This document shows, piece by piece, positions 1-64,000 of a stretch of DNA of 64,000 nucleotides; the stretch's first letter is position 1, and each line of letters opens with the position of its first letter. The position numbers and the translations under genes were made by a program. The notes under the pieces are model-generated. The model saw only the letters and a list, made by a program, of their open reading frames with translations, made no database searches and had not been told where the DNA came from. The stretch lies in NCBI RefSeq assembly GCF_000024365.1, contig NC_013235.1, positions 682,001 through 746,000 of the forward strand, given 5' to 3'. This stretch comes from Nakamurella multipartita DSM 44233. Lineage in GTDB: Bacteria > Actinomycetota > Actinomycetes > Mycobacteriales > Nakamurellaceae.

Positions 1-315
1 ATCTACACCCCGGACAAGTGGTCGTTCATCGTGGCGGTGATCGCCGCGGCCGCCGGCGTCCTGTCCGTCACCTCGGCGAAACTGCACGGCCTGTCCGGGG
101 TTTTCGTCTCGGTGACCACGGTGCCGGCGGCCGGCAACATCGCGCTGGGGATCGCGCTCGGGGTCGGGCACGAGGTGTGGGGCAGCCTGCTGCAGCTGGG
201 CATCAACCTGTCCGGGATGGCCGTCGCCGGGTGGCTGACGCTGGCCATCCAGCAACAGATCTGGACCCGCATGTCCATCCGCCGGCGCAAGCAGCGCGCG
301 TTCCCGGAGAAGTAA
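1..315 (+). CDS. DUF389 family membrane protein, C-terminal fragment
   Basis: The reading frame is open at the window edge and ends at TAA 313-315, so only the last 104 codons are seen. It holds two or three hydrophobic helices and the run [19 protein letters not shown], followed by a helix with [13 protein letters not shown] and a basic tail. This arrangement is typical of the C-terminal half of DUF389 proteins (TIGR00271/TIGR00341-like), whose function is unknown. The start lies outside the window. The next gene is convergent and ends 4 bases downstream. Confidence 0.75.
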
Positions 316-319
316 GCGG

Positions 320-823
320 TTACTGCTCCGGCATCGGCAACACTTGCTCCAGCAGCTGCCGGGCGTGGGCCACCACCTGGTCGTCGGAGAGTTCGCCGCT
401 GCGCAGCAGAGCCAGGGCTGCGGCCATCGGTTCGTTCGACGTCGCCAATTCCAGGGCGATGCCGTCCGGGTCGCGGAAATTGAGGTGATGGCCGAACTCG
501 GCTTCCCGGATCGGGGTGAACTCGGCGCCCGCGTCGCGCAGGCGCTGCTCCCACTCTCGCAGCTCGGCCAGGCTTCCGACGGTCAGGGCGACGTGATCGA
601 GCCCGGTCGCCAACTCGGTGAAACGCCCACCGTGCGCGTCCGGATGTTGTTTCAGGGCCAGCATGATGGCGCTGGGATTGTGCAGGTAGATCCGTGTCGG
701 GCCGAAGTCGGCCACCTGCAGAAAACCCAGCACGCCGGTGTAGAAGTCGTGGCTGGCGACCAGATCCGTCACCGACAGAGCGACATGATCGACGGCGGAG
801 AATGTCGGCACCGGGCCTTCCAT
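320..823 (-). CDS. VOC (glyoxalase/bleomycin-resistance) family protein
   Basis: The protein carries one vicinal-oxygen-chelate domain: an N-terminal strand with DHVALSVTDL, a second half beginning LDHVALTV, and the closing FRDPDGIALEL with the usual metal-site glutamate. An alpha-helical tail of about 40 residues follows. ATG at 823 is preferred over the GTG at 841 because a TACGTT -10-like hexamer (minus strand, 829-834) lies just upstream, which suggests a leaderless message. It is divergent from rph, and the rifamycin-associated element at 845-863 falls where its -35 would be, so it may belong to the same response. The family covers glyoxalases, thiol transferases and drug-binding proteins; the substrate is not evident. 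Confidence 0.8.
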   Translation of the reverse strand: MEGPVPTFSAVDHVALSVTDLVASHDFYTGVLGFLQVADFGPTRIYLHNPSAIMLALKQHPDAHGGRFTELATGLDHVALTVGSLAELREWEQRLRDAGAEFTPIREAEFGHHLNFRDPDGIALELATSNEPMAAALALLRSGELSDDQVVAHARQLLEQVLPMPEQ

Positions 824-844
824 CTTCAACGTATAGCGCACCGG

Positions 845-863
845 GGGGCTTGCGGCAAGGCCC
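845..863. promoter_or_regulatory. Rifamycin-associated element (RAE), 19-bp inverted repeat
   Basis: GGGGCTTGCGGCAAGGCCC is a near-perfect palindrome (CTTGC / GCAAG core with GC flanks) between the divergent VOC and rph genes. It matches, from memory, the RAE described upstream of rifamycin-inactivating genes in actinomycetes. It lies 38 bases before the rph start and 21 bases before the VOC start, over the likely -35 regions of both promoters. Rifamycin-induced control is known for RAE-linked genes; control of the VOC gene is inference. Confidence 0.85.
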
Positions 864-901
864 GGGTGGGCCCGCAGAATCGGCGACCGGAGGTGGCGCG
901 G

Positions 902-3430
902 GTGCGCGAGCAGTGGGTGGTGGGACTGGACGAGGTCGACCAGGGGTGGGCTGCGCTGGTCGGCGGCAAGGGTGCGAATCTGGGCGAGCTGATGCGGATC
1001 GACGGGGTCGAGGTGCCCGACGGATTCTGCGTGACGACGACGGCCTTTCGGCAGGTGCTGGAACGGGAGCCGTGGATCGACGGGTGGCTCGACCGGTTGG
1101 CCGGTCTGGATCCCGCCGACCGCGCGGCGATCGGGCCGCTGACCGCCGAGATCCGGCGCCGCATCGAGAACATCGTTCTGCCGGCGGATCTCGCGGCGGC
1201 GATCGAGGCGGCGGTGGCGGCCCTGGGCGTGCAGGCCGCCTACGCGGTGCGGTCAAGCGCGACCGCCGAGGATCTGCCGACGGCCTCGTTCGCCGGCCAG
1301 CAGGACAGCTTCCTGGACGTGGTGGGCGCGGCGTCCATCGAGCGGCACCTCGTCCGGTGCTGGGCCTCGCTGTTCACCGAACGGGCTGTCGCCTACCGGC
1401 AGCGTCGCGCCATCGACCACCGGGCCGTGCGAATGGCGGTGGTGGTCCAGCGGATGGTGCCGGCCCGGGCGGCCGGCGTCATGTTCACCGCCGACCCGAT
1501 CACCGGCAACCGCCGGATCGTCTGCGTGGAGGCCGCGGCCGGTCTCGGTGAGGCGCTGGTTGCCGGCCGGGTGAACGGTGAGGTGTACCGGTTGCGCGAC
1601 GGGCAGATCGTCGACCGCACAGTCTCTTCCGTGGGCCCGGTGCTGACGGATGATCAGGTCCGGCGGCTCGCCGAGTGGGGCCGGCGGATCGAGGCGCATT
1701 TCGGTCGCCCGCAGGACATCGAATGGTGCCTGGCGGACAACGAGTTCCAGTTCGTGCAGAGCCGCCCGATCACCACCCTGTTCCCGATCCCGCCGGCCGA
1801 CGACGAGGACAACCACGTCTACCTGTCGGTGGGCCACCAGCAGATGATGACGGAGGCGATGCGGCCGCTGGGGTTGTCGTTCTGGCAGATGACGACGCCC
1901 GCGCCGATGGCCGAGGCCGGCGGGCGGCTGTTCGTCGACGTGACCCGCCGGGTGGGCACCCCGGCCGGCCGGGCGGCGATGCTGGCGGCGATCGGCCGCT
2001 CGGACCCGCTGACCGGCGACGCGCTGCGTTCGGTCCTGGAACGCGACGGCTTCATCCCTCTGCGGCCCGACGATGCCGCTCCCGAGCCACTTCCCGGCGG
2101 TGAGGTGCCGATGCTGGACCCGGATCCGGGGCTGGTCACCGAGCTGATCGCGCGCACCCAGGCGTCCATCGCCACCGCGGAACGCGAGATCCAGCCGTTC
2201 ACCGGCCCGGAGCTGCTCGACTTCATCCAGGCGGATCTGCAGGAGCTGCGGCGGATCCTGTTCGACCGGCAGAGCCATCAGGCGTTCATGACGGCCATGC
2301 AGGCCGCTTGGTGGCTCAATGAGCACGGGCAGAACTGGCTGGGCGAGAAGAACGTGGCCGACATCCTGACCCAATCCGTGCCGCACAACGTCACCTCCGA
2401 GATGGGGCTGGCGCTGCTGGATGTCGCCGACGCGATCCGCCCACATCCCGCGGTGATCGCGTTGCTGGAAACGTCGCCGGCCGGCGACGTTCTCGACCGG
2501 CTCACCGCGGTGCCGGGCGGTGGGCCGGCCCGGGCGGCCATCGTGGAGTGGCTGGATCGTTACGGCATGCGGTGTGTCGGTGAAATCGACATCACCCGGC
2601 CGCGGTGGAGCGAGCAGCCCGGCGCCCTGGTGCCGGTGATCCTGAGCAATCTGAAGAACTTCGAGCCGGGGGAGGCCGCCCGGCGGGTCGAGCGCGGGCG
2701 GCAGGCGGCGCGGGCCAAGGAGCAGCAGGTCCTTGAGCGGGTGCGGGTTCGGCCGGGCGGGGCGGCTGCGGCCGAGGAGATGAAGCTGATGATCGACCGG
2801 GTGCGGACGTTCATCGGGTACCGCGAATACCCCAAGTACGGCATGGTCAGTCGCTACTTCGTCTACAAGGAGGCGCTGCTGCGCGAGGCCGATCGGCTCA
2901 CCCGGGCCGGCGTGCTGGCCGAACCGGCGGACGTCTTCTTCCTCACCTTCCCCGAGCTGCAGACCGTGGCCCGCACGGGATCGGTCGACCGGGCGCTGCT
3001 CGACCGGCGCCGCAGCGAGTTCGAGTCGTACCAGACACTGACCCCGCCCCGTGTGCTCACCTCGGACGGCGAGGCCGTCACCGGCCGGTATCGCCGCGAC
3101 GACGTGCCCGCCGGCGCCCTGGCCGGCCTGCCGGTGTCGGCCGGCACCGTCGAAGGCCGGGCCCGGGTCGTGCTGGACATGGCCGACGCCGACCTTGACC
3201 CCGGCGACATCTTGATCACCACGGCCACCGACCCCAGCTGGACACCGTTGTTCGTCACCATCGCCGGACTGATCACCGAGGTCGGCGGCCTGATGACGCA
3301 CGGCGCCGTCATCGCCCGCGAGTACGGGCTGCCGGCCGTCGTGGGGGTGGTCGATGCCACCCGGCTCATCACCGACGGGCAGCGGATCCGGGTCAACGGG
3401 ACCGACGGGTGGGTGCAGGTGCTGTCGTGA
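902..3430 (+). CDS. rph: Rifamycin (rifampin) phosphotransferase
   Basis: Rph inactivates rifamycins in the cytosol by ATP-dependent phosphorylation, passing phosphate through a swivelling histidine. The 842-residue product has the PEP-synthase-like ATP-binding half first (LVGGKGANLGEL near residue 25, AVRSSATAEDLP, GVMFTADPITGNRR near 195). A rifamycin-binding middle region containing YLSVGHQQMMTEAMRPLG follows, then the C-terminal PEP-utiliser domain with the catalytic His at about residue 800 in GGLMTHGAVIARE. Size and order match the Rph family (about 860 residues) rather than true PpsA. GTG 902 is chosen because GGAGG at 889-893 is spaced 8 bases from it; the open frame extends further upstream without a better start. 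The RAE just upstream supports the assignment independently. Confidence 0.92.
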   Translation: MREQWVVGLDEVDQGWAALVGGKGANLGELMRIDGVEVPDGFCVTTTAFRQVLEREPWIDGWLDRLAGLDPADRAAIGPLTAEIRRRIENIVLPADLAAAIEAAVAALGVQAAYAVRSSATAEDLPTASFAGQQDSFLDVVGAASIERHLVRCWASLFTERAVAYRQRRAIDHRAVRMAVVVQRMVPARAAGVMFTADPITGNRRIVCVEAAAGLGEALVAGRVNGEVYRLRDGQIVDRTVSSVGPVLTDDQVRRLAEWGRRIEAHFGRPQDIEWCLADNEFQFVQSRPITTLFPIPPADDEDNHVYLSVGHQQMMTEAMRPLGLSFWQMTTPAPMAEAGGRLFVDVTRRVGTPAGRAAMLAAIGRSDPLTGDALRSVLERDGFIPLRPDDAAPEPLPGGEVPMLDPDPGLVTELIARTQASIATAEREIQPFTGPELLDFIQADLQELRRILFDRQSHQAFMTAMQAAWWLNEHGQNWLGEKNVADILTQSVPHNVTSEMGLALLDVADAIRPHPAVIALLETSPAGDVLDRLTAVPGGGPARAAIVEWLDRYGMRCVGEIDITRPRWSEQPGALVPVILSNLKNFEPGEAARRVERGRQAARAKEQQVLERVRVRPGGAAAAEEMKLMIDRVRTFIGYREYPKYGMVSRYFVYKEALLREADRLTRAGVLAEPADVFFLTFPELQTVARTGSVDRALLDRRRSEFESYQTLTPPRVLTSDGEAVTGRYRRDDVPAGALAGLPVSAGTVEGRARVVLDMADADLDPGDILITTATDPSWTPLFVTIAGLITEVGGLMTHGAVIAREYGLPAVVGVVDATRLITDGQRIRVNGTDGWVQVLS

Positions 3431-3473
3431 TCCAGTGGCTGCGGCCGGTGGGTGCACTCGATCCGAGGCCGGC

Positions 3474-4226
3474 ATGATCACGGCGGGGGTCGATCTGGCC
3501 GCGTCCCCGGCGAAGACGGCGATCGCCCGGGTGGAATGGGTGAACGGCGCCGGCGCCCGCCTGCTGACCGTGCACGAGCGGGCCGAGGACGAGGCGATCA
3601 TCGAGGCGGTGCGGTCGGCGGCCAAGACCGGCATCGACTGCCCGCTGGGGTGGCCGGCCCCGTTCGTCGACTTCGTCCATCGCCACGAGCGTGGCTCGGT
3701 GGCACCGCACGAATTCCGCTCGACCGAGCTCCGCCGCTCGATCGCTTACCGGCGGACCGATCTGGTGCTCAACCGGGCCGGCTACCGCCCGTTGAGCGTG
3801 TCCGCGGACCGCATCGCGCACGCCGCGATGCGCGCCGCCGGCCTGCTCGCGGCGCTGGCCCAGGACGGCCACGACGTGGACCGCGCGGGTCGCGGCGTCG
3901 TGGTCGAGGTGTATCCGGCGGGCGCCCTGCACTACTGGGGACTGGCCTGGCGGGTCTACAAGGGCAACTCGCACACCGACCAGCGCCACCAGTTGGTGCA
4001 GGCCCTGGTGGACGACGCGCCCTGGCTCGAAATGTCGGTGGATCAGGTGGACCGGCTCCGGCACTCCGACGACGCGTTCGACGCGGTCATCGCCGCCTTC
4101 GTGGCCCGGGCGGCGGCCATCGGTGCGGTGGGTCGGCCGGACCCTGCTGACGAGGAGCTGGCCGCCCGGGAGGGCTGGATCGCGCTTCCGACCACCCCGC
4201 TGAACGGACTGCTCGACCCGCACTAG
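3474..4226 (+). CDS. DUF429 domain-containing protein
   Basis: The 250-residue protein opens with a short strand ITAGVDLAASP, as in RNase H-like folds, then IDCPLGWP, FRSTELRRSI YRRTDL and a late D-D pair (SDDAFDAVIAAFVARA). This is the pattern of DUF429 proteins, predicted RNase H-fold nucleases or nucleotide-binding proteins with no established reaction. The ATG lies 43 bases after the rph stop, so it could be co-transcribed with rph, though no functional link is known. The start is set by the conserved first strand. Confidence 0.7.
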   Translation: MITAGVDLAASPAKTAIARVEWVNGAGARLLTVHERAEDEAIIEAVRSAAKTGIDCPLGWPAPFVDFVHRHERGSVAPHEFRSTELRRSIAYRRTDLVLNRAGYRPLSVSADRIAHAAMRAAGLLAALAQDGHDVDRAGRGVVVEVYPAGALHYWGLAWRVYKGNSHTDQRHQLVQALVDDAPWLEMSVDQVDRLRHSDDAFDAVIAAFVARAAAIGAVGRPDPADEELAAREGWIALPTTPLNGLLDPH

Positions 4227-4486
4227 CCAGCCCACCCACCGCAGAACGAGCTCCCAGATCGCGTCGGTCAGGTCCTTCTCGGCTCGCCGCCGGCCCGTTA
4301 AGCTGATCACGGGCGGGCCTCCCGCCCAACCCCAGACCGGCTCTCCACGCGGGCCGGCACCGCGGGGCAAAGGGGACTTCGAGAGCCTCGAGGCGCTGCT
4401 CGGCCAGACCTGTCCGGACGATCCTGGCTGCGCGGCGGGCGGTGCGTGGAGCCGCCGGCCGCGGACGCAGCCGGGAAGGTTCGACC

Positions 4487-5800
4487 GTGACTGTCGCCAA
4501 GCAGCTCAAATCCCGCATCCGGGCCCGGATGGCTCGCACCGGGGAGCGCTACTCCGTCGCCCGTGCGCAGGTTCTCGGCACGACGGCGGGCGGCCCCGTC
4601 GTGGACGCCGGGTGGACCCTGCGTGGGGGCACCGACCCGGACGCCGCGGCGCTGGCCGGCGTGCTGGCCCACCGCCGGGTCACCGGGCCCGATGGGCCGC
4701 TGACCGAGCCCCTGCTGCTGGTGGTCGGGGGCGGGCTCGGGGCCGGGTACATCCTGTGGGAGTTCGCGCACGACGACAGCCGCATCGTCGTCCTCGGTTT
4801 CAGCCACTCCTGGCAGTACTACGACCGGCGGCTCGCCAACACTGTGGACCGGCTGGGGTTGGACGTCGCCTGGTCCCGGACCGGGGGAGCGGTCGGCGCG
4901 GCGGCCGCGCTCGCCTCGACCCTCGCCGCCGGCGATCCCGCGATCATCTGGCCGGACCGCTTCCACCTCGGCTACTGGAACCTGCCGCCGTTCCTGGACG
5001 GGCACGGTGGCCACCCCGTGGTCGCCTACGCCGTGGCGGATGGCCGGGTGCACGTTGACGATCGCAACGCCGCCCCGCTGACGGTCGCGACGGCCGACCT
5101 CGACCGGGCCCGGGCCAGGGTCGGCAGCTACAAGAACGCGATGCTGCTCGTCCGCTCGCGGGATGTCGTCGTCCCCGCGGACCGGTTGCGCGCGGCCGTG
5201 CGCGGCGGCCTGATGGCGACCGTCGAACAGCTCGGCGGCACGTCCACCTCGTTCGCGCTGCCGGCCTGGCGCAAGTGGTCCAAGCTGCTGATCGACCCAC
5301 GAGCCGCGAAAGGATGGCCGACAGTGTTCGCCGACCGCCGTGGCCTGCTGCGGGCCCTGACCGGCGTGTGGGAAGCGATCGAACCGGCCGGGATGACCGG
5401 CGGGCACCTGCGGGGAGTGTTCGCCGACGGGCTGGACGAGGCCGCCGCCGTGCTGGACCAGCCGGCCCTGAGTGCCGAGGCGCAGCGCTGGCGGGCGATC
5501 GCCGACCGCTGGCACGACCTGGCCGAGACCGCGCTGCCGGTCACCGTTCCCGCGATCGGCCGGGTGCGCGAACTCACGGCCACGATCACCGGCGCCGTCG
5601 CCGAGGGCGATGCGGCGGCCGGCGAACGGGCCGCCGCGGCGGACGAACTGTGGGCCCTGCGGGCCGAGCACGCCGATGCGCCCGCCCTGTCGGAGGACGA
5701 GGTCCGCGGTGTCCTGGCGGCGATGAGCGGGCAGCTCGCCGCGATCGTCGCCGCCGAGTCCGCCGCCGTGCAGTGCCTGGGCGCCGTGGTTGCTGAGTAA
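4487..5800 (+). CDS. BtrH N-terminal/DUF4872-like protein
   Basis: A 437-residue soluble protein with no signal peptide. After a short basic segment (KSRIRARMARTGERYSVARA) it has VGGGLGAGYILWEF and a conserved GDPAIIWPDRFHLGYW region, followed by VHVDDRNAAPL. This resembles the cysteine-peptidase-like fold of the BtrH N-terminal/DUF4872 family, whose founder takes part in butirosin side-chain transfer. The C-terminal 200 residues are helical. No aminoglycoside genes are nearby, so a biosynthetic role is not supported here. GTG 4487 is used because GGGAAGG sits 8 bases upstream; an open frame starts 45 bases earlier. Confidence 0.55.
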   Translation: MTVAKQLKSRIRARMARTGERYSVARAQVLGTTAGGPVVDAGWTLRGGTDPDAAALAGVLAHRRVTGPDGPLTEPLLLVVGGGLGAGYILWEFAHDDSRIVVLGFSHSWQYYDRRLANTVDRLGLDVAWSRTGGAVGAAAALASTLAAGDPAIIWPDRFHLGYWNLPPFLDGHGGHPVVAYAVADGRVHVDDRNAAPLTVATADLDRARARVGSYKNAMLLVRSRDVVVPADRLRAAVRGGLMATVEQLGGTSTSFALPAWRKWSKLLIDPRAAKGWPTVFADRRGLLRALTGVWEAIEPAGMTGGHLRGVFADGLDEAAAVLDQPALSAEAQRWRAIADRWHDLAETALPVTVPAIGRVRELTATITGAVAEGDAAAGERAAAADELWALRAEHADAPALSEDEVRGVLAAMSGQLAAIVAAESAAVQCLGAVVAE

Positions 5801-5828
5801 CGAATCCGTCCGGATGGAGGAGAACGGC

Positions 5829-6170
5829 GTGGTCGGCATTTTCGCGGGCATTGCGGTCCGCGACTACCCGAGTGCGGTCCAGTGGTACCGGCGACTGCTG
5901 GGCAGCGAACCGAGCTTCTACCCCAACGACATCGAGGCGGTCTGGCAGCTGGCCGACGATCGTTACGTCTACATCATCGAAGATCATCAGCGGGCCGGCG
6001 GGGCCGTGTGCATGATCTGGTTGGACGACCCCGCGGCCGAGATCGCCAGGATCGCCGAGCGGGGCCTGGAACCGGACGAGATCGAGAAGCACGACAACGT
6101 TTGGAAATACGTCTTCCACGACGCTGACGGCAACGAGATCGGCATCGGCGGGGACGTCGGGTCGGTTTAG
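5829..6170 (+). CDS. Small VOC (glyoxalase-like) family protein
   Basis: The 113-residue single VOC module contains AVQWYRRLLG near the start, a central WLDDPAAEIARI stretch, and the closing FHDADGNEIGIG with the family glutamate. GTG 5829 follows GGAGGAGA (5816-5823) at good spacing; an in-frame ATG at 5814 would overlap that ribosome-binding site. It lies 28 bases after the BtrH-like gene and 25 bases before a RibD/DHFR-like gene on the same strand, so the three may form one transcript. Substrate unknown. Confidence 0.72.
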   Translation: MVGIFAGIAVRDYPSAVQWYRRLLGSEPSFYPNDIEAVWQLADDRYVYIIEDHQRAGGAVCMIWLDDPAAEIARIAERGLEPDEIEKHDNVWKYVFHDADGNEIGIGGDVGSV

Positions 6171-6195
6171 TCGCCTTCCCGGAAAGGGGTGCCCG

Positions 6196-6777
6196 ATGGG
6201 CAAGGTAGTGATGTACAGCTCGGTGTCGGTGGACGGGTTCATCGCCGACGAGAACGACCAGCCCGGGCCACTGTTCGACTGGTTGGTCAGCGGTGACGTG
6301 CCGCTGGACGACAGCGGCGCGTTGAAGGTGTCGCAGACGTCCTACGACTACGTCCGTCCGTACTGGGACGAGATCGGCGTGACCGTCGTCGGCCGGCACG
6401 TCTTCGACCTGACCGATGGCTGGGACGGTCAGCCCCCGAGCGGGATCGATCACGTGGTGGTCGTGACGCACCGGCCAGCGCCCGAGGGCTGGGATCCCGA
6501 GGCGCCGTTTCATTTCGTCGGCGACGTCGAGTCAGCCCTGGCCTCCGCGCAGGAACTGGCGGGTGAGCGCACGGTGGAGGTCGCCGCCGGTGACGTCGGT
6601 GGCCAGGTGCTGGCCGCCGGACTGATCGACGAGGTGCGGATGGACGTGGTCCCCGTAGTCTTCGGCTCCGGGAAACGCTTCTTCGGGTCGGTCGACGCGC
6701 CACACCTGCTGGAGGATCCCGACGTGGTGATTTCGGGGAATCGGGTGCTGCACCTGCGTTATCGGGTGCGCCGCTGA
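6196..6777 (+). CDS. Dihydrofolate reductase-like / RibD C-terminal domain protein
   Basis: The 193-residue product begins MGKVVMYSSVSVDGFIAD, the first strand and loop of RibD-C/DHFR-like reductases, has VVGRHVFDLTDGW in the middle and ends with EVRMDVVPVVFGSGKRFF, the usual last helix-strand unit. Family members reduce pterin or deaminated flavin precursors with NADPH, but stand-alone copies like this are often of unknown substrate. A GGAAAGGGG stretch precedes ATG 6196. No folate or riboflavin genes are adjacent. Confidence 0.8.
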   Translation: MGKVVMYSSVSVDGFIADENDQPGPLFDWLVSGDVPLDDSGALKVSQTSYDYVRPYWDEIGVTVVGRHVFDLTDGWDGQPPSGIDHVVVVTHRPAPEGWDPEAPFHFVGDVESALASAQELAGERTVEVAAGDVGGQVLAAGLIDEVRMDVVPVVFGSGKRFFGSVDAPHLLEDPDVVISGNRVLHLRYRVRR

Positions 6778-6791
6778 TCGAGTTGATCCAA

Positions 6792-7772
6792 TCAGGTCAG
6801 CTGGGCACAGATATCGACGGATCGACCGCTGACCTGCTGCACGGTGACCCTCCCAGGTGGGCGCCCGAGCTTCATGTCTGATCCTTGGCGTCGTGCTCGG
6901 GGTTGTTGGCCTGGTGGATGCCCACGAGCGAGGTGCTGACCTCCCAGAGCCGGTGGGCCAGGTCGCGGTCGTAGCTGGCCCTTTGACGACTTTTTCGTCC
7001 GTTGGTGGGCGAAGTAGGCACCGCTCACGCCGTCGACCTCGGGGGAGCTCGCCAGGTAAATCGGGGTCGCGGCCCCCTGGTCGGGGGTCTTCATGAAGGG
7101 CCTCACCAGGGGGAGCACCAGCCGCATCCATCGATCGCTGTCTTCCTGGCCGAAGGAGGTGCGCACCACGCCCGGGTGCAGCACGGTCGCGGTCACGCCG
7201 GTGCCTTCGAGCCGGCGGGCCAGCTCATAGGTGAACAGCACGTTCGCGAGTTTGGATTGGTTGTAGGCACGCTGGCCGTTGTAGGACCGCTCGCCCTGAA
7301 GGTCGTCGAAGTCGATCCGCCCCATGGCCTGCGCCCCCGAGGACACGGTCACCACCCGAGCGGGAGCGCTGGCGACGAGCAGGTCGTGCAGCTCGTGGGT
7401 GAGCAGGAATGGGGCGAGGTGGTTGAGCGCGAAGGTGTGCTCGAGGCCGTCCGCGGTGACGTGACGGTGCGACCAGTAGCCGCCTGCGTTGTTCACCAGC
7501 ACGTCCAGCCGCGAGTAGGTCGCCTTGACCTCAGCGGCCAGGCGCCGTACCTCGGACTGGGCGGACAGGTCCGCCTCGAAGACGTCCACCTGCGCCGAGG
7601 GCACCTTGCTTCGTACGGCGTCTGCCGCGGCCGCGCCTCGGGCGGCCGAGCGGCCCACGATCCCCACGCGGGCGCGGAGTCCGGCGAGACCGGTGGCTGC
7701 GGCCAGCCCGATCCCGCCGGTGCCGCCGGTGACCAGCACGGTCTTGCCGCCCATGAGGTCGCGGGCGTTCAT
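6792..7772 (-). CDS. Short-chain dehydrogenase/reductase, C-terminus frameshifted
   Basis: An NAD(P)-dependent Rossmann oxidoreductase: TGGTGGIG cofactor loop near residue 16, NNAGGYW, catalytic serine in TVSSGAQ, and the Tyr-x-x-x-Lys pair in YNQSKLAN. Its annotation-like frame continues past KSSKG into an arginine/proline-rich tail of about 60 residues that does not look like an SDR. One extra G (minus strand, near 6,979-6,983) explains this: deleting it restores a C-terminus of YDRDLAHRLWEVS... ending at a TGA at 6872-6874. The gene starts next to, and probably shares a transcript with, the F420/NADP-type reductase upstream. It is either a real frameshift mutation or a base-call error in the G run. 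Confidence 0.8.
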   Translation of the reverse strand: MNARDLMGGKTVLVTGGTGGIGLAAATGLAGLRARVGIVGRSAARGAAAADAVRSKVPSAQVDVFEADLSAQSEVRRLAAEVKATYSRLDVLVNNAGGYWSHRHVTADGLEHTFALNHLAPFLLTHELHDLLVASAPARVVTVSSGAQAMGRIDFDDLQGERSYNGQRAYNQSKLANVLFTYELARRLEGTGVTATVLHPGVVRTSFGQEDSDRWMRLVLPLVRPFMKTPDQGAATPIYLASSPEVDGVSGAYFAHQRTKKSSKGQLRPRPGPPALGGQHLARGHPPGQQPRARRQGSDMKLGRPPGRVTVQQVSGRSVDICAQLT

Positions 7773-7774
7773 CG

Positions 7775-8452
7775 TCAGCGGACGATCTTGAAGTTGAACG
7801 TGCCGGTGCCCAGGGTGCCCATCAGCCGCAACCAGATGGGTAGCAGCATCTCGGTACCCCGCGCGGTCTCGAGCGGGCCGAGGTCGATGACGTCGTCGTG
7901 CCCGAAGGACTGGAGGAGAGAAACCACGGTGGCCTTGGCTTGAGAATCGTTGCCGGAGACGAAAATCGACGAGGACTCACCGAGCGACTTCGGGTCGACC
8001 ATCAACGAGGCGTTCAGCGTGTTGAGGGTCTTGACGACCTTGGTCTCGGGGAAGGCGCGCTGGATCTGCTCGCCCAGGGAGTCGGTGTCCTTGACGAACA
8101 GGGTGGGCGGGAACCCGTGGGAGAAGTCCAGCGGGTTGGCGATGTCGACCAGCACCTTGCCGGCCAGGTTGTCTGCTCCGGCGAGGCCGAGAAGGTCGAG
8201 CGAGACCGCGCCCGAGGAGGCGTTGACCACAAGCTCGGCGCTCGCCGCTGCATCGGCGAGAGTGGCGACGGCCACGCTCTCGTGAGCCGCGCGCCAGGCC
8301 GAGAACGGCGGGTTGCCCATGCCGTCGGGCTCGGTTCGGGCGAGGGTGGCCGCGGGATCGCGGGTGCCGATCACCACGGTGTGGCCGAGCTCGTGCAGAC
8401 GGCCGGCGATCGCCTTCCCGACCATGCCGGTACCGAGAACTGCGATCTTCAT
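7775..8452 (-). CDS. NADPH-dependent F420 reductase-like / NAD(P)-binding protein
   Basis: The 225-residue protein starts MKIAVLGTGMVGKAIAGRL, a Rossmann GxGxxG loop at the extreme N-terminus, continues with VVIGTRDP (NADP-preferring arginine) and has KVLVDIANPLDF and KTLNTLNASLM, as in the NpdG/F420-dependent NADP reductase family. Stand-alone members such as this may act on other substrates. It is the first gene of a minus-strand pair with the SDR (start codon 3 bases away) and is divergent from a tetR gene. Two operator-like palindromes lie in the 91-base gap, so TetR repression is likely. Confidence 0.8.
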   Translation of the reverse strand: MKIAVLGTGMVGKAIAGRLHELGHTVVIGTRDPAATLARTEPDGMGNPPFSAWRAAHESVAVATLADAAASAELVVNASSGAVSLDLLGLAGADNLAGKVLVDIANPLDFSHGFPPTLFVKDTDSLGEQIQRAFPETKVVKTLNTLNASLMVDPKSLGESSSIFVSGNDSQAKATVVSLLQSFGHDDVIDLGPLETARGTEMLLPIWLRLMGTLGTGTFNFKIVR

Positions 8453-8483
8453 GAGATGCCCTTCGAGAGGGTTCCGAGACCGT

Positions 8484-8497
8484 AGACAGGTCTGTCT
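8484..8497. promoter_or_regulatory. TetR-type operator 1
   Basis: AGACAGGTCTGTCT: two perfect 6-base arms (AGACAG/CTGTCT) around a 2-base centre, 32 bases before the reductase start. Its copy at 8519-8532 is 35 bases away centre to centre. The pair sits in the gap between the reductase and tetR, as expected for a local repressor. Confidence 0.75.
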
Positions 8498-8518
8498 GCC
8501 GATCCCATGGACAGTAGC

Positions 8519-8532
8519 AGACAGATCTGTCT
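8519..8532. promoter_or_regulatory. TetR-type operator 2
   Basis: AGACAGATCTGTCT is a perfect 14-bp palindrome ending 11 bases before the tetR start. With flanks, the first site reads GTAGACAG..CTGTCTGC and this one GCAGACAG..CTGTCTAC, mirror images of each other. Autoregulation of tetR is inferred from position. Confidence 0.8.
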
Positions 8533-8543
8533 ACCATCAAGTG

Positions 8544-9116
8544 GTGACCGCCTCTCCCGCCCGCGAACGCATCCTCGAGACAGCCTTCCGCCTGTTCTAT
8601 GCCCGTGGTATCCGAGCGGTCGGTGTGGACCTGATCATCGCTGAGTCCGGCGTCGCCAAGGCGACCTTCTACAAGCACTTCCCGGCCAAGGACGAGCTCG
8701 TGCTCGCCTACCTCGACAAGGTGGACGGGATCTGGACCGGTCAGCTCCAGGCGGCCGCCGAAGCCGCCGGCTCCAACCCCGCGGACCAGTTGGTCGGGCT
8801 CTTCGACGCCCTGGGAACGGCCTGCCGCCGGGACGGCTACCGGGGCTGCGCATTCATCAACGCTGCCGCGGAGGCCGTGCCCGGCACGCCCGTGCACGTG
8901 CGCACCGTCGCGCACAAGCGGGCCGTGCTCGCCTGGTTGCGCGACCTGACCGCACGGGCAGGTGCCGACGATCCGGACACGCTGGCGAGGTCATTGGCGC
9001 TGTTGCTCGACGGTGGCCTTGCGGACGGGGCGCTCGCCGCGGATCCCGAGGCCCCGCGCGCTGCGCAGCAGGCGGCCCGCGCTCTGATCGCCGCAGCGCT
9101 CGCCCCAGCAGCGTGA
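8544..9116 (+). CDS. TetR/AcrR family transcriptional regulator
   Basis: The 190-residue protein has the N-terminal TetR DNA-binding domain: RERILETAFRLFYARGIRAVGV, then the recognition region GVAKATFYKHFPAKDELV at about residues 33-52. The ligand domain contains RGCAFINAAAE, typical of TetR_C regulators of oxidoreductase genes. Two tandem GTG codons (8541, 8544) are possible starts. It most likely represses the divergent reductase-SDR pair and itself through the two palindromes at 8484-8532. The inducer is unknown. Confidence 0.88.
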   Translation: MTASPARERILETAFRLFYARGIRAVGVDLIIAESGVAKATFYKHFPAKDELVLAYLDKVDGIWTGQLQAAAEAAGSNPADQLVGLFDALGTACRRDGYRGCAFINAAAEAVPGTPVHVRTVAHKRAVLAWLRDLTARAGADDPDTLARSLALLLDGGLADGALAADPEAPRAAQQAARALIAAALAPAA

Positions 9117-9210
9117 CCGTTCGGTGCCTGACAGAGACGGCTTGGCCATCCCCCGCCCACGCCAACGGCCGCGGACCATAGTGGCGGTGGGCAGACGTAG
9201 CGCGAACGTG

Positions 9211-9285
9211 CGTCTGCGCTGGTCACAGGGGCGGAGGATGGGGGATTCGAACCCCCGAGGGCGTTAACCCAACACGCTTTCCAAG
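9211..9285. repeat. attL: partial tRNA-Ser copy
   Basis: From 9232 to 9285 this equals the 3' half of tRNA-Ser(GGA) in minus orientation, from discriminator base to anticodon loop, except for one missing G at 9263/9264. Homology also covers about 20 bases beyond the tRNA 3' end (TGCGCTGGTCA). Identity stops after CCAAG at 9285, marking the crossover side. It has no 5' half, so it is not a functional tRNA. Confidence 0.85.
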
Positions 9286-9378
9286 TCGGCGAACGCATGT
9301 CTGCTGGCGGTCCTCATAGGCCCTGACCAGGCAGAACTATTACTGAAAGACCTGCGTGGACAGCCGCGAACAGAGATA

Positions 9379-9391
9379 ACTGAGACTAGAA
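9379..9391. repeat. Element-end direct repeat, left (split by IS)
   Basis: AACTGAGACTAGA recurs exactly at 28329-28341 near the right end. Removing the IS and one GAA duplication rebuilds AACTGAGACTAGAACTGAGACGAC, two tandem units like the right-end pair. The position just inside both att sites suggests arm-type sites for Int or Xis; this is inference. Confidence 0.65.
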
Positions 9392-9420
9392 GGGTCTGCC
9401 CCCGGTCTGGTTGACACTCG
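9392..9420. repeat. IS3 terminal inverted repeat, left
   Basis: GGGTCTGCCCCCGGTCTGGT continues to TTGACACTC; it pairs with the complement of 10663-10691. The first 11 bases are identical, and the TTGACAC block is shared after a short mismatched stretch. Confidence 0.85.
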
Positions 9421-9433
9421 GGGTTTGCATTAG

Positions 9434-10315
9434 TCAGGCCGCTTCTGCGGCCTTGTAGATCATCTCAAACTCGACCGGGGTGAGCTTGCCGAGGGCCCGC
9501 TGGCGGCGTCGTCGGTTGTACTTGGTTTCGATCCAGGTGACGATCGCGAGGCGGAGGTCGTCGCGGGTGTCCCAACGGCGGGTGTTCAGGACGTTCTTCT
9601 GCAGCAGGGAAAAGAAGCTCTCCATGCTGGCGTTGTCGCCGGCGCCGTGGGAGCGGCCCATCGACCCCACCAGGTCGTTGTTCGCCAGCAGCCGCTGGGT
9701 CCGCTTGGCACGAAACTGACCGCCTCGGTCGGAGTGACAGACTGTCCCGGCCGGGCTGCGGAGCGCGATCGCGTTGCGCATCGCGGCCCGCGCCAGGGAC
9801 GACTTCATCCGGGAGTCGATGGAGTAGCCCACGATCTTGTTCGACCACACGTCCTTGATCGCGCAGATGTAGAGCTTGCCTTCGCGGGTGGGGTGCTCAG
9901 AAATGTCCCACAGCCACACCTTGTTCGGGGCGTCGGCGAGGAACTCGTGACGTACGACGCCGTGCTCGTCGACGACCGCGAGGAGGTCGTCGTGTGGCGC
10001 GGGGCCGGTCGAGCCGGTCTTGGAGCGCTTCTTGTGGTGGCTGGCAGTGATGCCGGCGATGCGGCACAGGCGGTGCACCCGGTTCTCCCCGACCTGGATG
10101 CCGTGCTCGTCTTCGAGCTCGTCGGTGAGGAACCTGTAGCCCAACGTCGCATCGTCGCCATGGAGGTCGTAGAGCTTGTCGATGAGGTGGGCGTCGTCGT
10201 AGTCCCGCTGGCATACGGGGTCGCTGAGCCACTTGTAGTACCCGGCCCGCGAAAGGCCGAGCACCCGCAACGTCACCGCGACCGGCACCCTGATCGGGGC
10301 GCCGGTCGCAGCCAT
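9434..10315 (-). CDS. IS3-family transposase OrfB (DDE integrase core)
   Basis: OrfB supplies strand cleavage and transfer. The 293 residues contain an HTH_21-like region (LGYRFLTDEL, RVHRLCRIAGI) and an rve core with D in VWLWDISEHPT, D in VCHSDRGGQF and E in ASMESFFSLLQ, then the usual LTPVEFE ending. It is normally made as an OrfAB fusion: the frame continues upstream of ATG 10315 to the slippery site at 10339-10345. All catalytic residues are present. Confidence 0.93.
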   Translation of the reverse strand: MAATGAPIRVPVAVTLRVLGLSRAGYYKWLSDPVCQRDYDDAHLIDKLYDLHGDDATLGYRFLTDELEDEHGIQVGENRVHRLCRIAGITASHHKKRSKTGSTGPAPHDDLLAVVDEHGVVRHEFLADAPNKVWLWDISEHPTREGKLYICAIKDVWSNKIVGYSIDSRMKSSLARAAMRNAIALRSPAGTVCHSDRGGQFRAKRTQRLLANNDLVGSMGRSHGAGDNASMESFFSLLQKNVLNTRRWDTRDDLRLAIVTWIETKYNRRRRQRALGKLTPVEFEMIYKAAEAA

Positions 10316-10335
10316 CTCTCGGACGAGCGGGAAGA

Positions 10336-10632
10336 CTATTTTCCCGGCAGGTTCGCCTGCGACAGGTAGGCCGCTGCCCTACGCAGGACCTCGTTCTCCT
10401 GCTCGAGGAGGCGGTTGCGCTTCTTCAACTCGCGAAGCTCAGCACGGTCGACGTCGGTGAGACCGGGACGGCGACCGTCCTCGATGTCGGCCTGCTTCAT
10501 CCAGTTCGCGAGCGAGCCTTCGGAGATGCCGAAGTCCTTCGCGATCTGCGTCAGCGTCGCCTGGCCCTTGCGGGCCACGGCCACGACGTCGTCGCGGAAC
10601 TCCTTGGGATAGGGCTTAGCCACGAAAGACAT
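10336..10632 (-). CDS. IS3-family transposase OrfA (HTH)
   Basis: The 98-residue protein has an HTH_Tnp_1 domain (YPKEFRDDVVAVARKG, IAKDFGISEGSLANWMKQA) and a C-terminal leucine-rich coiled coil (LRELKKRNRLLEQENEVLRRAAAYL) used for multimerisation and for the OrfAB fusion. It ends GGA AAA TAG, which is the slippery site itself. Transcribed toward orfB on the minus strand. Confidence 0.92.
   Translation of the reverse strand: MSFVAKPYPKEFRDDVVAVARKGQATLTQIAKDFGISEGSLANWMKQADIEDGRRPGLTDVDRAELRELKKRNRLLEQENEVLRRAAAYLSQANLPGK
10339..10345 (-). other. Programmed -1 frameshift site of the IS
   Basis: On the minus strand the orfA frame ends G GGA AAA TAG, a canonical X XXY YYZ heptamer directly before the stop. 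Slipping back one base continues ATA GTC TTC CCG ... into orfB in frame. This would yield the OrfAB transposase, as in other IS3 elements. Confidence 0.8.
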
Positions 10633-10662
10633 CCTTCCGTCTGAGGCCGAAACCTCAGAGGT

Positions 10663-10691
10663 CAGGTGTCAACTGAACTCGGGGCAGACCC
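10663..10691. repeat. IS3 terminal inverted repeat, right
   Basis: Ends CGGGGCAGACCC; the complement begins GGGTCTGCCCCGAG and shares the TTGACAC block with the left end. The GAA at 10692-10694 repeats the GAA left of the element. Confidence 0.85.
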
Positions 10692-10755
10692 GAACTGAGA
10701 CGACGAGGCCTTGGTGCAGCGGGGTGAGACCAGCGACGATGAGCCGCCGGGGCGG

Positions 10756-11211
10756 TTAGAATCCGCGCGTCCGACCGTTGGTCCTATGTGTGGCCGGTGG
10801 AGTCGCGTGCGGCCATCCTGCGTATCTAGGATCGACATACACCCGCTCCTGAGTTTGTGGGTGTCGCTGTTGCGCCTGCCATGCTGCGAATTGTTGGCTG
10901 GCCTGCCACTGGGCGTACTGCTGGGCCCGCCATTCCCAGTTGCGGCGGTCCTGAGCTGCGTTTTTCCTCTTGACCATGGCGTTCGCAATGCCAAAGATCG
11001 CCCAGTAAAGCAATAGCCAGAGCGCAGCGTTCACAACGATATCGAGAATTATCCCTACACCGAGGACGGGTGTTCCTCGCCGTGAGGAGAGCTGGAGCAG
11101 CAAGGGCGCAGCACCTGCGACGATGCCGATAACGACTCCGCCGATCTTCCAGGTTCGCACGCCGCTGGGAGAGATCCCGTGGGGAGCTGGAATGGCCGGC
11201 TGGTGGTACAC
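10756..11211 (-). CDS. Small two-helix membrane protein, unknown function
   Basis: The 151-residue product from GTG 11211 has two hydrophobic segments (about residues 20-35 and 45-70: GIILDIVVNAALWLLLYWAIFGIA). A charged, Gln/Trp/Ala-rich cytoplasmic tail with repeated WQAQQ-type units follows. GAGGGGG precedes the GTG by 7 bases; an open frame extends upstream to 11340 but its predicted peptide looks random. It lies between the IS and the cargo membrane protein, in the variable left part of the element. I recognise no family. Confidence 0.5.
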   Translation of the reverse strand: MYHQPAIPAPHGISPSGVRTWKIGGVVIGIVAGAAPLLLQLSSRRGTPVLGVGIILDIVVNAALWLLLYWAIFGIANAMVKRKNAAQDRRNWEWRAQQYAQWQASQQFAAWQAQQRHPQTQERVYVDPRYAGWPHATPPATHRTNGRTRGF

Positions 11212-12033
11212 GACAACGCCCCCTCGGTTGATGCTATGTCCAAGTGAACACCGTCGAGCCCCGTTGAGGCATTCCCTCGATTGGGTGGGCTGTCGTACCT
11301 CGACCGGGGAACCGTGGGGGGAACCGGGCGGGTAGGCCACGCCATATGTGACGTATTCAGTCGGCTCTCACCACTTCCTCAATCAGCATGGACGCCCGCT
11401 TCCGTCACTCGTTGCAACGGGGCCCGGTCGTCCCTGGCTGGATGCGGCTCGGTGCGGGCATCGAAACCTCGGGCCGGTGCTCTTCGATGCGAACGCGGAT
11501 CACCCGACAGGGTGAACGTCTTTTCCGTCATCCTCGCTCGTGGCGACGTCGAGGACCGCCGCGATTCGTCGGAAGTCGGCGTTGGTCGCGGTGACTTCTC
11601 GGTGCTCGCGTCGTCGCCCGTGGGCGCCACCGCTGCTGTGGCAGCCCGTGACCCCCCCCAGTTGCTGCCAAGATACGGAAGCTATGTGCGGCAACGGGGT
11701 TTGACACGTCCCGCAGAGTTGTGCGCTGGGTGCTTGTTACCAGCCAACAAGCTCTGGGTCTAGTCACAGACCATGGGTGCGGTCTTAGGGGGCTCGGGTA
11801 TGCGGGGATCAGGACCGGACCAGTATGATGCCTCAAGCCTTAAAGCTCACTCACGGCGACCGGCTGCCGTCCCGGATCGGAAAGTATTTCTATTGGGGGT
11901 TTAGGAGTATGCGAGCGCGACGCGAAGACAACTACCCACGGGCTAAGTTGGCTGCCTATTCAGTGATATGCCGAACTCTATACCCTGGAGCAATTAGGCA
12001 ATTCCAACCTCGGCCAGGAGCGGGATTCGCGCA
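11212..12033. other. Long non-coding or decayed stretch in the left part of the element
   Basis: About 820 bases with no convincing gene. Open frames on both strands are short and lack ribosome-binding sites, codon bias or recognisable motifs. Composition shifts toward lower GC near 11,800-12,000. An AGGAG at 12016-12020 serves the next gene. It may hold promoters or remnants of lost cargo; I see no clear repeats. Confidence 0.4.
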
Positions 12034-13569
12034 ATGACAGCTGCCGCCAGTTTGGGCCCCGGTAACAGTGGAGATCCAGATACGACGACAGCGGCAGACC
12101 ATGCGAGCGCCGCAACCGTCGCCATAGTTATTTGCGCGAACCTCCTGGCTATTGTCGCAACCTTCGGCGTGCTCGGCGTTATCGGAAAGGCATGGAATTC
12201 GTTCGCTCTATCAGTTCAGTCACAGCAGTTTCCGGTCGCCGGAGTAATACTCGCAGTGTCCATGATCGCCGGGGCAATCGTCCTTTCGTTATTCGATCTC
12301 GGAACCTTCGATGGCGTTGGATGGAAGTCTACGACGGTTGCATTTCTGCCACTTTGCTGCGCCCGCGCCGCTGCCGGGTGCGCCTCCGCCATCGTCTTCT
12401 GCTATCTGGCTCACGACGTACTTCCTTGGGAGCTTGGCAGCACCGCCACTTGGTTTACGCACTTGGGCACGACTTTCGCGGCCCTGACCGGCGGGTTGTT
12501 CGTCGAGTGGGCCTGGAAAACGTTGGTTGACGGGCACCGGCCTATCGCGGAATCAAGAAAGGACCTAAAGCAGAGTCAAGTGGTGGTGATGATCATGATC
12601 ATCGCGTCGAGCACCTGTGCGGGCCTCGGAGTCCTTCTCTTCGAGCGAAGCAGTAGTTCTCCACCCCGATCCTCAAGCGCAGGGTCGATTACTGTATTGA
12701 CTGGCCGAACAGACGTGCCGGTGGTTGCTCGAGTTGAAATTCTAAGAGGTGTGTCGGTGAACAACTTGAGTTCCAAGCACGAGATTGACGGCTGGTCGAC
12801 GACTTCTGTCGACCGCCCCGTTGGGGCCGCGGTCGTTACTATACAAGCACAGAACCCGACAGAAGAGAAGATCTCGTTCGACGTTGATGTACTGGCCTCG
12901 GGGAAAATGCGCATGGTTTCTCAAATTGAAGGGTATCAGGGCCGTTTTAGCGATTCCGTATTGATCGCACATCCCAAGAGCTGCGATGACAGCGGCGTTT
13001 CTCAACTTGAGACATCAGACTACACCAAGGACTCCCGCTACTCACAGGTTGCTCTAGCAAAATTCAATATAGAGCCACATGGGACGGTCAGTGTCGACAT
13101 TGGCGTTACGGGAGAATTTTCGTGGTATTCGGATCTGCGCACCAACTCGTTCGTCTCTCTCCCGACAGTGAGCGCGGACTACGGGTCGAGTTGCCTGGTC
13201 GTCCAAGGGGGCAGCGGCGCCATCGTGAGGACCCCTTCGGACTTGACTGCATCGGTCGGAATTGACGCCAGAGTCGGCTTGGAGGGCCATGTCGAATCGC
13301 AGCCCGTTCTTGCAGATCCAGCAAAGCTGGTTTGGGAATCGAAGCTGAGGGATCCGAATTCAACCGCGCAGGATAAGTCGGAACGAATAGGGACTGGCAT
13401 CTCATCGTTAAGTCCTTCGTATACGGTTACCACCGACGCGACGAAGCAGGCAACAGACCGGGGCCTATTTCTCGCAGGCATCCTGTCGAGTGCGGCCGTA
13501 GCCTTCCTGGTTCTCGGATTCGACAAGTGGCAAGAGGGGCGCCTTCGCTTGTCCGGTGACATGTCTTGA
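12034..13569 (+). CDS. Polytopic membrane protein with large extracytoplasmic domain, element cargo
   Basis: The 511-residue protein has five predicted membrane helices in its first 205 residues (about 27-50, 68-88, 102-126, 141-161, 182-203). A Ser-rich linker and a domain of about 260 residues of beta-like sequence follow (roughly 212-473), then one more helix near the C-terminus (475-499) and a short basic end. The gene is visibly AT-richer than its surroundings and contains TTA leucine codons (12289, 13408), rare in such genomes, pointing to recent acquisition. It lies where AICEs carry cargo. I recognise no family; host defence, exclusion or surface sensing are possible but unsupported. 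Confidence 0.65.
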   Translation: MTAAASLGPGNSGDPDTTTAADHASAATVAIVICANLLAIVATFGVLGVIGKAWNSFALSVQSQQFPVAGVILAVSMIAGAIVLSLFDLGTFDGVGWKSTTVAFLPLCCARAAAGCASAIVFCYLAHDVLPWELGSTATWFTHLGTTFAALTGGLFVEWAWKTLVDGHRPIAESRKDLKQSQVVVMIMIIASSTCAGLGVLLFERSSSSPPRSSSAGSITVLTGRTDVPVVARVEILRGVSVNNLSSKHEIDGWSTTSVDRPVGAAVVTIQAQNPTEEKISFDVDVLASGKMRMVSQIEGYQGRFSDSVLIAHPKSCDDSGVSQLETSDYTKDSRYSQVALAKFNIEPHGTVSVDIGVTGEFSWYSDLRTNSFVSLPTVSADYGSSCLVVQGGSGAIVRTPSDLTASVGIDARVGLEGHVESQPVLADPAKLVWESKLRDPNSTAQDKSERIGTGISSLSPSYTVTTDATKQATDRGLFLAGILSSAAVAFLVLGFDKWQEGRLRLSGDMS

Positions 13570-13586
13570 AAGAGTAGAGAAAGTCC

Positions 13587-14021
13587 TCACGAAGCAACCA
13601 GGTGGGTTCCGTCGTGGACCCGGACGTGCGGGATGTCGCTACCCGGCAAGGCGTCGTTGACACGCACGGCGTAGGCCGGGGTCATGCGAGCCAGGGCGTC
13701 GGCGGGCTCTAGCCAGGCAACCTCGGTTGCTTCGTCGCTGATTCGCGCTTGGCCGGCCTCGACAGCGCACCTGAAGACGAGGGCGACGATCCCCCTGGTC
13801 ATGTTCTTGTAGACGCCGGTGAGGGGACCTACCGAGACTCGGATGCCGGTCTCTTCCAGTACCTCGCGATAGACGCCCTGTTCGAAGGTTTCTTCGAGTT
13901 CCAAGACCCCGCCCGGGGGTTCCCAGTGTCCGTTGTCGTGTCGTTTGACCATGAGCACCTGGCCGGCATCGTTGAGCACGACTCCGGCGACCGATACAGA
14001 GTGCGGCTGGGTGCCAGGCAT
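13587..14021 (-). CDS. Nudix hydrolase, Pif-like (element immunity factor candidate)
   Basis: The 144-residue protein has the Nudix box GGVLELEETFEQGVYREVLEETGI (residues 37-60), matching G-x5-E-x7-REUxEExGU. ATG 14021 follows AGGAGAG on the minus strand. It is divergent from a GntR-type repressor gene, as pif, a Nudix-motif gene of the AICE pSAM2, lies in that element's regulatory region near korSA. Pif blocks redundant transfer between cells that carry the element. Assigning that role here rests on domain and context; a housekeeping nucleotide hydrolase is the alternative. Confidence 0.75.
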   Translation of the reverse strand: MPGTQPHSVSVAGVVLNDAGQVLMVKRHDNGHWEPPGGVLELEETFEQGVYREVLEETGIRVSVGPLTGVYKNMTRGIVALVFRCAVEAGQARISDEATEVAWLEPADALARMTPAYAVRVNDALPGSDIPHVRVHDGTHLVAS

Positions 14022-14064
14022 GAACCACTCTCTCCTCGTGTGGGTTGATCCTGCGATGATGACA

Positions 14065-14078
14065 CGAATAGACGAGTG
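14065..14078 (+). promoter_or_regulatory. Candidate GntR operator, copy 1 (before gntR)
   Basis: CGAATAGACGAGTG shares TAGACGAGTGGAGGAG with the sequence before the SCO3933-like gene (14957-14972). It overlaps the region just upstream of the gntR ribosome-binding site and sits between the divergent Nudix and gntR genes, fitting autoregulation. The left half of the palindrome is degenerate. Confidence 0.5.
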
Positions 14079-14086
14079 GAGGAGCG

Positions 14087-14872
14087 ATGATCGACCAGCT
14101 CGATGCGATCGATCGGCACAGTGATCGTGCTCCCTACCGGCAGATCGCCGATTCGCTTCGAGCCGCCATCGCCTCGGGTGATGCGGCGCCGGGCTCGAAG
14201 TTGCCTTCCGAGTCTGTGCTGATGGAGCGGCTCGGGGTTGCCCGGATGACGGTCCGCCAGGCGATCCAGGAGCTTCGGGCCGAGGGACTTGTGGTCGCCG
14301 AGCATGGTCGTGGGGTCTTCGTCCGGACAGCTCCCCCAGTTCGCCGGCTCGCCTCGGATCGGTTTTCACGGCGGAAGCGGGAAGCAGGCAAAGCAGCCTT
14401 CATCGCAGAGGCCGAGACCAGTGGGTACGAAGCATCGGTGGACCAGATCGAGGTCAGCAGGATCTCGGAGGCTCCCTCGTTCGTGGTGGAGCGGCTCAGG
14501 ATGTCCACTCGGGATCTTGTCATCAGACGGTCGCGAAGGTACTTGGCCGACGCTCGTCCGGTTGAGCTGGCAGTGTCCTATATACCGGTGTCAGTCGGTG
14601 CAGGTACCGCAATCGAGGCCGTTGACTCAGGTCCGGGCGGGATCTATGCGCGGCTGGAAGAGACGGGCCACGTGCTCGGGGAGTTCGTCGAGGAGGTCGG
14701 AGCGCGCATGCCGACGGTCGACGAACGCCGCCGACTCGAACTGCCTCCCGGAACGCCCGTCATCACGCTGGTGCGAACCGCTTTCGACCTCTCGGGGCTT
14801 CCCGTCGAGGTCTGCGACACCGTGAAGGCTGCGCCTGCGTACGTCTTGGAGTACCGGTTCCCGGCGAAGTGA
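14087..14872 (+). CDS. GntR/HutC-family repressor, KorSA-like
   Basis: The 261-residue protein has a winged-helix GntR domain (YRQIADSLRAAIASGDAAPGSKLPSE, VARMTVRQAIQELRAEGLV; residues 17-75) and a UTRA effector domain (about 105-255). In AICEs the GntR-type KorSA keeps the element integrated by repressing the activator and its own gene; this gene holds the same position between Pif-like and transfer genes. A strong GGAGGAG sits before ATG 14087. CTC-TAG-GAG boxes occur before it and before the next gene. Confidence 0.85.
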   Translation: MIDQLDAIDRHSDRAPYRQIADSLRAAIASGDAAPGSKLPSESVLMERLGVARMTVRQAIQELRAEGLVVAEHGRGVFVRTAPPVRRLASDRFSRRKREAGKAAFIAEAETSGYEASVDQIEVSRISEAPSFVVERLRMSTRDLVIRRSRRYLADARPVELAVSYIPVSVGAGTAIEAVDSGPGGIYARLEETGHVLGEFVEEVGARMPTVDERRRLELPPGTPVITLVRTAFDLSGLPVEVCDTVKAAPAYVLEYRFPAK

Positions 14873-14912
14873 TCTGACGACCGCCACAACTCTGTCGGCA
14901 CCTCTTGTAACT

Positions 14913-14926
14913 CCTCTAGGTGAGTG
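14913..14926 (+). promoter_or_regulatory. Candidate GntR operator, copy 2
   Basis: CCTCTAGGTGAGTG contains CTC-N5-GAG. A second copy lies 40 bases downstream, so the pair may bracket the promoter of the transfer operon that starts at 14975. Confidence 0.6.
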
Positions 14927-14952
14927 TTACTGTCCGAACTCATCCGGGTACA

Positions 14953-14966
14953 GCTCTAGACGAGTG
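14953..14966 (+). promoter_or_regulatory. Candidate GntR operator, copy 3
   Basis: GCTCTAGACGAGTG contains CTC-N5-GAG and runs into the GGAGGAG ribosome-binding site of the SCO3933-like gene. Shared consensus with copies 1 and 2: YTCTAGRYGAGTG. Confidence 0.6.
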
Positions 14967-14974
14967 GAGGAGTT

Positions 14975-15313
14975 ATGCAGTTTCGGGTGGACACGGACGG
15001 GATGACGTTCATCGTGGGCGGGATCCGGGGGGTGATGGATTTCGAGACGAAGGTCCAGGTGCTGGACAAGTCGTCGGGGGTGCCGCTGTTCGACGTGGAT
15101 GTGATGGCGGTGCTGACCGGCGAGCGACCGGAGCAGTTGACGGTGCGGGTGGTGGGTCAGCCGTCGGGGATCGAGATAGGCACCCGCGTCCGCTTCCGGG
15201 ACTTGTCGGCGCGGACGTGGGAAATGGGCGACCGGCACGGGGTGTCGTTCAAGGCCAGCCGGGTCGAGCCCTGGACCGCCGGCCGCTCATCGGGTGATGG
15301 GAAGGCGGCATAG
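14975..15313 (+). CDS. SCO3933-family small regulatory protein
   Basis: The 112-residue protein starts MQFRVDTDGMTFIVGG and contains LTVRVVGQPSGIEIGTRVRF and LSARTWEMGDRHGVSFKA. This is the signature of the SCO3933 family found between the regulator and the FtsK gene of many AICEs. Its molecular role is not settled; the short beta-rich design suggests a nucleic-acid or partner-binding OB-like fold. It opens the transfer-replication operon, preceded by GGAGGAG and two GntR boxes. Confidence 0.8.
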   Translation: MQFRVDTDGMTFIVGGIRGVMDFETKVQVLDKSSGVPLFDVDVMAVLTGERPEQLTVRVVGQPSGIEIGTRVRFRDLSARTWEMGDRHGVSFKASRVEPWTAGRSSGDGKAA

Positions 15314-15315
15314 TC

Positions 15316-16698
15316 ATGTCGTCCGAACCGTCCCTGGTCGACGAGCTGTGGGAATCGCTCGTCACGGCCGTCATCGCCGCCGGAGCACTCCTGTGGTGGC
15401 TGCTGCGCCGGCCCTGGCTGCTCGGCGCCACTCTGCTCGTGACCGGCGTGGTGCTGGTCGGCGGCTGGCTGGTCGGCGTCCTGGTCCTCGGTCTCGCACT
15501 GATCGGCGTGGCCGGCCTTCGCGGGCTGCGTCCGGACCTGTTCGCCCGGCTGGTCTCTCGACCGTTGCGGCGGGCGCAGACCGGGTCGCGGTATCGGCGG
15601 GACTGGACCCGAGTCAGCGACTTGTGCGGCCTGACGAAGGAACTCGACGGCCGAACCCTGCACCCGGACCTGCTGCGCGTCGAGGTCGGTGATGTTTTTG
15701 ACCGGCTGCTGCTGCGGATGGTCACCGGCCAGGCCCTGGCCGACTACGAACGCGCGTGTCCGGAACTCGCGTCGTCGCTGGGTGGGCATCTGGCCCGGGT
15801 GTGGGCGGACAAGCCGGGCCGGCTGTGGCTGGAAGTGATCCGCGACGACGCCCTGGCCGACATCTTGCCGGCCCGCCCCATCCCGGCCACTGACGAGGTC
15901 GACCAGATCGAGATCGGGGTGCGGGAGGACGGCCGGCCGTGGGTGCTGCGGCTGCTGGGCACGCACGTGTTCGTCGCCGGGGTCCAGGGCGCCGGAAAGG
16001 GGTCGGTCATCTGGTCGGTCCTACGTGGGCTGTCCCGGTCGATCCACTCCGGGGTGGTGCAGGTGTGGGCGGTCGACCCGAAGGGCGGGATGGAGCTGGC
16101 GTTCGGCCGGCCCCTGTTCACCCGGTTCGCCTGCGAAACCACGGCCGCGATGGTCGAGCTGTTGGAGGACGCGGTGATGGTGATGGACGCCCGGTGCGCC
16201 CGGCTGGCCGGTGTGACCCGCATGCACCATCCCACGGTCGATGAACCGTTGGTCCTGGTGATCGTCGACGAACTGTCCACCCTGACCGCGTACGAGCCCC
16301 ACACCAAGCTGCGGACCCGGGCAACCGCGGCGATCTCGGCGCTGCTTGCCCGCGGCCGAGCGGCTGCGGTCGTCGTCCTGGCCGCCGCGCAGGATCCGCG
16401 GAAGGAGGTCGTCAGCTTCCGCTCGCTGTTCCCCACGAAGATCGCTTTGCGGTTGGACACCCCGAGTCAGGTCGACATGGTCTTGGGCGACGGGATGCAT
16501 CAGATGGGTGCCCTGGCGGATCGGATCCCGGCCGGCCGGCCCGGCGTCGGTTACGTGACCGTGGAGGGCATCCGGGAACCCGTGCGGGTCCGCGCCGCCT
16601 ACGTCGCCGACGAGCAGATCCACGCCCAGACCCTCGACTACCCCGCCCCTGTGGCTGACCCGGCCTTGCTCGCTGTCGATGGCGGTGATCCGCAATGA
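15316..16698 (+). CDS. FtsK/SpoIIIE-type DNA translocase (TraSA/TcpA-like coupling ATPase)
   Basis: The 460-residue protein has two or three N-terminal membrane helices (about 14-72), then an FtsK-type motor with Walker A GVQGAGKGS near residue 221 and Walker B LVIVDEL near 313, and AAAQDPRKEVV with a sensor-like region. Within AICEs such a protein (TraSA) moves double-stranded DNA; in ICEBs1/Tn916-type systems an FtsK-like protein is the coupling ATPase to a channel. Here both interpretations are open because a VirB4-type module follows. It starts 2 bases after the upstream stop and overlaps repSA by ATGA. Confidence 0.88.
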   Translation: MSSEPSLVDELWESLVTAVIAAGALLWWLLRRPWLLGATLLVTGVVLVGGWLVGVLVLGLALIGVAGLRGLRPDLFARLVSRPLRRAQTGSRYRRDWTRVSDLCGLTKELDGRTLHPDLLRVEVGDVFDRLLLRMVTGQALADYERACPELASSLGGHLARVWADKPGRLWLEVIRDDALADILPARPIPATDEVDQIEIGVREDGRPWVLRLLGTHVFVAGVQGAGKGSVIWSVLRGLSRSIHSGVVQVWAVDPKGGMELAFGRPLFTRFACETTAAMVELLEDAVMVMDARCARLAGVTRMHHPTVDEPLVLVIVDELSTLTAYEPHTKLRTRATAAISALLARGRAAAVVVLAAAQDPRKEVVSFRSLFPTKIALRLDTPSQVDMVLGDGMHQMGALADRIPAGRPGVGYVTVEGIREPVRVRAAYVADEQIHAQTLDYPAPVADPALLAVDGGDPQ

Positions 16699-18263
16699 CC
16701 GGCGCGGTGTTGACGTCGGCGGTGGTGGTGCCGGCGGCGCGGGTGATGGTGCAGGACGGGCAGGTCGACGAGGCCACGGCCCGGGAGGTGATGCGGCGGT
16801 TGGTGTCGCCGGAGTTCCGGGCGTGGCGGCGGCAGGTCCGCGGCGCCGGGTTCTGCCACCGCCCGGTCCGGGTCGCCGGGCAACGCTACCGGGACGGCGC
16901 ATCGGGTCGTGAGGTGCTGTTCTCGACGCGGACGGAACCGGACTGTGCGTTGTTGATCCGCTGCGGCAATCGCCGCGGGTCGGTGTGCCCGCCGTGCAGC
17001 CGGGAGTACAAGGGGGACGTCTGGCATCTGCTGCATGCGGGGACCGCCGGCGGGACCAAAGGCGTCCCCGAACAGGTCGCGTCGCATCCGATGTGGTTCC
17101 TGACGGTGACCGGTCCCGGGTTCGGTCCGGTTCATGGCGCGACGTGTGGGCGCGGGAGGGCAGGCCGGAGCGCCAGCGGAGGCCGGACCGGACGCGCCGG
17201 TGACCTGTGCGTGCACGGCCGGGGACGAACCTGTGCCCATCCTCATGCCGACGATGATCCACAGCTGGGGGAACCGATCTGCCCGGCCTGCTACCAGTAC
17301 CTCGCCGCGGTCGCGTTCAACTGGCGCTCCCCGGAGTTGTGGCGCCGCTTCATGATCTCCCTGCGCCGCCGGCTCGCCGCCGGCCTGGGCATGAGCGAGG
17401 CCGCGTTCGGCCGACAGCTGCGGCTCAGCTACGCCAAGGTCGCCGAGTTCCAGAAACGCGGGATCGTACACTTCCACGCGATCATCCGCCTCGACGGCAC
17501 CGGCGACGGCTACCCACCCGCCCCGGTCACCGTCCCCGACGAGCTGTTCACGGCCGCGGTGCGGCAGGCCGTCGCCGACGCCACGGTCACCGCCACCCTC
17601 GGCGACCACGCGGTCCAGCTCGGGTTCGGCGACCAGATCGACATCCGCCCCCTCCGACACGGGATCGACGAGCACTGCGCCGACGGTGTTGTCGATGACG
17701 GTGCCGGTCCGGTGACGTCGGGGATGGTCGCGGCGTACATCGCGAAGTACGCGACGAAGGCCGCGGAGGACTTCGGCCTGGACTCCAGGGTCCGGACCGC
17801 GCTGATCGCCCGGCAGGCCGGGTTACGACCCCACGTCGCGGCGATGATCCTGGCCGCGGAGCAACTCTCGGCGCTGCCGGGGTACGACGGTCTGCTGCGG
17901 TGGGTGCACATGCTCGGCTTCCGCGGGCACTTCACGACCAAGTCGCGCCGGTTCTCGGTCACCCTCGGCTCCCTGCGGCAGGCCCGCCGCGACTGGCGCG
18001 CCGCCCGGGCCGAGAAGTGCGCACCGGCGGCGCCTGATGACGCCGACGACATGGAGTGGCCGGCGCCCGATTCACAGCCGGGCTTGTGGGACGACGAGAC
18101 CTTGGCCGGCGGCGCCGGTGATGACGAGCCGGTTCCGGTGGTCGGTGAGTGGCGGTTCCTGGGGCTGGGTTACACGAACCCGGGGGATGCGCTGCTGGCC
18201 GCGTACGAGCACGCCGACCATCTGGCGGCGTTGGAGTTCCTGCGACAGGAGGCGCGGACATGA
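16695..18263 (+). CDS. RepSA-type rolling-circle replication initiator
   Basis: The 522-residue protein has a Cys cluster (CGNRRGSVCPPC near residue 90), motif FLTVTGPGFGPVH (about 135-147), the HUH-like metal motif in KRGIVHFHAIIRL (about 255-268), and a tyrosine motif YIAKYATKAAE (about 348-358). This is the pattern of AICE/pSAM2 RepSA initiators, which nick an origin on the excised circle. It could also supply the relaxase activity for single-strand transfer, since no separate Mob relaxase is found in the element. It overlaps ftsK by ATGA and the next ORF by 4 bases. Confidence 0.88.
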   Translation: MTGAVLTSAVVVPAARVMVQDGQVDEATAREVMRRLVSPEFRAWRRQVRGAGFCHRPVRVAGQRYRDGASGREVLFSTRTEPDCALLIRCGNRRGSVCPPCSREYKGDVWHLLHAGTAGGTKGVPEQVASHPMWFLTVTGPGFGPVHGATCGRGRAGRSASGGRTGRAGDLCVHGRGRTCAHPHADDDPQLGEPICPACYQYLAAVAFNWRSPELWRRFMISLRRRLAAGLGMSEAAFGRQLRLSYAKVAEFQKRGIVHFHAIIRLDGTGDGYPPAPVTVPDELFTAAVRQAVADATVTATLGDHAVQLGFGDQIDIRPLRHGIDEHCADGVVDDGAGPVTSGMVAAYIAKYATKAAEDFGLDSRVRTALIARQAGLRPHVAAMILAAEQLSALPGYDGLLRWVHMLGFRGHFTTKSRRFSVTLGSLRQARRDWRAARAEKCAPAAPDDADDMEWPAPDSQPGLWDDETLAGGAGDDEPVPVVGEWRFLGLGYTNPGDALLAAYEHADHLAALEFLRQEART

Positions 18264-18592
18264 CCGTGACGAGACTGGCGTTGGACGGGCACGGGTCGGT
18301 GCTGGTCAAGGCGCTGAATGAGGCGATCACCGCGACGATGAACGATTTCGGTGGCCGGCACGGCTGCGGGCCGATGCACTGGTATCTGCGGGAGGTCAAC
18401 GGCTTCGACCGCGGCGACGTCATCGGCTTCCCGGGCGGCCCGAACGACCACGACCCCGCCGCCGGGATGAGGCTCAGCGAAGCGTGGGCCGGCCTGTTGG
18501 GCCTGGTCGAGCGGGATGACGAGATCAACGGCTACCGGTCCTGGACCGGCACGGCCGGCAGCAGCCGCATCGAGATTTGGTGCCGGACATGA
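18260..18592 (+). CDS. Small element protein, unknown
   Basis: A 110-residue product beginning MTVTRLALDGHGSVLVKALN, with a central CGPMHWYLREVNGFDRGDVIGFP and an acidic C-terminal region. The ATGA overlap with repSA indicates translational coupling. No motif is recognised. In AICEs this position often holds small accessory proteins to Rep or Tra. The codon pattern is the normal high GC3 of the operon. Confidence 0.6.
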   Translation: MTVTRLALDGHGSVLVKALNEAITATMNDFGGRHGCGPMHWYLREVNGFDRGDVIGFPGGPNDHDPAAGMRLSEAWAGLLGLVERDDEINGYRSWTGTAGSSRIEIWCRT

Positions 18593-18831
18593 GTGGCAGG
18601 CGCCGGCAGTTGGCGCTGTTCGATCTGCCCACGCCGACTGGCCGACGGCCGGCCCGCGACCGACTGACCGCGACGGCGGCCGAACCGGACGACGGGGCGG
18701 AACCGGCGACGCCGATTCTGGGGGCTGCTCCGACTGCGGCGCCGAATCGGTCGGGGCGTAGCGGGTCAAGGGTGCCCGCAGGGCATCGCGCAGCGACGCG
18801 CAGCGCCCTTGACGCGCGTAGCCCCGACTGA
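18589..18831 (+). CDS. Small basic/disordered protein, unknown (marginal)
   Basis: An 80-residue frame coupled by ATGA to the preceding gene. The sequence is Ala/Arg/Pro-rich and looks disordered, with LALFDLPTPTGRR near the start. Its last 27 codons run into the large inverted repeat at 18750-18829, which argues that the end may be constrained by structure rather than protein. It may be a real accessory protein or a chance extension. Confidence 0.4.
   Translation: MSGRRRQLALFDLPTPTGRRPARDRLTATAAEPDDGAEPATPILGAAPTAAPNRSGRSGSRVPAGHRAATRSALDARSPD
18750..18829. repeat. Large inverted repeat with internal hairpins between Rep and T4SS genes
   Basis: The arms are 18750-18775 (GTCGGGGCGTAGCGGGTCAA...) and 18804-18829 (complement GTCGGGGCTACGCGCGTCAA...), 26 bases each with few mismatches. 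The spacer holds another stem, TGCCC-GCA-GGGCA (18773-18785), and a GCGCAGCG direct repeat. The fold would be a cruciform or a branched stem. Position downstream of repSA suggests a nick site/origin (dso, oriT or sso) or an RNA attenuator; neither is shown. Confidence 0.7.
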
Positions 18832-18960
18832 ACAATCAGCGCCCCCGGAGCAGCACCCACCCAGCACGACGAGCACGACCACGACACACATTCGAGATCC
18901 ACCGACCCGGTGGGTCTATTCGGCGACCCCTCGGGTCGCCCCGACAAAGGGAGATGCGAG

Positions 18961-19293
18961 ATGGGCGGATTGTATGGTGGTCTCCGCACGGAGATCATCC
19001 AGTTGGCGGCGCCGGTGGCGGTGGACACGTCGGGGATCGGGAACTGGCTGCGGGACAACGCGGTCAAGGTGATCCTGATCGTGATCGGCCTGGTCATCCT
19101 GATGGCGTCCCGCCGCGGGGACCACTCCCGGGTGGTCAGCGTCGTCGGGCTGTCGCTGATCGGGCTCATGGTGCTGGGGATCGCGTTCTCCGGCTCCGCG
19201 CTGGATGTCGGGTACTGGCTGGCGAAGCTGTTCATCCCGAGCCTGGCCACGCCGGGTGCCCCGTCCACCGTGACGCCGACGACGGGTGGGTGA
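18961..19293 (+). CDS. Small two-helix membrane protein (T4SS subunit, possibly pilin/VirB2-like)
   Basis: The 110-residue protein has an amphipathic N-terminal segment (EIIQLAAPVAVDTSGIGNWLRD), then two membrane helices (AVKVILIVIGLVILMAS; VSVVGLSLIGLMVLGIAF) and a Pro/Thr tail. The layout (short, two helices, first in the module) fits VirB2-like or TcpD/E-type subunits of Gram-positive channels. No sequence motif proves it. AAAGGGAGATGCGAG precedes ATG 18961; an in-frame start 51 bases upstream is less likely. Confidence 0.55.
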   Translation: MGGLYGGLRTEIIQLAAPVAVDTSGIGNWLRDNAVKVILIVIGLVILMASRRGDHSRVVSVVGLSLIGLMVLGIAFSGSALDVGYWLAKLFIPSLATPGAPSTVTPTTGG

Positions 19294-19298
19294 GCGTG

Positions 19299-19787
19299 AT
19301 GCGGATCCGTACCGATGATGAGCTGCGCCGGGTCGATGCGCGGTGGCTGGGGCCGCCGAGGGTGTCGTTTCCGTGGCCGGCGACCCGGTACGTCGCCTAC
19401 GGCGTCGGCTTCCTCGTGTTCTTGACGGTGGGCTGGGTGTTCGCCCGCTTCGTCGAAGTCAGCTTCTGGACCATGCTCTACACGCTGATGATCACCATCG
19501 GCATCACGGGGTGGGTCTGCAAGCGGATCGACGACGAACGGCCGTTGTCGACGCTGCCGGCGGTGCTGTGGGCCGAACTTGGCACCCCCCGCCACTCCCC
19601 GCACGAGCAGCCGACCACCTCGACGGTGTCCTGGGTCGGTCTCACGTTCGTCCTGACCGACGCGGTGAACGCCGATCGGCGACACCCACCCGGCCTGCTC
19701 AGCATTCCCTCCGAGCCGGCCCGGCCGGCCATGGGCCGACGGCTCGGTCTCGACCCCTCCCGGGCGGTGATCTCCGATGCGGCATGA
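19299..19787 (+). CDS. VirB3/TcpE-like membrane protein of the conjugation module
   Basis: A 162-residue protein with two adjacent membrane helices (about residues 28-46 and 52-72) and a soluble C-terminal part of about 90 residues. It lies directly upstream of, and overlaps by 11 bases, the VirB4-like ATPase gene, the normal place of VirB3 (ConD, PrgI-like) in T4SS operons. The assignment rests on topology and position. ATG 19299 is used; a GTG three bases earlier is possible. Confidence 0.55.
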   Translation: MRIRTDDELRRVDARWLGPPRVSFPWPATRYVAYGVGFLVFLTVGWVFARFVEVSFWTMLYTLMITIGITGWVCKRIDDERPLSTLPAVLWAELGTPRHSPHEQPTTSTVSWVGLTFVLTDAVNADRRHPPGLLSIPSEPARPAMGRRLGLDPSRAVISDAA

Positions 19788-22539
19788 CCGAAACCCCAAG
19801 ACCGACAAGCAGTCCCCGAAGATGCGCCCGGCGAAGGCGCCGGGGTGGGCGAAGGCCTGGGAGCCGGCGGCGGCACGGTTGCCGTTGCGGACCCGGCAGG
19901 TCGTCGGCCACGTCACCCTGACCGGCAACACGGGGACGGCGTGGTACCGGCTGGATCCGGTGCCGTGGTCGTTCCGGCCGGACCGGGACCGTGAGCAGCA
20001 CATCCTGAACCAAGCCGCTGTGTTGGCTGGGTTGTCGGGGCAGTCGGTGCGGATCCGCGGCACCCAGGTGCCGTTCCCGGTGCGGGAGTGGGCGCAGGCC
20101 CACCACCAACTGGTCACGCAGCGGCAGGCCGCGTTCGGGGCGGTGCCGTTGCCGTGCTGGCCGGACCTGCTCGCCGGGGAGCAGCGGCAATTCCTCGGTG
20201 AGCACCTGGCCGAGAAGCAGGTCTACCTGGGCGTGGACTATCTGCACCGCTCCCCGCTGGCGCAGCTCGCCGCCGGGCTGTTGCCCCGGTCGTGGCGGCC
20301 GTTGGCCCGGGAACTCAACGCCCAGCAGGGCAAGCTGGCGGCGTTGGACACGTTGATGGCGCGGCCGGGGATGCGGGGCCGGCCGGTCACGGCCGGGCAG
20401 ATGGCGTGGCTGCTGCACCGTTCCACCCACCTCGGCTTCCCCGCACCACGACTCCGGTCGGAGCCGGACGTGACCGACTGGGACGCCGGGGATCTGGCCG
20501 GTCTGCTGGACCAGGTGTCCTGGACCGCGGAACCCTTCGCCACCACGCTGCGCGTCACCGGCATGGTCGACGGCCGCACCCTGTCCCGGCATGTCGCGAT
20601 CCTGACGGTGGGCCGGATGCAGCCGATGACGATCCCCCAGGTGGATCTGCCGTGGATGGCGATCCCCGACCAGTTGGGCATCCCGCTGGAGTGGTCCGCG
20701 CACGTGTTCGTGCGGCACGACCACGAGGTGCGGGAGCAGCTGCGGCGGGTGATGTCCCGGATCACGTCGCAGACCAAGCATTACCAGGTCGAACACGACC
20801 AGGACCCGCCCACCGCGCTGCGGGAGCAACACGACCTGGCCCTGCAGGTCGAGGCGGAACTGTCCGACACCCAGGACTTGTCGGCGAGCCGCGCCCGCGG
20901 CTGGTGGCGCCTCGCCGTCTCCGGCACCAGTGAAACCGAGTGCTTGGAGAACGTTGAGCGGGTGGTCACGGCGTATGCGCGGCGGGTGCAGATCGAGCAC
21001 ACCTACGGGCAGCACGACCTGGCCCGGGAGTTCCTGCCCGGGGAACCGGTCCGGATCCGCGCCCACCGCCGCGACCTCCCGGTCCGGGCCGTCGCCGCGG
21101 GTGGCGCCGCGATCACCTCCACGGCCGGGGATCGGACCGGGTGGAACATCGCCCGCGCGGTGCTCGATGGGCGCACCCCGGTGATGTACGACCTGTGGGC
21201 CAACATGGAACGGTTCGATGTCGCCGGCTACTACCCGATCGTCGCCGGCCTGGGCGGCGGCAAGTCGACCCTGATCGGCGTTGTCATCGGCAAGACCGGC
21301 GCCGCCGGCATCCCGTGGACGTGCGTCGACCCCGCCGGCCGCCTCGGCCGCCTGGCCCGCACCGCTCCTCTGCGCTCGCATGCGCGGGCGTTGGACCTGG
21401 TCAACGGGCACCCCGGCTCCCTGAACACGTACCGGCTGGTGGCCGAACCCCACCCGGACGATTTCACCATCCAGGATCTGGCCGACCTGGAAGACGCGGA
21501 CCTGGCAGCGCTGGGCGTCGATGCCGCCGACCTTGGCACGGTGACTCTGGACGATCTCGACCAGCAGCTGGTCGAGGGACTGCGGGACCGGTGGTTGCAG
21601 CGGGCCCGGGTGCGGGCGCAGGCCGCCCGCCGCCGGCTCACCGTGGACTCCCTGACGCAGGTCCTGCCGGCGTCGCTGGTGGTGCGGGGTGATCAGGCGC
21701 CGCACGTCACGACGGAGTTGCTGCTGGCGGCGACGCTGGTGGATGCGGCGGATGGGCCGTTCGCCGGCCGGCCCAAGCATCCCGGTCTGGTCATCGAGGC
21801 GCTGCGGCAGTCCCGGACGGAGCATCGGCAGGTGGCGTTGACCACGGCGGAGCTGCTGGACTCGATCCGGCACGAACCCTTGCCGTCGCTGCTGTTCCCG
21901 GAACGCGACGAGCACGAGGCGGTCGCGTTCGACCGGCAACTGATGTTCTTCTCCACCAAGGGCATCGCCCTCCCGGATCAGCACGTCGGGCAGGAGTACT
22001 GGGGCGACGAGGCCCGGCAGGGTGTCGCGATCCTGAACCTGGCGTCGTGGTTGTGCCTGCGGTGGGTCTACGGCCTCCCCGCCGGGCAACGCAAAGGGGT
22101 GGCCCTGGACGAAGTGCACTTCCTGGAGCAGCTCTCGTCGGGCCGGTTGATGCTGACCGAGTTCGCCCGCAACACCCGCAAGCAGAACCTGGCCGTGCTC
22201 GCCGCCAAGCAGGAGGAGGCGGCCGGCTCCGACAACGACACGCTGCGCAACTTCGTCGGCGGCGCGTTCCTCGGCCGGATGGACGACGAGCAAGCCGCCG
22301 CCCGCGCATTGGGCCTGGTGCAGATCCCGACCGGCGTCGGCTACGAGCAGGCGCTCCTGGACCTGCCCCGGCCCACCGACGACGCCGAGGACGTGCCCAG
22401 GCAGTTCCTGTTCTACTCCCGCGGAGGCGCCGGCTGTAAGGAACTGATCGAGATCGCCCGCGACGGCGACCATCTCGACTGGCTCTGGACCGCCCTGGAA
22501 TCCGCCCCCGGCCAAACCTTCCACCGGGCCGCGTCATGA
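19777..22539 (+). CDS. VirB4/TraC-like conjugation ATPase
   Basis: The 920-residue cytoplasmic ATPase powers assembly and transport through a T4SS-type channel. Walker A is VAGLGGGKSTLIG (about residues 489-501), Walker B is GVALDEVHFLEQ (about 773), followed by ARNTRKQNLAVLAAKQE, the conserved region after Walker B. The N-terminal half is the long poorly conserved VirB4 N-domain with WMAIPDQLGIPLEWSAHVFV. The size is typical (800-950). It is followed by a VirB6-like gene with ATGA overlap. True AICEs lack this protein. Confidence 0.82.
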   Translation: MRHDRNPKTDKQSPKMRPAKAPGWAKAWEPAAARLPLRTRQVVGHVTLTGNTGTAWYRLDPVPWSFRPDRDREQHILNQAAVLAGLSGQSVRIRGTQVPFPVREWAQAHHQLVTQRQAAFGAVPLPCWPDLLAGEQRQFLGEHLAEKQVYLGVDYLHRSPLAQLAAGLLPRSWRPLARELNAQQGKLAALDTLMARPGMRGRPVTAGQMAWLLHRSTHLGFPAPRLRSEPDVTDWDAGDLAGLLDQVSWTAEPFATTLRVTGMVDGRTLSRHVAILTVGRMQPMTIPQVDLPWMAIPDQLGIPLEWSAHVFVRHDHEVREQLRRVMSRITSQTKHYQVEHDQDPPTALREQHDLALQVEAELSDTQDLSASRARGWWRLAVSGTSETECLENVERVVTAYARRVQIEHTYGQHDLAREFLPGEPVRIRAHRRDLPVRAVAAGGAAITSTAGDRTGWNIARAVLDGRTPVMYDLWANMERFDVAGYYPIVAGLGGGKSTLIGVVIGKTGAAGIPWTCVDPAGRLGRLARTAPLRSHARALDLVNGHPGSLNTYRLVAEPHPDDFTIQDLADLEDADLAALGVDAADLGTVTLDDLDQQLVEGLRDRWLQRARVRAQAARRRLTVDSLTQVLPASLVVRGDQAPHVTTELLLAATLVDAADGPFAGRPKHPGLVIEALRQSRTEHRQVALTTAELLDSIRHEPLPSLLFPERDEHEAVAFDRQLMFFSTKGIALPDQHVGQEYWGDEARQGVAILNLASWLCLRWVYGLPAGQRKGVALDEVHFLEQLSSGRLMLTEFARNTRKQNLAVLAAKQEEAAGSDNDTLRNFVGGAFLGRMDDEQAAARALGLVQIPTGVGYEQALLDLPRPTDDAEDVPRQFLFYSRGGAGCKELIEIARDGDHLDWLWTALESAPGQTFHRAAS

Positions 22540-24962
22540 CCCGCGTCCGCCGCCGGCCCCGCACCACGGTCACCATCTTGGTGGTGCTGGGCTGCTGGCT
22601 GCTCGGTGTGCCCGGCTCGGTGATGATGCTGGCGGTCGGACTGCTCCTGCTCGTCCTTCTGGTTCATCGGCTCGGCCGGCCGGTGTACGTCGTGCAGCGT
22701 TTCGGCCAGCCCGAGTACCTGGTGCAACGCCGGACCTGGATCCGGCCACTCGCGATCGCCACCGTCGTCGGGCTGCTCCTTTTCGCTGCTGCCCCACCGG
22801 CCGGTGCGGACCCGATCGGACCGTCGGTGCCGAACGCCACGGACTACTGCCGGCTCGCCCCACCCGCCGAAACACCCGGGTCCGGAGTGGCCGGGTTCCT
22901 GGATCCGCAGGCCGGCCTGCCGTTCGACGGCACCGCCTACGGCGACCACGGGTACGCCGGGTTCTTCTGGTGGTCCTACGACCCCGGCTGCGTCAACAGC
23001 GTCACTCAGCTGGTCGGGATCCAGTCCCCCTGGGACGCTTCGGGGGCGTCGCAGTCCACCCAGCTGGGGAACTGGCTCCTCGGCGGCGCCGTCCTCTTGG
23101 ATGCCTGGGCGACCGGGATGCGGGCCCGCGCCCTCGACCCGGACACGTTCAGCAGCCTCGACACCTTCATGGGCACCGTCGCGACCGCCGGGTACGCGGT
23201 GCTGATCCAGCCGTGGGTGTGGCTGCCCCTGGTCATGCTCGGCCTGACCGTCCTGACGTTGGCGATCCGCGGCAACCTCCCGGAGGTGTTGCGCCGGGTC
23301 ACCACCGCGGCCGCCGGCCTGGTCGTCGTCACCGTCGCGGCCGCGGCGCCGATGGACCTGATCCGCAGCGCCGACCAGGCCCTGGTCGACGCCCAGCAAC
23401 GCATCGACACCCAGGTCTTGAGCCGGCTCCCGGCGGACGTCCTGCCGCAGATCCAGCACTGCGACTTCGACCAGACCGCTCTGTATGAACCGCGCTTCGA
23501 CGACGAAGGCCAGTTAAGGGTGGCCGGCACGGCGTGCACGAACAAGTACACGCCCGACCCGAAAGACCCGGTCAATGCCGACTACCTGCGGCGCTGGCTC
23601 TACCCGGAAGTATTGGTGCGCAACACCATCCAGCGGTACTGGCAGCAGGGCATGATCGGCTCGCAGAACCTGACCGGCCCCGACGCCGACCTCGGCGCCC
23701 GGTTCCTCAACGGGCAGGCCGTCAACCTCAAACTGCCCGACCCGACCAAGATTCAGCAGAACGCGCCGGCCGGCGCGGTCTGGTGCACCTACCAGGACAA
23801 CAAGCAGGTCTGCGGCCGCAGCAACAAGCCCGGCCCGCCCGGCAACGTCTTGGCGGCCACGGAGTCCGAGTACCGCTCCGCGATCCAGGACGCCGGCCCC
23901 ACCATCTACCCCTACATCCAAGGACGGGCCGGGAACCGCACCGCGGCCGGGTTCAGCGCCCTCGCCGCATCCGCAGCCGCCGCACCGTTCCCCGCCGCCG
24001 CCTACACCGCCGTCCTCACCGCCCGGTTGCTGCTGCGGCTCGCCCTGATCGCCGGCCTGTTCGTCGGCATCGGCATGATGGTCCGCCCGCACCTTGCCCG
24101 CCGCGTCCTGGGCGTCACGGTGAGCAGCCTGCTCGTGGTGATCATGTTCAGCGCGGCCGGCGCCCTCATGACCTACCTGTCCATGGTCATGCTCAGCCCC
24201 ACCACGCTCGCCGGGTACCAGATCGACCCGAACTCCGGCGTCATCATCCTCGCCCTCGCCTCGGTCATCGCGTGGCTGCTGACCCGGCCGATCAAACGGA
24301 TCACCGGCATGTTGTCCTACGCCGTCACCGGCAACCCGCACCAGCTGTCCGAGCAGCGGCGCCGGGCGATGGCCGGCCTGCACCGGCTCACTCCACTGCC
24401 CCGCTGGCGCCGCGGGACCAGTCACCGGGTCAGCGACCCGCAGGAGAACCCGACCGAACCGGTCACGCCGACCGAGCCGGTCCGGCCGAGCCGCCCCGAG
24501 CAGGTCACCATCGTCCGACGCCGCACCACCCCGGAACCGGCCAAGCCAACCGCCGGATCGGCACCCGGCCCGATCACTCTCGAGCCGGCGACCACGACCC
24601 TCCCCCGGATCACCCCTGCCGTCACCAGCCGACGAGCAGTGGATGAGCCCACCCGGGCGATCCCGGCTGTTGCTGCTGCGATCCCGGAGCCGCACGTGGC
24701 GGCCGAGTCGGCTGGGCCGGTTACCGGGTGGCGGCCGCCGGTCGCCCATCTGCACCGGCAGGTCTGGAATGGCCGCGGCTGGGTCCTCGCCGACGACGAT
24801 CGCGTGTTCCACCCCGCACGCACCGACCGACCGGTGTCCGCGCCGGTCGATGAGACCGCGGTGTTCCGGCCCCCGGATCCGCCGGCGTGGGCCGACCATG
24901 GCCGCCCCGAGACCCGCACCACCCGCTGGCCCGCCGCCGACGACCCGAGGAGGCAACGATGA
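22536..24962 (+). CDS. VirB6/TrbL-like polytopic channel protein
   Basis: The 808-residue protein has N-terminal helices (about 8-48 and 70-88), a helix near 188-206, a block at 222-272, an extracytoplasmic region with several cysteines (about 290-455), then four helices (about 466-590) and a 200-residue Pro/Arg-rich cytoplasmic tail. VirB6-family proteins (ConG in ICEBs1) form the inner part of the channel. Homology cannot be shown by eye; topology, size and place after virB4 support it. Confidence 0.7.
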   Translation: MTRVRRRPRTTVTILVVLGCWLLGVPGSVMMLAVGLLLLVLLVHRLGRPVYVVQRFGQPEYLVQRRTWIRPLAIATVVGLLLFAAAPPAGADPIGPSVPNATDYCRLAPPAETPGSGVAGFLDPQAGLPFDGTAYGDHGYAGFFWWSYDPGCVNSVTQLVGIQSPWDASGASQSTQLGNWLLGGAVLLDAWATGMRARALDPDTFSSLDTFMGTVATAGYAVLIQPWVWLPLVMLGLTVLTLAIRGNLPEVLRRVTTAAAGLVVVTVAAAAPMDLIRSADQALVDAQQRIDTQVLSRLPADVLPQIQHCDFDQTALYEPRFDDEGQLRVAGTACTNKYTPDPKDPVNADYLRRWLYPEVLVRNTIQRYWQQGMIGSQNLTGPDADLGARFLNGQAVNLKLPDPTKIQQNAPAGAVWCTYQDNKQVCGRSNKPGPPGNVLAATESEYRSAIQDAGPTIYPYIQGRAGNRTAAGFSALAASAAAAPFPAAAYTAVLTARLLLRLALIAGLFVGIGMMVRPHLARRVLGVTVSSLLVVIMFSAAGALMTYLSMVMLSPTTLAGYQIDPNSGVIILALASVIAWLLTRPIKRITGMLSYAVTGNPHQLSEQRRRAMAGLHRLTPLPRWRRGTSHRVSDPQENPTEPVTPTEPVRPSRPEQVTIVRRRTTPEPAKPTAGSAPGPITLEPATTTLPRITPAVTSRRAVDEPTRAIPAVAAAIPEPHVAAESAGPVTGWRPPVAHLHRQVWNGRGWVLADDDRVFHPARTDRPVSAPVDETAVFRPPDPPAWADHGRPETRTTRWPAADDPRRQR

Positions 24963-25663
24963 ACGCACGCACCGCCTGGCGCTGGCCCCTCCGCAGCCGC
25001 GGCCGGCTCATCGCCCTGGTCCTCGCCGCCCTGGCCCTGGCCCTGCTCACCAAGACCATCCTCGACTCGGGCGGCAGCACCGCTGCAGCGCCGGCCGGCC
25101 CAACCGGGGCGCCGGGCATCGTAGCGGCGTCCACCGGGACGACCAGGCCGACCGCGGTGCCGACCAACCCGGCGGAGTGCGTCGCGCTGTGGGTCAAGGG
25201 TCCGGATCGGGACGCCTGCCTGTACCGGGAGTACGGCATTACGCCATCCGACCACCCGAGCCGGAACCCAGGGACCCGGTCGTCGACCACCCCTGTCATG
25301 ATCGGCGTCCCGGTCACGACCACGATCGAGGGTGCGGCGTCCGGGTACGTGCCGGAGACCGACCAGGCCGCGGCCCTGGAAGTCGCGGCGCGGTTCGTGG
25401 ACGCCTGGTACGCCGGTGGCTCCGATCAGGCCTGGCAGGACCAGGTCAGCCGGTGGGCCGACCCGACCCTCGCCAGGCAACTGCCCACCCTGAACCGGGA
25501 CCTCCTGCCAGGGAGCCGGCGCGAAACCGAACCGGCGATGCGCGCGTTCCAACCTGGACTGGCCAGCACCGGCGTCGCCACCAACAACGGATCCCTCGCC
25601 CTGACCGTGATCTACACCGACGCCGGCTGGCGGGTCGTCACCGTCACCGTGGAAGCGCCATGA
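24959..25663 (+). CDS. TcpC/VirB8-like bitopic conjugation protein
   Basis: The 234-residue protein has one N-terminal membrane helix (about 18-36), a disordered Thr/Pro-rich linker, and a compact C-terminal domain starting near residue 125 (AALEVAARFVDAWYAG...GSLALTVIYTDAGWRVVTVTV). The latter reads as an NTF2-like fold, as in TcpC/ConB and VirB8. It is coupled to the genes on both sides by ATGA overlaps. Its likely role is to link the channel to the cell wall side. Confidence 0.65.
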   Translation: MNARTAWRWPLRSRGRLIALVLAALALALLTKTILDSGGSTAAAPAGPTGAPGIVAASTGTTRPTAVPTNPAECVALWVKGPDRDACLYREYGITPSDHPSRNPGTRSSTTPVMIGVPVTTTIEGAASGYVPETDQAAALEVAARFVDAWYAGGSDQAWQDQVSRWADPTLARQLPTLNRDLLPGSRRETEPAMRAFQPGLASTGVATNNGSLALTVIYTDAGWRVVTVTVEAP

Positions 25664-26844
25664 CCAGCGCACCTTCTCGCCGAATGCGTGGGCTGGTGCT
25701 CGGCCTGGCCGGCGTCGTGCTCACCGGCTGCACGTTGGCGGGCGCCCGCGGCGCCACCATCAACACCATCAGCCGGCCCACCACCGGCACCGGCGACTGC
25801 CAACCTGCCGCCGTCACCGGCACCGCACCCGGCCTCGACCCCGCGCAGGAAGCGAACGCCAAGACTGTCCTCGGGGTCGCCGTCGGTCGCGGCCTCGGTC
25901 CGACCGGCGCGGCCATCGCGGTCGCCGCGGCTCTGGCCGAATCCAGCCTCTACAACTACGCCAACGATGGCACCAGCACGCTGGTCGGGTCCGCCGAAGG
26001 ACGTCAGCTCAACGACTCGGAACGGGCCGTCGCCCGCCAATCGCTGGGCTACCCGCACGACAAGGTCGGCAACAACCTCGACAGCATCGGCCTGTTCCAG
26101 CAACGGCCCATGACCGGCTGGGGCACCCCGGACCAGCTGATCAACCCGGCCACCGCCACCGGCAAGTTCCTCGATCGGATGGTGACCGTCGCCAACTGGC
26201 AGACCGTCTCGCCCTGGACCGTGGCGCAGAAGGTGCAGGGGTCCCCGTCCAGCGACGGCGGGATCTACCGCGATAGCTACCAGCAGGCCACCAACATCGT
26301 CGCCGCCCTCAACACGGGATCCGCGCCCACCATTACGAGCAAAGGGCCGAGTGTCGTCGCCGAGGTCGCGGCCGGTACGACCTGCGGCCAGCCGGCCGCC
26401 AACCGAGCAGGCGCGACCGGGCCGGCGGCCTGGGGCGGCTACCAGAACGGACGCATCCCCGCGACCGCGCTGTGCCCGGTCCCATCCAGGCCGGCCCTGC
26501 AACTTGAATGCGGCGCCGCGACCGCGTTCGACCACCTCAACACCGCGTTCAAAGCCCAGTTCGGGCAGGACATCGGCATCACCGACGGCTACCGCTCCTA
26601 CGACGAACAAGTCCAATGCCGACTCGAAAAGGGCAGCCTGTGCGCCAACCCCGGCACCTCCAACCACGGCTGGGGCAAAGCCGTCGACATCGGCGCCTGC
26701 TGCGGCATCAACACCGGAACCGGGCCGGCCTTCGACTGGCTCACCACCAACGCCAGCCGCTACGGCTGGAACCACCCCGCCTGGGCCCAACCCGGCGGGT
26801 CCAAACCCGAACCCTGGCACTGGGAATACGGCGCCATCTCGTAG
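25660..26844 (+). CDS. Conjugative wall hydrolase: lysozyme-like + M15 peptidase lipoprotein
   Basis: The 394-residue protein is exported as a lipoprotein (lipobox VVLTGC near residue 24). Residues about 65-215 are a lytic/lysozyme-like domain (AAIAVAAALAESSLYNYAN, SIGLFQQRPMTGWG), and the C-terminal 120 residues an M15/VanY-like D,D-peptidase with DGYRSYDEQ, SNHGWGKAVDIG and WHWEYG metal ligands. T4SS-type elements of Gram-positives carry such two-domain enzymes (CwlT, VirB1 equivalents) to open peptidoglycan locally. It is the last gene of the module, before xis. Confidence 0.85.
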   Translation: MTSAPSRRMRGLVLGLAGVVLTGCTLAGARGATINTISRPTTGTGDCQPAAVTGTAPGLDPAQEANAKTVLGVAVGRGLGPTGAAIAVAAALAESSLYNYANDGTSTLVGSAEGRQLNDSERAVARQSLGYPHDKVGNNLDSIGLFQQRPMTGWGTPDQLINPATATGKFLDRMVTVANWQTVSPWTVAQKVQGSPSSDGGIYRDSYQQATNIVAALNTGSAPTITSKGPSVVAEVAAGTTCGQPAANRAGATGPAAWGGYQNGRIPATALCPVPSRPALQLECGAATAFDHLNTAFKAQFGQDIGITDGYRSYDEQVQCRLEKGSLCANPGTSNHGWGKAVDIGACCGINTGTGPAFDWLTTNASRYGWNHPAWAQPGGSKPEPWHWEYGAIS

Positions 26845-26859
26845 GAAGGAGGAACTGTG

Positions 26860-27105
26860 ATGGAAGCGATCGAGGCTCCGGCCACGACGATCACGGCGAA
26901 GGAGGACACGTCGCCAAAGCTGCTGCTGAGGATCGAGGAGGCGGCCGAGCAGCTCGGCATCGGCCGATCCCTGATGTACCGGCTGGTCCTGTCCGGGGCG
27001 ATTGAGTCCGTGCGCTTGGGTCGGCTGCGTCGGATACCAGCCGAATGCCTGGGCGAGCACGTCCGTCGGCTCCGCGACGAAGCGCGGTCGACCCAGGTCA
27101 AGTGA
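26860..27105 (+). CDS. xis: Excisionase (MerR-type helix-turn-helix)
   Basis: The 81-residue protein contains RIEEAAEQLGIGRSLMYRLVLSGAIESVRLGRLRRIPAECL, the HTH_17/excisionase motif. AAGGAGG is 7 bases before ATG 26860, better spaced than GTG 26857. It lies directly before int, as in AICEs, where Xis plus Int excise the element. Expression may depend on the upstream operon or on its own promoter; the 15-base gap after the hydrolase favours one transcript. Confidence 0.85.
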   Translation: MEAIEAPATTITAKEDTSPKLLLRIEEAAEQLGIGRSLMYRLVLSGAIESVRLGRLRRIPAECLGEHVRRLRDEARSTQVK

Positions 27106-27106
27106 C

Positions 27107-28327
27107 GTGACCAGCCGGAACCCGAACCGGGCGTCCTCGGTCTATCAGGGGAGCGACGGCTTCTGGCACGGGAGGGTGACCGTCGGCTACCGCGACGACG
27201 GTTCTATTGACCGCCGGCACGTCATGGCCAAGACCAAGGGTGTCGTGGTTCAGAAGGTCCGTGACCTGGAACGTGCACGGGACCAGGGCCAAGTTCGACG
27301 ACCCGGCCAGCGATGGACAGTGGCTGCCTGGCTGGACCATTGGCTGGAGAACATCGCCCGGCCGAACTTACGCGCAACCAGCTACTCGGCCTACCAGGTC
27401 GCGGTGCGCCGGCACCTGATCCCAGAGATCGGCAAGCACCGCCTGGACCGGCTCGAACCCGAGCACCTGGAACGGCTCTATCGCAAGATCGTCGCTGATG
27501 GCGGCCGCCCGGGTCGCGCGCATCAGGTGCACCGGACGATCCGCACCGCGCTGGGCGAAGCGCATCGGCGAGGTCACGTCGCGCGCAACGTCGCTGCACT
27601 CGCCCGGCCCCCGCGAGTCCAGTTGGAGCCCATCCAGCCGTACACCGTCGATGAGGTGCGGGCGATCATGAGCACTGCCCGCGCGCACCCCAACGGTGCC
27701 CGCTGGGCGATCGCTCTTGCGCTCGGGCTGCGGCAAGGGGAAGTGCTCGGCCTGACCTGGTCCGACGTCGATCTCGACGCCGGTTTCTTGCGCATCCGCA
27801 CGACGCGGCACCGGCCGACCTACGCACACGGCTGTGGTGGAACATGCGGCAAGTCGGCAGGTCGGTGTCCGCAGCGGATCCAAATGAACCGAGCAGCTGG
27901 GGATACCAAGTCCGACGCCGGCCGGCGGGTGGTCGGCCTGCCTGCGGCCCTGGGCGAGTTGTTGCGCGAGCAGCGAGTCGAGCAAGAACGGTGGCAGGAG
28001 GCGGCGCGTCAGCTCTGGCAGAACGGCGATTGGGTGTTCACCTCCAGGGTCGGCGCCCCATTGAACCCGAGCTCGGATTACCACCGCTGGAAGGCACTGC
28101 TCAAGGAGGCCGGCGTTCGCGACGGTCGTCTTCATGACGCCCGGCATACGGCGGCCACCGTCCTGCTGGTTCTGGGCGTCCCTGAGCGCACGGTGATGGG
28201 CATCATGGGCTGGTCGAGCACGGCGATGGCGGCCAGGTATCAACATGTGACGGACCCGATCCGTCGTCAGGTCGCCGACCAGGTCGGCGGGCTGTTGTGG
28301 TCGGACGAGCGGAGCCGCCCAGAATGA
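27107..28327 (+). CDS. int: Tyrosine site-specific integrase
   Basis: The 406-residue recombinase integrates the element into tRNA-Ser. It has the arm-type N-terminal region, the core-binding domain (TVAAWLDHWLENIARPNL) and a catalytic domain with Arg in LGLRQGEVLGL (about 207), His-x-x-Arg in LHDARHTAAT (about 343-346), Trp in MGWSS and the nucleophile Tyr in AARYQHVT (about 377). A Cys-rich insert CGGTCGKSAGRCP is usual for AICE integrases. GTG 27107 begins right after the xis stop. The stop codon is 64 bases from attR. Confidence 0.9.
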   Translation: MTSRNPNRASSVYQGSDGFWHGRVTVGYRDDGSIDRRHVMAKTKGVVVQKVRDLERARDQGQVRRPGQRWTVAAWLDHWLENIARPNLRATSYSAYQVAVRRHLIPEIGKHRLDRLEPEHLERLYRKIVADGGRPGRAHQVHRTIRTALGEAHRRGHVARNVAALARPPRVQLEPIQPYTVDEVRAIMSTARAHPNGARWAIALALGLRQGEVLGLTWSDVDLDAGFLRIRTTRHRPTYAHGCGGTCGKSAGRCPQRIQMNRAAGDTKSDAGRRVVGLPAALGELLREQRVEQERWQEAARQLWQNGDWVFTSRVGAPLNPSSDYHRWKALLKEAGVRDGRLHDARHTAATVLLVLGVPERTVMGIMGWSSTAMAARYQHVTDPIRRQVADQVGGLLWSDERSRPE

Positions 28328-28328
28328 C

Positions 28329-28351
28329 AACTGAGACTAGAACTGAGACTA
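28329..28351. repeat. Element-end direct repeats, right
   Basis: Two tandem copies, AACTGAGACTAG (28329-28340) and again at 28340-28351, directly after the int stop and 40 bases before attR. The left end carried the same pair before the IS landed in it. Possible arm-type binding sites. Confidence 0.65.
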
Positions 28352-28390
28352 GGACCGGTTCGGCCGTAGGGCCGGGGCCAGCGCGTTCCA

Positions 28391-28465
28391 CGTTTGCGCT
28401 GGTCAGGGGGCGGAGGATGGGGGATTCGAACCCCCGAGGGCGGTTAACCCAACACGCTTTCCAAG
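28391..28465. repeat. attR: 3' half of tRNA-Ser plus flank
   Basis: 28411-28465 equals 9232-9285 apart from one extra G; homology extends left to about 28391. This copy completes the functional tRNA gene after integration, so the crossover left the host tRNA intact. Confidence 0.85.
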
Positions 28466-28496
28466 CGTGCGCCATAGGCCACTAGGCGAATCCTCC
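28411..28496 (-). tRNA. tRNA-Ser (GGA)
   Basis: On the minus strand the 86 bases begin GGAGGATTCGCCTAGTGGCC. Anticodon arm CACGC-TTGGAAA-GCGTG gives anticodon GGA, which reads UCC/UCU. A long variable arm, T-arm GGGGGTTCGAATCCCCC and acceptor partner ATCCTCC follow, with G as discriminator. CCA is not encoded. Its 3' half is the attachment site of the element. Confidence 0.93.
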
Positions 28497-28558
28497 TGGT
28501 GTCGCCGGGAGAGTGTATCGGTCCGGCGGCTCAGGACAGAATCGGCGCTGTACGCCGA

Positions 28559-29077
28559 TCACACAGGGCGGCGGGTGGGGGCGTCCTGCGCGCTGGGGCC
28601 GGCCGCGGAAGCCGACCGTCGACGGCGGCGGACCAGCACGATGGCCACGATGACGGCGACGATCAGCAGCAGGACGGCCGCCAGCAGCCAGGGGGAGTGC
28701 GCGGCCAGGGCCACGGCCGCGTCGAACGCGGCGAAGCCGATGGTGGCGTAGATGAAGGCCCACATCACGCAGCCGATGACCATCGCGATCGTGTACCGCA
28801 GCCAGGGCATGCGGGTCAGACCGGCGGCGGCGTTCACCACGGTCTGAAAACCCACGGTGAGGAACGACACGGTGACCACCGGCGGGCCCCACTTGTTGAG
28901 CAGGCCGATCGCCCGGGTGGTGCGGGGGCCGGTCAGCTTGTCGGCCAGCCGGGTGCGCAGCGCGCCGGCCACGACGCCCCGGCCGATCCAGTAGGTGCCC
29001 TGGGCCCGCAGCAGCACGATGACGAACAGGGCCGCGACTGCGATGCCGAACGGCAGACCGTCGAACCAGCTGGGCAT
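28559..29077 (-). CDS. DedA/VTT-family membrane protein
   Basis: The 172-residue protein has an N-terminal helix, RAQGTYWIGRGV (the usual Y-x-x-G-R of DedA proteins), GFQTVVNAAAGLTRMPWLRYTIAMVIGCVMWAFIYATIG, and a C-terminal helix followed by a basic tail. Bacterial DedA proteins support lipid and proton-gradient homeostasis as VTT-domain scramblase-like proteins. It is slightly shorter than the usual 200 residues, but the core is complete. It is the first chromosomal gene outside the element. Confidence 0.78.
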   Translation of the reverse strand: MPSWFDGLPFGIAVAALFVIVLLRAQGTYWIGRGVVAGALRTRLADKLTGPRTTRAIGLLNKWGPPVVTVSFLTVGFQTVVNAAAGLTRMPWLRYTIAMVIGCVMWAFIYATIGFAAFDAAVALAAHSPWLLAAVLLLIVAVIVAIVLVRRRRRSASAAGPSAQDAPTRRPV

Positions 29078-29225
29078 CGGCTCAGTGTCCCGCGCGGCGG
29101 GAGGGTTCAGCGGTGATCACCGATGCACTCTCCCTGTCGACTGCGGCTGCGTGCTGCCGGCGCCAGCCTACGGGCTTCGAGGAAGGTGAGGGTAACCTCT
29201 GCCGCCGGCCAGTGGCGGTGGTCGG

Positions 29226-29414
29226 TCAGGCGGCGTGCTGGGCCAGGATCTGGCGGATCTCGAGGGTCTCCTCGTCGCTGTAGCGATCGAGGGCGGCCTC
29301 CAGGTCGTGGCGATCGGCCTCGGTCTGGTAGCCGGCGATCTCCTGCTCGAGCTGACGACGCGCGGCCCGGTCGGCGGCGTTGGGGTGCAGGATGTCGAGG
29401 ATGTGAATGCTCAT
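29226..29414 (-). CDS. Small helical protein, unknown
   Basis: A 62-residue product, MSIHILDILHPNAADR followed by one or two charged helices (RRQLEQEIAGYQTEADRHDLEAALDRY). GGAG lies 7 bases before ATG 29414 on the minus strand; an in-frame ATG 12 bases earlier is possible. No family is recognised. The clear codon bias and ribosome-binding site favour a real gene. Confidence 0.55.
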   Translation of the reverse strand: MSIHILDILHPNAADRAARRQLEQEIAGYQTEADRHDLEAALDRYSDEETLEIRQILAQHAA

Positions 29415-29672
29415 CGGTGTCTCCAAGGAAGTAGGTCGGACTGCTGGACTGGCGGAGTTCTGCCTCGTCGCGGACCACCTATCACGATTCTAGACCTTGG
29501 TAAGACCACATATTTGTGCAGGTCAGTGTGCTCTTCGCCGCATCGTGTGGTTGGCCGCGCGGGCACAACCGGCGGGTCCGTGGCGCGTCTGATACCCGCC
29601 TCGGACAGGGCCGCCGTGCCTGGCAGTGGGGACGACTTCGTCTGATCGCCCGGACCCATTAGACTCATCCAC

Positions 29673-29757
29673 GGACCCCCGCGGCGTCCATCTCACTAAC
29701 CCCCCCAGGGCCGGAAGGCAGCAAGGGTCCGTGAGCTCTGGCGGGTGCGGGGGTCCC
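29673..29757 (+). ncRNA. ffs: Small SRP RNA (4.5S type)
   Basis: The conserved apical loop GGCCGGAAGGCAGCAAGGGT (29710-29728) carries the GGAA tetraloop and asymmetric Ffh-binding loop of bacterial SRP RNA. The ends pair: GGACCCCCGC (29673-29682) with GCGGGGGTCC (29747-29756). A TAGACT -10-like hexamer lies at 29660-29665. It guides co-translational membrane targeting with Ffh and FtsY. Exact ends are estimated. Confidence 0.92.
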
Positions 29758-29792
29758 CTTTCATTTCCGGGTCCTGGCGCCAGCCCGTCCGA

Positions 29793-30473
29793 TCAGTGCA
29801 AGTGAGCCGGCAGCGGGACGCCGGACGGGACCGTCGGGCAAGGCTGCGGCTCCCCGGCGACCGTGTGCACCGGCACCACCCCGGCCCAGACCCCCGGGCG
29901 GTCGCGGACGTCGTCCTCGTCGTCCCCGGGCGGCCCGGACCGCACCTTCAGGCTCGACTCGGTCAGGTCCAGCGCCAGTACCGCGGTCGCCGCCAGCTCC
30001 TTGCGGTTAGGCGAGCGGGCGTGGTCCCACGCGCCCGGGGCCACCTGCTCGACGATCGCGCGCAGCCCGAGCAGCCGCTCGTCCGGGTCGGTGACCGGAC
30101 GGGCCACCCCGTGCACGACCGCGCATCGGTAGTTCATCGAGAAGTGGAAGACCGACCGGGCGTGCACCACCCCGTCGACCAGGGTGACGGTCACGCTGAT
30201 CGGCTCGCCCGCCGCCGCGCCGCGCAGTGACCGGGCGCCGGTCGAACCGTGCAGGTAGAGGGTGTCGTCCACCCGGCCGTAGACCGTCGGCAGCACCACG
30301 GGGGCGCCGTCGACGACCACCCCGAGATGGCAGATCGAGCCCTCGTCGAGCACCGCGTACAACTCGGACCGGTCGGTGCGGGCGCGTCCGGCGCCCCGCC
30401 GGATCGTGCTGCGAGGAGTGGGGGACAGTGCGGACAGCGGGGCCAGGGTGCCGGCGGGCGGGGCAGTACTCAC
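29793..30473 (-). CDS. Pyridoxamine 5'-phosphate oxidase family protein (FMN-binding)
   Basis: A 226-residue split-barrel flavoprotein: after a Pro-rich leader come LYAVLDEGSICHLGVVVDGAPVVLPTVYGRVDDTLYLHGS and SVTVTLVDGVVHARSVFHFSMNYRCAVVHG, the PNPOx/flavin reductase-like core. Such proteins bind FMN or F420; it is not the classic PdxH. GTG 30473 is preferred, since it leaves a promoter gap of 69 bases before the divergent MocR gene; an ATG at 30527 would shrink it to 15. MocR neighbours are commonly regulators of such genes. Confidence 0.78.
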   Translation of the reverse strand: MSTAPPAGTLAPLSALSPTPRSTIRRGAGRARTDRSELYAVLDEGSICHLGVVVDGAPVVLPTVYGRVDDTLYLHGSTGARSLRGAAAGEPISVTVTLVDGVVHARSVFHFSMNYRCAVVHGVARPVTDPDERLLGLRAIVEQVAPGAWDHARSPNRKELAATAVLALDLTESSLKVRSGPPGDDEDDVRDRPGVWAGVVPVHTVAGEPQPCPTVPSGVPLPAHLH

Positions 30474-30542
30474 GACTGTCACCCTGACCGGTCCAGTGGC
30501 ATCCTGCGAGGGCCACTTCCCCGTCATTTCGAAAGGCCACTG

Positions 30543-31904
30543 GTGGACCTGCCGCCGCTACCGATCGACCGGCGCCTGCCCCGATCCCTGGCCGGCCAAC
30601 TGGCCGACGGGCTGCGGGCCGCCGCCATCGCCGGCGTGCTGCGCCCGGGCGACCGCCTGCCGTCCACCCGGAGCCTGTCGGCCCAGCTCGAGCTGAGCCG
30701 CACCGTCTGCGCCGCCGCCTACGACCAGCTGCTGGCCGAGGGATGGCTGGCCACCCGACGGGGCAGCGGCACGTTCGTGGTCGGCGTGCCGGCGCCGGGT
30801 GCCGTTATCCCATCCGCGTCCCGGCCGGTGCCCGCCTCGCTCCCGGGGCCGAGAACCCCTCGGCCGGTGTTGTCACTGCGGGCCGGAGTGCCGTGCCTGG
30901 CGGTGCTGGACCGCGGGATGTGGCGCCGGGCCTGGCGCGACGCGGCGGACGCCCCGGTCGAGCGGGCGTCCGATCCGGAAGGTCTGCCGCCGTTTCGCGC
31001 GGCGGTGGTCGAGCATCTGCTGCGGCACCGGGGCCTGCCCTGCGACCCGGAGTTGGTGCTGGCCACCGCGGGCAGCACCGCGACCCTGGCCGAGATCGGT
31101 GCCGTGCTGCCGGCCGGCGTCCCGGTGGCCGTGGAGAACCCCGGGTACGCGGGCGGAGCGTCGGCCCTGCGCTCGGCCGGCCGTGAGCTGGTCGGGGTGC
31201 CGGTCGACGCCGACGGGATCGTCGTCGACGCCATCCCGGAGGGGGTGTCCGCGGTCATGGTCACCCCCGCCCACCAGTACCCGTTGGGCGCCCGGCTGTC
31301 CGCCGCGCGGCGGGTGGAACTGGTCGATCGGGCCCGCCGGGACGGCCTGCTGATCGTCGAGGACGACTACGACGGGGAACTGCGTTACGACGTGGCCCCG
31401 CTGCCGCTGCTGGCCGCACTCGGGCCGGACGTGGTCGTGCACCTGGGCACGGTGTCCAAGATGCTGACCCCGGGACTGGGCTGCGGCTGGCTGGTCGCGC
31501 CGCCGGCGGTGCGGGCCGAGCTGGTCCGCCGGCGAGCCGCCACCGGTACCCGCCCCTCCGCCGCCGGCCAACGGGTCGTCACCGCGCTAGCCGCCCACGG
31601 CGACCTGGCCCGGCACCTGCGCCGGTTGCGCCGGGAGCTGGCCCGGCGGCGCGCCGAGGTGGTCGCGGTGGTGCGCGGCACCGGCCGGCTGGCGATGGGC
31701 GATGCGGCCGGCGCGCACGTGGTGGTCGAGGTCGAGGACGAGCGGGCGGTGATCGCCGCCGCGGCCGCGCGCGGGGTGGAGTTGGACGGGCTGGCCCGGC
31801 ACTACCTCGGTCCGCCCGAGCGTCAGGGGCTGGTCGTTGGCTACGCCGGCCCCACTCCCGACGAGCTGTCGGCCGCGCTGCGGGTGCTGGCCCACGTGCT
31901 GTGA
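30543..31904 (+). CDS. MocR/PdxR-family regulator (GntR HTH + aminotransferase-like domain)
   Basis: The 453-residue protein joins a GntR winged helix (GLRAAAIAGVLRPGDRLPSTRSLSAQLELSRTV, residues about 20-60) to a fold-type I aminotransferase domain with the PLP lysine in GTVSKMLTPGLGCGW and the DDYDGE motif. MocR proteins sense PLP or related compounds and activate adjacent genes. The likely target is the divergent PNPOx-family gene. GTG 30543 follows GAAAGG at 6 bases. The stop codon sits in the first of three 12-base tandem repeats. Confidence 0.88.
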   Translation: MDLPPLPIDRRLPRSLAGQLADGLRAAAIAGVLRPGDRLPSTRSLSAQLELSRTVCAAAYDQLLAEGWLATRRGSGTFVVGVPAPGAVIPSASRPVPASLPGPRTPRPVLSLRAGVPCLAVLDRGMWRRAWRDAADAPVERASDPEGLPPFRAAVVEHLLRHRGLPCDPELVLATAGSTATLAEIGAVLPAGVPVAVENPGYAGGASALRSAGRELVGVPVDADGIVVDAIPEGVSAVMVTPAHQYPLGARLSAARRVELVDRARRDGLLIVEDDYDGELRYDVAPLPLLAALGPDVVVHLGTVSKMLTPGLGCGWLVAPPAVRAELVRRRAATGTRPSAAGQRVVTALAAHGDLARHLRRLRRELARRRAEVVAVVRGTGRLAMGDAAGAHVVVEVEDERAVIAAAAARGVELDGLARHYLGPPERQGLVVGYAGPTPDELSAALRVLAHVL

Positions 31905-31936
31905 TCGGTGCAGTGATCGGTGCAGTGATCGGTGCT
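31901..31936. repeat. Three tandem 12-bp repeats upstream of dnaX
   Basis: GTGATCGGTGCA, GTGATCGGTGCA, GTGATCGGTGCT follow each other exactly. The first contains the MocR stop codon; the last ends 82 bases before dnaX. It could be a regulatory binding array or simple slippage expansion. Confidence 0.7.
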
Positions 31937-32018
31937 GGAATCGGGGCCGCCAGCGGCCCGCCGATGGTGGCGACAGTCCGGGATCGCACTGTCCGACCGC
32001 TGCCGTAGCCTCGCTTGC

Positions 32019-34250
32019 GTGGCACTGGCTCTGTATCGGAAATACCGCCCGGCGACCTTCGCCGAGGTGGTCGGGCAGGAGCACGTCACCCAGCCGCTGC
32101 GCACCGCGCTGGCCGCCGGACGGGTCAATCACGCCTACCTGTTCTCCGGGCCCCGGGGCTGCGGCAAGACCTCGTCGGCGCGCATCCTGGCCCGATCGCT
32201 CAACTGCGTGCACGGCCCCACCCCGGACCCGTGCGGCGAGTGCCCGTCGTGCATCGCGCTGGCCCCCGAGGGCCCCGGATCACTGGACGTGGTCGAGCTC
32301 GACGCGGCCAGCCACGGCGGCGTCGACGACACCCGTGACCTGCGGGATCGGGCCTTCTACATGCCGGCCGAGTCGCGCTACCGGGTCTTCATCATCGACG
32401 AGGCCCACATGGTCACCACCCAGGGCTTCAACGCGCTGCTCAAGATCGTCGAGGAGCCGCCCGAGCACCTGGTCTTCATCTTCGCCACCACTGAGCCGGA
32501 CAAGGTGCTGACCACCATCCGGTCGCGGACGCACCACTACCCGTTCCGGCTGATCGCCCCCAGCGTGCTGCGGACCATGCTGGAACGGCTCTGCGAGCAG
32601 GAGGGTGCGGTCGTCGAGCCGGCCGTGCTGCCCCTGGTCATCCGGGCCGGCGGCGGGTCCGCCCGGGACACCCTGTCGATGCTGGACCAGCTGCTGGCCG
32701 GGGCCGGGCCGGAGGGCGTCACCTATCGCAGCGCCGTCGCGTTGTTGGGTGTCACCGACGCGGCCCTGCTGGACGAGGTGGTCGACGCGCTGGCCGCCGG
32801 GGACGGCGGGTCCGTGTTCGCCGCGGTCGACCGGGTCATCGAGGCCGGCCACGACCCGCGGCGTTTCGCCACCGACCTGTTGCAGCGGCTGCGGGACCTG
32901 GTGATCCTGTCCGCCGTGCCCGACGCCGGGGCCAAGGGTCTGATCGACGCGCCGAGCGATCAGTTGGAGTCGATGAGCGCGCAGGCCGACCGGCTCGGCG
33001 CGGCCACCGCGACCCGGATGGCCGAGGTGCTGCACACCGGCCTGGTCGACATGCGCGGCACCACCTCGCCCCGGCTGGTCCTGGAATTGTTGTGCGCGCG
33101 GATGCTGCTACCGGCCACCGCGGACGGCGACGGCGCGTTGCTGCAGCGGCTGGAACGCATGGAACGCCGGATGGAGATCGCCGCCGACGAGCCGGAACCC
33201 ACGGCCCGGCCGGTCCGGCAACCCACTGCGGTGGAGATCCCCCTGGCCGAGCCCGCCGGTCCCGAACCGGCCGCCGAGCCCGAACAACGCACCGGAACCG
33301 CCGAGCGGGCGGCCGAACGCACGGCGGCCGGTCGCCCGGCTCAGGGTCCGAATGCGCAACAGCGTCCGGCGGCCTCCCGGCCGGCGGCGCCGGCCCGCCC
33401 GCAGCGCCCGGAGGCCACCCCGGCCGGTCCCGACCTTGGGCTGCCGGCGCCGCCGACCCTGCGATCGACCGCCCGCGCCGCCCGGCCGGACGCGTCGCGC
33501 CCCGAGCAACCCCGCCCCGATCAGGCCCGCCCGGACCAGGCGCGGACGACGCCGCCGGACTCCCGGCGGACCCCACCCGACCAGGCGCGACCGGCCGCTC
33601 GGGCCCCCGAGCCGGACCGGAACCGGCCGGCGGCCGGCAGCCCGGCCGGCGGTCAGCCGCCCGGTTCCGACCGAGTCGCTCGACCCGCGCCCGCCGCGGC
33701 ATCCTCCGCCCCGACCCGGAGCGCCGAGAGCGCGCCGGCCGCGCACGAGTCGAGCCCGACTCCGGCGTCCGAGATCGAGGTGGTCGACGTCCGGCGCAAC
33801 TGGCCGGAGGTGCTGGCCAAGGTGCAGCAGCGGCGACGGACCACCCAGATCCTGCTGGAATCGGCCACCGTCGTCGCCCTGGAGAACGGGGTGCTGCGGC
33901 TGACCATGCCGTCCGCGGCGCTGGCCCGGCGGGTCCTGGAACCGGCCAACGCCGATCTGCTGCGGGCGGGGCTCAAGCAGGTGCTCGGGGTGGATTGGCG
34001 GATCCAGTGCGACGCCGACGGTCCGGCCGCCCGCCCGGCCGCCGCCGAGCGCCGTCCCGCGGCCGCGGCCGACCCCTGGGACGGGGCGCCCCTGCCCGAA
34101 CCGCCGGCCGACGGGCCGGACGAGGAGATCCCGGACGACTACGGCGATCCGGCCCCGCCCACGTCCGGGTCGCAGGCCCCGCGTGATCCCGAGGCGATGG
34201 CCCTGGAACTGCTGACCACGCAGCTCGGCGCGCGTCCGCTGGAGCCCTAA
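32019..34250 (+). CDS. dnaX: DNA polymerase III subunits gamma/tau
   Basis: The clamp-loader ATPase and polymerase organiser. The 743 residues start VALALYRKYRPATFAEVVGQ, then Walker A SGPRGCGKTS (about 45-54), the zinc Cys set CVHGPTPDPCGECPSC, Walker B IIDEAHM (about 126) and the SARDTLSMLDQ sensor region. A long Pro/Ala-rich disordered linker (about 390-585) and the tau C-terminal domain follow. GTG 32019 is 8 bases after a TAGCCT -10-like hexamer and lacks a ribosome-binding site, consistent with leaderless translation. ybaB-recR, its usual partners, are 24 kb away. Confidence 0.95.
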   Translation: MALALYRKYRPATFAEVVGQEHVTQPLRTALAAGRVNHAYLFSGPRGCGKTSSARILARSLNCVHGPTPDPCGECPSCIALAPEGPGSLDVVELDAASHGGVDDTRDLRDRAFYMPAESRYRVFIIDEAHMVTTQGFNALLKIVEEPPEHLVFIFATTEPDKVLTTIRSRTHHYPFRLIAPSVLRTMLERLCEQEGAVVEPAVLPLVIRAGGGSARDTLSMLDQLLAGAGPEGVTYRSAVALLGVTDAALLDEVVDALAAGDGGSVFAAVDRVIEAGHDPRRFATDLLQRLRDLVILSAVPDAGAKGLIDAPSDQLESMSAQADRLGAATATRMAEVLHTGLVDMRGTTSPRLVLELLCARMLLPATADGDGALLQRLERMERRMEIAADEPEPTARPVRQPTAVEIPLAEPAGPEPAAEPEQRTGTAERAAERTAAGRPAQGPNAQQRPAASRPAAPARPQRPEATPAGPDLGLPAPPTLRSTARAARPDASRPEQPRPDQARPDQARTTPPDSRRTPPDQARPAARAPEPDRNRPAAGSPAGGQPPGSDRVARPAPAAASSAPTRSAESAPAAHESSPTPASEIEVVDVRRNWPEVLAKVQQRRRTTQILLESATVVALENGVLRLTMPSAALARRVLEPANADLLRAGLKQVLGVDWRIQCDADGPAARPAAAERRPAAAADPWDGAPLPEPPADGPDEEIPDDYGDPAPPTSGSQAPRDPEAMALELLTTQLGARPLEP

Positions 34251-34364
34251 GCCCGGGGCTCGGCGCGGCGGTGCGAAAAAATCGGCGCCGCGATCGTGTA
34301 CGTCAACGCCTCCCGGGTGACTCCTGTGTCGGATGCCGTCCCGTTGTCACGCCCAGGGAGTCCG

Positions 34365-35831
34365 ATGATGAACGCCCACCCCGCCCGCCCGATTCAGCAG
34401 GTGGTGATCGTCGGCGCCTCATTGGCCGGCCTGTTCGCGGCCGCCGCCTGCGCCGCCGCCGGTCACCAGGTCACCCTGCTCGACCGGGACGAACTCGGCG
34501 ACGACGCCCTGGCCCACCCGGGTGTGCCGCAGGGCCGGCAGCCGCACGTCTTCCTGCTCCGCGGGTTGCAGATCGCCGAGGAGCTGCTGCCCGGGCTGGG
34601 AGCCGAGCTGCGCGCCGACGGTGCGGTGGAGTTCGACAGCAGCCGGCTGGCCTGGTTGACCGAGGAGGGCTGGTCCACGGTCTGCTCCTCGGAGCTGATC
34701 GGGCTGTCCCTGTCCCGCCCGATGTTCGAGCGGGCGGTGCGCCGCCGGGTGCTGGCCCTGCCCGGCGTGCAGCTGATGGCGGGGCGATCGGTGACGGGCC
34801 TGCGCCGGACCGGAGCCACCGAACGGCCCTGGCGGGTGCGGACCGCCGAGGACGAACTGGCCGCCGACATCGTCATCGATGCCTCCGGCCGCGGGTCCCG
34901 GCTGCCCGCCTGGCTCTCGGCACTGGGGATCGGCCCGATCCGCACCCAGGAGGTGGACAGCCGCATCGGCTACGCGGTCCGCGAGTACACCGACGTCCCC
35001 GACCTGGACGGGCTGGCCGGCATCGTCATCGGATCGACCCCGGCCACCGGGCGCGGCGGCCTGGCCCTGCCGGTCGAGGGCGGGAACTGGCAGGTGCTGG
35101 CCTCGGGCACCGGCCCGCGGCGACCTCCGCGGGACGTCGCCGGCTTCGAGGCCTCCCTACGGGCCCTGCGCGACCCGGCCCTGGCCGACCTGGCCGCCCG
35201 CTCCACCCCGGTCGGCGACGTGCTCATCCACCGCCGCAACGGCAACCGCCGGCACCGCTTCGAGCAGTGCCGGAACTGGCCGGCCGGGCTGCTCGTCGTC
35301 GGCGATTCGCTGGTCAGCTTCAACCCGATCTTCGGGCAGGGCATCACGGTGGCCGCCCTCGACGCCCGGCTGTTGCGCTCCGGGGTCAGCCGCCCGCTCG
35401 ATGCGCGGGCGACCCGCCGGCTGATGCGCCGGTTGGCCCGCACCGCCGCCCTGCCCTGGGCCATCGCGGTGGGTCAGGACCTGCGGCAACCGACCACCAC
35501 CGGGGAGCAGAGCGGGCCGCAGAAGCTGACCAGCGCCTGGGTGCGCGAGCTGGGGCGGCAGGCCGCCCACGGCAGCGCCCGGGCTCAGCTGACTGCGAGC
35601 CGGATGTTCCACATGGTCGGCCGACCGGCCGCGCTGCTGCATCCGGCGCTGCTCGTCGCCGCGATCCGGGGCCGGCTCGGCCACGGCGGGTCACCGACGG
35701 CGCGGCCGACCGAGCTGGACCTGCTGGCCATGGTCGAGGACGAACCGGCCGGGCGGACAACCGCCGCCGACGTCACCGGTGTGGCTGGCCGGGATCGCCG
35801 GCCGGGCGGGCTGGCCGATTCCCGCCGATGA
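34365..35831 (+). CDS. FAD-dependent monooxygenase/oxidoreductase
   Basis: A 488-residue flavoprotein with the dinucleotide loop VVIVGASLAGLFAAAA near residue 13, the second FAD motif DASGRGSRLPAWL (about 175), and GDSLVSFNPIFGQGIT (about 325), which contacts the flavin. Geranylgeranyl-reductase/halogenase-type enzymes share this pattern; the substrate is unknown. AGGGAG precedes the tandem ATGs 34365/34368. Its end overlaps the convergent response-regulator gene by 59 bases. Confidence 0.8.
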   Translation: MMNAHPARPIQQVVIVGASLAGLFAAAACAAAGHQVTLLDRDELGDDALAHPGVPQGRQPHVFLLRGLQIAEELLPGLGAELRADGAVEFDSSRLAWLTEEGWSTVCSSELIGLSLSRPMFERAVRRRVLALPGVQLMAGRSVTGLRRTGATERPWRVRTAEDELAADIVIDASGRGSRLPAWLSALGIGPIRTQEVDSRIGYAVREYTDVPDLDGLAGIVIGSTPATGRGGLALPVEGGNWQVLASGTGPRRPPRDVAGFEASLRALRDPALADLAARSTPVGDVLIHRRNGNRRHRFEQCRNWPAGLLVVGDSLVSFNPIFGQGITVAALDARLLRSGVSRPLDARATRRLMRRLARTAALPWAIAVGQDLRQPTTTGEQSGPQKLTSAWVRELGRQAAHGSARAQLTASRMFHMVGRPAALLHPALLVAAIRGRLGHGGSPTARPTELDLLAMVEDEPAGRTTAADVTGVAGRDRRPGGLADSRR

Positions 35832-36498
35832 GCCCGTGCTCGTAGGCGTAGATCACCGCGGCGACGCGATTGCGCAGGTCCAGCTTGTGCAGCACGGCGC
35901 CGACGTGACTTTTCACGGTCACCTCGGACACCACCAGATCGGTGGCGATCTCGGCGTTCGACCGGCCGCGGGCCAGTAACAGCAGCACCTCGTGCTCCCG
36001 GCCGGTCAGCGACCCGCCGGGTCCGACCACCGCCCGATCGGGGCCGGGCCGGTCGCCGGCGAGCGGGTCCGGCAGCTGCGGGGCGTAGGCGTCCAGCAGC
36101 AGCCGGGTGATCCGCGGGGCGACCAGCGCATGGCCCTGGGCGATGACGCGGATGGCGTGCACCAGTTCGGCGACCGGGGCGTCCTTGAGCAGGAACCCGC
36201 TGGCCCCGCCGCGCAGCGCGGCAAAGGCGTATTCGTCGAGATCGAAGGTGGTCAGCACCAGGATCCGGGCCTGCGGGTCGGCCGCCATGATCCGGCGGGT
36301 GGCCTCCAGCCCGTCCATGCCCGGCATTCGGATGTCCAGCAGGACGACGTCGGGGCGCAGAGTCAGGGCCTGCTCGGTGGCCGACCGGCCGTCGGCCGCC
36401 TCGCCGATCACCTCGATGTCGCCGGTGTCCTCCAGGATCATCCGGAAGCCGAGCCGGATCAGCGGTTGGTCGTCGGCCAGCAGCACGGTGATGCTCAT
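35773..36498 (-). CDS. LuxR (NarL)-family response regulator
   Basis: The 241-residue regulator has an N-terminal receiver (LLADDQPLIRLGF; phosphoacceptor Asp in VVLLDIRMPGMDG near residue 54; TTFD; K in FLLKDAP) and a C-terminal LuxR helix-turn-helix (LTGREHEVLLLLARGRSNAEIATDL...VKSHVGAVLHKL). It overlaps its histidine kinase gene by ATGA (36495-36498), so the two are made together. Targets are unknown; the membrane protein upstream is a candidate. Confidence 0.92.
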   Translation of the reverse strand: MSITVLLADDQPLIRLGFRMILEDTGDIEVIGEAADGRSATEQALTLRPDVVLLDIRMPGMDGLEATRRIMAADPQARILVLTTFDLDEYAFAALRGGASGFLLKDAPVAELVHAIRVIAQGHALVAPRITRLLLDAYAPQLPDPLAGDRPGPDRAVVGPGGSLTGREHEVLLLLARGRSNAEIATDLVVSEVTVKSHVGAVLHKLDLRNRVAAVIYAYEHGLIGGNRPARPAGDPGQPHR

Positions 36499-37709
36499 GC
36501 CCGCCCCGCATCGGCCGGGGCATGCGGGAGGCGCGCCCGGACGGTCCAGCCGCCCGTCGGGTCGGGCCCGGCGACGAGGGTGCCGTGACCCATCGCGGCG
36601 CGTTCGCGCATCCCGACCAGCCCGTGCCCGACCAGCCCGTTCCCGGCCGGCCCGGACCGGCGGCCGGCCGCCCGGCCGTCGTCGCGGACCGTCAGCAGGG
36701 TTGCCGTGGGGGAGATCTCGACCGTCAGGGTGGCCCGGGTCGGGCGGACGGCGTGCTTGACCGTGTTGGTCAGCGCCTCCTGGGCGATGCGATAGGCGGC
36801 CAGCCCGCTCGCCGCGGGCACCGCCTCCGGGTCGCCGGTGACGGTCAGCGACGCGGTCAATCCGGCGTCCCGGATGCGTTCGACGAGCTCGGGCAGATCC
36901 CGCACCGACGGCGGCGGCGTGGTGGGCGCGAGCGGGTCCGTGCGCAGCACGCCGACCAGCTGCCGCGCCTCGTCGAGCGTCGCCCGCCCGGTCCCGGCCA
37001 GCTGCCGCAGCACGCCGCGCGCCCGGTCCGGGTCGGTCTGCACCTTGCCGGCCGCGGCGTCGGCCAGAGTGATCATGATGGCGAGGCTGTGGGCGATGAT
37101 GTCGTGCATCTCCCGGGCGATCCGGTTGCGTTCCTCGGCCGCGGCCAGCCGGGCCTGCTGATCACGCTCGCGGCGCAGGTGCTCGGCCTGCGCCCGCAGT
37201 GCCTCGATGGTGCGGCGACGATCCCGCACGTACGCACCGGTCATCACCGCGGCGAGAACGAAAACTGTGAGCACAAAAGCCATTTCGGCTGCACTGAGCC
37301 CGTGCGGCCAGCGCCCGGCGGCCAGCAGCGCCCCGATCTCGACGACCCCGCCGGCCAGCACCGCGGTCCGCAGCGCAAAGCGCGTCGCCACGGTGTACAG
37401 GGCGATCAGCACGCCGACGTCGGCGGCCAGCGGCAGGCCGAGCACCCACTGCAACCCGGCCACCACGACGATCACCGCGAACACGGTCAGCGGCGCCGTG
37501 CGCCGGAAGATCAACGGCAGCAGCAGCCCGGCGCTGAGCAGCACGTACAGCGGCCACTGCGGATCGCTGGTGCGCACATGGAACGCCAACTGCGGGCCGA
37601 CGGCCACGGCCAGGACGGCGACCAGGAGGGCGTCCACGGCGACGGGTTGCCGCCGGGCCCAGCCCGCGACCGACCGCACCACCCGCGGGCGCTGCGGATC
37701 AGCGGACAC
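36495..37709 (-). CDS. Sensor histidine kinase (NarL/DesK-type, HisKA_3)
   Basis: The 404-residue kinase has about five N-terminal membrane helices (about 25-170), a coiled-coil (RAQAEHLRRERDQQARLAAAEERN), the HisKA_3 box AREMHDIIAHSLAIMITLAD with the phosphoacceptor His near 202, and an HATPase domain with NTVKHA and NGLVGHGLVGMRERAA. It is coupled to the response regulator downstream and overlaps the membrane-protein gene upstream by 11 bases. The signal is unknown. Confidence 0.9.
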   Translation of the reverse strand: MSADPQRPRVVRSVAGWARRQPVAVDALLVAVLAVAVGPQLAFHVRTSDPQWPLYVLLSAGLLLPLIFRRTAPLTVFAVIVVVAGLQWVLGLPLAADVGVLIALYTVATRFALRTAVLAGGVVEIGALLAAGRWPHGLSAAEMAFVLTVFVLAAVMTGAYVRDRRRTIEALRAQAEHLRRERDQQARLAAAEERNRIAREMHDIIAHSLAIMITLADAAAGKVQTDPDRARGVLRQLAGTGRATLDEARQLVGVLRTDPLAPTTPPPSVRDLPELVERIRDAGLTASLTVTGDPEAVPAASGLAAYRIAQEALTNTVKHAVRPTRATLTVEISPTATLLTVRDDGRAAGRRSGPAGNGLVGHGLVGMRERAAMGHGTLVAGPDPTGGWTVRARLPHAPADAGRA

Positions 37710-38541
37710 TGTCGAGGAAACCGGCCAGGGCGGGGGCAGGGTCCGCGGCGGTGGACATGTTGGCCAGGGTAATCAGCGCCAGGAACAGCATCAGCCCGGC
37801 CAGCAGGACGGCGACGGCGGCGAGCACCCGGCGCGGCCGCCGCTGCGCGCGGGGCACCCGGGCCCGGCGCCTCCACCAGCTGACCAGCCCGGCGAGCAGC
37901 AGCACCGTGCTCAGGGCGGAGCAGATGGCGAGCACCAGGTGGTAGCGGCGGAAGTCCTCGACCAGCGTGGTCAACGGCGGCGTGCGAGTGCCGGCCAGCA
38001 GCTGCTGGTGCAGGCCGGCGGCCGCCGATGCCAGGTCGGCGTTCGACCCGTCGGTGGGCAGCAGGCTCACTGCGGACGACAGCGGCGCCCAGGCGCCCTG
38101 CACGTTGGCGATCAGCACCAGCAGGGCGATCATGGCCAGGAGCAGGCAGCCGAATCCTGCCGTGCCCCGGGTGCGGGGGTGGGCCGGCCGGTCGGCCCGG
38201 ACGCACGCCCCCAGCAGGCGGGCCGCCATCCCACCCGCGGCGACCAGCAGCAGGGCCGCCAGCACGGCCTTGACCGCGTGGAAGCCCGACCAGAACGTGA
38301 CCAGGGCGGCCAACTCGTCGTCCGGGACCGGGTCGTTCGACGTCCACCACCGGGTCATCGCCGCCGGCAGGTCGCCTCCCAGGCGCTCGATGGTGGCGCC
38401 CCGGCTGCCCGGCCAGCCGGCCGCCAGCAGCGGCGGCAGGAACCACAGGGCGGCGAGCAGCCCGACCAGCGTCGCGACGATCGTCAACGCGGCCGGACGA
38501 ACCGGTGACGACGAGGGTGGGCGGGGCGACAGGACGGACAC
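37699..38541 (-). CDS. Polytopic membrane protein upstream of the two-component genes
   Basis: A 280-residue protein with four or five hydrophobic segments (LTIVATLVGLLAALWFLPPLLAAG; AVLAALLLVAAGGMAARLL; FGCLLLAMIALLVLIA; HLVLAICSALSTVLLLAGL; VLAAVAVLLAGLMLFLALITLA) and a soluble loop between the first two. No known domain is seen. The coding overlap with the kinase gene suggests a shared transcript and perhaps an accessory sensor role. GTG 38541 follows GGAGG at 10 bases; the frame is open to 38574. Confidence 0.6.
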   Translation of the reverse strand: MSVLSPRPPSSSPVRPAALTIVATLVGLLAALWFLPPLLAAGWPGSRGATIERLGGDLPAAMTRWWTSNDPVPDDELAALVTFWSGFHAVKAVLAALLLVAAGGMAARLLGACVRADRPAHPRTRGTAGFGCLLLAMIALLVLIANVQGAWAPLSSAVSLLPTDGSNADLASAAAGLHQQLLAGTRTPPLTTLVEDFRRYHLVLAICSALSTVLLLAGLVSWWRRRARVPRAQRRPRRVLAAVAVLLAGLMLFLALITLANMSTAADPAPALAGFLDSVR

Positions 38542-38695
38542 GACGGCACGACCTCCGAGGACGCGGACCCGCACCGGCCGGTGGCGGGGCCGCCAGCCTA
38601 GGAACGCGGGCGGAGCCGTCGCCTCCGTCGGCGGAGGGAAATCGGCCGCCGATCGCCTCCTCCGTTCGGCGGAGATCCGTGCGCCCGGGGCCGGG

Positions 38696-39565
38696 TCAGC
38701 CCGGCAACCGGGTCGGGGTCAACGGCGGGAACGGGGGCGGCGGCCCGGTGGGCAGCCGGGTGGCCGGGGCCGGGACGAACGGGGTGGCCGGCGGTCCGGA
38801 GGGCAGCCGGGTCGGGGTCAGCGCTCCGCCCGGTCGAGGCGCCGCCGGGGCGGTCCGCGGTGCGGCCGGAGGCGGGGCGGCTGACCGGGGTGGCCCGGCC
38901 GGCGGGGCGGCTGACCGGGGTGGCGCCGGTGCTGCGGAGGGCGGCGCTGTGGGCGGCGCCGCGGGCCGGGCGGCCGGTGGTGCGGGGACGGGCCCAGCGT
39001 CGGCGTCGGTGCCGGCTTCGGAGTCGCTGTCGGTGTCCACGCTGATCCCGAAGTCACGGGCCAGGCCGCCGAGGCCGCTGTCGTAGCCCTGGCCCACCGC
39101 CCGGAACTTCCACGCCCCGGCCCGCCGGTAGAGCTCGCCGAACACGTAGGCCGTCTCCACCGAGGCGTCGGTGATGGCGAAGTCGGCGATCGGTGTGCCC
39201 GCGGGGTCGGTGACCGACAGCGACAGGCCCGGCACCTGGCCGAAGGTCCCGCCGTCGGCCGAGGCGGCGATCACCACCCGGTCCACGGCCGGCTCCAACC
39301 GGCTCAGGTCCACCGACAGCGAGTCGGTGGTCGCCGCCCCGCCGGTGCGTTTGCCCTCGTGGCGCACCGCGCCCGAGGGGTGCCCAGGCTGGTTGTAGAA
39401 CACGAAGTCCCGGTCGTCACGGACCTTGCCGTGCTCACCGACCAGCAGGGCCGAGGCGTCGACGTCCGGCACCCCCGGTCCGGCCGACCATCGCAGCAGG
39501 CAGCGGACGGCGGGCACGGGTACCGGCAGGTTGGATCCCTTGACCATCGATGGCATGAGCACCAT
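38696..39565 (-). CDS. TerD-domain protein with long proline-rich tail
   Basis: The first ~180 residues are a TerD domain: [80 protein letters not shown]. TerD proteins bind calcium and take part in tellurite and stress responses. The last ~100 residues are Pro/Ala/Thr-rich with three TRLP repeats and look disordered. TerD genes usually cluster; this one is alone. Starts at 39565, 39556 or 39547 are all possible. Confidence 0.8.
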
Positions 39566-39609
39566 CGTGCCCAATGCCGGCCCATTCGGGCGGTCGGCCG
39601 GCCATCGGA

Positions 39610-40803
39610 TCAGCCGCGGGCGGCGAGGTGGTCGCCGAGCTGGTCGACCGCCAGCAGGGTGTCGCCGAGCAGGTCGGGCCGCTGCGCGACCGGCCAGGAG
39701 GACAGTTTGACGGCCACGTAGTCCCGGGACGGGTCCACGTAGATCATCTGCCCGTAGATGCCCATGCACATCAGGACCGATCGTTCTGCCGGGTAGGGCA
39801 GCCAGAACTGGTTGCGGTACATCCCGCCGGGCATCCGGGTGTCGGTCGCGGTGGAGGCGAACGCCGCCCGCGAGTCGGTCCCGCCGCGGTAGGTGTCGGC
39901 GAGGAACGCCTCGGGCACCACCTGCCGGTCGCCGACCCGGCCGCCGTCCAGCAGCAGCTGCCCAAACCGGCCGAGATCGCGCAGGGTGGCGGCGATCCCG
40001 CCGTCATGGATGACGGTGCCGGCCCGGTCGACGGCGGCATCGGCGTCCTGTTCGGCGCCCATCGGCTGCCAGATCAGCTCGCTGATCAGCTCGTTCATCG
40101 GCTGCCCACTGGCCCGCTCGCAGACCCAACCCAGGGCGTCGGTCTCGCAGGACCGGTAGTTGAACGGCCCGCCGTGCGCGCCGGCCGGGACCAGCAGCGT
40201 CAGGTAGTCGTAGATCGAGGTGGGCAGGTCCGGGAAGATCCGCGGGGTCCAGTCGACGACCTGACCCATCACGGTGATCTCGGCGTCGGGCTCCTCGTAG
40301 TGCTCGGAGTACTTGATGCCCGAGCGCATGTCCAGCAGGTGCCGCACGGTCGCGCCGTCGTAGCCGCGGCCGGCGAACTCGGGGATGTAGGTGGTGATGA
40401 CGCTGGTCTCGTCGATGACCCCCTGGCCGATCAGGATCCCGGCCACCGTGCCGACCAGCGACTTGCTAACCGACAGCAGCGCGTGCGTGTCGGTGGGGGT
40501 CAGGCCGGCCGGGTAGTGCTCGAGCACGACCTGGCCCCGGTGCAGCACCAGCAGGCCGTCGGTGAAGCCCTCGTCCAGCACATCCTGCAGGGGGCTGACC
40601 CGACCGTCGGCGCGGGTGATCGGCAGCGACAGCTCGACCGGGTCGCCGGAGACCAACGGTCGCGCCGGGCCGGCCGGCGCCGCGATCCGCGCGGTCCGCA
40701 CGACCTCCCGCAGGTGGCTGAACGACCACCGGTTGGACGGCCCCAGCTGCCAGCTGTCCGGCGCCCACCGCAGGGCAACAGGGGTGGGGAAACTGATTGT
40801 CAC
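39610..40803 (-). CDS. Serine hydrolase, beta-lactamase class C/NylB-like
   Basis: The 397-residue enzyme has the SxxK nucleophile in [10 protein letters not shown] (about residue 113), [13 protein letters not shown] with the YxN-like tyrosine, and [20 protein letters not shown] near the third motif. This is the layout of 6-aminohexanoate-dimer hydrolase (NylB) and esterase relatives rather than of true beta-lactamases, which would be exported; no signal peptide is seen. It hydrolyses amide or ester bonds in the cytosol; the substrate is unknown. Confidence 0.82.
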
Positions 40804-40908
40804 GATGGTCGACCTCTCGGATTCGCCTACGTCCGGGCGATGAACGGTCGACCGGCCCGCGTCGGGCTCACCGGATCAGTGCCCGGCGGGGGCCGTCGTG
40901 AAACGCGG

Positions 40909-41535
40909 TCAGTGTCCGCGAACCACCCAATCGTCCAGATCCGGGGCCTCGGCGCCGATCGTCGTGTCGTCCCCGTGGCCGGTGTGCACCACGGTGTCCG
41001 CCGGCAGCGAGAGCAGCCGGTGCTTGATCGAATCGATGATCGTCGGGAAGTCCGAGAACGACCTCCCGGTCGCGCCCGGACCGCCCTTGAACAGGGTGTC
41101 CCCGGTGAACACCGCGCCCAGCGCCGGCGCGTACAGGCAGACCGACCCGGGGGAATGCCCCGGGGTGTGCAGCACCTGCAGCTCAATCCCGGCCACCGAG
41201 ATGACCTTGCCGTCGGACAGGTCGACGTCGGGGTAGGAGCCCTGGTGCGTCATGCCCCACAGCGGGGCGTCGGCCGGATGCAGCAACACCGGAGCGCCGG
41301 TCCACTCGGCCAGCGTGGGCGCCTGCCCGACGTGGTCGTTGTGCCCGTGGGTGCACACGATGGCCACCACCCGCCGGCCGCGCAACGCCTGCAGGATCGC
41401 GTCGGCGTCGTGCGCGGGGTCGATGACGATCAGTTCGGAGTCGTCACCGACCAGCCAGACGTTGTTGTCGACGTCCCAGGTGCCACCGTCCAGGCTGAAC
41501 GTGCCCGAGGTGACGATCTTTTCGACCCCCGTCAC
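40909..41535 (-). CDS. Metallo-beta-lactamase fold hydrolase (glyoxalase II-like)
   Basis: The 208-residue protein has the metal motif THGHNDHVG (about residue 62), [28 protein letters not shown] and a final HTGHGDDT, the order of glyoxalase II-like thioester hydrolases. GTG 41535 overlaps the glyA stop (GTGA), so it is translated with glyA. Hydroxyacylglutathione or mycothiol-thioester hydrolysis is plausible; no partner gene is visible. Confidence 0.85.
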
Positions 41536-42890
41536 ACGACCACCCCGAGATCCGGGTAGAGCGGGTGGGCGGTGGCCAGGGCGCTCACCCGGGCCCGCAG
41601 GGCGGTCTGCACGGCCGGGTCCAGCTCGCCGACCGGCGCGGTCAGCGCCTGCGCGATGATGTCCGCGACCTCGACGAAGTCGCCGGCCCCGAAGCCGCGG
41701 GTAGCCAGCGCCGGGGTGCCGATGCGCAGGCCGGAGGTCACCATCGGCGGGCGCGGGTCGAACGGCACCGCGTTGCGGTTGACGGTGATGCCGATCGAGT
41801 GCAGCCGGTCCTCGGCGGCCTGACCGTCCAGGTCGGAGTCGCGCAGGTCGACCAGCACCAGGTGCACGTCGGTGCCACCGGTGAGCACCTCGACGCCGGC
41901 CTGCGCCACGTCGGACTGGATGAGCCGCTCGGCCAGCAGCCGCGCGCCCAGCAGGGTGCGCTCGGCCCGCTCGGTGAACGAGGGATCGGCGGCCATCTTG
42001 AAGGCCACCGCCTTGGCCGCGATGACGTGCTCGAGCGGCCCGCCCTGCTGGCCCGGGAACACCGCGGAGTTGATCTTCTTGGCGATCGCCGGGTCGTTGG
42101 ACAGGATGACGCCGCCGCGCGGACCGCCCAGCGTCTTGTGCGTGGTGGTCGTCGTCACATGCGCGTAGGGCACCGGGTTCGGGTGCAGCCCCGTCGCGAC
42201 CAGGCCGGCGAAGTGGGCCATGTCGACCATCAGCAGCGCGCCGACCTCGTCGGCGATCTCCCGGAACCGGACGAAATCCAGGTGCCGGGGGTAGGCCGAC
42301 CAGCCGGCGATGATCATCTTCGGCTGGTGCTGACGGGCCAGGTTGCCGACCTCGTCCATGTCGATGCGGTAGTCCTCCTTGGACACCTCATAGGCCGCGA
42401 CGTTGTAGAGCAGGCCGGAGAAGTTGATCCGCATGCCGTGCGTCAGGTGCCCGCCGTGGGCCAGGGACAGGCCCAGGATGGTGTCGCCGGGCTTGATCAG
42501 CGCGGCCATCGCGGCGGCGTTGGCGCTGGCCCCCGAGTGCGGCTGCACGTTCGCGTAACCGGCGCCGAACAGGGCCTTCACCCGCTCGATGGCCAGCGAC
42601 TCGATGACGTCGACGTTCTCGCAGCCGCCGTAGTAGCGACGGCCCGGGTAGCCCTCGGCGTACTTGTTGGTCAGCACGCTGCCCTGGGCCTGCATGGCGG
42701 CGATCGGCGCGAAGTTCTCCGACGCGATCATCTCCAGGGTCTGCTGCTGGCGCTGGACCTCCTTGGCCACGTAGGCGGCCACCTCGGGGTCGGCGATCTC
42801 CAGCGGGGCGTTGAGTCCGGGCCACGGGGTGGGCGCCGGTGCGGAGTCGCCGGCCGGCGCGGCTGCGGTCGGTTCCAGATGGGTCGTCAT
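41532..42890 (-). CDS. glyA: Serine hydroxymethyltransferase
   Basis: PLP enzyme that interconverts serine and glycine while loading tetrahydrofolate. The 452 residues include an N-terminal Ala/Pro-rich extension of about 28 residues, then [35 protein letters not shown], and the PLP lysine in [18 protein letters not shown]-type sequence. The length is slightly above the usual 420. AGGGAG sits 7 bases before ATG 42890. The open frame extends upstream to 43100 but looks non-coding. Confidence 0.95.
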
Positions 42891-43299
42891 GCGGGTCTCC
42901 CTCAAATCGCGCCCTGATGGGTCGGGCGCCCAAGCCGGCGGTGCGGGCCGCCGCTTCCGGTTCCACCGTATCGGCACCAGGCGCGTTCGCCCGAATGCGG
43001 AAGAGCCCGGTCCCGGGTCGGTGCGCACCCGTCGACGGTTCGGTCGGAGCCGATCCGGCAGCCGGGCGCCGGAAACCGCGCCGAAACGGCTCGCGTCCAC
43101 GGTGCCGGGAAAAGGAGGATCTCCGGTTCGGTGGCGGGTCGATTGGGTAACGATGCGGCCATCGGGCTGGTGCCGCGGTGAACTCCGGTTTACGGTGCGC
43201 CAGTCGTGATGCGCGCCACAGGCCGCCTTGGAGCACCGATCGGGCCCTGCGCATCCCGACTCGCCGATCGCCGACGGACATCTTTGGAGGAAAGCGACC
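42891..43299. other. Intergenic region between divergent glyA and dpp operon
   Basis: About 410 bases with no gene or clear riboswitch. A TACGGT -10-like hexamer for glyA (minus strand, 42965-42970) and TACGGT-like sequence near 43191 toward the substrate-binding gene are the only promoter hints. GGAGG at 43286-43290 serves the dpp gene. Confidence 0.45.
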
Positions 43300-45033
43300 G
43301 TGAAACGTCATCTGTGGTTGGGGGCCGGTCTGGCCGGCGTCCTGGTGCTCGGGCTCACCGCCTGCGCCAGTTCGAGCCGGGACGCGGGCACCACCACCGC
43401 GGCCAGCGGAAGTGCGCAGGCCTCCGGGTCGGCCGGCGAGGGCTCGGGCGGGCAGCCGGCCAACCCCGACGGGCAGTTCGTCTTCGGCGCGGCCGGGGCT
43501 CCCAGCATGTTCGACCCGCTCTACGCCACCGACGGGGAGACCTTCCGGGTGGCCCGGCAGATCAACGAGGGCCTGATCCGGTTCAAGCCGGGCACCGCCG
43601 ACCCGGAGCCGGCCCTGGCCACCGACTGGGAGCAGAGCACCGACGGCAAGACCTGGACCTTCACCATCCGTGAGGGCGTCACGTTCCACGACGGCACCCC
43701 GGTCGATGCGGCCGCGGTGTGCTTCAACCTCGATCGCATGTACAACCAGACCGGGGCCGGCGCCACCCAGGCCCAGTACTGGTCGGACGTGATGGGTGGG
43801 TTCAAGAACCAGGTCGACGACGCCGGGCAACCGGTCCCGTCGGTCTACTCCAGTTGCACCGCCGAGGGCAACAAGGCCGTCATCGCCCTGACCACCTCGA
43901 CCTCGAAGTTCCCGGGGGTGCTCGGCCTGCCGTCCTACTCGATCCAGTCGCCCACCGCGCTGCAGCAGTACGACGCGAACAACGTGGTCGCCCAGGGCGA
44001 CTCGTTCGTCTACCCGGCCTACGCGACCGAGCACCCGACCGGCGCCGGCCCGTACAAATTCCAGGCCTACGACAAGGCCAACAACACCGTGACCCTCGTC
44101 CGCAACGACGATTACTACGGCGAGAAGGCCAAGACCAAGACGCTGATCTTCAAGATCATCCCGGACGAGACCGCGCGCAAGCAGGAGCTGCAGGCCGGCA
44201 CCATCGACGGGTACGACTTCCCGAGCCCGGCCGACTGGGACGGGCTGACCGGAGCCGGCTTCAACGTCGAGGTCCGGCCCGCGTTCAACGTGATGTACCT
44301 GGGCATGACCCAGGGCACCAACCCCGCGCTGGCCGATCTGAAGGTGCGGCAGGCCATCGCCTACGCGCTCAACCGCGAGCAGTTCGTGCAGTCCCAGTTG
44401 CCCGACGGCGCCAAGGTCGCGGACATCTTCTACCCGGACACCGTCGACGGCTGGACCGACGACGTCACCAAGTACCCGTACGACCCGGAGAAGGCCAAGC
44501 AACTGCTGGCCGAGGCCGGCCAGTCGAACCTGACGGTCAACTTCTGGTGGCCCACCGAGGTCAGCCGCCCCTACATGCCGGATCCCAAGAGCGTGTTCAC
44601 CGCGTTCAAGGCGGACCTGGAGGCGGTCGGCATCACCGTCAACGAGATCTCCAAGCCGTGGAACGGCGGGTACCTGGACGGTGTCGAGGCGCACGACGCC
44701 GACCTGTTCCTGCTCGGCTGGACGGGTGACTACAACACGCCGGACAACTTCATCGGCACCTTCTTCACCCGCACCGACAACCGGTTCAACACCGGCACCC
44801 AGCCGTGGGGCGCCACCCTGTCCGAGGCGCTCAAGCAGGCCGACGCGATCCCGGATCCCGACCAGCGCAACGCCGCCTACGTCAAGATCAACCAGGATCT
44901 GATGGGCACGTACCTGCCGGCGGTGCCGATCTCCCACTCGCCGCCGGCGATCGTGGTGGCCGGCGACGTCGAGGGTCTGGTGGCCAGCCCGCTGACCGAC
45001 GAGCGGTTCAGCACGGTCTACAAGACGAGCTGA
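43300..45033 (+). CDS. Peptide/nickel-type ABC transporter substrate-binding lipoprotein
   Basis: The 577-residue lipoprotein (lipobox GLTAC near residue 20, then an Ala/Ser/Gly linker) is an SBP_bac_5 protein: [64 protein letters not shown]. It captures oligopeptides or similar ligands and feeds the permease pair downstream. GTG 43300 follows GGAGG at 9 bases. It is separated from dppB by 159 bases with a strong hairpin, which could set different levels of the binding protein and the permease. Confidence 0.92.
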
Positions 45034-45080
45034 TCCACCCGCCCCTGTCCCACCCGTTCACCGCCCCGCCACCGCTGATG

Positions 45081-45153
45081 TTGATCATGGCGTTCTCTGC
45101 TCGACCCGCCGGCGACACGCCGGCCGGGCGGCAGAGATCGCCATGATCAACTC
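45081..45153. repeat. Intergenic palindrome (GATCATGGCG..CTCTGC family)
   Basis: The arm GTTGATCATGGCG..CTCTGC (45081-45100) is mirrored by GCAGAGATCGCCATGATCAAC (45133-45153), with a GC-rich centre that also pairs (CCGGCG/CGCCGG). It lies between the substrate-binding gene and dppB. It may act as an RNA stabiliser/attenuator or be a dispersed REP-like element. Confidence 0.7.
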
Positions 45154-45192
45154 GACGGGGGGTCGCGCCGCACGTGACCGCCGGAGGTGCCG

Positions 45193-46203
45193 ATGCTGAG
45201 GTACACGGTTCGCCGTCTGCTTCAACTCGTGCTCGTGCTGTTCGTGCTGTCCATCCTGCTGTTCTTCTGGTTGCGCAGCCTGCCCGGCGGCCCGGTCTCG
45301 GCGCTGCTGGGCGACCGGGCCACCCCGGAGAAGCGGGCCGAGCTGGAGAAGGTCCTGGGCCTGGACCAGCCGGTCATCGTGCAGTACTTCAAGTACCTGG
45401 GCCGGGTGCTGACCGGCGATTTCGGCCAGTCCACCGGGGTCTCGCCCGGCACCGACGTGATGGACGTGTTCTTCACCCGGTTCGGCGCCACCGTCGAGCT
45501 GGCCGTCGGGGCGATCGTGCTGGCCCTGTTGTTCGGCATCCCGCTCGGCTACTTCGCGGCCCGGCGCAAGGGCGGCTTCCTGGACACCGGGCTGATCGTC
45601 ACCTCGCTGATCGGGATCGCCGTCCCGGTGTTCTTCCTGGCCTTCCTGCTCAAGTTCGTCTTCGCGGTCCAGCTCGGGGTGCTGCCGCCGTCCGGCCGGC
45701 AGACCGTCGGCATCGGGGCCACCCGGGTCACCGGCCTGTTCATCCTGGACGGGGTGCTCACCCGGGAATGGGACGCGTCCTGGGATGCGATGAAACACCT
45801 GATCCTGCCGTGGATCGCGCTGGCCACCATCCCGTTCGCGGTCATCTTCCGGATCACCCGGGCCTCGGTGCTGGAGGTCCAGGGCGAGGACTTCGTCCGC
45901 ACGGCCGAGGCCAAGGGGCTGACCAACAGCACCATCCGCAGCCGGCACGTGCTGCGCAACGCGATGCTGCCGGTGATCACGGTGACCGGGTTGCAGACCG
46001 GGGCGCTGCTGGTCGGCGCCGTGCTCACCGAGAAAGTCTTCGCCTACCCGGGTCTGGGTGAGGCGCTGGCCATCGGCTTCACCAAGAAGGACTACCCGGT
46101 GATGCAAGTGGTCATCATCGCCGCGGCCGCGGTGTTCGTCATCATCAACACCCTGGTCGACCTGGCCTACGCCGTGGTCGACCCGAGAATCCGGACCCGC
46201 TGA
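45193..46203 (+). CDS. Peptide ABC transporter permease, DppB/OppB type
   Basis: The 336-residue permease has six membrane helices, the family start LRYTVRRLLQLVLVLFVLSILLFFWLRSLPGGP, and the EAA loop VRTAEAKGLTNSTIRSRHVLRNAMLP that docks the ATPases. GGAGG is 5 bases before ATG 45193. It overlaps dppC by TGATG. Together with the following genes it forms a complete importer. Confidence 0.92.
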   Translation: MLRYTVRRLLQLVLVLFVLSILLFFWLRSLPGGPVSALLGDRATPEKRAELEKVLGLDQPVIVQYFKYLGRVLTGDFGQSTGVSPGTDVMDVFFTRFGATVELAVGAIVLALLFGIPLGYFAARRKGGFLDTGLIVTSLIGIAVPVFFLAFLLKFVFAVQLGVLPPSGRQTVGIGATRVTGLFILDGVLTREWDASWDAMKHLILPWIALATIPFAVIFRITRASVLEVQGEDFVRTAEAKGLTNSTIRSRHVLRNAMLPVITVTGLQTGALLVGAVLTEKVFAYPGLGEALAIGFTKKDYPVMQVVIIAAAAVFVIINTLVDLAYAVVDPRIRTR

Positions 46204-47138
46204 TGGTCACCACCTACCGCCGGGCGCGGGAGCAACGCATCGACTCTCTGGTCACGAGCGACGACAAGGGACTGTCCCTGTGGGGATCGGCCTGGCAGCG
46301 GCTGCGCGTCTCGCCGCTGTTCTGGGTCGGCGCGGTGATCGTCGGACTGTTCCTGCTGCTGGCCATCTTCGGCCCGCTGTTCGCCCCGCACGACCCGGGC
46401 GCGCAGGTGCTGATCGGCCAGACCTCCCGGGCCCGCAACCAGATCGCCCCGCCGCAGGACGGTTTCCCGCTCGGCGGGGACACGCTGGGCCGGGACCTGT
46501 TCTCCCGCATGCTCGTCGGCAGCCGGCAGACCCTGCTGGTCGGTGTGTTCGCGACCATGATCGGGTTGATCGGCGGGCTCATCCTGGGCATCACCGCCGG
46601 CGCCTTCGGTGGCTGGGTGGACACCGTGATCATGCGCATCGTCGACGTCATGCTCTCGATTCCCAGCCTGCTGCTGGCCATCTCGATCGCCGTGCTGTTC
46701 GCCAATCCCAGCCTGACCAGCGTGATCATCGCAGTGGCGGTGGTGCAGATCCCGGTGTTCGCCCGGCTGCTGCGCGGGCAGATGCTGGCCCAGCGCGAGT
46801 CCGACCACGTGCTGGCCGCCCGGGCGCTGGGCGTCAAGCGCGGCGCGATCGTCTTCCGGCACATGGTGCCCAACTCGCTGTCCCCGGTGATCGTGCAGGC
46901 CACCCTGGTCATCGCCACCTCGATCATCGACGCGGCCGCGCTGTCGTTCCTGGGCCTGGGTTCGCAGAACGTGTCCGAATCCGAATGGGGGCAAATGCTC
47001 GGCGAGGCGCAGAACGTCATCGACTCGCATCCGGGGCTGGCGTTCTGGCCGGCCATCGCCATCATCGTGGTCTGCCTGGGCTTCACCCTGCTGGGCGAAT
47101 CCCTGCGCGAGGCCATCGATCCCAAGAGCCGGCGGTGA
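46203..47138 (+). CDS. Peptide ABC transporter permease, DppC/OppC type
   Basis: The 311-residue permease has the OppC N-terminal region with one helix (GAVIVGLFLLLAIFGPLFAP), HPLGTD-like LGGDTLGRDLFSRMLVGSRQTL, and the EAA loop VLAARALGVKRGAIVFRHMVPNSLSPVIV. It starts inside the dppB stop codon and is followed 4 bases later by dppD. Confidence 0.92.
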   Translation: MVTTYRRAREQRIDSLVTSDDKGLSLWGSAWQRLRVSPLFWVGAVIVGLFLLLAIFGPLFAPHDPGAQVLIGQTSRARNQIAPPQDGFPLGGDTLGRDLFSRMLVGSRQTLLVGVFATMIGLIGGLILGITAGAFGGWVDTVIMRIVDVMLSIPSLLLAISIAVLFANPSLTSVIIAVAVVQIPVFARLLRGQMLAQRESDHVLAARALGVKRGAIVFRHMVPNSLSPVIVQATLVIATSIIDAAALSFLGLGSQNVSESEWGQMLGEAQNVIDSHPGLAFWPAIAIIVVCLGFTLLGESLREAIDPKSRR

Positions 47139-47142
47139 GCAG

Positions 47143-48168
47143 ATGAGCGAGGCGCTGCTGACGGTCACCGACCTGACCGTCACCTTCAACCGGCGGGGCG
47201 TGGCCCCGATGAAGGCGGTGGACGGGGTCAGCTTCTCCGTCGCGCCGGGGCAGACCGTCGGGCTGGTCGGCGAGTCCGGCTGCGGCAAGTCGGTGACGTC
47301 GCTGGCGATCATGCGGCTGCTGCCCCCGCGGGGCAACAGCGTCACCGGCGTCGTCGAGTTCGAAGGCACCGACCTGCTCGGCCTGCCGCTGAACGCCATG
47401 CGGGACCGCCGCGGCCGCGATCTGGCGATGATCTTCCAGGACCCGCTGTCGTCGCTGAACCCGGTGGTGCCCATCGGGATCCAGGTGACCGAGGTGCTCG
47501 AGCGGCACCGCGGGATGAAGCGGTCGGCGGCGATGGGTGAGGCCCGGGACCTGCTGGACTCGGTCGGCATTCCCGACCCCGGCCGGCGGCTCAAGGAGTA
47601 CCCGCACCAGCTCTCCGGCGGCATGCGGCAGCGGGCACTGATCGCGATGGCCCTGGCCTGCCGGCCGCGGCTGCTCATCGCCGACGAGCCGACCACCGCG
47701 CTGGACGTGACGATCCAGGCCCAGATCCTGGCCCTGCTCAAGTCGCTGGTCGTCGAACACGGCACCGCGCTGATCATGATCACGCACGACCTGGGCGTGG
47801 TCGCCGGCCTGTGCGACGAGGTCAACGTGCTCTACGCCGGCCGGGTCGTCGAGCGGGCCGACCGGCACGAGCTGTTCGCCGTGCCCCGGCACCCGTACAC
47901 GCACGGGCTGCTCGAATCGATCCCGCGGTTGGACGCCGGGCCGGGGGAGCGGCTGACGCCGATCGTCGGGTCGGTCGCCGACAACATCCCGTGGACCGGC
48001 GGGTGCGCGTTCGCCCCGCGGTGTTCGCGGGAGATCGATCCGTGCCGCCAGGTCACGCCGCTGCTGGAGCCGGCCCCCCAGGCGGCCCCGGATCACCTGC
48101 AGCGCTGCCACAACCCGGTCGTCCCGGCCGCGGTGGGCGGCCCCGACCTGACCAAGGGGGCGTCATGA
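47143..48168 (+). CDS. Peptide ABC transporter ATPase, DppD/OppD type
   Basis: The 341-residue ATPase has Walker [12 protein letters not shown]-loop [11 protein letters not shown], signature [12 protein letters not shown], Walker [13 protein letters not shown] and the H-loop ITHDLGVV, then the oligopeptide C-terminal region with the four Cys of an Fe-S-like motif (CAFAPRC...C). It overlaps the second ATPase gene by ATGA. Confidence 0.93.
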
Positions 48169-49352
48169 CGACCGGGCCGGCGTGGGAGGACCCGATCGTC
48201 GTCAATCCGGACGAGGCGACGGCCCACGCGGCGGCCGAGGTGGCCACCGACCGGATGGAGCACGGCGCGCACGAGTCGGAGCCGCTGCCCGATCTGCCCG
48301 CCGCCGAGCTGTCGGCCGCCACCAAGGACGCCGAGATCCTGCTGGAGGTCAACGACATCAAGGTGCACTTCCCGATCCGCAAGGGAGTGCTGATCGACAA
48401 GGTGGTCGGCCACGTCTACGCCGTCGACGGCGTCTCGCTGGCCGTCAAGCGCGGGGAGACCTACGGGCTGGTCGGCGAATCGGGGTGCGGCAAGACCACG
48501 CTGGGCCGGGCGATCCTGCGGCTGATCGAGCCGACCGCCGGGTCCGTGCTGTTCGACGGGGTCAACGTGGCCGACCTCAAACCCGAGCCGCTGCGCCAGA
48601 TCCGGCACCGCATGCAAATGGTGTTCCAGGACCCGCTGTCCTCGCTGGACCCGCGCCAGTCGGTGCAGTCGATCCTGGAGGAGGGCATGCGCGCGCACGG
48701 CATCGCCACCACCGGCGGGCAGCGGCTGCGCGACCTGCTGTCCGCGGTCGGCCTGCCGACCTCGGCGCTGCGCAAGTTCCCGCACGAGTTCTCCGGCGGC
48801 CAGCGGCAACGCATCGGCATCGCCCGCGCGCTGGCCGTCGACCCTGAGCTGATCGTGGCCGACGAGCCGGTCTCCGCCCTGGACGTGTCCGTGCAGGCCC
48901 AGGTGATCAACGTGCTGGAGGACCTGCAGGCCGACCTGGGCCTGACCTACGTGGTGATCGCGCACGACCTGGCCGTCGTCCGGCACATCTCCGACCGGGT
49001 TGGCGTGATGTACCTGGGGGCGCTGGTCGAGGAGGCCACGTCGGCCGACCTGTACGCGAGCCCGCTGCACCCGTACAGCCGGGCGCTGCTGTCCGCGGTG
49101 CCGGTGCCCGATCCGGTGGTCGAGGACAGTCGCGAACGCATCCTGCTCACCGGCGACCTGCCCTCCCCGGCCAACCCGCCGACCGGCTGCCGGTTCCACA
49201 CCCGCTGCCCCTGGCGGCAGCCGACCAAGTGCGACACCGACCGGCCCGTCCTGACCGAGTTCGCCCCCGGGCACCGGGTCGCCTGCCACTACGCGGCCGA
49301 GATCGCCTCCGGTGCGTTGGTCCCGCACCAGGTGCAGGAGTCGGTCATCTAG
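48165..49352 (+). CDS. Peptide ABC transporter ATPase, DppF/OppF type
   Basis: The 395-residue ATPase has an N-terminal extension of about 60 acidic residues, then Walker [25 protein letters not shown], signature [12 protein letters not shown], Walker [13 protein letters not shown] and the C-terminal [11 protein letters not shown] cluster. It is the final gene of the transporter operon; an IclR regulator follows on the same strand. Confidence 0.93.
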
Positions 49353-49429
49353 GCCTTTCGGCGGGTCAACGCCCGTCCCTGCGTGGTCGGCGGGGCCAGC
49401 GTTGGCGGGGATGCCGATCCCCAGGCACC

Positions 49430-50269
49430 ATGGGCGCCATGGTCGCCGACGCCAACGCCGCAGCATCCTCGTCTGCCCGTCGTTCCGCGTCGGCCGAGCT
49501 GGGCAACGGGGCGGTGACGCTGACCAAGGCGCTGTCCATCGTCGAGTTCGTCGCCGAACGGGAGGGCGCCTCGGCCCGGGAGATCGCGGTCGGCGTGGGC
49601 ATCCCGCTGAGCACCGCGTACCGGCTGGCCCACATCCTGGTCGGCGCCGACTACCTGGTGCATCTGAAGGAGGAGCGCCGGTACGCCCTGGGGATCAAGC
49701 TGCGCATCCTGAGCCAGTCGGTGGACCGGCAGTTCGGGTTGAGCCCGGAGCTGCGGGCCGAGATCGGGATGCTGCACCGGCAGGTTGGGGCGGCCGCCTA
49801 CTTCGCCCAGTACCGGGGCAGCGAGGTGGTGGTGGCGCACGTCGAGGACTCGCCGGAATGTCCGCGAGTGGTACCGCTGGACGTCGGCCTGCACGAGGCC
49901 ACCCACGCCACCGCGTTCGGCAAGGTCCTGCTCGCCGGGATGCTGCCCGAGCAGCGCGATCAGTACCTGGTCGATCACCCGATGCGCCGGCTGACCCCGG
50001 CCACCATGACCGACCGGGGCGCGCTGGAGAACGACCTGGCCACGGTCAACCGGAGCGGGGTGGCCTGGGAGTACGAGGAGTTCCTGCCCGATCTGATCTG
50101 CGTGGCTGCCGGTGTCCGCGGCGGTAATGGCATGATCGTCGGGTCGGTCGCCCTGTCCGGGTCGGCCCAGCGGATGCGCCGCAGCGCACCGGCCTGCGAG
50201 GAAGCCGTCCGGCGAACCGCCGCACGGGTCAGCCGGTGCCTGCGGGCCTACGCCCAGGCCCGCCCCTGA
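49430..50269 (+). CDS. IclR-family transcriptional regulator
   Basis: The 279-residue protein has an N-terminal winged helix (TLTKALSIVEFVAEREGASAREIAVGVGIPLSTAYRLAHIL, about residues 25-70) and the IclR effector domain (VVAHVEDSPECPRVVPLDVG, HATAFGKVLLAG). It lies 77 bases after the dpp operon and before a hydrolase gene, so it may control uptake and breakdown of the transporter ligand. ATG 49430 or 49439 may be the start. A palindromic repeat follows its stop. Confidence 0.88.
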   Translation: MGAMVADANAAASSSARRSASAELGNGAVTLTKALSIVEFVAEREGASAREIAVGVGIPLSTAYRLAHILVGADYLVHLKEERRYALGIKLRILSQSVDRQFGLSPELRAEIGMLHRQVGAAAYFAQYRGSEVVVAHVEDSPECPRVVPLDVGLHEATHATAFGKVLLAGMLPEQRDQYLVDHPMRRLTPATMTDRGALENDLATVNRSGVAWEYEEFLPDLICVAAGVRGGNGMIVGSVALSGSAQRMRRSAPACEEAVRRTAARVSRCLRAYAQARP

Positions 50270-50304
50270 CCCTCCGCTCTCTCCCGTCTCTCCCGCTTCT
50301 CGCG

Positions 50305-50385
50305 CGGATCAACTACGCCCGCGCGGATGAACCCACCCCAGTTGTGACTCATGGGACCTGAGTCAACGAGTTCATCCGCGCGGGC
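50305..50385. repeat. Palindromic intergenic repeat, copy A
   Basis: CCCGCGCGGATGAAC (50318-50332) pairs perfectly with GTTCATCCGCGCGGG (50370-50384); a further CGCGCGGATCAAC unit lies to its left. The centre GTGACT...GAGTCAAC is shared with copy B. Located 36 bases after the iclR stop. Confidence 0.75.
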
Positions 50386-50542
50386 CGTCGGGCGAGTGGT
50401 CGATCGGGCCAGGGCCGGGCCGGAACTTCGCGAAACGTCAACCCCCATCGAGTGACTGGTCGGGTCCCCGCGGCCCGGACTACCGTCGAAATCGCCGCCG
50501 CCCGCGACCCGGCGCCGGTCGTCCCGACGATTGGAGACCACG

Positions 50543-51196
50543 ATGTCCGACACGCCCAGCATCGACCCGACGCGCACCGCCGTGGTGCTCATCGAGTACC
50601 AGAACGACTTCACCTCCGAGGGCGGCACCCTGCATGGCGCCGTCAAGGACGTCATGGAATCGACCGGGATGATGAAGAACACCGCCGAGGTGGTCGACGC
50701 GGCCCGGGCGGCCGGGGCCACCGTGATCCACTCGCCGATCAGCTTCGCCGAGGGCTACGGCGAGATCTCGTCCACGCCGTACGGCATCCTGGCCGGCGTC
50801 GTGGAGTCCAATTCCTTCGTCAAGGACAGCTGGGGCGCGGCGATCGTCGAAGAGATGAGTCCGTCCGACGGCGACATCGTCATCGAGGGCAAGCGCGGGC
50901 TGGACGCCTTCGCCTCCACCAACCTCGACTTCATCCTGCGGTCCAAGGGCATCGACACCATCGCTCTGGCCGGCTTCCTGACCAACTGCTGCGTGGAGTC
51001 GACCATGCGCTCGGGGTACGAGCGCGGCTACCAGGTCTACACGCTGACCGACTGTGTCGCGGCCACCTCGCAGGACGAGCACGACAACGCGATCGCCAAG
51101 GACTACCCGATGTTCTCCCGCCCGACCACCGGCGCCGCCTTCGCGCAGGCGCTGACCGGCGGGGACAAGCCGGTCGACGCCAGCCGCGGGTACTGA
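50543..51196 (+). CDS. Isochorismatase-family cysteine hydrolase
   Basis: The 217-residue enzyme has the catalytic Asp in VVLIEYQNDFTSEGG (residue ~20), the Lys in IEGKRGLDAFAST and the Cys in GFLTNCCVESTMR (near 155). These hydrolases cut amides such as N-carbamoylsarcosine, nicotinamide or biuret-like compounds. GGAG is 6 bases before ATG 50543. It is cut off from its neighbours by repeats on both sides. Confidence 0.88.
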   Translation: MSDTPSIDPTRTAVVLIEYQNDFTSEGGTLHGAVKDVMESTGMMKNTAEVVDAARAAGATVIHSPISFAEGYGEISSTPYGILAGVVESNSFVKDSWGAAIVEEMSPSDGDIVIEGKRGLDAFASTNLDFILRSKGIDTIALAGFLTNCCVESTMRSGYERGYQVYTLTDCVAATSQDEHDNAIAKDYPMFSRPTTGAAFAQALTGGDKPVDASRGY

Positions 51197-51200
51197 GCGG

Positions 51201-51233
51201 GCGAGCCGGCCGGGGAATGCCCGACCGGCCCGC
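51201..51233. terminator. Possible hairpin terminator after the isochorismatase gene
   Basis: GCGAGCCGGCCGGG (51201-51214) can pair with CCCGACCGGCCCGC (51220-51233) around GAATG. There is no T tract, so the terminator role is uncertain; actinobacterial terminators often lack one. Confidence 0.4.
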
Positions 51234-51244
51234 CGGGTGCCGAT

Positions 51245-51330
51245 CCCGCGCGGATCAACCTGCACCGGATGTGACTGGTGAGACCGGAGTCAACCAGTTC
51301 ATCCGCGCTGGGGAAGTTGATCCGCGCGGG
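51245..51330. repeat. Palindromic intergenic repeat, copy B
   Basis: CCCGCGCGGATCAAC (51245-51259) pairs perfectly with GTTGATCCGCGCGGG (51316-51330); an inner GTTCATCCGCGC unit sits at 51297-51308. The centre GTGACTGGTGAGACCGGAGT resembles copy A. It lies between convergent genes. Confidence 0.78.
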
Positions 51331-51340
51331 CAGGGGGGGG

Positions 51341-52945
51341 TTAGAGCTCCTGGGCCTTGAGGGATTGCACGATGTGCTCGGCCTGCCGGATGGCCAGCGC
51401 GACGATGGTCAGCGTCGGGTTGGCCGCTGCGCCGGTGGTGAACACCGACCCGTCGGAGATGAACAGGTTCGGCACGTCGTGGGCGCGACCGTAGGCGTTG
51501 GTGACGCCGTCCTCGGGCCGCTCCGACATCCGCGCGGTGCCCAGGTTGTGGGTCGCCGGATACGGCGGGGTGCGGTGCGAGGACAGGGCGCCGACCGACT
51601 CGTAGAGCAGCTGCCCCTGCTGGTAGCCGTAGTTGCGCATGGCGACGTCGTTCGGATGGTCGTCGAAATGCACGTTGGGCACCGGCAGGCCGTGCTGGTC
51701 CTTGACCGCGTGGTTGAGGGTGACCCGGTTGGTCTCCTGCGGCATGTCCTCGCCGACGATCCACATGCCGGCCGTGTTGGCGTAGCTGTCCATGATCGAG
51801 GTGAATTCCGGACCCCACAGACCCGGCTCGACGAAGCTGGCCAGGAACGGCACCCCCAGCGAGAGGGTCTCCATGTAGAAGCCGCCGGCGAACCCGCGAT
51901 CCGGGTCGTGCCTGGACTCGTCGGCGATCAGGCCGGCCATCGTCTCGCCCCGGTACATGTGCACCGGCCGGTCGAACTGGGCATACACCGAACCGGTCGT
52001 GTGCCGCATGTAGTTGCGGCCCAGCTGCCCGGAGGAGTTGGCCAGGCCGTCCGGGAACTGCGGGCTGGCCGACATCAGCAGCAGTCGCGGCGTCTCGATC
52101 GAGTTGCCGGCGACGCAGACGACGCGGGCCTTCTGCCGCTGCAGGGTTCCATCGGCGTCCAGGTAGAGCACCGAGTCGGCCCGGCCGGAGGCGTCGTGGG
52201 TGATCTGCACGACATGCGAATTGGGCCGCAGATCCAGCTTGCCGGTGGCCAGCGCCTTGGGGATCTCGCTGACCAGGGTGCTCCACTTGGAGCCGTTCTT
52301 GTCGCCCTGGAAGTTGAAGCCGTCCTGGATCGACGCGGGTCGCCCGTCGTACGGCTCGGCGTTGGTGCCGTACGGGCCGGTGGCGTAGTACAGGTAGCCC
52401 AGCTTCTCGGCGCCGTTGGCCAGCACGAAGTAGTTGTTGTTGGCCGGCAGCGGGGCGCGGCCGTTGGTGTGGGTCGAGCCGATGCGATCCTCGGCGGTCG
52501 AGTAGTAGGAACGCATTTCGTCGGCCGTCACCGGCCAGTCGAGCAGGTTGGCCCCGTCGATCCGGCCGTAGTAGGTGCGGGCCTTCCACTCGTGGTCGTG
52601 GAACCGCGGCGTCGCGCCGGACCAGTGGGTGGTGGTGCCGCCGACGGCCTTGACGATCCAGGCCGGCAGGTTCGGGAAGTCCCGCGGCATCCGCCACGAT
52701 CCGGACGTGGTGCGCATGTCCAGCCAGGCCATCTGGCCGAACGCTTCCCACTCGTTGTTGACCCAGTCGTCGATGGAGAAGAACGCCCCGGCCTCCAGAC
52801 AGACGACGTTGACGCCGGCCTTGGTCAGGTCGTGCACCATCGTGCCGCCACCGGCTCCGGAGCCGATGACGACGACGACCGAATCGTCGTTCTGGTCGAA
52901 CTGCGCGCCGGCGTGCGCGCCGCCGCTGCCCTTGGTGGTCGCCAT
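51341..52945 (-). CDS. GMC-family FAD oxidoreductase (large subunit)
   Basis: The 534-residue flavoprotein has VVVVIGSGAGGGTMVHDL at residues ~23-40, LEAGAFF, the substrate-domain VGGTTTHWSG and the C-terminal NLGTARMS...NLFISDGSVFTTGAAANPTLTI. It resembles gluconate 2-dehydrogenase/choline dehydrogenase-type enzymes. The gene for a gluconate 2-dehydrogenase subunit 3-like partner lies 6 bases upstream, so the two likely form a membrane-associated or periplasmic dehydrogenase. No Tat signal is seen on this subunit. Confidence 0.88.
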   Translation of the reverse strand: MATTKGSGGAHAGAQFDQNDDSVVVVIGSGAGGGTMVHDLTKAGVNVVCLEAGAFFSIDDWVNNEWEAFGQMAWLDMRTTSGSWRMPRDFPNLPAWIVKAVGGTTTHWSGATPRFHDHEWKARTYYGRIDGANLLDWPVTADEMRSYYSTAEDRIGSTHTNGRAPLPANNNYFVLANGAEKLGYLYYATGPYGTNAEPYDGRPASIQDGFNFQGDKNGSKWSTLVSEIPKALATGKLDLRPNSHVVQITHDASGRADSVLYLDADGTLQRQKARVVCVAGNSIETPRLLLMSASPQFPDGLANSSGQLGRNYMRHTTGSVYAQFDRPVHMYRGETMAGLIADESRHDPDRGFAGGFYMETLSLGVPFLASFVEPGLWGPEFTSIMDSYANTAGMWIVGEDMPQETNRVTLNHAVKDQHGLPVPNVHFDDHPNDVAMRNYGYQQGQLLYESVGALSSHRTPPYPATHNLGTARMSERPEDGVTNAYGRAHDVPNLFISDGSVFTTGAAANPTLTIVALAIRQAEHIVQSLKAQEL

Positions 52946-52951
52946 GTCAGA

Positions 52952-53422
52952 TCACGCTCCGGTCGAGGTCTTGATGGGCACGAACTTGACGGGGCCGTCG
53001 TACTCGGTGATCCGCGGTTCGGGCAGCCAGTCCAGGTCGTTGAAGCCGCGGCCGAGGTAGCCGCCCTTGTCGAAGGAGGACCCCTCGTAGCCCAGGGCCG
53101 CCCAGGTCTCCGGGTCGTCGTAGAGCGCGACCGTGGTGAACCGGCGGACGTAGCCGAAGAACGGGGTGGCCTCGATCCGCTTGAGGATCTTGTAGCCCTC
53201 GGCGTTGCTGACCCCGACGAAGTCGCCGTCGGCCAGCGCATCCAGATCGGACAGTCCCTGCTGCAGGATGGCCTGGTTGTAGGCCGAGCCGGCGGCGTCG
53301 GCGATCAGCTTGTCCGCGGTGCGCTCGTAGGGTCCGCGCGGGACGTTGGCGTGCGGGTAGGCCGCCTGCAGCGCCCGGATCAGGACCTGCCTGGCGCGCT
53401 CGGTGTCCTGGGTTGAACTCAT
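52952..53422 (-). CDS. Gluconate 2-dehydrogenase subunit 3-like protein
   Basis: A 156-residue protein: helical N-terminus (RARQVLIRALQAAYPH), LSDLDALADGDFVGVS, TPFFGYVRRFTTVALYDDPETWAALGYEG and a C-terminal DLDWLPEP. This fits the small subunit of GMC sugar-alcohol dehydrogenases. Unlike many relatives it lacks a clear twin-arginine leader, so the complex may be cytoplasmic. It is the first gene of the pair, transcribed into the GMC gene. Confidence 0.8.
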   Translation of the reverse strand: MSSTQDTERARQVLIRALQAAYPHANVPRGPYERTADKLIADAAGSAYNQAILQQGLSDLDALADGDFVGVSNAEGYKILKRIEATPFFGYVRRFTTVALYDDPETWAALGYEGSSFDKGGYLGRGFNDLDWLPEPRITEYDGPVKFVPIKTSTGA

Positions 53423-53669
53423 GCCCTCTCCACTTCGGTGTGGTGATCACAGGAGCCCGGATCGATCCGGGTTCCTGGGATGGTGTGCGCGGGCGACATG
53501 GAGTCGTTGGGATGGCCGCCCGTCGGCAGGAACGCAGCCACTGTGCTGCCCCGATCGGGTCGATATCCAGACCGGTTCTCGCAGCATGAGAACGATCGGT
53601 CGCGGTCGGCGGCGGGCTGCAATAGGGTCGGCGTCCGGCTCCGTAGGAACCATCGGAAAGGATTCGGAA

Positions 53670-53990
53670 ATGATCTTCATTACCGTCAAATGGCCCGTCA
53701 AGCCCGAACATGCCGATCAGTGGCTGGATCTGGTCAAGGACTTCACCGAGGCCACCCGGGCCGAACCGGGCAACCTGTGGTTCGACTGGTCGCGCAGCGT
53801 CGACGATCCCAACGAGTACGTGCTGGTCGAGGCCTTCCAGGACGACGCCGCCGAGGCCCACGTGAGCGCCCCGCACTTCAAGCAGGCCCAGGCCGACCTG
53901 CCGCAGTACCTGGTCGAGACGCCGCGGATCGTCAACTTCCAGATCCCGGGCGAGGAGTGGTCCCGGCTGGGCGAAATGGAAGTCAAGTAA
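53670..53990 (+). CDS. Antibiotic biosynthesis monooxygenase (ABM)-domain protein
   Basis: A 106-residue dimeric ferredoxin-like protein: MIFITVKWPVKPEHADQWLDLVKDFTEATRAEPGNLWFDWSRSVDDPNEYVLVEAF and the closing HFKQAQADLPQYL. Members are quinol/heme-type monooxygenases or small binding proteins; function unknown here. GAAAGGATTCGGAA precedes ATG 53670. It is divergent from the oxidoreductase pair. Confidence 0.85.
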   Translation: MIFITVKWPVKPEHADQWLDLVKDFTEATRAEPGNLWFDWSRSVDDPNEYVLVEAFQDDAAEAHVSAPHFKQAQADLPQYLVETPRIVNFQIPGEEWSRLGEMEVK

Positions 53991-54017
53991 GCAGATCTCG
54001 CCGCCGGCGGGCGGCCG

Positions 54018-54974
54018 TCACCGGCTGAACGGCACTGGAGCGGAGCCCAGGCCGCGCAGCGAACCGGTTAGCCGCCCAGCAGGATCGGTCGCACTGACCA
54101 GGCACTGGGCGTAGAGGTAGTCGGCCGGCGGGACAAGGTTTCTGGCCGCCGACAGGTCCGGAATCGGCTCCACATCGGTGGTCTGCTCGCGGAACGCCCC
54201 GATGGTGACCTCGACCGTGAGGGCGCCGGCGGCGGTGATGTCCGACATGCCGGTCTGCGTGCCCACCAGGTCACGGCACCCCTGATCCAGCTGATCCTGG
54301 GTCAGCTCGGGTGCGCTGAGATCGGCGTCGGCGAACACCTCGGACCGGTGTGGCTGCGCGCACGACAGGTATTCCAGCGGGTCCTGCCGGCACACCCCGA
54401 TCAGGTCGCGCACCGGCGGGTTCGACCACCCGCCGCGCAGCGTGAAGTCCACCCGGCCGGGGCGCTGGATCGTCGAGGCGAACGGATCGGAGATGGCGGC
54501 CACGCAGGCCGCCCAGCGCTGACCGGCCGCAGCCTGGACCCGCGACGGCCACAGGAACCCGGTGGCCAGCGCCATCACCGAGGTGTGCCAGTACTTCTCG
54601 GCCGGGCCGTCGGTCAGCGGGATCCCCAGGTACGCGGTCACCTGCTGATCGCATTCGGGCCATTGCCCCAGCTGCTCATCGATCGAGGTCTGGGCCGCGT
54701 CCACGGCGGCGATCTCACCGTACCGGGGTCCGTCGCAGGGGCCGGTCTCGGCGGCCGCGGGGGGATCGTCGGGGCCGGCGCCGGGTTGGTCGTCCCAGCC
54801 GATCCCGGTCGGCCGGGTCAGCACGCAGTCGCCGACCAGCGGTGCGGGTGGGATCGGCGCTGCGGTCGGGGTTCCGGCGACCGGGCGGGTGGCCACCCCG
54901 ATCGCGGTGACCGCCAGGACCGTGAGCGCGACCAGGGCGACGCCGACCAGCCGGCGCTGCGCCTGACCGATCAC
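54018..54974 (-). CDS. Membrane-anchored protein with septum-formation-like domain
   Basis: The 318-residue protein has one N-terminal helix (VGVALVALTVLAVTAIGVA), then an extracytoplasmic part with even numbers of Cys (GDCVLTRP, GPCDG, CDQQ, CVAAIS, CRQD, SCAQPHRSEVFA). The last two recall the Septum_form domain repeats. GTG 54974 overlaps the upstream stop (GTGA), giving translational coupling. The role in division or envelope is suggested by domain name only. Confidence 0.6.
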   Translation of the reverse strand: MIGQAQRRLVGVALVALTVLAVTAIGVATRPVAGTPTAAPIPPAPLVGDCVLTRPTGIGWDDQPGAGPDDPPAAAETGPCDGPRYGEIAAVDAAQTSIDEQLGQWPECDQQVTAYLGIPLTDGPAEKYWHTSVMALATGFLWPSRVQAAAGQRWAACVAAISDPFASTIQRPGRVDFTLRGGWSNPPVRDLIGVCRQDPLEYLSCAQPHRSEVFADADLSAPELTQDQLDQGCRDLVGTQTGMSDITAAGALTVEVTIGAFREQTTDVEPIPDLSAARNLVPPADYLYAQCLVSATDPAGRLTGSLRGLGSAPVPFSR

Positions 54975-55627
54975 CGATCCTCCGGATCGACCGGCCATTC
55001 CGGGCGCGCCCGGGCCGCCGCGTCGCGCAGCGGCCCCGCGTCGATGCTGGTCGCGGTCTCCGGGACTCCGCGGTCGGGCCAGGCGCAGACCAACCTCAGC
55101 GGGCCGGGCGGCGGCAGCGGCCACAACCAGATGTCGCGGGCCCAGGCCGCGCCGAAAGTGTCGACCCGGCCCAATCCCCGCATCACCGGCCGGTCCGGTA
55201 CCCAGTCGGCCGGCATGACCTCCGGCGGCCGATCGGTGTGCGGTGAGTAGTCATCCAGGCTGGTGACCCGCTGACCGTCGGCGAACTCCACCCCCCACCG
55301 CAGGCCGCCCGGCGGCAGCGCCAGGTGCAGCATGCCCCGGCCGTGACTGACCGAGAGCTGCTGGAAGACGCGCCGGCGCAGCTCCGCCGGTTGCTCGCGG
55401 ACGCGCACGGTCAACCGCAGGACGACCCCGTCCGGGTAGACGCGGGCGCCCTCGATGAGCACCACGGTGCTCGCCGACCGGCCCAGCTCGACCGACAGGG
55501 CCACCGGTTCCGGGCGCACGTCCCCGGGCGGGCAGTCCCACCGCGAGATCAGCGGGGGTGGCGTCACATCCAGCGTCACCCAATCGAGCTCATCGCCCGG
55601 AAACGATGGGAAGAACGAGACCGTCAT
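54971..55627 (-). CDS. Protein of unknown function coupled to the membrane protein
   Basis: A 218-residue soluble protein, MTVSFFPSFPGDELDWVTLDVTPPP, with VVLIEGARVYPDGVVLRLTVR and RDIWLWPLPPPGPLRLVCAWP near the end, reading as a beta sandwich. I do not recognise a family with certainty. It is translated together with the downstream septum-formation-like gene. ATG 55627 is 42 bases from the divergent esterase start. Confidence 0.6.
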   Translation of the reverse strand: MTVSFFPSFPGDELDWVTLDVTPPPLISRWDCPPGDVRPEPVALSVELGRSASTVVLIEGARVYPDGVVLRLTVRVREQPAELRRRVFQQLSVSHGRGMLHLALPPGGLRWGVEFADGQRVTSLDDYSPHTDRPPEVMPADWVPDRPVMRGLGRVDTFGAAWARDIWLWPLPPPGPLRLVCAWPDRGVPETATSIDAGPLRDAAARARPEWPVDPEDR

Positions 55628-55669
55628 GCCCCGATGATCCATGATCATGCGAGACGACGGGGAGGATGC

Positions 55670-57226
55670 GTGGGCGATCAACCGGTGGTGCGGACGACGG
55701 CCGGACCGGTGCGGGGCACCGACGACGGCCGGGTGCGGGTGTTCCGGGGCGTGCGCTACGCGGCGCCGCCGACCGGGGAGCGGCGCTGGCGGGCCCCGGT
55801 CCCACCCCAGCCCTGGACCGAGCCGGCCGATGCCACCCGATTCGGCCCGGTCGCGCCGCAAGCGGCCAACCCCGTCATCAATCTGGGTCCCGGCGCCGTG
55901 CAGGACGAGGACTGCCTGTTCCTGAACGTGTGGTCGGCGTCCTCCGTTCGGCCGCTGGACGGTCGGCCGGTGCTGGTCTGGGTGCACGGCGGGGCTTACT
56001 TGCTCGGCGCCAGCAGCCAGCCCCTGTACGACGCGAGCTCGTTCGTGGCCGCCGGGGACGTCGTCGTGGTGACCATCAACTACCGGGTCGGCGCCCTGGG
56101 GTTTGTGGACCTGACCTCGTTGTCGCCGCGGGCGGACAGCAACCTGGCCATCCGCGACGTGCTGCTGGCCCTGCAGTGGGTGCGCGAGAACATCGCCGCG
56201 TTCGGCGGTAATCCCGATCAGGTCACCCTGGCCGGCGAGTCGGCCGGTGGCGGCCTGGTCACCACCCTGCTGACGGTGCCGGCCGCGGCCGGGCTGTTCG
56301 CCCGGGCGGTGGCCCAGAGTTCTCCGGCCACCAGTGTTTTCGGCTCGGACCGGGCCGGCTTGGTGGCCGAGGCCTTCCTGCGTCGGCTCGACTGTGCCGG
56401 TGCCGGTGCCGGTGCTGATGGCGATGACCGCTTCGCGGCGCTGCAGCGTCAGCCGATCGCGCAGGTGCTGGCCGCCTCGTCCCACACCTACGAGGAGATC
56501 CCGACCACCTACCCGGGCATCCTGGCCTACTTTCCCCAGGTCGACGGCGAGCTGGTGCCCGAGCATCCGCTGGATGCGTTCGTGGCCGGCCGCCAGCATC
56601 GGGTGCCGCTGCTGATCGGGACCAACAAGGACGAGGCCTCGCTGTTCGCGCGGATGGCCGCGCCGATCATGCCGGTGGCTCCGGACACGCTGCGCAGCAT
56701 GTTCGGCCGGATCGCCCAGGAGCAGCCGGAGCTGACGCTGCCGACCGAGCCGCGCGTGCTGGCCGCGTATGCCGACGTCCGGCGGCCGGGTCGCGGGCTG
56801 GCCGTGGCCCGGGACATCGGCTTCCGGATGCCGACCGTCTGGCTCGCCCAGGCGCACGCGGCGGTGGCCCCGACCTATCTGTACCGCTTCGACTGGGCCA
56901 CCCCGATGCTGCGGCTGCTGCGCATCGGCGCCACCCACGCCACCGAGCTGCCCTACCTATGGGGCAACCTGGGCGCCGGGCCGAAGGACCCGACGTTCAA
57001 GCTCGGCGGCCTGCGCACCGGTCGGGTGCTCTCGGCGCGGATGCAGCAGCGCTGGCGGGCATTCGTCCGCGGCGGGGCGCCGGACGCCGACGGAGCCGAA
57101 TCCTGGCCGGCCTACGACACCCGGAGCCGGTCGACGATGGTCATCGACCACCGGGATGCGGTCGTCGGCGACCTGGACGCCGAGCTGCGCACGGCCTGGG
57201 GCCCGACGGTGCTCGCCTTCCGCTGA
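55670..57226 (+). CDS. Type B carboxylesterase
   Basis: The 518-residue alpha/beta hydrolase has EDCLFLNVW, HGGAYLLG (oxyanion hole), the nucleophile in LAGESAGGGL (about 190) and the catalytic His in GATHATELPYLWG (near 426). It hydrolyses carboxyl esters such as p-nitrobenzyl esters or plant/drug esters. No signal peptide is evident. GGGGAGG lies just before GTG 55670. A palindromic repeat follows its stop. Confidence 0.9.
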   Translation: MGDQPVVRTTAGPVRGTDDGRVRVFRGVRYAAPPTGERRWRAPVPPQPWTEPADATRFGPVAPQAANPVINLGPGAVQDEDCLFLNVWSASSVRPLDGRPVLVWVHGGAYLLGASSQPLYDASSFVAAGDVVVVTINYRVGALGFVDLTSLSPRADSNLAIRDVLLALQWVRENIAAFGGNPDQVTLAGESAGGGLVTTLLTVPAAAGLFARAVAQSSPATSVFGSDRAGLVAEAFLRRLDCAGAGAGADGDDRFAALQRQPIAQVLAASSHTYEEIPTTYPGILAYFPQVDGELVPEHPLDAFVAGRQHRVPLLIGTNKDEASLFARMAAPIMPVAPDTLRSMFGRIAQEQPELTLPTEPRVLAAYADVRRPGRGLAVARDIGFRMPTVWLAQAHAAVAPTYLYRFDWATPMLRLLRIGATHATELPYLWGNLGAGPKDPTFKLGGLRTGRVLSARMQQRWRAFVRGGAPDADGAESWPAYDTRSRSTMVIDHRDAVVGDLDAELRTAWGPTVLAFR

Positions 57227-57246
57227 CCGCGCCGCCCCCTGCGTGA

Positions 57247-57352
57247 CCGCGCGGATCATCTACCCCCGCGCGGATCAAGTCGTCACTTTCTGTCCCACCA
57301 GCCACAAAAGGCGGGGGGTTCATCCGCGCCGGCGAAGTTGATCCGCGCGGGA
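57247..57352. repeat. Palindromic intergenic repeat, copy C
   Basis: Four units are present: CCGCGCGGATCATCT (57248-57262), CCCGCGCGGATCAAG, GGTTCATCCGCGCCGG and AGTTGATCCGCGCGGG (57336-57351). Outer and inner units form nested inverted repeats around an AT-richer centre that differs from copies A and B. Confidence 0.75.
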
Positions 57353-57377
57353 ACCGGGAGCCCGGGGGGAGGAGGGG

Positions 57378-58409
57378 TCAGCCGGCGCCGAGGTAGGCGC
57401 TGACGCCGTCGGCGATGCCCTGGGCGTACTGCTGCTGGCCCGCGGACGAGCTCATCAGGGCGGCGTCGGCGGAGTTGCGCATGTTGCCCATCTCGATCAT
57501 GACGGTGGGCCGGGTGGACAGGTTCAGGCCGGCCAGGTCGCTGCGCTTCCACAGCCCGCCCGAGCCCAGGTGGTTGGACGGGGACAGTCCGTCGTTGACC
57601 AGCGCGTCGCGCACGGTGCTGGCCAGCGACTCGGACTGGGCGGCCATCGCCGCCCCGGCCGGGGCCCGTTCGGCGGTCATCACGTAGAAGCCGCGGGCGC
57701 TGGCGTCGTCGCCGTCGCCGTGGATGGAGATCACCGCGTCGGCGTTGGCGTCATTGCCGAACGCGGCCCGCTTGTTCACGCACGGGCCGACGCCGTCGTC
57801 GCTGGTGCGGGTCATCCGCACGTCATACCCGCGGGCCTGCAGGATCGCCTGCAGCTTGGTGGCCACCCCCCAGTTGAACTGGTGCTCGGTGTAGCCGTCG
57901 TTGGTCGAGGTACCGGTGGTGTTGCAGGGCTTGGTCTCGCCGAAGCCGGCGTCCACCAGGGCGTTGATCACGTCCGGGTTGGCCCCGTTGGCCCCGTTGT
58001 GGCCGGGGTCGATGACCACCACCCGGCCGCCGCCGGAGGGAGCGGGCGCCGGGGCCTGGGTCGCCGGGTCCTGCGTCTGCACCGGCTCCAACGGGGTGGG
58101 CTGCTCCACCGGCGGGGTGTAGTCGTCGTCGGGGGCGTCCACCACCGAGGTCGTCTCGGGTGCCGGCTCCGGCGTCGAGGTGCTCGGCTCGGGGGTCGGG
58201 CTCGGGGTGGGAGATTCGCTGACCGAGGTGCTCAGCCCGGGCACGGTGATGGGGCTGGCCGAGGAGGCGGCGCTGCTGGTCGGCGTGAAACTCGTGCTCG
58301 GCGGGTCGGCCTGCTGGCTCGCCGTGGCGCACGCGGACATCAACAGAACGGAAGCGGCAACGATGACGCCGAATCGTGCGCGTCGTCCCGGCCGGGCCTC
58401 GTGACTCAT
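57378..58409 (-). CDS. N-acetylmuramoyl-L-alanine amidase lipoprotein (Amidase_3)
   Basis: The 343-residue protein has a signal with lipobox-like LMSAC near residue 27, a Ser/Thr/Pro linker of about 90 residues, and an Amidase_3 domain with VVVIDPGHNGANG (zinc His), EHQFNWGVATKLQAIL (Glu, His), ADAVISIHGDG and RPTVMIEMGNMRN. It cleaves the peptide from MurNAc in the wall. ATG 58409 is close to a TAGCGA -10-like element, so the mRNA may be leaderless. Confidence 0.88.
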   Translation of the reverse strand: MSHEARPGRRARFGVIVAASVLLMSACATASQQADPPSTSFTPTSSAASSASPITVPGLSTSVSESPTPSPTPEPSTSTPEPAPETTSVVDAPDDDYTPPVEQPTPLEPVQTQDPATQAPAPAPSGGGRVVVIDPGHNGANGANPDVINALVDAGFGETKPCNTTGTSTNDGYTEHQFNWGVATKLQAILQARGYDVRMTRTSDDGVGPCVNKRAAFGNDANADAVISIHGDGDDASARGFYVMTAERAPAGAAMAAQSESLASTVRDALVNDGLSPSNHLGSGGLWKRSDLAGLNLSTRPTVMIEMGNMRNSADAALMSSSAGQQQYAQGIADGVSAYLGAG

Positions 58410-58537
58410 GCTCGCTACTGTGCCATCACCGTGGGTAAGGCCCGGGTAGGTCCGGCGGCGTTTGCCCGGATGCGGGGCCACTACTGTGGCCGGTGGCAGG
58501 GCCGCGTCGCACACCGCCCGCTGGAACGGAGAACCGC

Positions 58538-59113
<576 letters not shown>

Positions 59114-59722
59114 GTGGCCGTCTACGAGGGTCCCGTCCAGGACCTGATCGACGAGCTGGGGCGGCTGCCGGGCATCGGGCCCAAGTCGGCCCAGCGGATC
59201 GCGTTCCACCTGCTCACCGCCGACCCGGTCGACATCACCCGGCTGCAGAGCGCCCTGCAACGGGTCAAGGACGAGGTCCGGTTCTGCACCGTCTGCGGGA
59301 ACGTGGCCGCCGACGAGAAGTGCCGCATCTGCGCCGATCCGGCCCGGGAGGACGCGGTGATCTGCGTCGTCGAGGAACCCAAGGACGTCGCCGCGGTCGA
59401 GCGGACCCGTGAGTTCCGCGGCAAGTACCACGTGCTCGGCGGGGCCATCTCGCCGATCGACGGCATCGGCCCGGACCAGCTGCGGATCGCCCCGTTGCTC
59501 ACCCGGATCGCCGCGCCCGGCGTCCGGGAGGTCATCCTGGCCACCGATCCCAACCTGGAAGGGGAGGCGACCGCCACCTACCTGACCCGGTTGTTGCAGC
59601 CGTTCCCCGGTTTGACCGTCACCCGGCTGGCCAGCGGGCTGCCGGTGGGTGGCGACCTGGAGTACGCCGACGAGGTCACCCTCGGTCGGGCGTTCGCCGG
59701 TCGACGTTCGGTCGATGCCTGA
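59114..59722 (+). CDS. recR: Recombination mediator RecR
   Basis: The 202-residue protein has the helix-hairpin-helix [20 protein letters not shown], the zinc finger [16 protein letters not shown] and the Toprim motif [13 protein letters not shown] with [12 protein letters not shown]. RecR loads RecA at gaps with RecO/RecF. GTG 59114 abuts the ybaB stop. All conserved parts are present. Confidence 0.95.
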
Positions 59723-61151
59723 GCCGAGCGATCCGGGCCGCCCGTCGGAGGCGAGCTCGACCGGGTCCGGTGGCATCTACCACTGGCGCGACCAGTTGCG
59801 CGTCACTCTCCGCGCGCTCGAACCCGACGACACCCAGCCGATGCCGCGGATCAGCCCGGAGCCGCTGCCGACCCCGCCGGATCTGCTGGAGCTGTTGCGG
59901 GCGCTGGGCGTCGCGTTGCTCAACAGCGCCGACTCGGCGGCCACCGCCACCCAGACGCTGCAGGACGTGGCCGCGGTCTACCAGGTCGACCTGCAGGCCA
60001 TGGTCATGCCCACGGGCATCCTGCTGCGCTCCAGCCGGTCGGAGGTCGACCTGGTCACCGTGCCCAACCGGGACCTGCGGCTGGACCAGATCGGTCAGGT
60101 CAACGACCTGGTGGCCCTGCTCAAGACGGGCACGATCAGCCCGGCCGCCGGGCTGGAGCGGCTGGACCGGATCCTGACGGCCGAACCCCGGTTCCCCGTG
60201 TGGGTCTCCGTGGTGGGGCAGATGGTGCTGGCGGTCGGCTTCGGCCTGCTGCTCAACCCGGACCTGGTCGGCCTGCCGTTCTACGCCGGCCTCGGGCTGT
60301 TCGTCGCGCTGCTGCGACTGCTGGCCGGCCGGTGGGGCACCCTGTCGGTGGCCCTGCCGGTGATCGCCGCGTTCCTGGTGACGGTGCTGGCGGTGGAGGT
60401 GGTGGCCCCGTTCGTGCGGGACGACCCGATCCGGTTGGTCGTCCCCGGCCTGATCACCTTCCTGCCCGGGGCCACCCTGACCATCGCCACCATCGAGCTG
60501 GCCGGGGCGCAGATCGTCTCCGGCGCCAGCCGGCTGGTCTGGGGCATGTCCCAGCTGCTGCTGCTGGCGTTCGGGGTGTTCGCCGGGCTCAACCTGATCG
60601 GCTACCCGGAGCATTCCGGAGCGGTCCAGGCGGGCGCCTGGGCGCCCTGGGTCGGGGTGGCCCTGGTCGGCGTCGGCTACATGCTGTATTCCAGCGCGCC
60701 CCCGGGGGCGCTGATCTTCCTGCTGATCGCCCTCTACGGCTCCTACGCCGCGCAGACCGCGGGCGCGCTGCTGCTGACCCCCTCGCTGTCCGGCCTGCTC
60801 GGCGGCCTGGTCATCGTGCCGCTGAGCCACCTGCTCTCGAAGTTCCCGCACAGCCCGCCGGGCGCGGTGCTGCTGTTGCCGGCGTTCTGGCTGTTGCTGC
60901 CCGGGGCGCTGGGGTTCCGCGGCGTGTCGAGCCTGGCCATGGGGGAGACCAGCGGTGTCCAGGATCTGATCATCACCGGCATCTCCATCTTCGCGGTGGC
61001 CTTTGGGGTGCTGGTCGGGATGTCGATCACCAAGGACGCCGGGGCGATCCGGCGCACCTGGCGGCTGCGGGTCTTGCGCCGACGGTCGGAGCGGCAACGC
61101 CGGCGGGTCCGCTTCAGCGGTCGAGGGCCGGGGTCAGGTCGCTCGGGTTGA
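59715..61151 (+). CDS. Threonine/serine exporter (ThrE-type)
   Basis: The 478-residue protein has a soluble N-terminal part (about 1-150, [33 protein letters not shown]), then about ten membrane helices and [29 protein letters not shown], characteristic of the combined ThrE (DUF1212/DUF3815) family exporting threonine and serine. It overlaps recR by 8 bases. Its 3' end overlaps the convergent AraC gene by 38 bases. Confidence 0.9.
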
Positions 61152-62055
61152 CCCCGAAGTGCCGCTTGAACGAGCGGGAGAAGTGACTCGGGTCGGTGTA
61201 GTGCCAGCGCCGGGCGACCTGGCCGACGCTCATCCCGGCGAGCAGGTCGTCACGGGCCCGGGCCAGCCGGCGCAGCCGGATGAACGAGGCCACGCTCTCC
61301 CCGGAATCCTCGAAGGCCCGGTGCAGGGACCGGACCGAGACCCCGACCGCCCGGCTGACCTCGGCCGCGGACAGCCGCTGCTGACGCAGGTGCTTGTCGA
61401 TGTAGGCCTCGGCCACGGTCCGGGTGGCGGCGGTGGCCTGCGGGACCCGGACCGGTTCCTGCAGCGCGGCGGCCAGCAGCTCGATGGTCGCGTTCCGGGC
61501 GGCCGGCAGCGCGCCCAGCGGTAGTTGGTCGATGGTGGCCGACAGCGCGTCCAGGTAGCCGCTGAGCAGGGTGACGGCCGGCGCGGTGGCGTCCAGCACG
61601 GACCCGGTCATCAGCTCGCCGCGGGCGCCGACCTCGGCCAGCGCCGCCTTGGGCACCAGCAGGCTGCGTTTGACCAGCGGCTCGCGGACCAGGAACTCGG
61701 CCGGCGTCTCGGAATCCCAGACCACCACGCTGCCCGGCTCCAGCGCCGCCTGGCTCTCGCCCTGCCGGACCACCTCGCGGCCGCGCAGCGTCATCAGCAT
61801 CACCAGGTAGCCGCCGTCGGTGCCGGCGATCTCGTGGCTGCCGCGCACCCCCGCGTTCGGGTCGCAGGAGCAGTCGACCAGCACCAGGTCGGCCAGGTGG
61901 CGCCGGCGCACCGAGGCGCCGAAGCCGGTCTGCGGGTCCTGCACCAGCTCGGTGATGCTCCACGGCAGGTGCGTGGTGGACAGCATCCGGCTCCACGCGT
62001 CGTAGGCCTCCGCGCGGCCGTGCGTGCGAAACGACCAGTCGTCGGGTTGCGTCAT
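61114..62055 (-). CDS. AraC-family regulator (AraC_binding_2 + HTH)
   Basis: The 313-residue protein has an N-terminal sensing domain (VRRRHLADLVLVDCSCDPNAG, GREVVRQGESQAALEPGSVVVWDS) and a C-terminal double HTH ([72 protein letters not shown]). AGGAGG is 4 bases before ATG 62055. It is divergent from the alpha/beta hydrolase/SDR genes and is the likely activator of them. Confidence 0.9.
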   Translation of the reverse strand: MTQPDDWSFRTHGRAEAYDAWSRMLSTTHLPWSITELVQDPQTGFGASVRRRHLADLVLVDCSCDPNAGVRGSHEIAGTDGGYLVMLMTLRGREVVRQGESQAALEPGSVVVWDSETPAEFLVREPLVKRSLLVPKAALAEVGARGELMTGSVLDATAPAVTLLSGYLDALSATIDQLPLGALPAARNATIELLAAALQEPVRVPQATAATRTVAEAYIDKHLRQQRLSAAEVSRAVGVSVRSLHRAFEDSGESVASFIRLRRLARARDDLLAGMSVGQVARRWHYTDPSHFSRSFKRHFGVNPSDLTPALDR

Positions 62056-62234
62056 TGCACCTCCTGGCGCCCTCGACCGTAAAGGCTGCCGGTCCGGGCG
62101 ACAAGGGGGCCCCGCCCGATGGCGCAAACCGGCCGGATCTCGGCACGAATGTGCATGGATTGTGGTCCCGGTCACGTCTTAGGTTGGCGCTGCAGACGAT
62201 CACGGAATCCGCACACCGGTGTGAAGGAGCCTGA

Positions 62235-63191
62235 ATGACAAGCACTTTGGACGATCCGACGGCGGCGGTCGCCGACCCGGAGAACCGTCAGGACGTCGAG
62301 TTCGACTCGGACGGGGTCACCCTGCGGGGTTGGTACTACCGCGCCGCGGGAGACGCCGAAACGGCCCCGGTGATCGTGATGTGTCACGGGTTCGCCGCGG
62401 TCAAGGAGATGTACCTGGACCGCTACGCCGAGCACTTCTCGGCCGGCGGCCTGAACGTCCTGGTCTACGACAACCGCAACCTGGGCGCCTCGGACGGCGA
62501 GCCGCGCGGCGAGATCGACCCGCAACGCCAGATCGACGACTTCCGCAACGCGATCACCTTCGCCGAGACGCTGCCGGGGGTGGACCCGGACCGCATCGGC
62601 ATCTGGGGCTCGAGCTACTCCGGCGCGCACGTGCTGGTGGTCGCGGCCACCGACCGCCGGGTCAAGGCGGTCACCAGCCAGGTGCCCGTCGTCGACGGCG
62701 ACGCCAACTTCCGGCAACTGGTCCGGGCCGACTTCGTCGACGGCGCCCGGGCCGGCTTCGACGCCGACCGGCGGGCCCGGTATGCCGGCCAGCCGCCGGC
62801 GATGATCGACGTGGTCAACGAGGATCCGATGGCCCCGTCCGCGCTGCCCACGCCGGACTCCTACGAGTGGTTCATCGGCACCCACAAGCTGCGCGCCCCC
62901 AGCTACGTCAACTCTTGCACGCTGCGCAGCGTCGAGCGGTTCTCCGAATACCAGCCCGGGGCCTACATCCGGCTGATCGCGCCCACCCCGCTGCTGATGT
63001 GCGTGGCCCAGAACGACGTGCTCACCCCGACCCGGATCGCGTTGGACGGGTTCGAGACGGCCCGCGAGCCCAAGCAGCTGGTCGTCCTGCCCGGTGGCCA
63101 CTTCGACGCCTAAGTCAAGGGTTTCGACATCTCGGCGGGCGTGCAGCTGGACTGGTTCCGCCGGCACCTGCTGGTCGGGGCGGGGGTCTGA
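62235..63191 (+). pseudogene. Alpha/beta hydrolase interrupted by an in-frame TAA
   Basis: The frame MTSTLDDPTAAVADPENRQ... has HGFAAVKEMYLDRYAE, the nucleophile elbow GIWGSSYSGAHVL and the Asp/His region LLMCVAQNDVLTPT ... LPGGHFDA. A TAA (63111-63113) stops it after 292 codons, directly after the catalytic-type His. The same frame then continues VKGFDISAGVQLDWFRRHLLVGAGV to TGA 63189-63191, the normal C-terminal helix of this family. A TAC or TAT (Tyr) codon turned into TAA explains the break. GAAGGAGC precedes ATG 62235. The truncated product may still be active, or the gene may be dead. Confidence 0.8.
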
Positions 63192-63192
63192 G

Positions 63193-64000
63193 ATGAGACT
63201 TCGGGACAAGGTGGCCGTGATCACCGGTGCGTCTTCGGGTTTCGGCCGTGCCGCGGCGCTGCTGTTCGCCGCGGAGGGGGCGTCGGTGGTGGTCGCCGAC
63301 ATCATCGACAAGCCGCTGCCCAAGGGCTTCGAGGACGATCTGGAGCACCCCACCGACGAGCTGATCCGCAGCAAGGGCGGGCAGGCGGTCTTCGTCCGCT
63401 GCGACGTCACCCGTAAGGCCGACACCGACGCGGCCGTCGCGGCCGCGGTGGAGAGCTTCGGCCGGCTGGACGTCATGTTCAACAACGCCGGGATCTATCG
63501 CGGCGGCAAGCTGTTCGACGAGTTCACCGAGGAGGACCTGGACGCCTGCTTCAACGTCAACGCCAAGGGCACCTTCTTCGGCACCCAGTCCGCGGTGGTG
63601 CAGTTCCGCCGGCAGGACCCGAACCCGGCCACCGGCCAGCGCGGCACCATCGTGAACCTGGTGTCCACCGCCGGGCTGCAGGGCCACCCGCGGCAGTCGG
63701 TCTACAACATCTCCAAGGGCGCGCAGGCCAACCTGACCCGGTGCGCGGCCATCGAGTACGGACCCGAGGGCATCCGGGTCAACGGGATCTGCCCCACCTA
63801 CGCCAAGACGGCGCTGACCCGGGACCTGTACGAGGACATGGCCTTCATGCAGACCTTCGCCGACAGTGTGCCGCTCAAGCGCTGGGGTGAGATGGCCGAC
63901 GTGGCCAACCTGGCCCTGTACCTGGCCAGCGACGAATCCAGCTACGTGCACGGCGATCTCGTGCGCATCGACGGCGGCGAGACGCTCTGCCGGTACTCGG
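63193..64000 (+). CDS. Short-chain dehydrogenase/reductase, partial (runs off the window)
   Basis: The open frame from ATG 63193 to the end has TGASSGFGRAAAL (cofactor loop), CDVTRKAD, NNAGIYRGGKLFDEF, LVSTAGLQG and the catalytic YNISK. The C-terminal ICPTYAKTALTRDL and DGGETLCRY regions are present, so nearly all of the protein is seen. It starts 1 base after the hydrolase frame and likely shares its transcript. An NAD(P)-dependent alcohol oxidation is expected. Confidence 0.92.
   Translation, partial: MRLRDKVAVITGASSGFGRAAALLFAAEGASVVVADIIDKPLPKGFEDDLEHPTDELIRSKGGQAVFVRCDVTRKADTDAAVAAAVESFGRLDVMFNNAGIYRGGKLFDEFTEEDLDACFNVNAKGTFFGTQSAVVQFRRQDPNPATGQRGTIVNLVSTAGLQGHPRQSVYNISKGAQANLTRCAAIEYGPEGIRVNGICPTYAKTALTRDLYEDMAFMQTFADSVPLKRWGEMADVANLALYLASDESSYVHGDLVRIDGGETLCRYS

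Follow-up and report, generated by a model that had tools for sequence, protein, structure and literature searches.

A hairpin-forming block in the Nakamurella multipartita genome probably functions as a single-strand origin (sso) by acting as a single-stranded-DNA promoter. It lies within a 64,000-nucleotide stretch of NC_013235.1 (positions 682,001 to 746,000; hereafter the window), and it belongs to a sequence family that is widespread among the mobile elements of actinobacteria and also present in those of some proteobacteria. The proposal is grounded in the fold of the block, the covariation of its stems, the existence of the family, the geometry of a -35 and a -10 element, a bubble at the latter, and a strict strand relationship with the rolling-circle initiator RepSA.

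The whole foldable unit, the proposed promoter and origin, spans ~139 nt (18720-18858), with the + strand as the putative active form. Folded as DNA (18720-18870), the unit has a z-score of -7.0, and none of 200 dinucleotide shuffles folds as well. The shorter segment 18730-18850 has a DNA z-score of -3.6, with all 200 dinucleotide shuffles folding worse; with the outer arms, 18720-18732 and 18846-18858, added, the value is -7.0. As RNA the hairpin also folds better than 200 of 200 dinucleotide shuffles (z -5.2). An earlier sequence-only reading had described two 26-base arms around an inner repeat, overlapping the end of a marginal open reading frame. These elements are all present: read off the sequence, 18750-18775 and 18804-18829 agree at 21 of 26 positions; the repeat GCGCAGCG occurs at 18789-18796 and 18798-18805, where it makes two of the three apical hairpins; and the reading frame (TTG start, 84 aa, 18577-18831) exists, with no match to its product in a Pfam search. 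The hairpin is real, but it was drawn too small, a longer outer stem and a bubble with a -10-like sequence in it having been overlooked.

From the outside inward, the DNA fold consists of the distal stem (18720-18732/18846-18858), then a short stem, next an asymmetric bubble with 18832-18838 (ACAATCA) as its 3' side, and then an 11-bp stem in which 18747-18757, the left half of the spacer stem, pairs with 18821-18831. Inward of this stem there is a GTA bulge on each side, a GCG stem and, lastly, the conserved core. The core is a 49-nt cloverleaf on the + strand (18765-18813), defined by covariance model, covariation and DNA fold, in which a stem formed by GTCAAGGG and CCCTTGAC encloses three hairpins with C(GCA)G triloops: TGCCC-GCA-GGGCA (18773-18785), TCGC-GCA-GCGA (18786-18796) and CGC-GCA-GCG (18797-18805). 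All three are present in the minimum free energy DNA fold and backed by covarying pairs.

A covariance model (R1) was built from 34 cores. It matches the window at 18764-18814 with 79.5 bits, and at E <= 1e-3 (the E-values are rough) its hits place the block in 85 of the 297 genomes searched from this actinobacterial class, some of which carry multiple copies; N. multipartita carries one. In the core alignment 96.5% of cells are paired and both-side changes occur in 12 of the 20 core pairs (59 such cells); none of 500 shuffles reaches this covariation, and sliding the pair partners abolishes it. The second apical hairpin is paired in 100% of cells, with both-side changes in all four of its pairs. 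Intergenic cores with 80-93% identity are also found on plasmids of Curtobacterium, Cutibacterium, Mycobacterium, Micromonospora, Nocardia, Azospirillum, Acidiphilium, Sinorhizobium and others, that is, in both Actinomycetota and Alphaproteobacteria. The impression, formed from the window alone, that similar blocks occur in other actinobacterial elements is borne out by these genome and plasmid searches. Two convincing copies were found on viral contigs (L086 and L083), and none in the phage records searched. Rfam, queried at gathering and at permissive thresholds, contains no such family and returned chance miRNA-type matches far below gathering scores; a literature search with the core sequence returned only primer matches. 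The family is apparently undescribed in the searchable literature.

Which nucleic acid is the object of selection can be judged from the loops and from the pairs. C(GNA)G accounts for 143 of 187 predicted hairpin loops in 74 unique cores, the middle base being free. Trinucleotide loops of this type are exceptionally stable in single-stranded DNA, whereas RNA generally favors GNRA tetraloops. G-U pairs are scarce: 7 of 679 core cells, compared to 50 of 901 tRNA pairs at the same loci (Fisher p 5e-7). Together the triloops and the rarity of G-U pairs speak for selection acting on folded DNA, with the GNA loops favoring the + strand. The same two features, along with the variability of the neighboring genes, disfavor the suggestion that the block is an RNA switch separating replication from channel gene expression.

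The conserved stem has a -35 box in its 3' strand, CCCTTGAC: TTGACG (+ strand, 18809-18814), which served as the anchor for an analysis of the flanking sequences. Sixteen nucleotides past this hexamer stands the -10-like element AACAAT (18831-18836), identified by the signal common to the family and by its place in the window fold, where A(-11) to T(-7) are unpaired inside the bubble at 18832-18838. The position of this element and the fold together predict a transcription start region at 18838-18848 (+ strand coordinates), centered on ~18843. To assess the signal, 51 non-redundant units (flanks less than 75% identical) were picked blind to the -10. The pattern NANNNT occurs at a spacer of 16 in 19 of these and at a spacer of 17 in a further 15 (34 of 51 together), compared to 0-4 units at every other spacer; on the mirror side, where the same TTGAC is read on the other strand, no unit has NANNNT at 16 or 17. 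Spacers 15-18 together account for 38 of the 51 units, against a mean of 4.0 and a maximum of 11 in 1000 shuffled runs; the pattern had first been spotted by eye in these same flanks and was counted afterwards, and its spacing specificity is sharp. The remaining 13 units have no NANNNT at spacers 15-18.

T is found at -12 in only 8% of assigned units. Sigma factors recognize T(-12) in its duplex form, and A(-11) and T(-7) on the open strand, as bases that have flipped out; retention of the latter two together with rarity of the former is therefore the profile expected of a -10 that is already open. Predicted arm-to-arm pairing in 50 units has the corresponding shape: the probability is 0.74-0.77 in the spacer just 5' of the -10, 0.20 at the -10, again 0.58-0.67 about 35-40 nt past the -35, and at background by ~47 nt (~+15), compared to ~0.2 throughout in shuffled flanks. 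The real flanks of these units fold better than shuffled ones (mean z -3.2). The modeled paired spacer, open -10 and duplex to ~+15 coincide with what RNA polymerase covers in an open complex. The window unit also shares two properties with Frpo-type promoters: one strand folds stably beyond chance, and the fold rebuilds a -35 and a -10 at a spacing of 16-18 nt.

The genetic context of the block is an AICE-type island of ~19 kb (9225-28496), recognized by alignment of its att repeats, a tRNA gene, an HTH_17 protein and an integrase-like reading frame. One boundary is a duplication of the 3' part of tRNA-Ser (~9225-9285) and the other is tRNA-Ser itself (28409-28496, tRNA search). The block lies 0.5 kb downstream of the gene for RepSA, a rolling-circle initiator of the pSAM2 family on the block's strand (16695-18263, +; PF20199, E 5.9e-141). 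Upstream of this gene there is an FtsK/TraSA-like DNA translocase (15316-16698, +; PF01580 at E 1.9e-4, under the curated cut-off), and other elements too have homologues of it close to RepSA and the block. The first gene past the block, the "channel" gene, encodes a small predicted membrane protein (18961-19293, +) with no match in a Pfam search. The island further encodes a VirB4-like AAA_10 ATPase, the HTH_17 protein (26857-27105, Pfam) and a tyrosine-integrase-like product homologous to the integrases of other AICEs (~27130-28327). A transposase-like pair of reading frames, IS3-type by reading of the translations, is located next to attL inside the island (9434-10632), and a small bacterial SRP RNA just outside it (29668-29766).

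Across the 297 genomes, 25 copies of the block in 19 genomes are no more than 25 kb away from a RepSA gene, compared to ~1.3 expected by chance. Relative to the RepSA start they lie between -16.9 kb and +2.6 kb, with one at +22.6 kb. All 25 are on the RepSA strand, the fixed orientation to a rolling-circle initiator gene that is expected of an sso; this count is confounded by codirectional AICE genes, since these genes mostly share one strand and a transcript-level element would be expected to show the same lock. Most RepSA loci examined are without the block, and the block is also present on RepSA-free plasmids. Strict dependence on repSA is accordingly rejected; of the question whether the block tracks repSA, what stands is the common strand of the near copies. 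In conserved AICEs of several lineages the block sits between rep and int, some copies being vertically syntenic, and on four plasmids and in one genome (G094) it is on the same strand as mobC or the relaxase gene. Neighboring genes have no such regularity: the nearest 5' gene is on the + strand in 19 cases and on the - strand in 10, the nearest 3' gene on the + strand in 11 and on the - strand in 21, and blocks often stand between convergent gene ends, a terminator-like position. No fixed orientation of neighbors suits expression from the folded strand, and therefore priming fits better than gene expression. A general role as an Frpo-like promoter of leading genes was considered and rejected, there being no consistent - strand gene 5' of the block.

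The initial suggestions were a nick site, a single-strand origin or an RNA switch, and it is the origin that the evidence supports. Polymerase binding, transcription and priming are steps that we infer, as follows. RepSA-driven rolling-circle replication, or conjugation, would leave the + strand single-stranded, and the displaced strand would fold into the long hairpin with its cap, a cloverleaf with C(GNA)G triloops. The fold would restore the -35 box (TTGAC) as duplex, with a paired spacer of 16-17 bp, would present the -10 pre-opened in the bubble (with A(-11) and T(-7) conserved and T(-12) not), and would provide duplex to ~+15. Host RNA polymerase could then bind the folded strand and start at ~18843 with the 5' (left) arm as template, transcribing leftwards out of the hairpin into the single-stranded region. 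The RNA, complementary to the + strand, would be the primer from which DNA polymerase extends the complementary second strand. Inverted pairs of blocks, present in some genomes, need an extra assumption under this reading: they may make an sso available on whichever strand becomes single.

Four other explanations deserve attention. The most serious is a bidirectional intrinsic terminator or insulator, in which transcripts arriving from either side fold into the long hairpin and stop. The frequent location between convergent gene ends and the great stability of the RNA form on both strands are as this explanation would have it; what it does not predict are the one-sided TTGAC-16/17-NANNNT signal, the -10 bubble, the C(GNA)G triloops, the rarity of G-U pairs and the single orientation with RepSA. 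The lack of a T-run past 18858 in the window does no more than weaken it, given that actinobacterial terminators can lack one. We regard it as unlikely to be the main function, while terminator activity as a second role is possible. Less probable still is a conventional promoter working as double-stranded DNA, with a palindromic operator, for the gene that lies 3' of the block. In the window TTGACG-16-AACAAT does point to the gene at 18961, with optimal spacing between -35 and -10, yet in many elements the 3' neighbor is on the opposite strand; the near-absence of T(-12) weakens the case, and the covarying outer arms are left unexplained.

Two further possibilities concern DNA processing, and both appear highly improbable. 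A double-strand origin or nick site (dso/oriT) for RepSA or a relaxase was suggested by the position of the block downstream of repSA in the AICE, and other copies are near MOBP relaxases. However, the same core accompanies unrelated initiators, or none nearby (as on a 1579-bp plasmid whose sole annotation is a CopG-family protein), and neither its absence from most RepSA loci examined nor its variable distance from RepSA is readily reconciled with such a site. In particular, a RepSA-specific nick site is a poor fit, since cassettes lacking RepSA carry the core too, as do MOBP plasmids and IS-rich plasmids of Alphaproteobacteria. There is just as slim a chance that the block marks the end at which a mobile element recombines or transposes, or is itself a target of such an element (IS110, REP-like). 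Inverted pairs bracket segments of 0.3-3.7 kb in two genomes (G159 and G162), one such segment occupies what is a short gap in related genomes, and IS110 or ISL3 transposases adjoin several plasmid copies; against this, most copies are single, in varied contexts and with different arms, some are vertically syntenic inside AICEs, and the promoter signal is not predicted.

Several copies have unusual surroundings. In G159 (L121-L128) at least eight segments of 0.3-3.4 kb are bounded by inverted repeats of ~450 bp with one outward-pointing block per end, and one segment sits where related genomes have a short gap; these segments are a cassette or transposon-like family without an obvious transposase. 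In G032 (contig C13, L132:2000-9300) five tandem att-like repeats of a tRNA 3' half are spaced ~1.2-2.4 kb apart, with a block ~200 bp past three of the five, PIN-type toxin-like genes inside, and no integrase noticed between repeats; they resemble cassettes without an integrase, lodged at a tRNA gene. The 1579-bp circular plasmid (NZ_CP126277.1, L039), on which a CopG-family protein is the sole annotation and no replication gene is annotated, is perhaps a satellite replicon. At four loci (L041, L047, L048 and L049) transposase genes lie 45-330 bp from the block, IS110 on three plasmids and ISL3 on one, and perhaps these elements target the block or its surroundings.

We are inclined to think, with less assurance than for the window itself, that one family of single-stranded-DNA promoters, defined by a cloverleaf cap with C(GNA)G triloops, a -35 in duplex form and a -10 held open in a bubble, provides a general start site for second-strand synthesis across Actinomycetota and Alphaproteobacteria, in otherwise unrelated ICEs, plasmids and integrase-less cassettes. 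A recognizable element would mark the strand that becomes single-stranded and flag hidden mobile cassettes. A copy on a macrolide-resistance plasmid of Cutibacterium acnes makes second-strand synthesis there testable, and the block would let one ask, in a small system, whether RNA polymerase still requires T(-12) at a -10 that is open from the start.

Aspects of the block recall several known systems. The palindromes of Streptomyces telomeres carry GCGNAGC loops, and the likeness lies in very stable GNA mini-hairpins in single-stranded DNA; unlike the telomeres, copies of the block are internal, on circular plasmids, ICEs and chromosomes, and have one conserved core with promoter boxes. On pIJ101, a rolling-circle plasmid of Streptomyces, the sti locus or minus origin is a proposed lagging-strand origin, the role proposed here for another actinobacterial rolling-circle element. 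Membership of sti in the same family was rejected, the best pIJ101 score being 14 bits compared to 45-80 for members.

Frpo/ssi are single-stranded-DNA promoters of the F plasmid and its relatives (Masai & Arai 1997, cited in PMC11541004 and PMC9849209), the Frpo fold rebuilds -35 and -10 boxes (PMC9849209), and a large Frpo survey makes no mention of actinobacteria (PMC11541004). The resemblance is that of a non-coding element, one strand of which forms a long imperfect hairpin restoring the -35 and -10 for host RNA polymerase. The block differs in its cloverleaf cap with C(GNA)G triloops, its -10 bubble and its GC-rich hosts, in having no consistent arrangement for expressing neighboring genes, and in being carried by ICEs, plasmids and cassettes in both Actinomycetota and Alphaproteobacteria. 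R1 has no match in the F leading region, nor has the block, by blastn, in E. coli genomes; the family is unrelated to Frpo in sequence, and would work like it. ICEBs1 sso1, located a short way 3' of nicK, forms three stem-loops and is active in one orientation only (PMC4595007). Like it, and like the sso of pBAA1/pTA1060, the block is found in an ICE, downstream of a rolling-circle or relaxase gene, with three stem-loops and, presumably, dependence on orientation; sso1 differs in belonging to a Firmicutes element, in sequence and layout, and in that its function was shown by experiment (PMC4595007). The nearest functional precedent is ICEBs1 sso1, and the nearest mechanistic one Frpo.
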